Part shown: positions 1 to 39,459 of the stretch, piece after piece
How the letters are laid out: every line of letters begins with the position of its first letter
Position numbering within the stretch: position 1 is the first letter of the stretch
Assembly: GCA_024230435.1 (NCBI GenBank)
Contig: JAAERL010000921.1
Coordinates: forward strand, 1-39,459
Source: Desulfobacteraceae bacterium
GTDB taxonomy: Bacteria > Desulfobacterota > Desulfobacteria > Desulfobacterales > Desulfosarcinaceae
DNA length: 39,459 bases
Reading direction: 5' to 3'
Position numbers and translations under genes: made by a program
The notes under the pieces: generated by a model
The model's input: only the letters and a program-made list of their open reading frames with translations
Database searches by the model: none
Told to the model about the DNA's origin: nothing

Positions 1-156
1 ATACCAGATTGAGCTTCGATTTTTTTTCGTATTCAAGGCGCGCCAAAGATTGATGATCAGTTTGCATACTTAACGTATTCGCACCTTTGGCATAACGCAG
101 AAGACGGGAAAAAAGACATACAAGATGGTATATTCTTTAACTGCAAATCGCCTAAG
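1..156 (+). repeat. Short inverted-end repeat (MITE/REP-like), copy 1, cut by window edge
   Basis: Almost identical to the complete copy at 26555-26734, starting at that copy's internal ATACCAGATT and running to the right terminus AATCGCCTAAG. The left terminus lies outside the window. Inside, GCCAAAG and CTTTGGC can pair, and there is a small palindrome around the TTAACG core, so a transcript would fold. No transposase is encoded, as expected for a non-autonomous element. The downstream bases to about 370 are unique. Confidence 0.85.
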
Positions 157-703
157 AAGCTGGCTACGTCCACATCGTGGCATCTTTCAGGAAAAACTTC
201 CTTTTTATCCCAGATTTTTTGAGTATGTTCATAATGTGGGTAAACGAGCAAAAGCCTTATTGCATTCCGCAATTGAGGTGCTTTGAAATAAGACCCTGAA
301 ACACAACATGCGCCTTTACCATTTGTACTTAAAGAAAAGATTGATTTACCTCGCCTCCGACCAACAAGCAATAGCCGATAAAATTTGTTATTGACACGTA
401 AGATTTATTTCAATAAACTCGCTGCTGTATATCATTCAGTTTCTATATTTCATTTTTTAAAATATTTTTTTCATGCGCGGGCGTAAAACAAACAAAAAAG
501 CAAAAGCTTACCGGCAAAAACGCCGTTGGTTTGAGAATGCCTTCCTGCGCCTTTACCATTATTATTTGCTGTTTCGTGTGCACCGGCACAGCGGCTATTT
601 CGTCGATGCAGGACAGGCAACAGGTGTTTTGCCGCTTTCAGGTTCATAAGACCCGCTACACACCATGCGCCAAATTATAAACCATTCATACTGGAGGCAA
701 ACC
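157..703. other. Intergenic stretch with dispersed 21-bp repeats
   Basis: No convincing gene. A 21-bp sequence beginning AAGACCCTGAAACACAACAT at 290-310 recurs exactly at 23121-23141, and a diverged version lies at 646-671. The adjoining TGCGCCTTTACCATT at 309-323 recurs at 546-560. A reverse-strand reading frame over 57-371 runs into the copy-1 repeat and is not believed to be a gene. Confidence 0.6.
473..649 (+). CDS. Possible small basic protein, 58 aa (doubtful)
   Basis: An ATG frame of 58 codons starting MRGRKTNKKAKAYRQKRRW, very rich in Lys/Arg at the N-terminus, with an aromatic middle (LYHYYLLF). I do not recognise it. There is no Shine-Dalgarno sequence upstream, where the DNA is a T-run. 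It overlaps one of the small dispersed repeats (546-560), so it may be a chance frame or a relic. It lies 54 bp before the GTG of the hydrogenase protease and could be a leader peptide, but nothing shows that. Confidence 0.2.
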   Translation: MRGRKTNKKAKAYRQKRRWFENAFLRLYHYYLLFRVHRHSGYFVDAGQATGVLPLSGS

Positions 704-1207
704 GTGTTAAAGACGGCCAAAAATATCAAAGCACATGTACATACTCTTATCCTGGGTACAGGGAATCTGCTTTTAAGGGATGAAGGCGTAGGTGTTCATG
801 CTGTCCGCGAACTGAGCCGGACAACTTTGCCCAAAGGCATTAAAGTGCTCAGTATCGGCACGGCCTTTCTCGATGCTTTACCGGCCATGGAAAATTCAAA
901 GCGGCTCATCGTCATCGATGCCATGAAAGCCAGTGGCAAACCAGGCACTGTTTATCGTGTTGCATTAGATAGCGTCATCGGGCCGGACCGGATGTATTCC
1001 ATGCATGGTTTCGATATTTTTCGCATGCTGGTAATCGCTAAGCGCAGCACTCCATTAGAGACGGTTGTTTTTGGGGTTGAACCCGATATTATCGGATGGG
1101 GAACTCAACTATCGCCCCGAGTGCATAAATCTATGCCTGTTTTGCTTGATGCCGTTTATAAGGAAATTGAATCGGTTCATGCCTTTGATAGGCTAAACTC
1201 TCAATAA
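704..1207 (+). CDS. Hydrogenase maturation endopeptidase (HyaD/HybD/HycI-type, family M52)
   Basis: Cytoplasmic protease of the family that removes the C-terminal tail of the [NiFe]-hydrogenase large subunit after nickel insertion. About 167 aa, normal for the family. The signature GTGNLLLRDEGVGVH is at about residues 18-32, and the expected nickel-sensing ligands are present: E27 in DEGVG, D72 in VIDAM and H101 in MHGFD. The frame is open from ATG 665, but GTG 704 is preferred: GGAGG lies at 693-697 with 6-nt spacing, homology begins after it, and ATG 665 falls in a diverged dispersed repeat. No hydrogenase structural genes are in the window; they may lie to the left or elsewhere. Which hydrogenase it serves cannot be told. 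Confidence 0.9.
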   Translation: MLKTAKNIKAHVHTLILGTGNLLLRDEGVGVHAVRELSRTTLPKGIKVLSIGTAFLDALPAMENSKRLIVIDAMKASGKPGTVYRVALDSVIGPDRMYSMHGFDIFRMLVIAKRSTPLETVVFGVEPDIIGWGTQLSPRVHKSMPVLLDAVYKEIESVHAFDRLNSQ

Positions 1208-1762
1208 ACCCTATCGATAGAGTAAAGGCAGAACCTTTGCGGTTTGGGCCCTGTCAGCTCTAGAGATTCAACCGGCTTTGCACCGTTTTGCTGGAACTGG
1301 CCAAAACCATCCGGAACATACTGAATTACGAAGGTAAGGTGTTAACAGTCTAAAACGATTTGTGTTAAAGCATATACCATCTTGCATGTCTTTTTCCCGT
1401 CTTGTGTGTTATGGCCAAAGGTGCGAATACGTTAAGTATGCAAACTTTGGCATGCTTTGAAGGCGAAAAAAAATCAAAGCCCAATATGGTATCAGTTAAG
1501 ATGTTATGTTTTTTTCCGCCAATCGCCTTAAGATATCAGGTAAATAAGCAAATTATGGATGGACGCCAGGTAATCAAACCGGAGCGCCAGGGCCTGGAAG
1601 CTGCAAATGTAGTGTTGCGCTTAGATTTGGATTCGTTTTAATGGCGCATCAAAGGGTGCATATTCAAAGTCGTTGCCCAGTAGAGCAACACAAGAAAGCG
1701 GATTCAAAAGGCCATATAGATCAAGACAAGCAAGAGTGGAATATTTACAGCTTCCAAGATCA
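1208..1762. other. Convergent intergenic region between hydrogenase protease and catalase
   Basis: It holds repeat copy 2 (1349-1532). The remaining bases show no gene I trust. The frames at 1402-1641 and 1641-1970 run through the repeat or antisense to the catalase. No hairpin with a T-tract was found for either gene, so the repeat itself may act as the transcript boundary. Confidence 0.5.
1349..1532 (-). repeat. Short inverted-end repeat, copy 2
   Basis: Reverse-orientation copy of the family. Conserved blocks include CATATACCATCTTGCATGTC, the GCGAATACGTTAAGTATGC core and the terminus TCCGCCAATCGCCTTAAG. The other end is degenerate (TAAAACGATTTGTG). There is an extra stretch near 1484-1510 relative to copy 5. 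It lies between two convergent genes. Confidence 0.85.
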
Positions 1763-3223
1763 TTACATATTTACCGGCGCTTCGCTCATGGGAATCGCCA
1801 GCGCAGCCGCAACGGCTTTACCATATTCAGGATCGGCCTTGAGACAATTTCTGATGTGGCGAATCTTGATCTGCATGGGCGCATCCCCCATAGCCCGGGC
1901 GGTATTTTCAAAGAGCACCTTTTGCTGTGCGGAATTCATCAGACGGAACAAATTTCCGGGTTGCGTGTAATAATCGTCATTATCCTCGCGGTGATTCCAA
2001 TGTGCGGCCGAATCTTCGATTTTCAGCTCAGGCTCGCAAAACTCGGGCTGCTCACGCCATTGTTCATAGCTATTGGGTTCATAGCCAAGGGTACCGCCGT
2101 AGTTAGTGTCCACGCGCATGACCCCGTCGCGGTGGTAGCCGTGAACCGGGCAGCGGGCCTGGTTAACAGGAATCAGGTGATGGTTAACACCAAGGCGGTA
2201 ACGCTGGGCGTCACCATAAGAAAAAAGCCGCCCCTGAAGCATTTTGTCAGGTGAAAACCCGATACCGGGCACGATATTAGCCGGATTAAACGCCGCTTGC
2301 TCAACCTGTGCAAAATAGTTCTCGGGGTTTTTGTTCAACTCAAGCACACCCACATCTGTGAGCGGGTAGTCTTTGTGGGGCCAGACCTTGGTCAGATCAA
2401 AGGGGTTGAAAGCGAATTTTGAGGTATCTTTTTCCGGCGCCACCTGAATTTTCAGGTCCCATTTAGGAAATTCGCCTTTTTCAATACTTTCGAAAAGATC
2501 GCGCTGGTGGCTTTCACGATCCTTTCCAATGATTGTCTCGGCCTGCTCGTCAGAGAGATTCTTGATTCCCTGCTGTGTTTTTAAATGAAATTTCACCCAA
2601 AAGCGTTCGTTATCCGCGTTGATCAGGCTGAATGTGTGGCTGCCGTATCCGTTCATGTGGCGGTAGGAATAAGGGATGCCCCGTTCGCTCATGGTGATGG
2701 TAATCTGGTGAAGAGCCTCGGGAAGGCTGGTCCAGAAATCCCAGTTGTTGAGATCGCTGCGCATATTGGTTTTAGGGTCCCGTTTTACGGCATGATTGAG
2801 ATCGGGAAATTTTAAAGGATCTTTCAGGAAAAACACCGGGGTGTTGTTGCCCACCAGATCCCAATTACCTTCCTCGGTGTAAAATTTGATTGCAAAACCG
2901 CGGATATCGCGTTCGGCATCGGCAGCACCGCGCTCACCGGCCACTGTTGAAAAACGCACAAAAAGTTCTGTTTTTTTGCCTACTTTGGAAAAAATCTTCG
3001 CCTTGGTGTATTCGGTGATATCATGGGTTACAGTAAAGGCTCCAAACGCTCCGGAGCCTTTGGCATGCATGCGGCGCTCAGGAATCACCTCGCGGTCGAA
3101 ATGAGCCAGCTTTTCCAAAAACCATACATCCTGAAGCAGCATCGGACCGCGTGGCCCCGCGGTCAGCACGTTCTGATTATCGGCGACAGGAGCGCCAACA
3201 TTGTTGGTCAGTTTCTTGGTCAT
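1763..3223 (-). CDS. katA: Monofunctional haem catalase
   Basis: Decomposes H2O2 to water and oxygen. At 486 aa it is a small-subunit catalase of the KatA type. Active-site H53 lies in [15 protein letters not shown], the partner N126 in [11 protein letters not shown], and the haem-ligand Y336 in [24 protein letters not shown] is also present. No signal peptide, so it is cytoplasmic. A strong Shine-Dalgarno (AAGGAGGTAAC, 3229-3237 region) precedes ATG 3223. It stands alone with its own upstream spacer; no clear PerR or OxyR box was identified. The katA symbol is by family, not by orthology. In a presumed anaerobe it would serve oxygen tolerance. Confidence 0.97.
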
Positions 3224-3458
3224 GATGTTACCTCCTTTTTTATTGATTCAAAACCATGAGATCCTAAATTCTGGCCCCGGCCTGCAATGCAAATGCGCAA
3301 AGTTTTGATAAGAACTGAAGATTGAACGGAAAACGAATTTGTTCAAGGCGGTTATTTACGTTTTGGCAAGATGAAAACAAATGAAAACAATTGAGCAGTC
3401 AGAAAGTGCGGTAAAAGGAATAAATCAACAAATAACCCGCAAAGTCAAGGAGTAATAC

Positions 3459-3947
3459 GTGAAAAATAAACTTTGGAAACAAAAATGGGCCGCTATTTTT
3501 GCAATGATGTTCATACTCAGCCTCATGTACATTAAAACCTTTTCTCCGGAGGCTTTGGAAATGGTAGAAAAAAAAACAAAGACGAACCAGCGGTGCGCAA
3601 TGTGCACGGTACCTTTAGCCGGGCATGAAAATACCAGGTTCAGCATTGTGACTAAAAGGAAAAAAAAAATTATCACCTGTTGCGCCCGCTGCGGATTATT
3701 TATGCTCCATAAGCTCAAGGGCCGGTATGAGAGGGCACAAATACGTGACTGGCCGTCAAATAAAGATATTGACGCAAAAACAGCTTTTTATGTGACAGGC
3801 GGCGGAAACATTCCCTGCTGTGTTCCCAGCACCATTTCATTTGCGAAACGCCTTGAAGCCGAGGCATTTCAAAAAAAATACGGCGGACAAATCTACACGT
3901 TTGATCAAACGCTACAAAACATTGAAAAAATAATAAAAAAATACTGA
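3459..3947 (+). CDS. NosL-like cysteine-rich membrane-anchored protein
   Basis: 162 aa with a GTG start; AAGGAGT lies 6-7 nt upstream. Residues 8-27 form a hydrophobic anchor, so most of the protein should sit outside the inner membrane. Cysteine groups: C46-x2-C49, C74-C75-x2-C78 and C120-C121. The C-terminal part, AFYVTGGG...A..FAKRLEAEAFQKKYGGQIYTF, resembles the NosL metallochaperone family of nitrous-oxide reductase assembly. No nos genes are present, so a general metal (probably copper) or redox role is inferred only. It faces the ybaK-like gene convergently with repeat copy 3 between. Confidence 0.65.
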   Translation: MKNKLWKQKWAAIFAMMFILSLMYIKTFSPEALEMVEKKTKTNQRCAMCTVPLAGHENTRFSIVTKRKKKIITCCARCGLFMLHKLKGRYERAQIRDWPSNKDIDAKTAFYVTGGGNIPCCVPSTISFAKRLEAEAFQKKYGGQIYTFDQTLQNIEKIIKKY

Positions 3948-4028
3948 AAAAAGTTTGTTCGTACTAAATTTCCGGACCGGGTTAAACATCATCCTATCCC
4001 ACAATGAACAGTTTGCGTTCGCCGTTTA

Positions 4029-4190
4029 GTCCGCCAATCGCCTTAGGCTATATTTCTCAACAAATATAAAATCTTAACAAATAACATCTTGTTTGTCTTT
4101 TTTGCATCTGATTAAGTTGTGCCAAAGCTGCGAATACGACAAATATGCAAACTTTGGTACGCCTTGAAAATGAAAAAATCTACCAGCTTA
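4029..4190 (-). repeat. Short inverted-end repeat, copy 3 (diverged, with an abutting terminus)
   Basis: Reverse-orientation copy with recognisable blocks: AACATCTTGTTTGTC, GCGAATACGACAAATATGC and ACTTTGGTACGCCTTGAAAA. It lacks the last ~25 bp of the left end and stops 8 bp from the ybaK-like stop codon. At 4029-4044 the sequence TCCGCCAATCGCCTTA, normally the opposite terminus, abuts the right end. This suggests a tandem junction of two copies or a rearrangement. Confidence 0.7.
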
Positions 4191-4198
4191 ATGTTTTA

Positions 4199-4681
4199 TC
4201 AGCCCCTGTGCTTTCCGGCTTTGGAAAAAGAAAACACATCGCCATTAGCAATCCGGATATAGTCTTGCCGTTTCATAATGATTGAATGAGTTAAACTTCC
4301 GGCATTAAATGCTATTTTTTCATTATGCAGTATTGATGGATCGATATTAAGTTCAAAGGCAAGGATTGGATATCCAAAAGGCGGAGCGGCGCCTTTTGGC
4401 AAACCGGTCATTTTTATCAATTCGCTCTGAGTTGCAAAACGAACTTTTTTTGCCTTGAAATGCTGTCTGATTTTTTTCGAATCGATAGTCAACTCAGCAC
4501 TTAATACAAATAATTTGAAAGTATTATCTACTTTGATCAGAATCGCTTTTCCGCCGATTTTTATATCTTCCCCCCTTATCCGGGCCGACTCCTGTGAGGT
4601 AAACGTTTGAATATGACTCAGTTCAAGAAATTCAATTGAATTCGCCAATAAGAGTTCTTTAATTTTTTCAAATGTTTTCAT
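4199..4681 (-). CDS. YbaK/ProX-type aminoacyl-tRNA deacylase
   Basis: 160 aa, a single YbaK/prolyl-tRNA-editing domain. The family hydrolyses mischarged aminoacyl-tRNA (for example Cys- or Ala-tRNA-Pro) in trans. Visible features: the conserved lysine in IGGKAILIK (about K45) and the loop GLPKGAAPPFGYP (about 93-105). AGGAG sits 6-8 nt before ATG 4681. The sub-family cannot be decided from the sequence alone. It is monocistronic, convergent with the NosL-like gene. Confidence 0.85.
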   Translation of the reverse strand: MKTFEKIKELLLANSIEFLELSHIQTFTSQESARIRGEDIKIGGKAILIKVDNTFKLFVLSAELTIDSKKIRQHFKAKKVRFATQSELIKMTGLPKGAAPPFGYPILAFELNIDPSILHNEKIAFNAGSLTHSIIMKRQDYIRIANGDVFSFSKAGKHRG

Positions 4682-4941
4682 TTATTACTCCTGAAAACCA
4701 GTGTCTACCCTGGGCTGTTGCGGACAGGTAAAAGTTAAATTTATTTCAAGGCTTTTCTTGTCAGTGCTTATATTATATTCTCCTTAAAGTCAAATTTTAT
4801 CATTAAAATAAGGCAATTAAGTTGAATCAATACCGTTTTCTTTTTCTTTTATTTGCTTGTCGGTCATATTGTGTTACATTGTCCCCACTTTGCTTTTAAA
4901 TTTGGGTTGAATTCGTAATATGAAATGAGGGGTGGCACACC
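4682..4941. other. Divergent promoter region
   Basis: 260 bp between the oppositely oriented ybaK-like and SGNH-like genes, AT-rich, so it must contain both promoters. I could not assign -35/-10 boxes with confidence and saw no long repeat or palindrome. Confidence 0.35.
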
Positions 4942-5775
4942 ATGAATAAAACTACCAAATTTGCCGATTTTCTAATCTTTTCTATTATGATTTTGATTTT
5001 CATTCTATCATGCAGCGGTGATTTAGGCAGCGGCAGTAGCTTAAGCTTAACTGCTTCAATGGATGAAGACGCCAATGTTATTTTTCTTCATCGCAGCGTT
5101 GGCCAACAAGTCTATGACGGCGGCGTTCAAGCCTGGATTGCCAATTATAATTCAAACCATTCAACCAGTTATTCTATAACAGAACGGGACTATCCCTCGG
5201 GAACTGGTTACGGTACGGATAATTACCCGTATGATTATTGGAATATTTGGGTCAATCACGATAATTATGATCCCTACTTATCTCAGACTAATTTGGAATC
5301 CTTGACCAGCGAGTATGATGTCATCGTTTGGAAACATTGTTTTACAGCAAGCAATATGATCGCGGATAATGGACCAGCCTCAGTCTCATCCAGTGAGCAG
5401 ACAAGAGCTAATTACATTCTTCAATACGAAGCATTAAGAATTAAGATGCGCAGTTATCCCGGCACCCGTTTCATCGTATGGACAGGACCGGCTATCGTTG
5501 AAAGTCAAACGGATGCGGTAACCGCGCAGCGCTCTAATGCCTTTTATGACTGGGTCACCACCGAATGGGACGATTGGGGGGACAACATCTATGTGTGGGA
5601 TTTCAGGGAGTTGGAGATCGGCAGCAATATTTACCTGCCGGTAAGCAATGCGCAAAGCAGCTCGGATTCTCATCCAAACGCTTCGTTTGCAAGTAGTGTC
5701 GCCCCCTATCTAGGCCAAAGAATAGTTGATGTCATCGAGGGACGCGGAGACACCGGCAGTTTAACCGGTGAATAA
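4942..5775 (+). CDS. SGNH/GDSL-hydrolase-like lipoprotein
   Basis: 277 aa. An N-terminal hydrophobic segment (8-23) ends in the lipobox ILSC, so C24 should be lipidated. Block I is NVIFLHRSVGQQVYDGG, with S52 the candidate nucleophile. Near the C-terminus SSDSHPNASF gives a D242-x-H244 pair matching the SGNH catalytic Asp/His. The intermediate region IVWKHCFTASNM plus FIVWTGPA fits the flavodoxin-like fold of the family. A carbohydrate or ester substrate is likely but unknown. The Shine-Dalgarno is a plausible GAGGGGTGG before ATG. It is followed at once by a hairpin overlapping its last codons. Confidence 0.65.
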   Translation: MNKTTKFADFLIFSIMILIFILSCSGDLGSGSSLSLTASMDEDANVIFLHRSVGQQVYDGGVQAWIANYNSNHSTSYSITERDYPSGTGYGTDNYPYDYWNIWVNHDNYDPYLSQTNLESLTSEYDVIVWKHCFTASNMIADNGPASVSSSEQTRANYILQYEALRIKMRSYPGTRFIVWTGPAIVESQTDAVTAQRSNAFYDWVTTEWDDWGDNIYVWDFRELEIGSNIYLPVSNAQSSSDSHPNASFASSVAPYLGQRIVDVIEGRGDTGSLTGE

Positions 5776-5783
5776 TTTTTTTT
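5751..5783 (+). terminator. Possible intrinsic terminator overlapping the SGNH gene end
   Basis: CACCGG (5751-5756) and CCGGTG (5765-5770) form a 6-bp stem with an 8-nt loop, followed by AATAA and then T8 (5776-5783). The stem lies inside the last codons of the lipoprotein gene. The T-run begins 5 nt after the stem, somewhat late for a classical terminator. Confidence 0.45.
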
Positions 5784-5885
5784 AACTGACTGCAAATTTA
5801 TTTGTTCGATGTATTGTTATGAAAATATGGCAGCTATGTGTTTTTTTACGGTTCGTAAAATGAACCGGTGAAAAAGGATGCTCCG

Positions 5886-6552
5886 ATGACACATTCTGCC
5901 GCAAAGCCAGTAAATACAAAGATTCCGGTTCAACTCAACGAAAATGAGTTTGCGCAATGGTAGTGCTCCGAATGTAAGGATGAAAAATAATAAAATATTA
6001 GTGGGTTAGAAGATATATGTCTTTTTCATGATCGCATATTTTTTACTTTTTAACCGAGTTAGAATTTATGAAACCCTTTATGAAACCCTTATAGATAAAG
6101 GGCTCGAACACTTTGTTTGGCAATTTATCTTATTGAAATCAACTGGCATAAATATGGCCAAATATCCTATGTATACAAATATTTACGCCATCCTTACGTA
6201 TGGAGCACTACCCAGAAATAATTGCATCCTTTTGCCCGATAGCCTTGATAATCTTTTCCAGATCGCTCGTACCCATGGCTTCCCGTTAAAGGGGGCGATA
6301 TTTAATCTTGATGGTGTGTTTGATTCGAAAAAGAACCGGAAACAAGCGCAACCGCAAGAACGCCAAACGTGGCATCGAAAAGACTGTTTGATCAAGCTGT
6401 TCATGCTTCGCATAATGGTGGAAAGGGCATTTGCCTGGAAGGATAAGTTTAAACGGTTACTGTTTCGTTTTGAGAAAATTCAATCCCGGCATTTTACCTT
6501 CAAATTGCTGGCCTATACCATGGTAAACATGCGCCAGTTCCGCCAACCGTAG
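5886..6552 (+). pseudogene. Decayed IS5-type DDE transposase
   Basis: An N-terminal scrap at 5886 (MTHSAAKPVNTKIPVQLNENEFAQW, then stop) is followed by a longer frame carrying GAIFNLDGVFDSKKNRK, and a C-terminus VERAFAWKDKFKRLLFRFE...KLLAYTMVNMRQF typical of IS5-group transposases. Between them the family's sequence is split over three frames: NKRNRKNAKRG in one, RLFDQAVHA in the next and LRIMVERAFAW in the third. Part of the body is deleted. It is therefore an inactive relic. No intact terminal repeats were identified. Confidence 0.8.
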
Positions 6553-6866
6553 CATATTCAAGTGATAGCCCTGCAATTTGAGAAAAATCCTTGTGGATAG
6601 ATACGTTTTTCTAATTTCTACGACTGTGTTAAGTGTTTCACGTCAGACCGTCTAAATTTTTAAATTGAGTGTTCAGAAAATACTACTTTTTAATAAATTG
6701 ATGATTCGCAATCGGCTTTTGCCGTTTTTTTGAATCAAAAAACTTGCAACCAGTCAAATAACATACTTGATCGTAAGTTTAGGCGATGCCCTCAAAAAGG
6801 TTTTGGCCACCGGTATCAGCCCAAGCAGGTATAATAGAATAGATCTTCATTCCAGGTAAATCACCA
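6553..6866. other. Intergenic stretch after the transposase relic
   Basis: Noncoding and AT-rich. At about 6711-6732 CGGC-TTTT-GCCG is followed by a T-run on the plus strand and enclosed by GATTC/GAATC; it could terminate plus-strand transcription but the stem is short. No separate terminator for the phosphatase gene was recognised. Confidence 0.35.
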
Positions 6867-7604
6867 TTATGAAGTTCCATATATCTGTGCAATTACGATA
6901 GTGATATTATCTTTTCCGCCGGCTTTTTTTGCCAGTTCTACAAGGTTTGAAATGTTATTTTCCATATCGCTATTTTGGCTCAGCATCGTGCAAATGGTAT
7001 CGTCATCCACTAAGTCGGTTAATCCATCCGAGCACAACAAGAAAAGATCGCTCTTATAAACAGGACCTCTCAAGGTATCCAATGCAAGCGATGGACGCAC
7101 CCCCACGGCTCGCAGGATCACATTGCGCATACTGTGTGACCGCGCCTGTTCTTTGGTTATCAATCCTTGGTCTAACTGATCCTGGACAAGAGAATGATCT
7201 TTTGTAAGCTGCTTGAACACTCCCTGACGCAGGCGATAGGTCCGGCTGTCTCCCATGTGGCCTATGACAAAGCCCAATGTTGTAAAGACAAGCAATTCAG
7301 CTGTACATCCCATTCCCTCATGCTCCGGATGATCAGCCACATGCTCTAATATTCTTTCATTGGCCATACGGAAGGTTTTTTGGACACGATTGACTGCTTC
7401 TTGTTCTGAAGCAGCGCTTTGCCCCGCGAAAATTTCGTCTGCGGATTGGGCAAAAATCTGACTGGCAGTTTCACCGGCGGCGGCGCCGCCCATTCCATCC
7501 GCTACCAGGCAATATTTTGCGTCTGGATTAACAAGAAACGTATCTTCATTGTTTTTCCGGACCAGCCCTACATCTGTTTTTCCCCAAAATTGGATATTAT
7601 TCAT
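6867..7604 (-). CDS. PP2C-family Ser/Thr protein phosphatase (Stp/PppA/PrpC type)
   Basis: 245 aa, cytoplasmic, metal-dependent phosphatase. The metal-binding motifs are all present: NNED at 18-21, VADGMGG at 34-40, GHMGDSR at 115-121, CSDGLTD at 191-197 and GGKDNITIV at 229-237. The frame opens at TTG 7610, but ATG 7604 is the better start: it lies in ATGAATAA, overlapping the stop of the upstream kinase by 8 nt. That arrangement implies translational coupling and equal dosage, so this phosphatase almost certainly reverses the neighbouring kinase's phosphorylations. The same pairing occurs as PpkA/PppA in type VI secretion loci. Confidence 0.93.
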   Translation of the reverse strand: MNNIQFWGKTDVGLVRKNNEDTFLVNPDAKYCLVADGMGGAAAGETASQIFAQSADEIFAGQSAASEQEAVNRVQKTFRMANERILEHVADHPEHEGMGCTAELLVFTTLGFVIGHMGDSRTYRLRQGVFKQLTKDHSLVQDQLDQGLITKEQARSHSMRNVILRAVGVRPSLALDTLRGPVYKSDLFLLCSDGLTDLVDDDTICTMLSQNSDMENNISNLVELAKKAGGKDNITIVIAQIYGTS

Positions 7605-9228
7605 GATCAAAAGTCGTTCTCAAATAAGTAGATAAATTAGATTCATCATATGGACTCTGAAGCCGGCTTTTTAGTTTAACTAAGTCGTCATGCAGCATCA
7701 TAGCGTCCAGATAACGAAGTTTTTTATCCTTTTCCAAACATTTCATTACAATATCATTCAGCGCATCAGGAACATCGTTCCGCACCTTCTTAAGCGGCAC
7801 GATATCCATCTCCGGAATGGATCGAATCGCTTCAATATCGGTTTCAAAATGGTAAAGTCGGCTACCTGATAGAATTTCATAAAAAACCAATCCCAAAGCA
7901 TAGATGTCGGCTTGATGGTCCGCCTGCTTTCCAAGGGCTTGTTCGGGCGACAAATAGGATAGCTTACCTTTAATTACTCCGGCCTGTGTCAGGTTCGGCT
8001 CGGTGTTGGCTTTGGAGATGCCGTAATCGCTGATTTTTACCTCCCCCCGATAAGATATCAAAATATTCTGCGGACTGATATCCCGATGAACAATTCCAAG
8101 AAGTTTCCCGGTTTCATCATCCTTTCTTTTATGGGAATAATCAAGCCCCAAGCTTATTTTGGTAATAATAAAAATCGCCATTTGAATGGGTAATCCGGTT
8201 TGCAAGTGAGCCATAATCTGCCCAAGGTTGAGTCCATCAATGAACTCCATTGAAATGAAATAGACGTTCTGAATTTTGCCAAAATCATAAATCTGAACAA
8301 TATTTGGATGCTGAAGCAAAGCGGCCAGACGCGCCTCCCGAATGAACATTTTTATAAAATCCTGATTCTCGGCCAGGTTTGGCAAAACTTTCTTGACAAC
8401 CACAACACGCCTGAATCCGTCATCTCTAAGATAATCGGAGAGAAAAAGCTCCGCCATACCACCTTGGGCGATTTTTTCACGCAGGCGGTATGGGCCGATC
8501 TGATTTCCGTCTGAACTGATGGTCATCGGCATTGAAGATTGTTCTGAAAGTGATTTTTTCCGGCTCAGGTCCGTCAAGAAACCTCCCAAAACAAAACCCG
8601 CAGTACTTACCATCATCATCAGCACTTTGAAAAAACGGTAACGGCTAACTGTTCCGAAAACCGAATCATAGGGTACGCCGACAACAGCACTTCCAATGGC
8701 CACTGAGCTAAAGGTTATATCTTTGTAGAAAACTACAATCGCAGAGCCGGAAGCCAGTTCACCACTCGATATTATAACACTGTCAATTGATTCGAGTCTG
8801 ACTTGGCCTTCTAAAGGTTCATACATCTGGTTGATCTTCTCCGGTTCCGAGTGTGCTTTGATCCTTTGCTCATGGTTTAGGACCGTGGCAAATACAGCTC
8901 CATAATTCTTAGCGTACTCGGAGACGATGCGATTTAAATCTAAAACGTCGTCTTCAAGCAAAGCAGTTCCGCTTTGGTCGGCCAGCCGGTTTGCAGTAGT
9001 CACGCCGAAGGTAATGGCTTTTTGTTGATCATTGCTGGAAGTTGAATTTAAAATGTATAATCCTGCTATGTTGATAATTATCCAAAAAACAAACAATATG
9101 AACAGGCTTTTTTTGTTTCGCTTTAAGAATTCAATACGATCCAAATTTCTATTTAAATTACAAAAAGTTGTTGTCGTCATCTGCTTGAGCCAGATCTTGG
9201 CAGGTGATATTTTTTGGTCTACAGTCAT
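7597..9228 (-). CDS. Membrane receptor Ser/Thr protein kinase with periplasmic sensor domain
   Basis: 543 aa. TM1 is about 41-60, a periplasmic domain about 61-198 (Cache/CHASE-like size, not identified) and TM2 about 201-218. The kinase domain (244-520) is C-terminal and cytoplasmic, the reverse of the usual PknB order. Kinase motifs: glycine loop EKIAQGGMAELFL, VVVVKK (K279/K280), REAR Glu298, HRDISPQN (D383, N388), DYG 401-403 in place of DFG, and a SPEQ site at 427-430. All catalytic residues are present, so it should be active. GGGGAC precedes ATG 9228. It lies divergent from the LysM/FHA/sheath operon; the double-FHA protein there is a natural phospho-reader for it. Confidence 0.93.
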   Translation of the reverse strand: MTVDQKISPAKIWLKQMTTTTFCNLNRNLDRIEFLKRNKKSLFILFVFWIIINIAGLYILNSTSSNDQQKAITFGVTTANRLADQSGTALLEDDVLDLNRIVSEYAKNYGAVFATVLNHEQRIKAHSEPEKINQMYEPLEGQVRLESIDSVIISSGELASGSAIVVFYKDITFSSVAIGSAVVGVPYDSVFGTVSRYRFFKVLMMMVSTAGFVLGGFLTDLSRKKSLSEQSSMPMTISSDGNQIGPYRLREKIAQGGMAELFLSDYLRDDGFRRVVVVKKVLPNLAENQDFIKMFIREARLAALLQHPNIVQIYDFGKIQNVYFISMEFIDGLNLGQIMAHLQTGLPIQMAIFIITKISLGLDYSHKRKDDETGKLLGIVHRDISPQNILISYRGEVKISDYGISKANTEPNLTQAGVIKGKLSYLSPEQALGKQADHQADIYALGLVFYEILSGSRLYHFETDIEAIRSIPEMDIVPLKKVRNDVPDALNDIVMKCLEKDKKLRYLDAMMLHDDLVKLKSRLQSPYDESNLSTYLRTTFDHE

Positions 9229-9675
9229 AGCATAGTCCCCTGATCGTTCCTCATATCCGCGTATTCATAGCAATAAGCCAAAATTGCCGGCAGTCTACCC
9301 GGTTTCAGATCATTTTAGTAAAGGAAATTGAGTCGAAAAAACTGCGCCTGTCATGATAATAGCAAGTAAATTATGTTCCCAAACAGTCGCAAAGTGGTTT
9401 TAAGATAAAATTAGATAGGTTGTCAATATATAGCAAGCTAATTTTATCCGCCTGCGTATCTTTTAATTTTCATCTTTCACAGTTCAATATTTTAATAATA
9501 TTGCACAACTAAGCCGATTGTGGTATTGGCATAAATTCAGGATTTGGGATTTCGTTCAAATTGAAAAGACTTAGAGTAGACCTTGATTGCTGGATATACT
9601 GCGGTTGCCCCGGAGTCTTTTTTCAATGGCTTTGCAGGGTATGGAATCCGGCACAAATTATTTCGGAAAGGTAAG
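9229..9675. other. Divergent regulatory region, kinase versus LysM/FHA/sheath operon
   Basis: About 450 bp between the two oppositely transcribed units. It is AT-rich and contains a 19-bp palindrome (9485-9503). No further gene is supported: the first 93 nt of the open frame beginning at 9583 lack a signal peptide and are treated as untranslated. Confidence 0.5.
9485..9503. promoter_or_regulatory. Palindrome, candidate operator
   Basis: CAATATT and AATATTG are perfect inverted 7-mers separated by TTAAT. It is located in the middle of the divergent intergenic region, where a dimeric regulator could act on both transcripts. No regulator gene is nearby, and an AT-rich palindrome of this size can occur by chance. 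Confidence 0.3.
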
Positions 9676-10692
9676 TTGAAAAAAAATCGTAGATTGAAAA
9701 AATTGGCTGCCGTGATTTTAGGCTCCCTGCTGATGTATTTAAATGGATGCGTCGCTATCAACAAGGTGGAATTAATATCTGGGCATTCAAAACCGTTTCG
9801 ATCCGAAGACTATATCATATACAGGCTTTTGCCCCAGGACAGCCCGGCATCTTTGGCCCAAAAATTTTTTGGAGATTCGAAAAAAGCCTGGATTATTGAA
9901 GACGCCAATGAAAAACATGATTTTGTTACCGGTCAATATATTGTAATCCCCTTGGTGCTGAGAGGTAAAGGAGGAATTTCATCAGAAGGTGTACAGTCTA
10001 TACCTATATTATGTTATCACCGTTTTGGGAATAACTGCGAATCGCCTTTGTGTGTCTCTAAAGACCTTTTCGATCAGCAGATGAAATTTTTGAAAACGAA
10101 CGGATATCGCGTCATAACACCCGAGGACTTGCTTGCTTACCTGGAGCATCGGCAGCTCGTTCCCAAAAATGCTGTAATGATTACATGCGATGACGGCTAT
10201 CGTTCATTTTATACTATTGCTTTCCCAATTTTGAAAAAGTATGGTTTCACGGCCACTATGTTCGTATATACGGATTTTGTCGGAGTTTCAGATAAAGCCA
10301 TTTCATGGGATGAATTAAGGGATTTGAAAGCCCACGGTTTTACCATCGGTTCTCACACGGTAGCACATAGTGATCTGACAAAAAAAGATGACAATGAAAG
10401 TGACGAGGCCTATAAGCGCAGACTCCGGCGTGAGATTTTCAACTCCAAACATCTCATTGACATAAAACTCAATCAGGAAACACTTTTTTTCGCCTACCCC
10501 TTTGGCAGGGCGAATATTGAATCAATGTCCATGGTCAGGCAAGCAGGATACAAAATGGCGGTTACAGTCCAGCGAGGCGCAAATCCATTTTTTGCAAATC
10601 CATATATGCTTCGCAGAGATCAAGTTCTAAAAAAAGATATGAATATCTTCAAATCAAGATTGAAAACATTTTATCCTTTACCCCTTAGGTGA
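9676..10692 (+). CDS. LysM lipoprotein with polysaccharide deacetylase (NodB) domain
   Basis: 338 aa from TTG 9676, chosen because a GGAAAGG-type Shine-Dalgarno lies just upstream and the protein then begins with a proper lipoprotein signal ending YLNGC (C25 lipidated). The open frame extends to ATG 9583. One LysM-like module is at 46-92 (YIIYRLLPQDSPASLAQKF). The NodB deacetylase domain is at about 110-310: TCDDGY (D172, D173), SHTVAH (H227, H231) and the YPFG strand at 274-277. These give a carbohydrate N-deacetylase, anchored to the envelope and bound to peptidoglycan or GlcNAc polymer. Four nt separate it from the next gene. A role on PNAG or peptidoglycan is inferred from the neighbouring pga operon. 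Confidence 0.88.
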   Translation: MKKNRRLKKLAAVILGSLLMYLNGCVAINKVELISGHSKPFRSEDYIIYRLLPQDSPASLAQKFFGDSKKAWIIEDANEKHDFVTGQYIVIPLVLRGKGGISSEGVQSIPILCYHRFGNNCESPLCVSKDLFDQQMKFLKTNGYRVITPEDLLAYLEHRQLVPKNAVMITCDDGYRSFYTIAFPILKKYGFTATMFVYTDFVGVSDKAISWDELRDLKAHGFTIGSHTVAHSDLTKKDDNESDEAYKRRLRREIFNSKHLIDIKLNQETLFFAYPFGRANIESMSMVRQAGYKMAVTVQRGANPFFANPYMLRRDQVLKKDMNIFKSRLKTFYPLPLR

Positions 10693-10696
10693 GAAC

Positions 10697-12343
10697 ATGA
10701 AAAAAAAAATGTATCGAAGACTCATAAATCTTATCCTCACGGTCTGTTTGATAAGCGCTTGTGTGCCCGCCGGGCAAAAAACCATGAAAACCGATCCTGA
10801 GCTAACCGCCGAATATTTAACCCAGGCCGGTCAGTTTGAAAAAAAAGGTGAATTACCTGAAGCTTTAGAGCATTATAAGCTTGCCTTAACCGTAGACCCT
10901 AAAAACGCCATAGCCGCTCAAAAAAAATCGGAATTAACAAAAAAGCTCAGTCAGATGTCCCAAGAGCGCTATAAACTCGGGATGAAGTATCACCGTCAGG
11001 GAAAATACGGTCTTGCACGCAAGCAGTTTCTAACGGCACTCAAATTCAATCCTGACCATGAAGCCTCATCCCGTATGCTTGTCTCCCGGCAACCCGAAAA
11101 AACAACAAATTATGTCTACCACATTATTCAACCCGGAGAAAATCTGTCTTATATTGCCAAAAAATACTATGGGGATTTTCGGAAATTCGATGCTATCGCC
11201 CACTTTAATAATCTTGACGATGTAACGAAAATCAAGCCAGGCCAACGCATCATGATTCCGGAGATTTCAAAGGGTTCATTGACTGTAATTTCCCCCAAGG
11301 AACAGGAAAAATCGGCCTTTGTCTGGCATAAGATTAAACCCGGTGAAAGCATAAGCAAATTGGCGCAAGCTTATTACGGTGACTACAAACTCTTTCATGC
11401 CATTGCGCAATTCAATAATATGGATGATGCAACCCAGGTGTCGGTTGGCCAAAAAATAAAAATACCCCGTTTAATTGGTTTACCCTTCAATCAGCCTGGT
11501 AAAATTGGGCCCGTTGAGCAAAAACTGCCAGTCATTGCAGAGCAAGAACAGCCAGAACCGGAACAGACAAACGGGGCCCTAGAATTGCCCGAGGAGCCGT
11601 TAGCGTTTGAACCGATAAATAATGAACAGGCTTTAGCCTATCGTGATTCCGGGATCGAATTTTATAACAATGGAAAATATGAAGACGCCATTTTTGATTT
11701 AATCAAAGCCGTTGAGGCATCTCCCGAGGATGAACAAACACGCCATTATTTGGCCCTTGCATATTTTGAATCCGGCAAGCAGTTATTTTCTGAAAAATAC
11801 TTTGAGGCTGCGAGGGAAGCTTTTGAGAGTGCTCAGCAATATAATCCGGATTGCGAACAATGCGAAGCCTATGTTGAAAAAAGCCGTTTCGGCCCGTTTC
11901 TGGCAAACCGGTCCAAAGGAATTGAATATTTTAATAAAAACGAATTTCAATCGGCCATTTATGAATTCGAATCTTTTCTGCAAAAGCGCCCGGAAGACGA
12001 AGAGATTCGAAATTTTATGAGTAAAGCTTACTTTCAAAACGCATTGCTGATTTACAATACAGGTGATTTTCTTGCAGCGAAAAATGGTTTCGATTTAGCT
12101 TTGCAGTATGATAAGCAATGCGCAAGATGTAAAACTTATATCGATCAAAGCATGGACAGTTTCAAGGAATCACATTACAATAAAGGAGTTATTTCCTTTG
12201 GCAAAGAGCAACTTGCAAAGGCAATTGACGAATGGCAAATGGTTTATCAAATCGATCCAGATTATAAGGATGTCGTTTCAAACCTGAAAAAGGCCCGTTC
12301 GTTGCACGAAAGGCTTGAACGAATAAAAAAAAGTCAACAATAA
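10697..12343 (+). CDS. LysM and TPR repeat lipoprotein
   Basis: 548 aa. Lipoprotein signal with ISAC (C22). N-terminal TPRs at about 36-125, two LysM modules at about 139-188 and 208-257 (PGENLSYIAKKYYGD and PGESISKLAQAYYGD), a Pro/Glu-rich linker at 260-310, then further TPR-like repeats from about 315 to 540, two with CxxC (NPDCEQC, DKQCARC) at equivalent places. It probably tethers peptidoglycan to protein partners as a scaffold. It starts 4 nt after the deacetylase, with the Shine-Dalgarno inside the preceding stop region, so it belongs to the same operon. Confidence 0.85.
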   Translation: MKKKMYRRLINLILTVCLISACVPAGQKTMKTDPELTAEYLTQAGQFEKKGELPEALEHYKLALTVDPKNAIAAQKKSELTKKLSQMSQERYKLGMKYHRQGKYGLARKQFLTALKFNPDHEASSRMLVSRQPEKTTNYVYHIIQPGENLSYIAKKYYGDFRKFDAIAHFNNLDDVTKIKPGQRIMIPEISKGSLTVISPKEQEKSAFVWHKIKPGESISKLAQAYYGDYKLFHAIAQFNNMDDATQVSVGQKIKIPRLIGLPFNQPGKIGPVEQKLPVIAEQEQPEPEQTNGALELPEEPLAFEPINNEQALAYRDSGIEFYNNGKYEDAIFDLIKAVEASPEDEQTRHYLALAYFESGKQLFSEKYFEAAREAFESAQQYNPDCEQCEAYVEKSRFGPFLANRSKGIEYFNKNEFQSAIYEFESFLQKRPEDEEIRNFMSKAYFQNALLIYNTGDFLAAKNGFDLALQYDKQCARCKTYIDQSMDSFKESHYNKGVISFGKEQLAKAIDEWQMVYQIDPDYKDVVSNLKKARSLHERLERIKKSQQ

Positions 12344-12358
12344 CTAATAGTGAACGTT

Positions 12359-13336
12359 ATGACAACAATCCACACCATTAACATCCAATTGATTCATATT
12401 TTTGGACCGCTTAAAGGCGAAATTCAAACCTTTAGCGACCCCGAAATAAAAATCGGCCGCCATCCTGATTGCCAAGTTCAGTTTCCAAAGGAAATATTGA
12501 CCCTGTCGCGCATTCACACACGCATCGTTAGAGAAGGTAATCGTTTCAGATTGATAGACCAGAGTACAAATGGAAGTTTTGTAAATGGCCAGCGGGTTAC
12601 CGATACTTTCCTAAAGGAAGGAGACGTTATCATGTTTGCTGAAGGCGGTCCAAAAGTCAGTTTTCTGACTGAAATCGTTGAATCGGATGTGTCCGGCACA
12701 TTGGCGTCTCCTGCTTTGCCGCAACAACCCGAGCCTCCAATTCAAACGCCTGCAACACCATCGCAACCTATAGTTGCGCCCCAGGCTGCTTCGATTCCAG
12801 CCCCGGCGCCCGATTCTTCCTCAACGCCTTCTATGGATTCAGCACCTTCGGTTCAGCCTCCCGGCCAACATCAGCAACAAGGTGTTGAAGCCCGAACTGT
12901 AAATGTTCCCCTTGCAATTCAATATGGTTCAACGCTCAAATCATTTAAAACCTTGCCGGTTACACTCGGCAAAAGCGAACTATGTGATTTTACCATTAAT
13001 CATTCCGCCCTGAATGATCAGCATGCCCAAATATTTTTCGACCATGAAAAATATTGGATAAAAGATCTTACCGGCGCCTATTCAATTTTAGTAAACGGCT
13101 CTCCAATTCATCCTCAAGCCTGCCTTGAACCGGATTCCCAGATATCTCTAACAGATCAAGGCCCTATGCTTAAATTCTTAGCCGGTGGAAGGCTTGCTGA
13201 AATTGAAAATACAACCAGTCAACCGGTTGCTGAACCACAAGATACAGATGCACCGGAATCTTCCCCGGCAGATAATATGCCTGATAACCTGGGGCAAAAA
13301 GCCGGATCACTATTTAAAAATTTTTTTAAAAAATAA
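12359..13336 (+). CDS. Double FHA-domain protein
   Basis: 325 aa from ATG 12359 (an in-frame GTG lies at 12350). FHA-1 at about residues 10-100 keeps the phosphothreonine-binding set: GRHPDC, SRIHTRI and STNGSFVNG. A Pro/Ala/Gln-rich linker follows (about 115-170). FHA-2 at about 175-265 is recognisable (VTLGKSELCDFTINH...LNDQHAQI...VNGSPI) but lacks the GR and SRxH residues, so it is probably structural. The C-terminus is short and basic. Cytoplasmic. It is the expected reader of Thr phosphorylated by the divergent kinase, comparable to Fha1 in type VI secretion. Confidence 0.9.
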   Translation: MTTIHTINIQLIHIFGPLKGEIQTFSDPEIKIGRHPDCQVQFPKEILTLSRIHTRIVREGNRFRLIDQSTNGSFVNGQRVTDTFLKEGDVIMFAEGGPKVSFLTEIVESDVSGTLASPALPQQPEPPIQTPATPSQPIVAPQAASIPAPAPDSSSTPSMDSAPSVQPPGQHQQQGVEARTVNVPLAIQYGSTLKSFKTLPVTLGKSELCDFTINHSALNDQHAQIFFDHEKYWIKDLTGAYSILVNGSPIHPQACLEPDSQISLTDQGPMLKFLAGGRLAEIENTTSQPVAEPQDTDAPESSPADNMPDNLGQKAGSLFKNFFKK

Positions 13337-13378
13337 AAGTTTTATAAAAACAGGAGGCGGCGCTTTAACCTCAAGCTA

Positions 13379-14983
13379 ATGGCCGAGGGTCTTATGCGCC
13401 GGTATTTTTTCATGAGCATTCCCAAACCGGACTTTAAAATTCTTGCCTTAGGCCCCTTTACTATGGATTCGGCTAACGTGTGGAATCAAAAACCCATTAC
13501 CGTAGACCGATTAAGCCTGGATGCGATCATTGAGAGACTAAATATAAAGTTCTTTCTTGAACTAAATCAAGATCTGTCTCCGCAAGGCGGCACTCATGTA
13601 CATATAAAATCCTTTAAATCTTTGCACCCCGATGGGATTGTACAAACACAGCCATATTTCAAGCAGCTTAGTGAAGCTGAGAGTTATATTGACCAGGCAC
13701 TGAAAAAAGGTATTTCATATAGCCGGATCAATCAAAAGATGTCTCAATGGCATCTTCTGCCCTCGCCCCTATTGCCTGCCGAACAGCCGGCTAAAACACA
13801 AACGGGTGCATCGGAGCCATCTGTTTCCCTGAAAAATATATTAAACATGGTTGCTTTGTCTGATCATAAAAAGATCAGCAAACCCGGTATCAAGAATCCC
13901 GCTGCCGCCTTGAAGCAAAGAGCATTATCGGCTTTGTTTGAATTGGCGGAATTTAAAAATATGGAGGCTGCCTGGCGTGGATTGCGCCTTCTTTTGCAAC
14001 AGGGAATAAGCAAAGATAATATCAAGGTGCAAATTGCTGCATTTCATCCTGAAACCATGCAAGAGGCAATGCATTCCCTGACTCCCGAGCTGCTTAAAGA
14101 TACGCCTAATGTTATTTTAGCCGATCTTGCCTTTGGCAACTCAGCGCTTTGCATGGAACGTCTTGCCCAATTGGCCCAATGGGCGGAAACATTAATGGCG
14201 CCAATCATCACATGGTTTTCAGCAGATTTTTTTCAGATAGAAACTTGGAATCAACTGTCCAGCCTTTCTTTTATTCCAAACCACATTCAAAGCCCTGAAT
14301 ATGCAAAATTCAGAAAGATACAGGAGTCATCTGCAGGCCGATGGTTATGTGCGGCCGGTAACCGTTTTTTGATACGCTACCCCTATGGTAAGGACAATCC
14401 CGCCCGCCATGTGAATTTTACGGAAACCGGGCATTTATGGGCGCCGCCGGTTTGGGCGGCCGGTACACTTATTGCGAAAAGTGTATGTCATACAGGATGG
14501 CCCACCTGTTTGAGTGACCGTAATCGTTTTATGATAGAGGACTTAGCCCTTTTCAATTCCGGGGAACAAAGCCTTCAGGTCGTTGAAAGCCACCTTACTC
14601 ACGACCGGCTCGATCAAATGGCAAGAGCAGGCTTATCCTTCCTGTCTGCCGAAAAAGGAAGGGACAAAGCATATTTGCCAAAAGCTGTGACAGTGTCAAA
14701 AGACTCATTGGCTTATCAATTGTTCACAAGTCAAATTATCCGGTTTGTTTTGTGGTGCAAAGATTATCTGCCCGCAGAGGATAGCCCTGCCGCTTTGCAA
14801 ACCCAACTCAAATTGGCGTTTCAGGTCTATAATGAGCAAAGCCATCCTCAAGCATTTGAATCGGTTGAAGTTTCAACCATTCAAAATGAGGATGACAAGA
14901 CAATCACTGTTAAATTTAGCATCATCGCTTCATCTTCGCTCATTGGAAACCGTCGCCCCATAGAATTTTCGTTGAGATGGTAA
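13379..14983 (+). CDS. TssB-TssC-like fused type VI sheath protein
   Basis: 534 aa. Residues about 15-115 resemble TssB/VipA (PDFKILALGPF, ITVDRLSLDAIIERL, KSFKSLHPDGIV). After a Pro-rich linker, 150-534 resemble TssC/VipB: ALFELAEFKNMEAAWRGLRLLL, the central FSADFF segment, the LWAPPVWAAGTLIAKS..TGWPT box, and a C-terminal strand IEFSLRW. Family knowledge: TssB and TssC are separate in normal type VI systems and build the contractile sheath; here they are one compact chain. Start uncertain: ATG 13379, or ATG 13394 after GAGGG; AGGAGG at 13352-13357 is too far from either. It is last in the LysM/FHA operon. No tube, baseplate, ClpV or membrane-complex gene is in the window. Confidence 0.75.
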   Translation: MAEGLMRRYFFMSIPKPDFKILALGPFTMDSANVWNQKPITVDRLSLDAIIERLNIKFFLELNQDLSPQGGTHVHIKSFKSLHPDGIVQTQPYFKQLSEAESYIDQALKKGISYSRINQKMSQWHLLPSPLLPAEQPAKTQTGASEPSVSLKNILNMVALSDHKKISKPGIKNPAAALKQRALSALFELAEFKNMEAAWRGLRLLLQQGISKDNIKVQIAAFHPETMQEAMHSLTPELLKDTPNVILADLAFGNSALCMERLAQLAQWAETLMAPIITWFSADFFQIETWNQLSSLSFIPNHIQSPEYAKFRKIQESSAGRWLCAAGNRFLIRYPYGKDNPARHVNFTETGHLWAPPVWAAGTLIAKSVCHTGWPTCLSDRNRFMIEDLALFNSGEQSLQVVESHLTHDRLDQMARAGLSFLSAEKGRDKAYLPKAVTVSKDSLAYQLFTSQIIRFVLWCKDYLPAEDSPAALQTQLKLAFQVYNEQSHPQAFESVEVSTIQNEDDKTITVKFSIIASSSLIGNRRPIEFSLRW

Positions 14984-14993
14984 GCGAGCGTGT

Positions 14994-15055
14994 TTAGGCG
15001 ATTGGCGAAAAAAAAGACAAACAAGATGGTATATTATTTGTCAGAAATCGCCTTA
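14994..15055 (+). repeat. Short inverted-end repeat, copy 4 (internal-deletion form)
   Basis: A 60-bp version keeping both ends: TTTAGGCGATTGGCGAAAAA on the left, and ACAAGATGGTATATT plus AAATCGCCTTA on the right. The middle 115 bp of the full element are missing. It lies between convergent tssBC-like and pgaD. Its right end is read as the final codons and stop of pgaD on the minus strand. Confidence 0.85.
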
Positions 15056-15477
15056 ATATCATTGTAGAGTTTGTCCCAGAGAATTTCTTTTTTATTTTTC
15101 AAGGAGCGGGCTTCATCTTCACTAACAGAAAAACGAGAAGCCAGTTTTGCAATAGGCAAGGTTGAATGATTAATTCTTCTGTTTTTTTTTCCAAAAACAA
15201 AATAGTTGTAATAGCCCCATCCCCTCAACAGGATAAAAACAATTACAACAACCCAGCACATATTAATACACAACTGCATAAGCTTTATCAGCGTTGCCTC
15301 CTTGAAAATGAAAATATAAACATAGTGCGAACCTGAGAGCCAGACGGCAAGACTCACCAAAGGAAGAAAAAGATATATCCACAGAACCCACATTGCTGTA
15401 GTGAAACTGAATTCAGCCCCGTTGCGCATAAAACTTCGCAAATCAGGATTATTTTCAATATGAATATGGTTTTTCAT
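15034..15477 (-). CDS. pgaD: PgaD-like PNAG synthase accessory membrane protein
   Basis: 147 aa from ATG 15477, preferred over the upstream open frame because AAAAGGT lies in front and the extension overlaps pgaC in another frame. Two hydrophobic segments at about 28-50 and 70-90, followed by RGWGYYNYFVFGKKNRR and a soluble tail: the PgaD layout. With PgaC it forms the c-di-GMP-responsive inner-membrane synthase in enterobacteria. It is last gene of the pga operon. The last ~7 residues and the stop codon fall in repeat copy 4, so its natural C-terminus may have been replaced. Confidence 0.8.
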   Translation of the reverse strand: MKNHIHIENNPDLRSFMRNGAEFSFTTAMWVLWIYLFLPLVSLAVWLSGSHYVYIFIFKEATLIKLMQLCINMCWVVVIVFILLRGWGYYNYFVFGKKNRRINHSTLPIAKLASRFSVSEDEARSLKNKKEILWDKLYNDIKAISDK

Positions 15478-15505
15478 AACATAAATACCTTTTAAGTAAT
15501 AGTAA

Positions 15506-16792
15506 TTATGGGCTTTTTTGCCCCTTAAGCCGATTTTTTTCCCGTCCGAGGCTTTGCAAACCGCGATCCGGACTTTTCCATACCGCACGAACGCCTTTTT
15601 TCTTAAACATCGCTTTAGGCGTTGCAAACAGAACTGTTAAAGAGCTTAACATCCAATATAAAAACGGATACCAAATCACCCAGAATAAATACCTGAAAAT
15701 GCCTTTTTCATAACTTCGATCCACATAAAGACTCACAAAAAATTGCATTACACAACTAAGCGCGAGAATAGAGCCGGTCCATTGAGGGGGCAACGGCGGC
15801 TGTGGTTTAACACCTAATGCCAAGTGAAAGACCCCGGTCATGACCCACAAGATAAACATCGCCCAGAAACAATAGGACCATACAACACTCACGGCACTTT
15901 CAAAAAACACCGGCCAAAGACGGCGCTGGCGCCAATGTTTCCAAATATCTTTATGCTTTTTCAATACTTCCACACCACCCTGGGACCAGCGCATTCTCTG
16001 ACGCCAAAGCCCTTTCAACGTCTCGGGAACATACACCCAGCATGTGGCGCTCGGTTCATAGCGCACATCCCAGAATTTTTTTTCAAGCTTCCAGGTAATG
16101 TCTATATCCTCAGTCACCATATCGGTATCCCAGTACCCGGCTGAGTGTAGCGCTGTTTTACGAAAGGCCGCCAGAACGCCGGAAACGGTTAATACTTTGC
16201 CAATCAGGCGCTGTGTCCGTTTGATGAGTCCAATAATCGTTGTATATTCGCCTGTTTGTATTTTACCAAGTAAACTGGTCCGGTTAATAATCCGCGGATT
16301 CCCCGTAACAGCGCCTACCCTCGGATATTTGACGAAGTGCGGTGCAATCCATCGTAATGCATCCGGACTCACAAGGGCATCCGCATCAATGGTAAGTAAA
16401 AGCTCTCCTTTTGATACTAAGACGCCAATATTTAAAGCGGCTGCTTTACCCTGGTTTTCCTTAAAATACACTCCGCGTATATTTTCGTGTTCTTTGCATA
16501 AGTCTTTAATAAGTTGTGCTGTTGAGTCAGTACTTCCATCGTCTATGATAATAATCTCATATTTGTGATAATTTAGAATGAGTAATTGTTCGATGGTGCG
16601 TTGAATTTGATCCTGTTCATTATGACAAGGAATCAAAATAGAAAAAAAAGGAAATTCCTTCAATTCCGGCGGAGATTCATTTTTCCGTTCATAGCGCCAG
16701 AAAAACACTATTCCCCCTACCATCCAAACAACACTCATAAGCAACGGATAAAGGTAAATGAAATTATTAATGTGTTGAAATAGTTTTACCAT
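15506..16792 (-). CDS. pgaC: PNAG synthase, family 2 glycosyltransferase
   Basis: 428 aa from ATG 16792 (GCAGGG upstream; the open frame continues to 16876 into pgaB). Polymerises UDP-GlcNAc to poly-beta-1,6-GlcNAc at the inner membrane. TM near 12-32; the GT2 domain has DDGSTDS (D84, D85), DADAL (D136, D138), TEDID (228-232) and the processivity motif QRMRW (265-269). C-terminal TM helices are at about 285-400. Gap to pgaB 29 bp. All catalytic residues are intact. Confidence 0.95.
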   Translation of the reverse strand: MVKLFQHINNFIYLYPLLMSVVWMVGGIVFFWRYERKNESPPELKEFPFFSILIPCHNEQDQIQRTIEQLLILNYHKYEIIIIDDGSTDSTAQLIKDLCKEHENIRGVYFKENQGKAAALNIGVLVSKGELLLTIDADALVSPDALRWIAPHFVKYPRVGAVTGNPRIINRTSLLGKIQTGEYTTIIGLIKRTQRLIGKVLTVSGVLAAFRKTALHSAGYWDTDMVTEDIDITWKLEKKFWDVRYEPSATCWVYVPETLKGLWRQRMRWSQGGVEVLKKHKDIWKHWRQRRLWPVFFESAVSVVWSYCFWAMFILWVMTGVFHLALGVKPQPPLPPQWTGSILALSCVMQFFVSLYVDRSYEKGIFRYLFWVIWYPFLYWMLSSLTVLFATPKAMFKKKGVRAVWKSPDRGLQSLGREKNRLKGQKSP

Positions 16793-16821
16793 AATCAACC
16801 CTGCCCTGATTGATCTGCATA

Positions 16822-18762
16822 TTAGTTCGCAGACATTTCCATTCGAATTATATCTGCGGCTGGTTTCTGTTCCCAAAAATTATCCGGGTAATACGCTAAA
16901 TGCATGATACCCGATCCTAAAACCGAACGTATTTGCTGAACAAGAAGACGATCATCAATCCATTGTTTTCGCCTAGGGTTATATGCCTGAAGTTTAAAAA
17001 CAGTTTTCTGCTTTGCCAATGGATTCTCCAAAGTCTTGCTTGATAGATTTTTTAGCCATCTTTCAGGTTTAGCAACCTGTTCCATGCCTGGATAAGCCAT
17101 GATCACCACATAGTCATAATTTTTTAAAAACTGATCATAGTCCTGGGAAAAACGTACCTGGGTATTGTCAGAACCCGGTAAAGCCGGATACAAGTTCCGC
17201 GCGAACAAAGCATCAGGCCTGTATTTTCGAACCGAATCGGCCATCTTTTCCGTAAAAGAAAACAGCTCTGGGGTTTTAAACTTCGCCCATTGCTCATTGA
17301 AAACGGGATCTGATGAAAAGACAAACTCCTTGCCGGTCTGTTTTTTTAAAGCCTTGAACCCAAGACGTTGGTGATCTTCCCATTTGGTCAAGTAAACGTT
17401 GTCTTGAAATAATATTCCACTTATCTTCGTTCTGGCTGCCAAATCCTCATAAAGCATGGCTACACGTCCAGTTGCTTTTTCGCTCAAAGGCGCCGGCGCT
17501 TTGCAGCGCGATGAGTTTTGCTGAACCTTGCCGCCTTCGGATTTCATAACGCGCAGCCGATTATTAAAGTCTTGATACTGAAAAACAATGCCCGGCGCCG
17601 GCATACAGGCAAAAACGTTGATTTGCCTGATAGAAATCTGGTTTACTACATGTCCCAAAATATCCGCCCTGACAGGCATCACACGGTTTTGAAAATAAAC
17701 ATATTGTATATCTCCGGTGTCTTCGGCATCCGAAAAAGCTTGCAAGAAAACAGTGTTCACTCCAATTTGAACCATGCGGTCGATGAGTTTGCCTAAATTT
17801 TCATCGGTCTTTTTTTCAGAATCAGGATTAAAAACTAAATCCAGGTCAACCTGCATAGCGCGTATAGGGGCCCGGAGAACCTTTAACTTTTTTATGTTTC
17901 TAATAAAAGAAGTGATGGGATAATTTGATATCAGCAGCCGGTTAATCTTCGCACCTTCTTTAAGCCGGGCTGGACCGAAGTCATTCTCATCCAGTGAAAA
18001 CTGATAGTTTACACCACGATTCCGGGCAACCTGCATGCTGATTTTAGTATAGTAACCATAAGGCCAGACTATGGCTTCAGGTGCTTTGCCAATGTGCCTG
18101 ACAAACAATTTTTCCTGGCGTTGAAAATCCAGTTCAAGCTTTCGGCGGTATTCTTTTTCAGTCTCATAGCGTTTCTGATTTGCCAAATAGCCCCGCACCG
18201 CAACAACAGGCGCAACATTTCCCTGAGGCGTATATTGCCGTGTTTTATGCAGATCATATGAATGCGACACCACTGTAACAAGCGGATTGTTGGCCAACTG
18301 CCTGATTTGCCTCCACGTCATCAATTTTTCCGGAACATCCTCAGGAGGTTTTTTTTCAACCCATGCGCCAACGATAGCTACCATGGAAGGATAACCGTAT
18401 TGCTTTAATATGGGCACAACAAAATCATAATAAGAGAGATATCCATCGTCAAAACTTAACAGCACAGGTTTTGAAGGCAACTCTTTTACTCCTTGGGAAG
18501 CTTTTGCCAAATCCTGAAATGAAATCGGATGATACCCATGTGTCCGCAGATACTCGATCTGCTCCACAAACCGTTTTTGGGAGAGTGTATCGCTATGTTT
18601 TTTTCCCGGTTTCACCTGGGGTTGGATGCTATGATAGCAAAGCACCAAAACGGTGCTGCCTGGAAATTCCTCGGCAACAGCTCCGGCTTGCGGCAAGCAT
18701 ATCATGCTATATGCGATAATAGTACAAATGGTATAAAAGATTAAACAACCGTGCTTTGTCAT
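16822..18762 (-). CDS. pgaB: PNAG N-deacetylase/glycoside hydrolase
   Basis: 646 aa from ATG 18762. GGAGG is 7 nt upstream and the start overlaps the pgaA stop as TAATG, so the two are coupled. Signal peptide about 1-30; the end IICLPQAGAVA looks like a cleavable rather than lipobox site, unlike E. coli PgaB. NodB deacetylase domain about 36-260: SFDDGY (D105, D106), SHSYDLH (H167, H172) and WPYG. The C-terminal GH153-like domain, about 290-640, has QVDLDLVF, GILFQDN (acid/base Asp region) and YVVIMAYPGME. It partly deacetylates PNAG in the periplasm, which is needed for export. Confidence 0.95.
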   Translation of the reverse strand: MTKHGCLIFYTICTIIAYSMICLPQAGAVAEEFPGSTVLVLCYHSIQPQVKPGKKHSDTLSQKRFVEQIEYLRTHGYHPISFQDLAKASQGVKELPSKPVLLSFDDGYLSYYDFVVPILKQYGYPSMVAIVGAWVEKKPPEDVPEKLMTWRQIRQLANNPLVTVVSHSYDLHKTRQYTPQGNVAPVVAVRGYLANQKRYETEKEYRRKLELDFQRQEKLFVRHIGKAPEAIVWPYGYYTKISMQVARNRGVNYQFSLDENDFGPARLKEGAKINRLLISNYPITSFIRNIKKLKVLRAPIRAMQVDLDLVFNPDSEKKTDENLGKLIDRMVQIGVNTVFLQAFSDAEDTGDIQYVYFQNRVMPVRADILGHVVNQISIRQINVFACMPAPGIVFQYQDFNNRLRVMKSEGGKVQQNSSRCKAPAPLSEKATGRVAMLYEDLAARTKISGILFQDNVYLTKWEDHQRLGFKALKKQTGKEFVFSSDPVFNEQWAKFKTPELFSFTEKMADSVRKYRPDALFARNLYPALPGSDNTQVRFSQDYDQFLKNYDYVVIMAYPGMEQVAKPERWLKNLSSKTLENPLAKQKTVFKLQAYNPRRKQWIDDRLLVQQIRSVLGSGIMHLAYYPDNFWEQKPAADIIRMEMSAN

Positions 18763-21692
18763 TAAAACCTCCACACGAAAAACAAATCACACGTGATATC
18801 TTTGACTTCTTGCCCATCATAGATATCACGGCCGCCGGTAACCCCTGCTTGCAATAAATGCCTTTTGGAAAATTCATGTGTTTGTTCATACCGTAAGGCT
18901 CCGGTCAAATGGCCGGCATACCCGAATTGTTTGTAGTTACCAACGGTCAAATAGAGTCTGTGAACGAATGCTCGCCCATGAGTACGCCAAACGGTTTGCT
19001 CGGTCATATGAGTAGCAGATAGGCTCAATGCCTTTTCCGGGTTGAAATAAAGTGTTTGATCACCTTTAGAGTTTCGCACCGTATACAGATCCAGAAAAAG
19101 CCGCATTCTCCAGTCATGCTTGGCCCATAAATTTTGTTGATAATTAAGAGTCAGCTCGTTGCGCTGATTGTCATCAGAAAAACGGCTATGAGCAGCACTT
19201 GCTCCGGCTTGCCGCCATTCGCTTTGCCGCCAAACAGCCTCTAATTGCATTTTTTTTGCCTGTATACCTTCAATTCTGGCGAGCTTGGAGACATCAGTAG
19301 AATAAGAATCGCCAAAAGCTGCAAACGTCCAGTGATCCGAAGGTGTATAAACCACCTCGGTTGTGCTGCCCCAGTCCTTTCCATCATTATAATTGGCAGA
19401 TACGGTTTGACGCAGCTTCCAATCGGCATTGAAAATATGATCTATGCCGATGCCGATTCGTTTGAAGTAAGCGCTTGTGTCATCATCGGGCAAATTTTGC
19501 TTATCATGCCAAATACGCCGATGCAGCAAATAGGTAAATAGACGTGTTTTCAATGACAAAGGTGTGGATAATTCCTGACGTATGCTCAACTCGTAAGTCT
19601 TATCATCTTCTCTTTGCCAATAAACGTTTGTTACCGATTCATTCATCTGCTCGATTTTTAAATCCTCTAAAACCTGTTTCAGATGAATATCTCCCGGTCG
19701 CTCGATTAAATATAGTTTCACCTCATCGCGGGAGCGCTTTTTATAAACCAAATCATTCAGCGCCATAATTTTTCCCGGTTGCGCCGGTTGATAGTCATTA
19801 TCCCTGGTTTCTATAATATCGAAGGCTTCCTTGGCTGACCGGTACCAGCCGCGCCACATTTTTACGTGAGCCAGTGCGTTACGCACTTCCAGATTTGCCG
19901 GGGATTTGGCATGCAGAGACTGGAAATACCGATATGAATCCCGAAGACGATTTTGATGGGCCAAGTACCAGCCTTTGACAACTAAAAGATCAAATAATTC
20001 CGGGTTCAGTTTCCCGGACGTGTCTTTTTTTATGCTTTTGGATGTTTCCGCAATAAGATCTTCGAGCAATGCATCGGCTTGTTTCCAGCGCCTGAGGTCT
20101 TGCAAGGCGTAAAACTTGCCCATACGCGCTTCAACGTATCCGGGCTGTTCTTTTAAAACTTCATCATACACTTCCAGCGCTTTTTCCGGTTGCCCAACAG
20201 CCTGATAGGAACCGGCGATAATGTTTTTCAACCATGCCGGCGCATCGCCTTGAGCATTGGCATCCATTTTCTCAAATTGTGCAATTACCTGACTGTGACG
20301 CCCATCCTGGGACAAAGCCATAATATAGTCATAATAATACCGCGGGTTTTTTGTAGTTGACGCTAATTGCTGCAGTGCATCTATGGCTTTTACGTTTTCA
20401 TTCCACTTAAGCAAATTAATAGCCTGGTCCCTTTGCAGACTATTCGCCATGTTTTGATTCCCGGGCAGTTGTTTAGAAGCCATTTCATTTGCCAGATAAG
20501 ATGCGCCCATATCCGAATAAGCCTGCAACTGCAATTTCTTTGCGATGTCATTGGCCGGATTTTTTTTCAAAATGAGGCCGTACTGCTGAATTGCTTGCCA
20601 GAAAAGCCCCTGCTTTTCTAGGACATGCGCACGGGCAAAGGGTAATTCGGGGTGCCCGGAATCAATTTTTGAAATATAATCAATTTGAGCATTGGCTTGT
20701 GGGTACTTCTCCATGGCGGCCAAGCAGTAAACTCGCCCTAAGGCGGGCTGTATGCAGGTATCATCCTTTTTTAAAAGACTATCAAACAAGGCCATTGCCT
20801 GAGTTACGCACCCGGTTTTATAATACGCCCAACCAATCCAATACAAATTCTGATCACAGACTTTATCGGAATCGAGTCCTGAGGACTCGTAAAAAGTTAC
20901 GGCGCTGGAGTAATTTTTTATCAAAACCAGGCACAAAATATACTGCTCTTTTATAAACGCGTCACCAGCCGATAGCTTCGTTTTCAAGGAATTTAAGCAC
21001 TTTTGTTTCTGCTTGAAAGAACTGCCTGAAATCATATCATCACGATAACTCGCGATTTTTACTGCTTTATCAGGCGCGTTAGTAATCATAGCATCGTAGA
21101 ACTTTAGAGATTTGAGGTGCTTTTCTTGCAGAAAAAATAATTTGCCTTTAAGCAGTTTTAATTCTAAAGGCAAACGATGCTGTGCTTGAAACTGCTGCAA
21201 CGCAGTTTGAGCTTTGTCAAAGGCGTCCAAATGGATAAAACAATTTGTCAGTCCCGTTAAAGCAATATGATCCGCAGGGTCGATACTGATTGTCTTTTGA
21301 TATAAATCCGTCGCTTTTTCGTAAGACTCTAAATCGAAGTAAGCTTTTGCCATGTTGCGCAAAAGATAACTTCGCCGTGGGATTTTCGCCGGTAAAGATT
21401 CAAATCGCCTGACGGCTTCGGTGTAGTTTCCTGACCAGACCAAAACAGCCAAATAGTCTGAGTAAAGAGACGGAAATATTTCAGGATAATCGATGTAGGG
21501 TTTCATCAATTCCAGTGCCTGCGCGAATTCACCATTTTTGATATGGTGGTTAATTTCATCACGTCCCTGTAATTGACCCGCAAAAGGTTGATTGCTAACA
21601 GCCTGGATGATAATAATTACAGCAATCAGGCATGTGGCTTGAAGAACAGACAAACAAAAGCAGAATAATTTATTTTTTTCATCAAAAATCAT
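18762..21692 (-). CDS. pgaA: PNAG export outer-membrane porin with TPR superhelix
   Basis: 976 aa from ATG 21692, chosen for the AAGGAG at 21697-21702; the longer frame to 21728 lacks a signal peptide at its start. N-terminal hydrophobic segment (about 9-32), then roughly 600 residues of TPRs in the periplasm, then a beta-barrel of about 300 residues ending FFVWRF, with the terminal aromatic typical of outer-membrane proteins. Exports deacetylated PNAG. First gene of pgaABCD. A heavily structured stretch precedes it (21876-21993). Confidence 0.93.
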   Translation of the reverse strand: MIFDEKNKLFCFCLSVLQATCLIAVIIIIQAVSNQPFAGQLQGRDEINHHIKNGEFAQALELMKPYIDYPEIFPSLYSDYLAVLVWSGNYTEAVRRFESLPAKIPRRSYLLRNMAKAYFDLESYEKATDLYQKTISIDPADHIALTGLTNCFIHLDAFDKAQTALQQFQAQHRLPLELKLLKGKLFFLQEKHLKSLKFYDAMITNAPDKAVKIASYRDDMISGSSFKQKQKCLNSLKTKLSAGDAFIKEQYILCLVLIKNYSSAVTFYESSGLDSDKVCDQNLYWIGWAYYKTGCVTQAMALFDSLLKKDDTCIQPALGRVYCLAAMEKYPQANAQIDYISKIDSGHPELPFARAHVLEKQGLFWQAIQQYGLILKKNPANDIAKKLQLQAYSDMGASYLANEMASKQLPGNQNMANSLQRDQAINLLKWNENVKAIDALQQLASTTKNPRYYYDYIMALSQDGRHSQVIAQFEKMDANAQGDAPAWLKNIIAGSYQAVGQPEKALEVYDEVLKEQPGYVEARMGKFYALQDLRRWKQADALLEDLIAETSKSIKKDTSGKLNPELFDLLVVKGWYLAHQNRLRDSYRYFQSLHAKSPANLEVRNALAHVKMWRGWYRSAKEAFDIIETRDNDYQPAQPGKIMALNDLVYKKRSRDEVKLYLIERPGDIHLKQVLEDLKIEQMNESVTNVYWQREDDKTYELSIRQELSTPLSLKTRLFTYLLHRRIWHDKQNLPDDDTSAYFKRIGIGIDHIFNADWKLRQTVSANYNDGKDWGSTTEVVYTPSDHWTFAAFGDSYSTDVSKLARIEGIQAKKMQLEAVWRQSEWRQAGASAAHSRFSDDNQRNELTLNYQQNLWAKHDWRMRLFLDLYTVRNSKGDQTLYFNPEKALSLSATHMTEQTVWRTHGRAFVHRLYLTVGNYKQFGYAGHLTGALRYEQTHEFSKRHLLQAGVTGGRDIYDGQEVKDITCDLFFVWRF

Positions 21693-21875
21693 AGAGCTCC
21701 TTTTTTCCACAGCTATCAACTCTGGCACAAATACTGCAATTCAAGCAGACAAATCGGCTACTTCCTTGCAAACAGCTTCATCAACTAAAAAGAATTTTAA
21801 AAAAGGCGACTCAACAATCTTGACATATCCCTTAGATTTGTTAGGCGGGATTACTCAATTGTTTTTTAGCCACAC

Positions 21876-21993
21876 TATTGCCAACGCGGCGTCCCGGTTT
21901 TCGCGAGACGGCTCGTTGGCAATATTGTTCATGAAGTGAAATGATCCCTTACATGGCAACGTTAGAAACGTTGGGGATAAGGCAGAACCTGCC
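21876..21993 (-). promoter_or_regulatory. Structured leader candidate upstream of pgaA
   Basis: Read on the minus strand toward pgaA there are three hairpins in order. First is GGCAG-AAC-CTGCC (21981-21993). Second is CAACGTT-TCT-AACGTTG (21957-21973), enclosed by ATCCC/GGGAT. Third is a long hairpin at 21876-21924 whose outer 11-bp arms are TATTGCCAACG/CGTTGGCAATA and whose inner 7-bp stem is CGTCTCG/CGGGACG (one G-T pair), with the loop CGAAAAC. No T-tract follows, so it is not an obvious terminator. It lies 184 nt before the pgaA start. It does not match a riboswitch class I can name. Confidence 0.55.
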
Positions 21994-22049
21994 AAAGAAA
22001 AGATAAAAATTGGTTTTTTTATGAATCCAGCGGCAATAGCAAGCTCAAG

Positions 22050-22826
22050 TCAAATTACAGAGAAAGTATACATTTCAGTTTTTGCTTCTTCGGAAAAGGG
22101 GCCGAATAAAAGTGAAGCCGGAGTACCGTCAATTTTAACATAATACGCTTGTTCCTTCGAGATTGTATTGCGAACGCCCCAAGCATTATACGTTTGCGAA
22201 TCTAATTCAATCCGCAATCCTTGCATTGCATATTTTAGGGTGCTTTTGTCCGGTAGTCCGCCAGCGGGCCCCACAGCTTGAAAAAGGATATCTCCTTGGT
22301 CAATACCGAAAATAATTCCAGGCCAAGCTTCTCCGGCCGGCCGTATTTCGAACCACTGCCCCAACTGCGAATTACCTGTCATATTAATATAGTAATCTGA
22401 CGGCAATTGGCTCGTTGGCGCATGAACTTTTGCCACCAACTTTGCAAAAACTCCTGAATTGGCGGTATCAAAAATATCGGAATGCGCAAATGGTGTCGTA
22501 AGATGGTCTGAATCCGGCAGCGACCCGCCGTTTTGAAGCACAACGATTGGAAAACCGGCGCCTTTTTTTGCCTGTATACACAGGGCGAGCATTGACAGGC
22601 CGTAACGAAAATCCCTGTTTTTGAAATCCTCTTGATTTCCCGCAATAGCCCACATTGCACAATCGTGAGCTAACACCTCATCAAGAGCCTCGGCCCAGGC
22701 AAGTTTTTTGTTATCATTTGGCCAAAAATGACCCTTGACCTCCAACCCATAGCGTTTCATTTGAGCAATTAACTTTTGAACCCCGGCTTCATCCTTATGC
22801 AAAGCGCTCAGCCAAATGGTTTTCAT
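22050..22826 (-). CDS. Hypothetical protein, possible TIR-like N-terminus plus beta-rich C-terminal domain
   Basis: 258 aa, not recognised. No signal peptide or TM segment, so cytoplasmic as encoded. The N-terminal half reads as alternating strands and helices (TIWLSALHKDEAGVQKLIAQMKRYG; ALDEVLAHDCAMWAIAG; GFPIVVLQNGG), like TIR or flavodoxin-type alpha/beta folds, but no catalytic signature is certain. The C-terminal half is Gly/Pro-rich and beta-like. GAGGAC is 7-9 nt upstream of ATG. It is co-oriented with pgaABCD across a 357-bp structured gap, so it may or may not share a transcript. Confidence 0.6.
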   Translation of the reverse strand: MKTIWLSALHKDEAGVQKLIAQMKRYGLEVKGHFWPNDNKKLAWAEALDEVLAHDCAMWAIAGNQEDFKNRDFRYGLSMLALCIQAKKGAGFPIVVLQNGGSLPDSDHLTTPFAHSDIFDTANSGVFAKLVAKVHAPTSQLPSDYYINMTGNSQLGQWFEIRPAGEAWPGIIFGIDQGDILFQAVGPAGGLPDKSTLKYAMQGLRIELDSQTYNAWGVRNTISKEQAYYVKIDGTPASLLFGPFSEEAKTEMYTFSVI

Positions 22827-23144
22827 TTTTTTGTCCTCATTTCATTGACTTGAACAACCCGGCATAGAATTCGCATGATTCGCATAATTCCTATAATTCA
22901 CATAGCCAATCTTATTCAGAGTCCGCACTCAAAGACTTTAATTATATTATCATCGCTTTTTTTTCAACCTTAATTTTTGGCTCATGTTGGATTCCGGGGT
23001 CTTATTATATGTAGCAGTGTAACCAATTGAATTTATGGTAAATATAATTCGGGATGAGAAACTAAGACCTTGGTCAAAAATACATTAAAATCAGTTAGTT
23101 ATTCAGCATAAAGGGTTTGTAAGACCCTGAAACACAACATGAGC
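22827..23144. other. Intergenic stretch
   Basis: 318 bp with no gene. Near 22865-22900 there is a short imperfect direct repeat of ATTCGCAT/ATTCCTAT units. The 21-bp dispersed repeat shared with 290-310 lies at 23121-23141, just downstream of the ALDH stop. Confidence 0.5.
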
Positions 23145-24719
23145 CTAATTTTTACGTGAGGCCTTGAAAGTCCGGGGAAACAGCATCAGAAACCTTTGAA
23201 CACCGATGATACGGCGAATGATATTGCGGCTGTAAAGCATTTCCAATATTCCCTTAATCCCCTTGTAAACATCGGGTCCAAAAGGATGCCACCACATATT
23301 GCGCTTTACGCCCGGCAAATAATCATGCACCATGCACTGAACCTGGGACATTTCCGTCATTCCAATATTTCCGTGGGTTCTTCCGATACCCGTCAATTTA
23401 AACCCGCCCCATGGCGTTTCCGGCAGACCATGACTCATAAGGTGATCATTTATCATCACCACACCAGCCTTGATCCTGCGGCCAAGCTGCTCTCCGGATT
23501 TACGCCGCGAGGTCCAGACACTGGCCGTGAGCCCCAAATCACAATCATTAGCCAAGCTCACTGCTTCGTCCATATCCGAAACGGGCATAACAGCTACTAC
23601 AGGACCGAACGTTTCCTGCTGCATAACATCCATTGAGTGATTTACATTGGTAAGTACCATGGCAGGCAGAAAATGGTTTGTCTTGTCATCGACAGTATTG
23701 GAAGAAGCGAATAATTTAGCGCCCTGCTCCAGGGCGGCATCAACCTGGCGCCGGACCTGCTCAACTTGCCTTGCTGTGGTCATGGCCCCCATATCCACAC
23801 AATAGTCCGTATCATATCCCACCCTTAATTGACGTACACGCCAGCCAAGTTCTTCCAGAAAAGATTCATAAATCGATTTATGTACATAAATACGCTCCAC
23901 GCCCCCGCAGGTCTGCCCGCAGTTTTGAAGACCTGCCCATACCGCGCCGGCAGCGGCTCGCTCCAAATTCGCATCAGGACACACCAGCATCGGATCGTTG
24001 CCCCCCAATTCCAAAACCAGGGGCGTCAGGGATTCAGCGGATTGGGCCATAAGAATCTTTCCCACGGTAACACTTCCGGTAAAAAACAGCTTATCCACAC
24101 CGGCATTAAAAAACGCCTCGCCAGCCTGGCGACCGGGAAGATTCATATAATGAAACAATCCATCGGGCAGATCCGCCGACTTTATACAACGCTCCATGGC
24201 GCGCCCGACCATCTGCGTTTCGCTGGCCATTTTCAAAATGACACTGTTGCCTGCAAGCAACGCCATAATAATTTCCGAAAAAGGGATGCTGAAAGGATAG
24301 TTCCACGGAGAAATAATTCCAATAACCCCATAAGGGGCCCGAATTATTTTCGACATTTTATTTGCCAGTAAAAAGCTGCCCGGCATAAGGCGCCGGTCTT
24401 TTAGAAAAGCACGGGCTTTACGGCAATAATAATTTAACGCCATCGTAGCGGGTAAAACTTCCGATGTCATGGCATCGATACGCGTTTTACCATTGTCGCG
24501 GGCGATAGTATCAGCCAGCTCATCAGCATGACCGGTCAGATAATCTTTTAACTGCTTGAGGCAGCGCACCCTTTTCGATACGGGTATGTCAGCCCACTGC
24601 GTTTGTGCCGATCTTGCCTTGGAAACAGCCTCTATGACATCTTGAGGCGTGTTCAGATCAGAATAGCCTAAAATTTCACCGGTTGCCGGATTTACACACG
24701 TTGTGCGATCATTTTGCAT
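23145..24719 (-). CDS. NAD(P)-dependent aldehyde dehydrogenase
   Basis: 524 aa, full-length ALDH superfamily. Oxyanion N140 in SPWNYPF, K163 in ILKMASE, the cofactor loop FTGSVTVG (213-220), general base E237 in LELGGNDP and nucleophile C271 in GQTCGGVERIYV. After the catalytic domain comes a basic, hydrophobic tail (about 470-524, NIIRRIIGVQRFLMLFPRTF) that could bind the membrane, as in long-chain aldehyde dehydrogenases. It starts 3 nt after the SDR stop, with the Shine-Dalgarno GAAGGGAGAATAGG inside the SDR end, so the two are an operon: alcohol to aldehyde to acid, probably on a lipid-type substrate (inference). Confidence 0.92.
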   Translation of the reverse strand: MQNDRTTCVNPATGEILGYSDLNTPQDVIEAVSKARSAQTQWADIPVSKRVRCLKQLKDYLTGHADELADTIARDNGKTRIDAMTSEVLPATMALNYYCRKARAFLKDRRLMPGSFLLANKMSKIIRAPYGVIGIISPWNYPFSIPFSEIIMALLAGNSVILKMASETQMVGRAMERCIKSADLPDGLFHYMNLPGRQAGEAFFNAGVDKLFFTGSVTVGKILMAQSAESLTPLVLELGGNDPMLVCPDANLERAAAGAVWAGLQNCGQTCGGVERIYVHKSIYESFLEELGWRVRQLRVGYDTDYCVDMGAMTTARQVEQVRRQVDAALEQGAKLFASSNTVDDKTNHFLPAMVLTNVNHSMDVMQQETFGPVVAVMPVSDMDEAVSLANDCDLGLTASVWTSRRKSGEQLGRRIKAGVVMINDHLMSHGLPETPWGGFKLTGIGRTHGNIGMTEMSQVQCMVHDYLPGVKRNMWWHPFGPDVYKGIKGILEMLYSRNIIRRIIGVQRFLMLFPRTFKASRKN

Positions 24720-24722
24720 ATC

Positions 24723-25550
24723 CTATTCTCCCTTCTGAACCTTTCTTCCTTTAAAATCCGTCATCGAAACGTTAATACCGAAAAATTCAACGAGCCAGTC
24801 AAAAAGTTGAACTGGCAACACTCTGAACAAGGGAACACTATAGACCATCCGCGGCATGAACAATCGAGGACGGCGCCGCCGGATGGCGGCTACTATACGA
24901 TTTGCGGCATATTCTTCTCTCAGTATGGGCAGCAAAAAAGCAAATCGCGTTTGTACTCCATCGAACATGCCGGTGTTGATGTAATATGGGCAAATCACAG
25001 TTGTTTTGACACCTGGAGCCCTTTTACGCATTTCCGAGCGAATGGCTTCATCAAATCCAAAGGCTGCAAATTTACTCGCACAATAGTCAGCCAGCTTAGC
25101 TGTACCCACTAAGCCCGCCGCGGACGAGATTGTAACCAAATGGCCCCTGTTTCTGGTTATCATTTCAGGCAAAAATGCTTTAGCTGTCCAGAAAAGAGCC
25201 ATGGTGTTGATATCCATCGTCTTTTGAATTTGCCGGTCATCGCATTCAAGAAAACTTCTCCCGCTGACAACTCCGGCATTATTAATCACTATGTCAACAG
25301 TTCCGTGCTGTTTCTTAACTTCGTCAGCGATTTTGTAGATTTGTTCCTTTTTTGACACATCACAAACAAATGCGCTATGCACGCGTCCAGTGACACGTTC
25401 CATTTTCGTCAAAAGTCTATCCAGTCCTGAGCAATCAATGTCCCAAAGGATTAATTTCCCGCCTTCTCCGGCCATAATGAGCGCCATTTGCCTACCCAGG
25501 CCGGATGCTGCTCCGGTAATGAGAATTTTTTTATCCTTAAAATAGGCCAT
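24723..25550 (-). CDS. Short-chain dehydrogenase/reductase (retinol-dehydrogenase-like)
   Basis: 275 aa, classical SDR. TGAASGLG (12-19) binds NAD(P), NNAG is at 90-93, and the catalytic S143, Y156 and K160 lie in ISSAAG and YCASK. The C-terminal extension ALDRRRPRLFMPRM-like basic/aromatic stretch and PLFRVLPVQLFDWL resemble the membrane-associating SDR16C group acting on long-chain alcohols. GGAGGAAAT precedes ATG 25550. First gene of the SDR-ALDH operon. Confidence 0.9.
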   Translation of the reverse strand: MAYFKDKKILITGAASGLGRQMALIMAGEGGKLILWDIDCSGLDRLLTKMERVTGRVHSAFVCDVSKKEQIYKIADEVKKQHGTVDIVINNAGVVSGRSFLECDDRQIQKTMDINTMALFWTAKAFLPEMITRNRGHLVTISSAAGLVGTAKLADYCASKFAAFGFDEAIRSEMRKRAPGVKTTVICPYYINTGMFDGVQTRFAFLLPILREEYAANRIVAAIRRRRPRLFMPRMVYSVPLFRVLPVQLFDWLVEFFGINVSMTDFKGRKVQKGE

Positions 25551-26554
25551 ATAGTTATTTCCTCCAAGGTGAAAACCATTAAAATTTAGAATCCATATAA
25601 ACTAGGTTCATCATCTTGATCATGGAACATATATAACCTGCACCGTTTATGCTCTTATTATTTCATGTTTTCATAATGCAGTGGAACTGAATGAAACAGC
25701 GTAAGGCGCTTTTGCAGCCGATTTAATAGTTCCCAAAAAGGATCTAAGGAATGTAAATCTCTTTTGCGATAGCTTCAAGGACCCTTAAAGCACTCTGTTA
25801 TGCAGAACTTGTGTTACAAAAAAACTAAGCGTTGGCATGCACCTGATGATCACGCCAATCCGAAAATTACACGCTACATATTTCTGAAACAATAACAAAC
25901 TACCCGCCGCCATGTTTCACATGGCGGCGATTACGCCATCTGCACACATCGGACGCTTCAAGGCCCGGCCTCAATTAGAGATAGCTAAATAATCGTTGTT
26001 TTACCGATTTTACCGTGTCTGTGGTTCTTCCCGGTTTCATTTGAATGCAAATTTATATGCATTCAGCTCAAGTTTCGCAACCGTTAATCGGGGTAAGTTC
26101 TCAAAAAGTTTTTGCAGTAGGGGGCATTTTTTGCGTTTCCTAATTTTAACCTATTGATATTATTGATTTTGAATTTTAAAATATATTTACTGCCATGACT
26201 TATTGAAAAGTTACTAATCGGGGGGTTAACTGATATAAAATAACTTATAATATCGCTGTTAAACAGTAGTAGTAAAGAGTTCCAATTTACGATATATATT
26301 TATCTATTTTTATACCATATTACACAAAAAAAGAAATTCTCCTGACATAGATACCACAAACTGCACCAGTTCAAAGGAGGAATTGAACAATATTTGAGTA
26401 TCAGCAAACATAACGGGTTTGGTTTTAATATCGGCCACAGAATATGAAACGTTCACCCAAGTTTTTGTTAAGCTCTTGAATTCATACGTTTTCTTATTTC
26501 AACTTTACGGGCGCTAAATCAAGGTGACCGAAGTTATGGCCAAGTCAAACTGTT
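25551..26554. other. 1-kb intergenic region
   Basis: No gene supported; frames are short and AT-rich. It contains a perfect 10-bp-stem hairpin at 25905-25929 and ends at repeat copy 5. The promoter of the SDR-ALDH operon should lie next to 25550. No recognisable RNA gene was found. Confidence 0.5.
25905..25929. other. Perfect GC-rich hairpin
   Basis: Arms CGCCGCCATG and CATGGCGGCG, loop TTTCA, in an otherwise AT-rich spacer. No T-tract follows on either strand, so a classical terminator is unlikely. It might be part of a small RNA or a protein-binding palindrome. Confidence 0.4.
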
Positions 26555-26734
26555 CTAAGGCGATTGGCGGAAAAAAATATACCAGATTGAGCTTCGATTT
26601 TTTTTCGTATTCAAGGCGCGCCAAAATTTTGCTGATCAGTTTGCATACTTAACGTATTCGCACCTTTGGCATAACGCACAAGACGGGAAAAAAGACATAC
26701 AAGATGGTATATTCTTTAACACAAATCGCCTAAG
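26555..26734 (+). repeat. Short inverted-end repeat, copy 5 (complete reference copy)
   Basis: 180 bp bounded by CTAAGGCGATTGGCGG on the left and AAATCGCCTAAG on the right. The subterminal ATATACCAGATTG is mirrored by CAAGATGGTATAT. Its inner part is nearly identical to copy 1. It lies upstream of the flavoprotein gene. Confidence 0.9.
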
Positions 26735-26737
26735 ACA

Positions 26738-26757
26738 TGCAGATATATATATCTGCA
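26738..26757. promoter_or_regulatory. 20-bp perfect palindrome, candidate operator
   Basis: TGCAGATATATATATCTGCA is self-complementary over its full length. Its right half recurs as GATATATCTGCA at 26829-26840, in the position expected for the -10 region of the flavoprotein gene. Full site plus promoter-overlapping half-site is a common repressor arrangement, but no regulator gene is adjacent. Confidence 0.4.
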
Positions 26758-26805
26758 ATAATTTTACACTTTCTAAATTGCAAATTTCTCCAACATGACA
26801 ATGTA

Positions 26806-26834
26806 TTGATCGAAACTGTGATAAGATCGATATA
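26806..26834 (+). promoter_or_regulatory. Possible sigma-70 promoter for the flavoprotein gene
   Basis: TTGATC (26806-26811), a 17-bp spacer and GATATA (26829-26834). The -10 match is moderate. It would start transcription just ahead of the duplicated start-codon region. Confidence 0.3.
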
Positions 26835-26845
26835 TCTGCAACAAA

Positions 26846-26893
26846 AAATAAATGCGATTAAAAAATGGAAATAAATGCGATTAAAAAATGGAA
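26846..26893 (+). repeat. 23-bp tandem duplication spanning the start codon
   Basis: Two units of 23 bp, each containing ATGCGATTAAAAAATGG. The first ATG (26852) opens a 10-codon frame that ends at 26884, overlapping the real start at 26875. Because 23 is not a multiple of three, only the second copy reads into the gene. Confidence 0.85.
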
Positions 26894-28878
26894 GTAAAAT
26901 ATTAATTCTTGGTGGCGGACCGGCCGGTGCGTTATTCGCCATCCATCTGCTCAAGCAGTCAAAACAGGCACGCCTGGACACCACAGTCACAATCATTGAG
27001 GAAAAATCGGTTCAACAACCAGATAATTTGCATTGTAAACTCACCGGATGCAACTGTTGCGCGGGTATCATTTCGCCCAGACTTCACGATGCTTTGGAAC
27101 ACATTGGCATTTTGCTTCCCAGGGAATTGATTTGTGAGGAATTCAGCCATATTTGGATTCATGGGCTCTGGAAAAATTTTCCGTTGAAGTTACCACCTGA
27201 TAAACGCATGTATTCATTGTTCAGAGGGGCCTTTCCTCTTGACAGGCAGGACAAAACACAGGGGCTTGACGCTTTTTTGTTAAACCAGGCCAGGGTCCGA
27301 GGCGCGGCCGTGATTGCCGGGCAGGTCACTGATATCGGTTACACCTTGTTGAAAAAGCCGTATGTGACGATGGTGGACGATTCAGGAGAAAAAACCACAA
27401 TTGAATCTGATTTTGCAGCCATCGCCATAGGCGTTCATTCATTTAAGGACAGCACCTGTGAAAACAATCCGGTTTTCAGATCGTTCAGGCGCATCAACCC
27501 CGGGTTCACCCCGCCAAAGGTCCGGCGGGCGTTGATATTTGAGTTGAAACCGAGGCCCGGCTATCTTAAAAAATACATGAACAAGGAAATCTACTTTATC
27601 GTATCAGAGTCGAAAAAACTCCGTCTTGATCACATATCCCTGGTTCCTAAGCAAGATTATTTGACTGTGGTCCTGGTTGGAGACCGCATTGACAGAGCGT
27701 CTTTTCCTGAAGACACCCGGGAAATTATCGATTTATTTCTCCACCTTTCCCATAGTCGAACCATCCTGCCCCATATGACTTTGCACAATACTGCGGTGGC
27801 TTGCAGTTGCATGCCTTTTATGGTGACAGCTCCTGCAAAGGGTGCGGTTTGTGACAGAATAGCCGTGGTGGGCGATGCCCTGGGGTCAAGATTGTACAGG
27901 GACGGGCTTTTTTCAGCCTATGTCAGTGCCGAGGCCCTTGCCAAAACCGTTGTCCACAAAGGGGTGGACGAAAAAAGCCTGTCCGGCGGTTATGATCGGG
28001 TAATACAATGGCTCAAAACCGATACCAGGTACGCCAAACTGGTGATCGGCTTGATTCACACGATTTTGAAATCTGCTTTCATGAGCAGAGTTTTTTACCA
28101 GACATTTGCTACGGAAATGAAATTCAAAAACAGGGAGCAATGGCCTTTGGGAAAGGTTCTTTTTGATCTGGGAAGCGGCGCTGCCGACTATTCCCATATA
28201 TTTAAAAACCTGATCAGAATGCCGGTTCTCTTTTCTCTTGTCAGGGGTGTGATAAAAACTATCAGGAATATTCTTACAGAACTGTTCTTCGGTTTAAGAT
28301 GGGAAGACTACGGCAGATATCCGACCGTCATCTTAAAAGAAAAACGTGACTATATTAAAAAATCCATAGCGGCAACGCTGGGGATTTGTATGGATGCCCG
28401 CCCGGAAATGGAGCGGATGTATGCCATAAAGATCAGGGCTCCGGCCATGACCATTTTCCAAGAGCTTGGCAAATTCGGAGACATAGAAGCCACGTTTCTC
28501 AATCTTAGGTTTTTGGATATAGAACGGATTTTCGGTTCGCCCAATGAGGCCGGCTCCGTTGTCAGGTATCGGTTAAAGGGACTGCCTGTTGCCATGGATA
28601 TCCGCTTGGCGCGGTGCATCCCGGGCCGAGCCCTGTTCTACGAGCCTGGAGAACTCTTTTTGCAAAACGGGAAACTTATTTTTGAAATTGCACCGGCAAA
28701 AAACGGGAACAACCGTCTTGTGATCTACACCGCCTTTGACTTCAAGCGGGGTACGACCGTTGCCGGAAGGCTGTTCTGGAAATTTTTTAAATGTATCTTT
28801 CCTGAGTATGCCCATGATGTTGTGTGGAATCACGCCGCCTGCTGCATTAAGAAACTATCAGAACAAAAAGCTGTCTAA
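26875..28878 (+). CDS. FAD-dependent geranylgeranyl-reductase-like oxidoreductase with C-terminal SRPBCC-like domain
   Basis: 667 aa. The N-terminal Rossmann motif ILILGGGPAGA (9-19) binds FAD. A cysteine cluster CKLTGCNCC at 54-62 is unusual. AVVGDALGSRLYRDGLFSAY at about 325-345 is the second FAD motif of the GGR/halogenase family. Residues about 505-660 form a separate domain (YAIKIRAPAMTIFQELGKFGDIE...LVIYTAFDF) that looks like an SRPBCC lipid-binding fold, so the protein may be a fusion. Substrate unknown, probably an isoprenoid or lipid. No good Shine-Dalgarno; the start lies in a 23-bp duplication. It ends overlapping the convergent gene's stop. Confidence 0.78.
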   Translation: MRLKNGSKILILGGGPAGALFAIHLLKQSKQARLDTTVTIIEEKSVQQPDNLHCKLTGCNCCAGIISPRLHDALEHIGILLPRELICEEFSHIWIHGLWKNFPLKLPPDKRMYSLFRGAFPLDRQDKTQGLDAFLLNQARVRGAAVIAGQVTDIGYTLLKKPYVTMVDDSGEKTTIESDFAAIAIGVHSFKDSTCENNPVFRSFRRINPGFTPPKVRRALIFELKPRPGYLKKYMNKEIYFIVSESKKLRLDHISLVPKQDYLTVVLVGDRIDRASFPEDTREIIDLFLHLSHSRTILPHMTLHNTAVACSCMPFMVTAPAKGAVCDRIAVVGDALGSRLYRDGLFSAYVSAEALAKTVVHKGVDEKSLSGGYDRVIQWLKTDTRYAKLVIGLIHTILKSAFMSRVFYQTFATEMKFKNREQWPLGKVLFDLGSGAADYSHIFKNLIRMPVLFSLVRGVIKTIRNILTELFFGLRWEDYGRYPTVILKEKRDYIKKSIAATLGICMDARPEMERMYAIKIRAPAMTIFQELGKFGDIEATFLNLRFLDIERIFGSPNEAGSVVRYRLKGLPVAMDIRLARCIPGRALFYEPGELFLQNGKLIFEIAPAKNGNNRLVIYTAFDFKRGTTVAGRLFWKFFKCIFPEYAHDVVWNHAACCIKKLSEQKAV

Positions 28879-30887
28879 TCAACTAAAAACAGGCTCTGGT
28901 CTGTAAGGCTGCTCAACAGGCCAGATGAAACGCTGCCCAAAAGCCAGCGTTTAAGCCCTGAAAAACCGCGTTTTCCCATGACAAGGGTTCCATATTTGCC
29001 GGAACAAATGGTTTCGGCCAAGGCGGCAACCACATCGGTTTTCGGCCTGATAAGCTGAAGATGAACACTTTGGCTAAGCCCTGCTATGGATTTTAACCTT
29101 TCCCACTGCTGTTTGACCGGGCCGGGGCCGGTAGTCGGCACGTGGACAAAACTAACGCTGAAACCTTCTTTTTCCATAAAGTTGTTTTTAAGAAAAACCA
29201 TTGCCAGCAAGCTTGTATCCGAAAGGTCAACCGGTGCAATGACCCTGTGCCTGTAAACATTGGAACCCAGCAGGGCCACCATCTTGGAGCGCTGCTTGTA
29301 CAGCATCTTTTTCCGCCAGGCCTGGCTTTTGTCAAAACATAGGAAAACCCGGCCGTAGTTGCCCTTGATGATGAGGCGATGTACGGCATCTTCCCAGCCG
29401 GTTTTGGAGATGATGACAACCTCACAAGGCGGTGTATCCCCCAGAGCATAAGATTGAAAGGCATGACTGGCCCATTGGATAAAATCTGTTTTAGCGGATT
29501 CAAAGAGGCGGTCACCGGATTCATTGGCTGGAAACACCAATGCCGGAACGGATAAAGGTTTTGTATTCCGGACAAGAAGCGGCAGGCTTTGTTTAAAGAT
29601 ATGCATATCCTTAATATCGGATAGAATCCACAAGGTTTTTTCGGTACGAGTCAGCAGTTTATGGGCGAGATCAGTTCTTTCACGCAATTGCCCGGGCCAG
29701 CGGCTGCAGGCAAACCCCTTGTCCAGAATCACCCGTTTAAGGCACCAGTTGCAGTTAATACAAACGCTGATTTTTCGGTCCGCGTTCTGGGCTTTTTTTA
29801 CCCACTCGGGATCGCATCTTAAGGGGCGCCCAAGACCGGCAAGGTCTGTTGCTCCGTCCCTTATCAGGTTGTCGGCAATAGAAGGTGTTAGTATTCTGCC
29901 GGAAATTATTGTTGGAATGTTAACCGACCCGGTAAGCAGCTTAATGTCCTGGCGCAGATAGGCGTTTTTTGCCATCTGTTTGGCGGTAGCCTTAAAAAAG
30001 ATGGAATTAAACGTGCCAATGGAGGCGGACAGGTAGGCAATGCCCTGATGTTCCAGGCGTTTTGCAAATGCCAGGGCTTCGGGCAAATCAATGCCGCCAG
30101 GCACCAATTCTCTGAGAAGGAGTCTGAATCCTATGGGAAAATTCCGGGACACACGCTCTTGCATTGCTTGTATCACTGCCAGGGGAAAGGCCGTCCTGCC
30201 GGAAAAATCACCGCCGAATCCGGATGCTGTTTTATTGGTAAATGGGGAAAGATACTGGCATAAAAGATAACCGTTTGCCCCATGGAGCTCGACCATGTCA
30301 AAACCGGCCCGGCAGGCCCTGACAGCGGCATTGGCAAAATCGTCAATTACCCTGTCCCGCTCCTGGTTGGTCATGGGGCGTGTCCAGGATTTGACTTGGC
30401 GTAAAAAGTTCCGGGTAAGATTGAAGCGGTTTTCAAAGGGGAAGAACTCCATGAACCCCTTTAACGATTCCACATTAAAGGCCAGATTTGCGCCGTTCAT
30501 AGGCGAGGGTAGAAGCGGGCGCTCGGTTTTGGCAAAGCGTCCTGCATGATTAAGCTGAAGGCAGGAAATGGCCCCGTTTTGTTTAATAGCGGCCGCCAGA
30601 CCGGCCAGTCCGGGAATGTACTCATCCTTGTCAGTTCTGAGGTTAAACCGTGAAACTACCCCGTCCCGGGACACGGCGGCATTGGCAACCACGACCATTG
30701 CCGCCCCGGAGCCTGCCAGGCGGGCATAATAATCGATCATCCACGAGCTGACACTGCCGTCGGGATGGGCAAACCCGGTATGCACAGGCAGAGCGACCAG
30801 TCTGTTTTTTAACTCAAACATGCCCACGTTAAACGGGCTGAAAAGAAAAGGGTAACGGATTTTATCCTGTTTTTTATCCTGATTCAT
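28875..30887 (-). CDS. Old-yellow-enzyme/FeS oxidoreductase fused to universal-stress-protein domain
   Basis: 670 aa. Residues 10-360: FMN TIM barrel of the NADH:flavin oxidoreductase family (LQLNHAGR at 110-117, ELHGANGYL at 200-208, GGDFSGR, GLGRPLRCDPE). C376, C379, C382 and C394 (CINCNWC...GFAC) are placed like the 4Fe-4S ligands of 2,4-dienoyl-CoA reductase. The usual second NADPH/FAD domain is absent. Instead residues 530-670 form a UspA-type domain with RHRVIAPVDLSDTS and the ATP loop GKRGFSGLKRWLLGS. The stop TAG overlaps the TAA of the convergent gene. An enoate reductase controlled by nucleotide binding is an inference. Confidence 0.85.
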   Translation of the reverse strand: MNQDKKQDKIRYPFLFSPFNVGMFELKNRLVALPVHTGFAHPDGSVSSWMIDYYARLAGSGAAMVVVANAAVSRDGVVSRFNLRTDKDEYIPGLAGLAAAIKQNGAISCLQLNHAGRFAKTERPLLPSPMNGANLAFNVESLKGFMEFFPFENRFNLTRNFLRQVKSWTRPMTNQERDRVIDDFANAAVRACRAGFDMVELHGANGYLLCQYLSPFTNKTASGFGGDFSGRTAFPLAVIQAMQERVSRNFPIGFRLLLRELVPGGIDLPEALAFAKRLEHQGIAYLSASIGTFNSIFFKATAKQMAKNAYLRQDIKLLTGSVNIPTIISGRILTPSIADNLIRDGATDLAGLGRPLRCDPEWVKKAQNADRKISVCINCNWCLKRVILDKGFACSRWPGQLRERTDLAHKLLTRTEKTLWILSDIKDMHIFKQSLPLLVRNTKPLSVPALVFPANESGDRLFESAKTDFIQWASHAFQSYALGDTPPCEVVIISKTGWEDAVHRLIIKGNYGRVFLCFDKSQAWRKKMLYKQRSKMVALLGSNVYRHRVIAPVDLSDTSLLAMVFLKNNFMEKEGFSVSFVHVPTTGPGPVKQQWERLKSIAGLSQSVHLQLIRPKTDVVAALAETICSGKYGTLVMGKRGFSGLKRWLLGSVSSGLLSSLTDQSLFLVD

Positions 30888-30970
30888 AATGAATTTTTGC
30901 TCTTTATCATCACCTGCAAACAGTTTATCATAGAATTATATCAATTTAAAATTGGTATCCTGGAGGCATT

Positions 30971-32059
30971 ATGAAGCCTACTATTCTTATCACAGGTTCA
31001 TCAGGCTATCTGGGCTCGGTGCTTTGCGCAGACCTTTGCCGGGATCACAAGGTTGTCGGGCTCTTCAGGCGTCCGCCTTCCGGGAAACTTAAACGGGCTG
31101 CACCCACGGTCCAGTGGGAACAAGGCGATATCGTAGATCGGAACTGTATTGACTTGGCATTTGAGCACAGCGCATCGACAGGACGCCACATTGATTATGT
31201 CATTCACTTTGCGGCTTATACCGATTTCGGCGAAAAATGGCACGATGAATATTTCGATACCAATATTATCGGCACCAGAAACATTATCGAAGCATCCTGT
31301 GAAGCCGGTGTGAAAAGGATTCTTTTTGCCGGAAGCATTGCCGCCTTAAAGCCCTGCTCCAAAGCGGAGGTGTTGACGGAGCAGTCTCCGGCCTTCGGAA
31401 GCATTGCCTATCCCAAGAGCAAGGCCATGGGAGAAAAACTGTTGATGGAACATTCAGACAGGGTGCCGGTTGTTGTGCTCAGGATCGGGGGCGTTTTTAC
31501 GGACTGGTGTGAACTGCCCCCCCTTTACAGCGTAATGAAACTATGGAGCAAACCGGTTATCGGCCGGATGATACCCGGAGAAGGCAACTCCGGGTTTCCC
31601 TACATCCATAGACAAGACATAGTCCGTATCGTCAGAAGAATTGTTGAAAAAAATACCAGTCTTGACCGATTCGAAACCTTGCTTGCCTCCCATTCCGGCT
31701 GTACTTACCATAAAGAACTGTTTCCCATTATCAGGAGCCAATACAGTAAACTGTACTCGACAAAACCGTTGAGCATTCCGCTGCCCTTGGCAAAAATGGC
31801 TCTGAACGCAAAGTACATTGCCAATACGTTAAGAAAAAAAAAGACCTATGAACGTGCCTGGATGATAAATTATGTTGACCTGCCCCTAAGGGTCGACACC
31901 AGATATACCCAAAACAAACTGGACTGGCAGCCAACGCCCGGGCTGCATATCCTCACGCGCCTTCCCATCTTAATGCAAAAATTCAAAAACCATTACAAAG
32001 CATGGGATAACCGCAATATAAATAGAAACGATCAGAACTATGACTACGATTCGGATTGA
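30971..32059 (+). CDS. NAD-dependent epimerase/dehydratase (3-beta-HSD-like extended SDR)
   Basis: 362 aa. LITGSSGYLG (6-15) is the NAD-binding loop, HFAAYTDFG at 79-87 and the catalytic pair Y147/K151 in SIAYPKSK with S122. The substrate half is that of a 3-beta-hydroxysteroid-dehydrogenase/UDP-sugar epimerase type protein. GGAGG is 6 nt before ATG 30971. The tail NRNINRNDQNYDYDSD is low-complexity. With the flanking flavoproteins and the SDR-ALDH pair it suggests a lipid or isoprenoid redox neighbourhood, not proven. Confidence 0.85.
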   Translation: MKPTILITGSSGYLGSVLCADLCRDHKVVGLFRRPPSGKLKRAAPTVQWEQGDIVDRNCIDLAFEHSASTGRHIDYVIHFAAYTDFGEKWHDEYFDTNIIGTRNIIEASCEAGVKRILFAGSIAALKPCSKAEVLTEQSPAFGSIAYPKSKAMGEKLLMEHSDRVPVVVLRIGGVFTDWCELPPLYSVMKLWSKPVIGRMIPGEGNSGFPYIHRQDIVRIVRRIVEKNTSLDRFETLLASHSGCTYHKELFPIIRSQYSKLYSTKPLSIPLPLAKMALNAKYIANTLRKKKTYERAWMINYVDLPLRVDTRYTQNKLDWQPTPGLHILTRLPILMQKFKNHYKAWDNRNINRNDQNYDYDSD

Positions 32060-32591
32060 TTCCGGGACTAACTGAATCAGGAGTAGTTAGGGGCTTGGAA
32101 ACTGCAAATATTCCGCTCTTGCTTGCCTTTATTTATACGACCTTTAGAATTCGTTTTCGTTTGTTGCGCCAAAGGGCAAAGACTTTGAGTAAGCACCTCA
32201 TCTTTGCTTCTTGAAAACGAAACCAATTCCGGCGCAATACCTGTATATTTCAAGTTTCCGGAATTTCTAAATCGGAATCAATCTTCATTAGGCCTTGACA
32301 TTTAGCAAATAATAGAGGATCAACTTATTAATATTCTGGGTAATTTTCTGGATCAGACGAAACTATTTTTTACGAAATACCGAACTATACACAGTCAACT
32401 CAACCAAAGCCGGATATTGATCGCAGCAGCCTGTCTTTTGTGCATACTGTTTGATTTGTTTGGATGGGGCCCATAATAAGATGGTCCTTGTCAATGGCTT
32501 TTTGCTTTTTGGACATATAGGAGGGGTGTTTATAGTCGGGCCGGAAAGTGCAATCCTATTAAGACAGTCATGCCTTAAAGTGGGGGTTTCT
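32060..32591. other. Intergenic region with nested inverted repeats
   Basis: About 530 bp. TTCGTTTTC (32150-32158) pairs with GAAAACGAA (32213-32221), and inside it GCAAAGA (32176-32182) pairs with TCTTTGC (32201-32207). No T-tract follows. A plus frame from 32451 runs into the binding-protein gene but carries no homology before 32592. Confidence 0.4.
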
Positions 32592-33632
32592 ATGATGCGT
32601 TGCGTTATTAAAATAGTGCCGATTCTGTTTGCAGTTGGTTTTATAAGTTTTTGCCTTAATTTTCCTGGCGACGCTTTCAGCGAAACCCTGGATAAGGTAT
32701 GGAAAATAGCTGTATTTCGTACCAAACCCCCACATGCTGTTAATATAGAGCAAGGTCTGAAAAAAAGCTTAATCGGATTGGGCTATGCCGAAGGTAAAAA
32801 CATTGTCTATCTGCCAACAAAGATTGTAGGGCCCAGGGTGGAAGATTTTTCAGAGACCGCCCTGCAGATCAGGCAGATTTTGACCCATCATCCTGACATA
32901 ATCGTTACCATTGGCACCCAGGCAAGTGTTCCGGCTTGGAGAATTGTTGAAGCTACCGGTATCCCCATGGTCTTTGCCGGTGTCAGCTATCCGGTCGAGG
33001 GTGGACTGATAAAGGCGTTTAACCAACCCACGGGCAAAAATATCACAGGCATAAGCTATGGCATTTCAGCTAAACAACGAACCGAAGTAATCCGTGAACT
33101 GTTTCCGGATACTAAAAAGTTCAAAAAAATGGCATTTATTTACTCCGGTCAGGTGTTACAGGATTTGGGCTATATGAAGCATCTAAAAAAATTAGGCCAT
33201 CATGCCCATTGGGAGTTTATATTCATCGATTATTATGACCACGCTCAGAATGATCCCTCCTATAAACTGTTGATAAAGGGGCTGAAAAAAACAGATCCGG
33301 ATCTGGCCTTTGGCTGGTACAGCCTGGATGATTTGGGCGCAGATGCCATCAATTTCAATAAACTGTTAGCCGAATTCAACAAGCCCATTGTGGCTATTAC
33401 TTCCGAGCAGATCGGCCGAGGCGCTATTTGTGGGATTATAACAGATCATTATAGCTTAGGCTTTGTGCAGGCGTCCATGATCCACAGAATCATAAACGGT
33501 GAGAATGTTGGAGATATTCCACCCCAAGCACCAACGAAGTATTTTATCGAACTAAATCTAAAAGCAGCCCAAGATTTCGGCATTGTTTTTGATCCTGATT
33601 TGATTGCCAAGGCCCATCGAATCATCAGGTAA
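32592..33632 (+). CDS. ABC-type substrate-binding protein (PF04392/TrpX type)
   Basis: 346 aa from ATG 32592; TGGGGGT precedes it and the protein then begins with a signal peptide (IVPILFAVGFISFCLNFPGDAFS). Periplasmic binding fold with the signatures HPDIIVTIGTQASVPAWRIV, GIPMVFAGVSYPVEGGL, NITGISYG and FGIVFDPDLIAKAHRI. No permease or ATPase gene follows. Instead a sensor histidine kinase starts 42 bp downstream, so this protein may present a ligand to that kinase. Ligand unknown. Confidence 0.85.
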   Translation: MMRCVIKIVPILFAVGFISFCLNFPGDAFSETLDKVWKIAVFRTKPPHAVNIEQGLKKSLIGLGYAEGKNIVYLPTKIVGPRVEDFSETALQIRQILTHHPDIIVTIGTQASVPAWRIVEATGIPMVFAGVSYPVEGGLIKAFNQPTGKNITGISYGISAKQRTEVIRELFPDTKKFKKMAFIYSGQVLQDLGYMKHLKKLGHHAHWEFIFIDYYDHAQNDPSYKLLIKGLKKTDPDLAFGWYSLDDLGADAINFNKLLAEFNKPIVAITSEQIGRGAICGIITDHYSLGFVQASMIHRIINGENVGDIPPQAPTKYFIELNLKAAQDFGIVFDPDLIAKAHRIIR

Positions 33633-33674
33633 AAACTGCTGCCTGAATTACATTGGGCCGTAGCAGAGGTTGCG

Positions 33675-35096
33675 GTGAAAAAATCGAGCTATCTCAAAAC
33701 AAGGATTTTTTGGACCACGATTCCCACCTTGATATTTGCCATCCTGACAATTACCAGCGCCAAAATAATTTCCTTTCACTCGGTCCATTCCGAATATAAA
33801 GAACTGTTGGAAGACAGATCCTTTGCCATTGCAAAAAATATTCGAACAGTGGTCAATCAAAACCTAAGTGTCTTTTGCCTAAGCAGCCTTTACTGGATGA
33901 ACGATTATATTTATGGTATCGTCATGAACAACGATGATATCAGCTATGGCTTTATTGCCGATGATCACCATATGATTTTGTTTCATAATGACGAAAGGCT
34001 GGCGAACAGCCAATTAGACGCAGGCAACTATACCCAGCTTAGCCAAGTTGACGATTTTGCCCGGTTGACGATTTCGGTTGGCCCCTTCTACGAATTAATC
34101 CTGCCCATCGTCAAATCAGATAAGGTGATTGGCTGCATTCATTTGGGGATTCCAAAAAAACTAATCGACTCAAAAATTTCCGGTATGATCATATTGCCTG
34201 CAATTGTGTTGATCGTTTCGCTCATTATTTCCAGCGCGACAGCAGCATTTATAGCCGGATACGTGGCCTCGAAAGTAACTGCGATTAAAAAGGGCCTGGC
34301 ACGTATCCAACAAGACTTAGGTTTTCGTTTGGCGCCCATGAAGGGAGAGTTTGGAGAGGTTGTCGAGGCCATAAACGACATGGCCCATTCACTGGAACAA
34401 CAAAAAAAAATAGCTCTGCAGATAGAGCGCGCCGATAGGTTGGCAGCCATCGGAGAGGTCTCTGCCGGCCTGGCCCATGAAATCAGAAATCCCTTGTCAG
34501 CAATTAAAGGATTTATCCAGTTGATCGAAGAGGGGCTGGACAAGGACGATTACAAATTAACCTATACAAGGATTGTTAACCAGGAAGTGGACCGCTTATA
34601 CAAAATGATCGGAACTCTCTTATATTATGCTCAGCCTTCAGCACCCGAAATGTCTTTTGTAAGTATCAATCATGTCATTGACGACACTCTTTTGCTGATC
34701 AATATCGAATTGAGCAAAAAAGCGCATGAGATCAATAAACATTACAATCATAATCTTCCGAAAATCCCGGTCGATTCCGAACAAGTCAAACAAGTGTTTC
34801 TCAATTTAATTCTTAACAGCACACAAGCAATGGATGGTACAGGGCAAATCACCATTAAAACCGATCTTGGCGACCATGACGATTTTATAAAGATTTCCAT
34901 TGATGACACCGGCAAAGGAATAGAAGAAAAAAATATAAAGCGAATATTTGATCCTTTTTTTACCACGCGCGAGGAGGGAACCGGGCTGGGGCTGGCGGTA
35001 GTGCAAAAAATTGTTGAACTAAATGGCGGTTATATCAATGTGGCGAGCCAACTTGGTCAGGGTACCACATTTAATATTTTTTTACCTTCTGAATAA
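33675..35096 (+). CDS. Membrane sensor histidine kinase
   Basis: 473 aa, GTG start with AGAGGT upstream. TM1 about 12-34, periplasmic domain 35-170 (single-Cache-like), TM2 about 171-198, HAMP linker to about 245, HisKA with H268 in LAHEIRNPLSAIKGF, and HATPase with NLILNSTQAMDG (N box), DDTGKGIEEKNIKRIF (G1/F) and GTGLGLAVVQKIVE (G2). All kinase motifs are intact. No response regulator is in the window, so its partner is elsewhere. It is co-transcribed with the binding protein. Confidence 0.93.
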   Translation: MKKSSYLKTRIFWTTIPTLIFAILTITSAKIISFHSVHSEYKELLEDRSFAIAKNIRTVVNQNLSVFCLSSLYWMNDYIYGIVMNNDDISYGFIADDHHMILFHNDERLANSQLDAGNYTQLSQVDDFARLTISVGPFYELILPIVKSDKVIGCIHLGIPKKLIDSKISGMIILPAIVLIVSLIISSATAAFIAGYVASKVTAIKKGLARIQQDLGFRLAPMKGEFGEVVEAINDMAHSLEQQKKIALQIERADRLAAIGEVSAGLAHEIRNPLSAIKGFIQLIEEGLDKDDYKLTYTRIVNQEVDRLYKMIGTLLYYAQPSAPEMSFVSINHVIDDTLLLINIELSKKAHEINKHYNHNLPKIPVDSEQVKQVFLNLILNSTQAMDGTGQITIKTDLGDHDDFIKISIDDTGKGIEEKNIKRIFDPFFTTREEGTGLGLAVVQKIVELNGGYINVASQLGQGTTFNIFLPSE

Positions 35097-36055
35097 GCGC
35101 TCTCCAAGTTCGATAAATTTGGTGGTCTTTTTGTACTTCTACGGAACCGGGCGATTAGTCCGATCTTATTTTTTTCAATTCCTTTATCGTACTGGGTAAT
35201 TATGCATACACCATCCATTTAGATATCAGGATAATAAAGCGCCCGCCCTGATAATCTTGCCCCAACTATTGCAATTATTTTTAAGTCATTTAATCGGCTT
35301 TGCCTCTGACTCTACAGCGTAGAGTTGCTACCTTCCTCCGCAATATACTACCTATAAAAAATTGGTAAAGCGCTGCATATTGTACCAAAACAAATAAATG
35401 CCGTTGCAGGGTTAATCCGCATCTGGTTAACATTGTAGAGTAAGCCGGCATAGATTACTTGTCCCAATTCGCCCTCGGAACGGTTGTTAAACATCATTTA
35501 AAAGATTCGATGTCTCCTTTATTTTTTCTTTTCGATATTATTTTGTGGTCATCAGTGTAGACAGCATTGAGAACGATTCAAAAAAAGTTTTCAGATGTGC
35601 AGACGAATCTTCATTGTTTATTGAGATCTGCAACTTCCTTTCTTTCGTGCATGGGGAAATCTGCATCTATCATCGTTCTTAAAATCAATTCCCCTTTAAA
35701 TATTCGGATAATAAATCGCCAATTTCAAAAAGAAATTATTTCTACATAAATTATCTGTTATTATGTTATATAACAGGTAGATAGCGTTTTGTCTCATAAA
35801 GTACCCGTCCCAATGCGCCGTCCTTTTCTCTGTTGTGAAAACTGGGTTCCATCACTATTTTCTTGCTCAACATGCTTTCTTTTTCTCTATGCATTCAAAT
35901 ACATCATAAAGGGCAGTCCCAATTTTTCTTCTGCATTAAGTGAAAAAAAACATCATAAAATGTGCTTTTTTTTAATAGCAGCATCTTATACTTCCGAATG
36001 GACACTAACTGTATCAATTTGGATGTATTAATGCCAAAAAAATTTGATAGATTAT
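35097..36055. other. About 960 bp without a convincing gene
   Basis: AT-rich and full of short frames without ribosome-binding sites or family features. Two palindromic sites: ACTCTAC-AGC-GTAGAGT at 35309-35325 and CTGTTAT/ATAACAG with an 8-nt spacer at 35755-35776. Neither has a T-tract. Confidence 0.45.
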
Positions 36056-36298
36056 TTATTCTACTTTTGTGTGACCCAAAAATTCCTCTTTATTGATTTT
36101 TATTATCTCTGAATTATTAATATTTACAATATTTCCGGTATTCGCATCTTTTAATATTACTGTGCCATCGTCCATCTTAAGTTCCTTGGAATAATAGATT
36201 TTGTTTGTTTCTATATCTTTGACCTTATAGTAGCCACCGCATGCCATAATACAAATAACAAAAAACACCAATAAAATTGCCAATAATTTTTTTTTCAT
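36056..36298 (-). CDS. Small lipoprotein, YgdI/YgdR-like size
   Basis: 80 aa. A signal with the lipobox CIMAC gives lipidated C20 and leaves a 60-residue domain, GGYYKVKDIETNKIYYSKEL...DDGTVILKDANTGNIVNINNSEIIKI. It resembles the small SH3-like lipoproteins of proteobacteria. AAGGAG is 6-7 nt before the ATG, so it is a real gene although short. Function unknown; envelope-located. Its 5-prime region contains an 8-C run at 36369-36376. Confidence 0.82.
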   Translation of the reverse strand: MKKKLLAILLVFFVICIMACGGYYKVKDIETNKIYYSKELKMDDGTVILKDANTGNIVNINNSEIIKINKEEFLGHTKVE

Positions 36299-36587
36299 TT
36301 GTATTCTCCTTCATAATTGCTTTTATAAGCATCCCTTTCGGGATGGTATTAGATAAAACTCTAAGTATCCCCCCCCTTGGTGCATCCTGAGCCCAAATAT
36401 GAATCCAAATCCAGCTAAACAACTGTATGCTTGAAAATTCCCAACCCCTGATCAAATGCGGTTCGAGCGATTATGTATTCAGCCGTGCATATATGTATTT
36501 TAAACAATTTTATTTTTTGTCAGTTTGTAATTGATTATTATTGTAATATATAGTCAAAATACTATGCGATGTACAGCACAAATTTTC

Positions 36588-37427
36588 GTTCTGTTGCAAA
36601 AAGTTTGTGACTCCTGATATATGCATTCGGCAATATCAAAACAACAGCCGAGAACATGCATTGATGAATCCGAAAAATCCGTTCAAGTGGCGTGATTTTA
36701 AAAAAGAGATCATTTTGTTAAATGTCCGATGGTATCTGCGGTATCCTCTCAGTTACCGGGATCTTGAAGAAATGATGCTTGAACGGAATTTGGAAGTGGA
36801 TCACACAACAATCTTTTGCTGGGTTCAGGCTTATTGCCCGGAAATTGAAAAAAGATCCAGATCCTTTGTGATGAAAACAAACGACTCATGGACAACGGAT
36901 GAAACATACATCAAGATAAAGGGTAAATGGAAATATCTATACAGAGCCGTTGATTACCGTGGCAATACCATAGACTTTATGCTCAGAGTCAAAAGGGATA
37001 AAGCAGCAGCCAAACGATTTTTCCAGAAAGCCTTGAAAGCCTCCGGCAACGTAACTGCCCGTGTAATAACCGTTGATAAAACGCTGCATACCCGCCAGTA
37101 ATTCAACAGCTCAAAGATGAAAAGGTAATGCCTGATGCCTGTGAAGTAAGGCTGGTCAAGTATTTAAACAATATCGTTGAACAAGACCACAGGTTTATCA
37201 AACGGCTTGTGAGGCCTTGGGCTTGGCTTCAAATCATTCCATACGGCGTGGCGGACGCTGAAAGGATTTGAGGTAATGAACATGATCAGAAAAGGACAAA
37301 TTGAGGGCATAGAAAAAGGGGATATTAAAAGTCAGGTTCAATTCATCGAAGACCTGTTTCCGATTGCTGCATAAAAATTTCCGGAAAAGGACACTTTCAT
37401 GCCCTCTGAATATTTTCGCAACAGAAC
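36588..37427 (+). mobile_element. IS6-family insertion sequence, complete ends, inactive
   Basis: 840 bp bounded by GTTCTGTTGCAAAA on the left and TTTTCGCAACAGAAC on the right, the GTTCTGTTGC-type terminal repeats of the IS6/IS26 family with one mismatch between the ends. The flanking octamers AAATTTTC and GTAAAAAC differ, so there is no target duplication. It encodes one transposase, broken by frameshifts. Confidence 0.85.
36664..37373 (+). pseudogene. IS6-family transposase, two frameshifts
   Basis: Begins MNPKNPFKWRDFKKEIILL, with an HTH at DHTTIFCWVQ and the first DDE aspartate in WTTDETYIKIKGKWKYLYRAVDYRG. Near 37075-37085 the frame shifts: homology continues as PPVIQQLKDEKVMPD...NNIVEQDHRFIKRLVRP, which holds the DDE glutamate. 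Near 37213-37220 it shifts again to GLGFKSFHTAWRTLKGFEV and ends at QFIEDLFPIAA with stop 37371-37373. So the gene is nearly full length but disabled. Confidence 0.85.
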
Positions 37428-38112
37428 GTAAAAACATCCATCATTGAGTTTTTGTACTTTATGTAGGTCTTTTCCCTACAAAAAATAATATTTCCACCGA
37501 TTGCATAAAATAATTATACTCTTTATTATTTTAATAAATCATCTAAACTTTAAATTTCCAGAAACACATAGAATTTTTAATCAATGCAGTAAAACCGGGC
37601 ACAGATTGCTTTAACTTTGACGCTTCAAGGCTTCAAAACTTGCTCCATAATGCGCCATAGGTCCGGATAAATTGGTTTGGGCGGCGGCTTCGATACCGCC
37701 TGTCCTGAATTGAAACTGGCTTTGAGTGCTTTAAATCCCTTCACACCGCGCAAGCGAACAGGGCACTGGTTCAGCTATATGCAAACCTATTGCTGAACAA
37801 ACTATTTTTATATGAAAAGTCAAGCAGTTGGCGTCGATTCACCCACAATCGCAAGCCTTTGATTTTATTGTTATTGTCATACATCTGAACCAGTGCCGCG
37901 AACAGCGCTGTGGCGAAAATATCGAAGCGGCTATTTTTCTACTTTTTACAAATTAAGGAGGGAAAATTAAAAATGATGGCAAAGGGGCATTAATGGGAAC
38001 CTCGTCACACACCTAATCACAAATTGTATTTGCACAAGAAAGAGTTGAAAGGAGCCTTTTAGATTACGTTCGTTGATTCTATTCTTGTGGATACACATCA
38101 AAGGAGAAAAAA
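37428..38112. other. Left passenger region between IS copies
   Basis: 685 bp before the protease gene. No convincing CDS. On the minus strand near 37640-37780 there are short frames (one with GVKGFKALKASFNSGQAV) that may be a gene remnant. GGCACTGGTTCAG at 37762-37774 is the inverse of CTGAACCAGTGCC at 37885-37897. The protease promoter must lie in the right part. Confidence 0.4.
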
Positions 38113-38997
38113 ATGAAAAATATAGTGGAGTTGTATGTACGGCAAAGACCTGTGCTTTTAGTTCTGATTATTTTAATTTTATTAGGGACAGCAACGGAGT
38201 TAATGGCCCAAGATATGCCTTTGGGGGACCTTGGTTTTCCAGATGATTATTATGATACAATATTACTACCTAAGTCTTTTTTGAGTGAGTTGGACCGGCT
38301 TAATGAGACGTTACCGTCAGCTTTTAATTGGGATGACCAAGGAATGGTAACTCCCGCCAAGCATCAGGGAGACTGTGGCAGTTGCTGGGCCTTCGCAGCA
38401 GTAGGCGCTTTTGAATCCAAGCTCCTTATGGTGGGATATGGATCATACGATCTCGATCTGTCAGAACAGCAGCAAATATCTTGTAATACTGATTTGTATG
38501 GCTGCAGGGGTGGATTCATGACGGCTCTTCGTTTTTGGGAAGATATTGGTCCACTAGAAGAAGAGTGCACTGGTTATCCATCTTCCATAGGCGATAGAGT
38601 CTACTGTGCAGATTTAAAAAGTTGCGGAGAGCTCGACTTCCGGACAACTGGATATTACACTGTGAATACCCAAAGTATAGATGATATAAAAGCATCACTT
38701 TACAAGGATGGCCCAACTTATTTTAGATATGATGTATATGAGGACTTCGATGATTTTTGGTTGAATGGAAGCGATGGGGATGTGTATGCATATAGTGATG
38801 GAGAATTAAAAGGTGGTCATGCAGTACTAATCATAGGGTGGGATGACAATAAGAATGCATGGCTATGTAAAAATAGCTGGGGAGAATTAGCTGGACCAAA
38901 TGGTAATGGCACCTTCTATATATCCTACTCAGACTATAATAAATTAAGTTTTGGAATGGCAAATATTGGTATTGCTTCTACATCTCATGTTAATTGA
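38113..38997 (+). CDS. Secreted papain-like cysteine protease (family C1A)
   Basis: 294 aa. A membrane-spanning signal at about 13-32 is followed by a short pro-region (about 33-68), then the mature papain fold starting near LPSAFNWDDQGMVTPAKHQ. The catalytic set is complete: Q85 and C91 in QGDCGSCWAF, H236 in GGHAVLIIGWD and N254 in CKNSWG. The typical CxGG is present as GCRGGF. Strong AAAGGAG before ATG. Codon use is more AT-rich than the metabolic genes to the left. The gene sits between two IS6 copies and has its own terminator, consistent with acquisition as cargo. Confidence 0.93.
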   Translation: MKNIVELYVRQRPVLLVLIILILLGTATELMAQDMPLGDLGFPDDYYDTILLPKSFLSELDRLNETLPSAFNWDDQGMVTPAKHQGDCGSCWAFAAVGAFESKLLMVGYGSYDLDLSEQQQISCNTDLYGCRGGFMTALRFWEDIGPLEEECTGYPSSIGDRVYCADLKSCGELDFRTTGYYTVNTQSIDDIKASLYKDGPTYFRYDVYEDFDDFWLNGSDGDVYAYSDGELKGGHAVLIIGWDDNKNAWLCKNSWGELAGPNGNGTFYISYSDYNKLSFGMANIGIASTSHVN

Positions 38998-39062
38998 CTC
39001 TCCTAGTCCTTATTTTTTTAACATATCTCGGCAATAGATCAAACGGTAGTATCTGGTTTTGT

Positions 39063-39101
39063 AAAGGGTGTTAAAAAGCCATAATTTTTTAACACCCTTT
39101 T
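39063..39101 (+). terminator. Intrinsic terminator after the protease gene
   Basis: A perfect 15-bp inverted repeat, AAAGGGTGTTAAAAA (39063-39077) and TTTTTAACACCCTTT (39086-39100), with an 8-nt loop. The A/T flanks can work in both directions. It lies 65 bp after the protease stop and 28 bp before the second IS copy. Confidence 0.8.
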
Positions 39102-39128
39102 GTAGTCGGATTAACGGTCCGCCAATGC

Positions 39129-39459
39129 GTTCTATTGCAAAAAGTTTGTGACTCCTGATATATGCATTCGGAAATATCAAAACAACAGCCGAGGACATGC
39201 ATTGATGAATTCGAAAAATCCGTTCAAGTGGTGTCATTTAAAAAAAGAAATCATTTTGTTAAATGTCCGTTGGTATCTGCGATATCCCCTCAGTTACCGG
39301 GATCTTGAAGAAATAATGCTTGAACGGAATTTGGAAGTGGATCACACAACAATTTTTCGTTGGGTCCAGCGGTACTCACAGGAAATTGAAAAAAGATCCA
39401 GGCCTCATGCGATGAAAACAAACGACTCATGGACAACGGATGAAACGTACATGATGAAA
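39129..39459 (+). mobile_element. IS6-family insertion sequence, second copy, cut by window end
   Basis: Starts with GTTCTATTGCAAAAAGTTTG and follows the first copy closely, differing at scattered positions. Same orientation as the first copy, 1.7 kb away. The right end is outside the window. Confidence 0.85.
39205..39459 (+). CDS. IS6-family transposase, N-terminal part (runs off window)
   Basis: Begins MNSKNPFKWCHLKKEIILL; open to the window end over 85 codons. HTH DHTTIFRWVQRYSQEIEKR, then WTTDETYMMK. At the last codons the sequence departs from the first copy (YIKIKG becomes YMMK), which may mark a small deletion or the onset of degeneration. Whether the complete gene is functional cannot be judged. 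Confidence 0.75.
   Translation, partial: MNSKNPFKWCHLKKEIILLNVRWYLRYPLSYRDLEEIMLERNLEVDHTTIFRWVQRYSQEIEKRSRPHAMKTNDSWTTDETYMMK

What the first reader, a model, noticed from the sequence alone, without database searches (positions are those of the whole stretch)
6867..14983. Kinase-phosphatase-FHA switch coupled to a lone TssB-TssC-like fusion and LysM lipoproteins
Seen: a divergent pair of operons encodes a receptor Ser/Thr kinase and overlapping PP2C phosphatase on one side, and a LysM-deacetylase, LysM-TPR lipoprotein, double-FHA protein and sheath-like fusion on the other. Known: PpkA/PppA/Fha control type VI secretion by threonine phosphorylation. Unusual: no tube (Hcp), spike, baseplate, ClpV or TssJLM gene is present, and two peptidoglycan-binding lipoproteins take their place. 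This could be a reduced, phospho-gated sheath-like envelope device, not described to my knowledge.
Basis: partly seen in the sequence, partly recalled or inferred. Interest (0 to 1): 0.85.

Follow-up and report, generated by a model that had tools for sequence, protein, structure and literature searches.

The report
Phospho-switch with one-piece sheath-like protein
A kinase-phosphatase-FHA gene set is paired with a one-piece relative of the bacterial harpoon (type VI) sheath that lacks one of the arms sheath subunits use to grip each other; it looks like an accessory controller of the ordinary type VI harpoon found elsewhere in the same genome, not a separate machine.

Summary
In detail: six genes, divergent layout and domains as described. 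The sheath-like gene is not lone: the genome carries a near-complete type VI secretion system on contig C283, with VgrG elsewhere. I count the fusion in 17 of 394 other same-phylum genomes: all 17 have TssF, 15 have TssK, against 28 of 377 without the fusion. In 8 of 17 it lies within 60 kb of TssC or beside T6SS genes; two homologues sit inside T6SS clusters. The usual core is PP2C diverging from FHA-fusion; sensor and LysM genes vary. The fusion has the sheath fold and a gp25-like handshake domain, lacks the TssB N-terminal donor arm in 24 of 24 homologues, and keeps a linker motif resembling the ClpV-binding helix. Best reading: a phospho-controlled T6SS accessory module with an arm-less sheath-like subunit; whether that subunit caps, seeds or tethers the sheath is inferred. 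No description found in the papers searched. New variant of a known kind.

The parts
6867..7610 (-). PP2C Ser/Thr phosphatase (Stp1/IreP type), catalytic metal-site motifs present
   Evidence: homologue divergent from FHA-fusion in 18 of 28 loci
7597..9228 (-). Receptor Ser/Thr kinase with sCache-like extracytoplasmic region; HRD, D(F/Y)G and the VxxK lysine present
9583..10692 (+). Lipoprotein polysaccharide deacetylase (PgaB/IcaB-like catalytic domain, LysM-like N-terminus by eye)
   Evidence: present near the fusion in 9 of 30 loci
10697..12343 (+). Lipoprotein with TPR repeats and two LysM domains
   Evidence: variable part of the module
12350..13336 (+). Two-FHA protein: FHA1 with intact phosphothreonine-site residues, proline-rich linker, degenerate FHA2, basic C-terminal tail
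12446..12637 (+). FHA1 domain (G-R, S, H, N conserved in 19 of 19 aligned homologues)
12959..13150 (+). FHA2 domain, degenerate at the phosphothreonine site
13412..14983 (+).
13433..13690 (+). TssB/VipA-like part; begins at about VipA residue 28, so the N-terminal donor arm is absent
13823..13861 (+). Conserved linker motif (SLKNILNMVALSD here; about [VLI]DxILxMVxLP in the family), resembles the ClpV-recognition helix of TssC
   Evidence: ClpV link is inference
14675..14980 (+). C-terminal handshake-type domain (gp25-like), placed by homology with the L040 model
5900..6860 (.). Repeated mobile-element-like DNA (52 matches in the genome, this place included) abutting the phosphatase gene, where 11 of 30 loci carry a trypsin-like gene next to PP2C

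Best explanation
This is an accessory control module of the T6SS encoded elsewhere in the genome. Proposed working: an envelope signal sensed by the kinase's extracytoplasmic region changes threonine phosphorylation in the cytoplasm, and PP2C reverses it. FHA1 of the two-FHA protein reads the phosphothreonine. The FHA protein partners the co-encoded sheath-like fusion. The fusion is a pre-joined TssB-TssC mimic that keeps the sheath core and the handshake domain but lacks the N-terminal arm with which TssB grips the neighbouring protofilament. It could therefore join or touch a growing sheath at an end without forming a closed tube alone, so its likeliest job is to seed, cap or tether the TssBC sheath under phospho-control, and ClpV may strip it off through the linker motif. 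The LysM lipoproteins and deacetylase, where present, would prepare or mark the peptidoglycan at the site. Shown here: gene set, conservation, T6SS co-occurrence and linkage, sheath fold, absent arm, FHA1 and enzyme motifs. Inferred: every interaction and the cap, seed or tether role.
For: T6SS on C283 of the same genome and VgrG genes elsewhere. Fusion in 17 of 394 other phylum genomes by my reading: 15 of 17 with TssK versus 28 of 377 without the fusion, Fisher p 3.6e-14; TssF in 26 of 26 genomes tested, which include these 17. Same contig within 60 kb of TssC in 7 of 17, and beside TssE-F-G-H and VgrG in an eighth, G234. Homologues inside T6SS clusters in L099 (G234) and L100 (G099). FHA upstream in 23 of 28 loci, divergent PP2C in 18 of 28. 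FHA1 site conserved 19 of 19. Sheath fold: profile match to TssC and TssB chains, VIA Z 15.8-17.5 to nine T6SS sheath chains, next best 12.9. Arm absent 24 of 24. No FHA gene found on C283, although TagF, which acts through Fha in other bacteria (PMC5995506, abstract), is there.
Against: No interaction, phosphorylation or secretion data. In the own genome the module and the T6SS are on different contigs, distance unknown. T6SS genomes often lack the fusion (28 TssK-positive non-carriers; three of them, G327, G356 and G422, have a divergent fusion and G180 a broken fragment), so it is not a core part. The FHA protein lacks the TagH C-terminal domain and scores below the TagH cut-off. In L049, L051, L052, L099 and L100 no FHA gene was found just upstream, so the FHA partnership is not universal. 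Nine of 24 fusions leave room in frame for a longer N-terminus, with possible earlier starts in four (window, L049, L085, L088), though the conserved Met argues against it. Co-occurrence counts treat related genomes as independent, and one search scored at most three candidates per genome, so carriers may be missed. The AlphaFold models are moderate (mean pLDDT 63 and 71), and three of the nine VIA rows to T6SS chains have rmsd over 24 (domain placement not reproduced).
Confidence: 0.6

Rival explanations
1. The fusion is a T6SS spike/effector-loading or baseplate-side part (a special first sheath ring around VgrG); the phospho-switch is a secondary partner gained in this lineage.
For: In L099 the order is TssH-fusion-VgrG; L051 has VgrG next door, and L041 and L090 have VgrG and DUF2169 genes within about 10 kb. 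A separate fused clade in Phaeobacter and Leisingera T6SS also lies next to vgrG, downstream of tssH in Phaeobacter.
Against: 23 of 28 loci pair the fusion with FHA rather than VgrG; the vgrG-side position could just be drift within clusters.
Confidence: 0.2
2. The module is T6SS-independent: a sheath-fold protein reused as a scaffold in an envelope-stress phospho-signalling pathway with LysM lipoproteins.
For: In the window and some relatives the neighbours are envelope genes (LysM, deacetylase, trypsin-like protease), and the T6SS cluster is on another contig.
Against: All 26 genomes tested, carriers included, have TssF; linkage to T6SS; the linker motif and handshake domain are kept.
Confidence: 0.12
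3. One reading: a reduced, stand-alone, phospho-gated sheath-like envelope device.
For: No T6SS structural gene other than the fusion among the window proteins scanned; the gene set is conserved.
Against: T6SS present in the genome and in all tested carriers; without the N-terminal arm the fusion is unlikely to build a closed tube by itself (PMC5807055 passages).
Confidence: 0.05

Closest known systems
T6SS threonine phosphorylation pathway (PpkA, PppA, Fha/TagH, with TagF)
   Same: Membrane kinase, PP2C phosphatase, FHA protein with intact phosphothreonine site; TagF present in the T6SS cluster of the same genome
   Different: Encoded away from the T6SS cluster; FHA protein lacks the TagH C-terminal domain; paired with a sheath-like fusion; sensor genes vary between relatives
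TssB/TssC (VipA/VipB) contractile sheath
   Same: Fold and sequence of both subunits, handshake-type C-terminal domain
   Different: One polypeptide; no TssB N-terminal donor arm; below both TIGR cut-offs; the genome has ordinary TssB and TssC besides
Agrobacterium TssC40/ImpD, a second TssC-like protein essential for Hcp secretion (PMC3702570, section 6 and passages)
   Same: Extra, non-redundant sheath-like paralogue beside an ordinary TssC
   Different: The Rhizobium phaseoli ImpD-like protein used here as stand-in (identified by position and similarity only) begins in the TssC part, is not a TssB-TssC fusion and falls on the canonical TssC side of the tree
Fused sheath-like genes next to vgrG in Phaeobacter/Leisingera T6SS
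   Same: TssB-TssC-like fusion, linked to VgrG and TagH
   Different: Separate clade; the Phaeobacter protein has an N-terminal extension and an acidic C-terminal tail; annotated only as 'contractile sheath large subunit'
Single-chain sheaths of eCIS, R-pyocin and phage tails
   Same: TssB-like and TssC-like halves in one chain (VIA Z up to 12.9)
   Different: Those alignments start at chain residue 20-36 against model residue 1-9, so their N-terminal arm has no counterpart; the T6SS TssC chains score higher

Membership tests
T6SS sheath TssB/TssC | Sequence homology to TssC N-terminal sheath domain (PF05943) | tested here: met
   95.7 bits vs 27 cut-off; hhalign to TssC probability 99.9
T6SS sheath TssB/TssC | Curated equivalog cut-offs TIGR03355 (TssC) and TIGR03358 (TssB) | tested here: not met
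   82.6 vs 271.5 and 19.1 vs 97.25 bits
T6SS sheath TssB/TssC | TssB N-terminal donor arm for the inter-protofilament handshake | tested here: not met
   6-19 residues before the core strand in 24 of 24 (the window row read by eye, the script's pattern missed it), against 29 in four TssB; 15 of 24 have at most 12 further in-frame codons before a stop; VipA match starts at residue 28
T6SS sheath TssB/TssC | C-terminal handshake domain | tested here: met
   Model residues 421-522 match T4 gp25, Z 8.0, rmsd 3.0, 89 aligned (this Z alone is near the level of chance matches); hhalign runs to the TssC C-terminus
T6SS sheath TssB/TssC | ClpV-recognition helix | tested here: inconclusive
   Conserved linker motif at the equivalent place: pattern found in 23 of 24, the 24th (L037) by eye; binding not tested
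T6SS sheath TssB/TssC | Builds a contractile tube | not testable with these tools
   needs purification and microscopy
T6SS threonine phosphorylation pathway | Membrane Ser/Thr kinase and PP2C phosphatase with intact catalytic motifs | tested here: met
T6SS threonine phosphorylation pathway | FHA domain with intact phosphothreonine site | tested here: met
   FHA1 G-R, S, H and N in 19 of 19 aligned homologues (a 20th, L103, was left out of the alignment)
T6SS threonine phosphorylation pathway | TagH/Fha family (TIGR03354 cut-off; T6SS_FHA_C domain) | tested here: not met
   65 vs 120.25 bits; no T6SS_FHA_C in the FHA protein, none in G000 at E 0.001
T6SS threonine phosphorylation pathway | Acts on a T6SS component in the same cell | not testable with these tools
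   T6SS present; action not shown
Stand-alone device without T6SS | Genome lacks other tss genes | tested here: not met
TssC40/ImpD second TssC | TssC-type protein without TssB part, grouped with TssC | tested here: not met
   Fusion has a TssB part; the ImpD-like row groups with canonical TssC, SH-aLRT 95 (long branch, columns include the TssB part)

The most novel reading that the evidence does not exclude
A phosphorylation-gated, arm-less, one-piece sheath subunit acts directly on the T6SS sheath (end cap, seed or tether): control of a contractile injection machine at the sheath itself, through a dedicated pseudo-sheath protein handled by an FHA reader.
Probability: 0.3. Interest if true: 0.8.

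Novelty: new variant of a known kind. Interest (0 to 1): 0.58.

Why it matters
Known threonine-phosphorylation control of the T6SS acts through Fha and, in Agrobacterium, the membrane part TssL (PMC3953482, PMC5995506, abstracts). A conserved module that couples the same kind of switch to a sheath-fold protein points to regulation at the sheath. The missing donor arm gives a sharp, testable prediction: such a subunit should join a sheath end but not build a tube.

Tried and rejected
Stand-alone reduced device: rejected as the leading reading once C283 and one search showed T6SS in the same genome and in all tested carriers. Two phylum carriers (G374, G234) had no TssK; both have TssF, and G234's contig also carries TssE, TssG and ClpV (TssH) beside the fusion.

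Phage or plasmid origin: no relative in viral contigs (pattern scan, not exhaustive). In plasmids (377 records matched; 70 rows listed, some twice), the rows that carry an annotation are T6SS sheath genes, among them the Phaeobacter/Leisingera fused proteins; many rows have none. The Vibrio hit H10 proved to be separate TssB and TssC genes in one frame, not a fusion.

Functional replacement of TagH: the three full-length T6SS_FHA_C matches (G199, G204, G225) among 50 genomes examined (19 with any match) are in genomes without the fusion; too few to prove exclusion. Shorter, weaker matches lie in genomes with and without the fusion.

Other FHA genes of the genome: the one about 4 kb from a VgrG on C138 is an FHA-GAF-histidine kinase, not a T6SS Fha. 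The FHA genes on C162, C1044, C750 and C1052 were not examined.

PADLOC: the kinase matches kinase models of defence systems and PP2C one weak model, the other four proteins none; no defence reading followed up.

Link to the neighbouring pgaABCD genes: no ORF in the loci had a Pga protein as its best listed match, so treated as chance neighbours.

First AlphaFold model had a poor middle; refolded with L040 first (better). Phylogeny is a quick tree with long branches; its split between fusions and TssC is aided by columns of the TssB part that TssC lacks.

Literature: no paper found on a natural TssB-TssC fusion or this module (open-licence PubMed Central only, word search). Papers seen: PMC5807055, PMC5048182 (passages); PMC3702570 (passages and section 6); PMC5995506, PMC3953482 (outline and abstract); the rest as search listings only.
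Full report
Observation. The six genes are present as described: PP2C 6867-7610(-), receptor kinase 7597-9228(-), deacetylase 9583-10692(+), LysM-TPR protein 10697-12343(+), two-FHA protein 12350-13336(+), sheath-like fusion to 14983(+). Kinase and phosphatase overlap by 14 bases, and the gaps between the first three plus-strand genes are 4 and 6 bases. The conserved start of the fusion is Met12 of the reported ORF, at 13412.

The genome is not without a T6SS. G000 has 6.13 Mb in 1238 contigs and the window is all of contig C920. A second TssC lies on contig C283, in a cluster TssJ-K-L-M-TagF-A-B-C-Hcp-E-F-G-H. VgrG genes lie on other contigs. No FHA gene was found on C283.

Spread. Four of 59 relatives besides the own genome carry a fusion orthologue (G012, G014, G016, G042), and all four also show a second, canonical TssC match there. 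In 395 phylum genomes including the own, 43 have a match at 1e-10, canonical TssC included; by score and by the part matched I count the fusion in 17 besides the own: G388, G410, G198, G374, G313, G271, G292, G189, G104, G066, G386, G241, G234, G151, G099, G365, G401. G401 is in two pieces on two contigs, the first with stops; G151 and G365 are partial. I left out G180 (a fragment with a stop) and the divergent matches in G327, G356 and G422. That search scored at most three candidates per genome, so the count is a lower bound. TssK is in 44 of 395 genomes, own included: 15 of the 17 carriers and 28 of the other 377, Fisher p 3.6e-14, not corrected for relatedness. TssF is in 26 of 26 genomes given, which are own, the four relatives, the 17 carriers, G180, G327, G356 and G422; in G410 it is a partial match. 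I did not run TssF on non-carriers. So in this sample the fusion occurs only with a T6SS, while a T6SS often occurs without it: an accessory pattern. The 13 loci found in named genome records are all from metagenome-assembled genomes, mostly titled Deltaproteobacteria, Desulfobacteraceae, Desulfobacterales or Syntrophaceae (a pattern scan, not exhaustive). That the window itself is from this group is inference.

Linkage. In 7 of the 17 carriers the fusion lies on the same contig within 60 kb of the canonical TssC (G388, G386, G241, G099, G104, G066, G189). G386/G241 and G104/G066 are pairs from one genus. In G234 it lies between TssH and VgrG, and in G099 within the T6SS cluster near TssJ-K-L-M. 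In G012 the distance is about 79 kb. In the other carriers the two genes are on different contigs or the canonical TssC was not matched, so distance is unknown.

Module. Over 30 loci scanned, 28 have more than 1.5 kb upstream of the fusion (L043 and L108 do not). An FHA gene starts 0.8-1.3 kb upstream on the same strand in 23 of 28, and a divergent PP2C lies further upstream in 18 of 28. No FHA upstream: L049, L051, L052, L099, L100. The deacetylase is near in 9 of 30 and the trypsin-like gene in 11 of 30. Two kinds of kinase occur: with an sCache-like region (window, with homologues over most of the length in L037 and L045) and a shorter kind, with a PEGA domain in L047. The usual core is thus phosphatase-FHA-fusion with exchangeable sensors.

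FHA protein. FHA1 keeps G-R, S, H and N in 19 of 19 aligned homologues; FHA2 is degenerate. A short basic tail, often FKK-like, ends 16 of the 19 by eye (L041, L042 and L045 lack it). It falls short of the TagH cut-off and has no T6SS_FHA_C domain.

The fusion. Profile search of solved structures hits TssC and TssB chains. Foldseek ranks seven T6SS sheath chains first with the poorer model. VIA-align on the better model gives Z 15.8-17.5 to nine T6SS sheath chains (rmsd 2.9-3.6 in six, over 24 in three), 12.9 at most to single-chain sheaths, and 8.0 to T4 gp25 for the C-terminal domain. In the T6SS sheath the TssB N-terminal strand and the TssC C-terminal strand are donated to neighbours, the former between protofilaments (PMC5807055, passages). 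The fusion lacks that N-terminal arm: 6-19 residues precede the core strand in 24 of 24 fusions against 29 in four TssB, and 15 of 24 have at most 12 in-frame codons before an upstream stop; the other nine have room for more, but share the conserved Met. Between the two halves, in a stretch of low model confidence, a short motif is conserved (pattern in 23 of 24, the last by eye). It resembles the helix near the N-terminus of TssC, CLLDDIVTATKL in C283, which ClpV binds in other bacteria (PMC5048182, passages). That likeness is suggestive, not tested.

Relatives. Fused sheath-like genes next to vgrG in Phaeobacter and Leisingera T6SS form a separate clade with those of G327, G356 and G422. Agrobacterium has a second TssC (TssC40/ImpD) that is essential for Hcp secretion, while TssB and TssC41 still accumulate in its absence (PMC3702570, section 6 and passages): a precedent for extra sheath-like parts with their own role.

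Mechanism. The simplest account is a T6SS accessory phospho-switch whose output is a sheath-like subunit unable to close a tube by itself. Capping, seeding or tethering the sheath are all possible, and I rank none as shown. TagF on C283 belongs to a family that works through Fha in Agrobacterium and Pseudomonas (PMC5995506, abstract); with no FHA gene found on C283, the window FHA protein is a candidate partner, which is inference.

Verdict. Observation confirmed, stand-alone device not supported, phospho-switch analogy supported. New variant of a known kind; the fusion's function is the open and interesting part.

Noticed in passing
window 15034-21728: pgaDCBA-type operon (poly-GlcNAc synthesis and export) ends 50 bases from the fusion gene, convergent with it; the module's deacetylase is itself PgaB/IcaB-like, below those families' cut-offs.
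   Followed up: partly
window 5900-6860: Mobile-element-like DNA with 52 matches in the genome (this place included) abuts the phosphatase gene; the trypsin-like gene found next to PP2C in several relatives is missing, with only distant homologues elsewhere in the genome.
   Followed up: partly
L004 18261-18983: 240-aa protein after TssJ with no Pfam match; its homologue in G189 (43% identity) and same-placed proteins in other T6SS clusters match the TagH C-terminal domain weakly in frames of about 240-270 aa: perhaps a TagH without its FHA half.
   Followed up: partly
L103 1-3713 (G422): A divergent fused sheath-like gene overlaps an FHA gene, with a homologue of the window FHA protein (41% identity) beside it on the other strand.
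   Followed up: no
L118 12330-17843 (contig C138): 1837-aa VgrG with a long C-terminal extension and a weak VasX_N match; perhaps a cargo-bearing VgrG of the same genome.
   Followed up: no
window 36607-37101: Short ORF with the start of an IS240-type transposase domain (DDE_Tnp_IS240).
   Followed up: no
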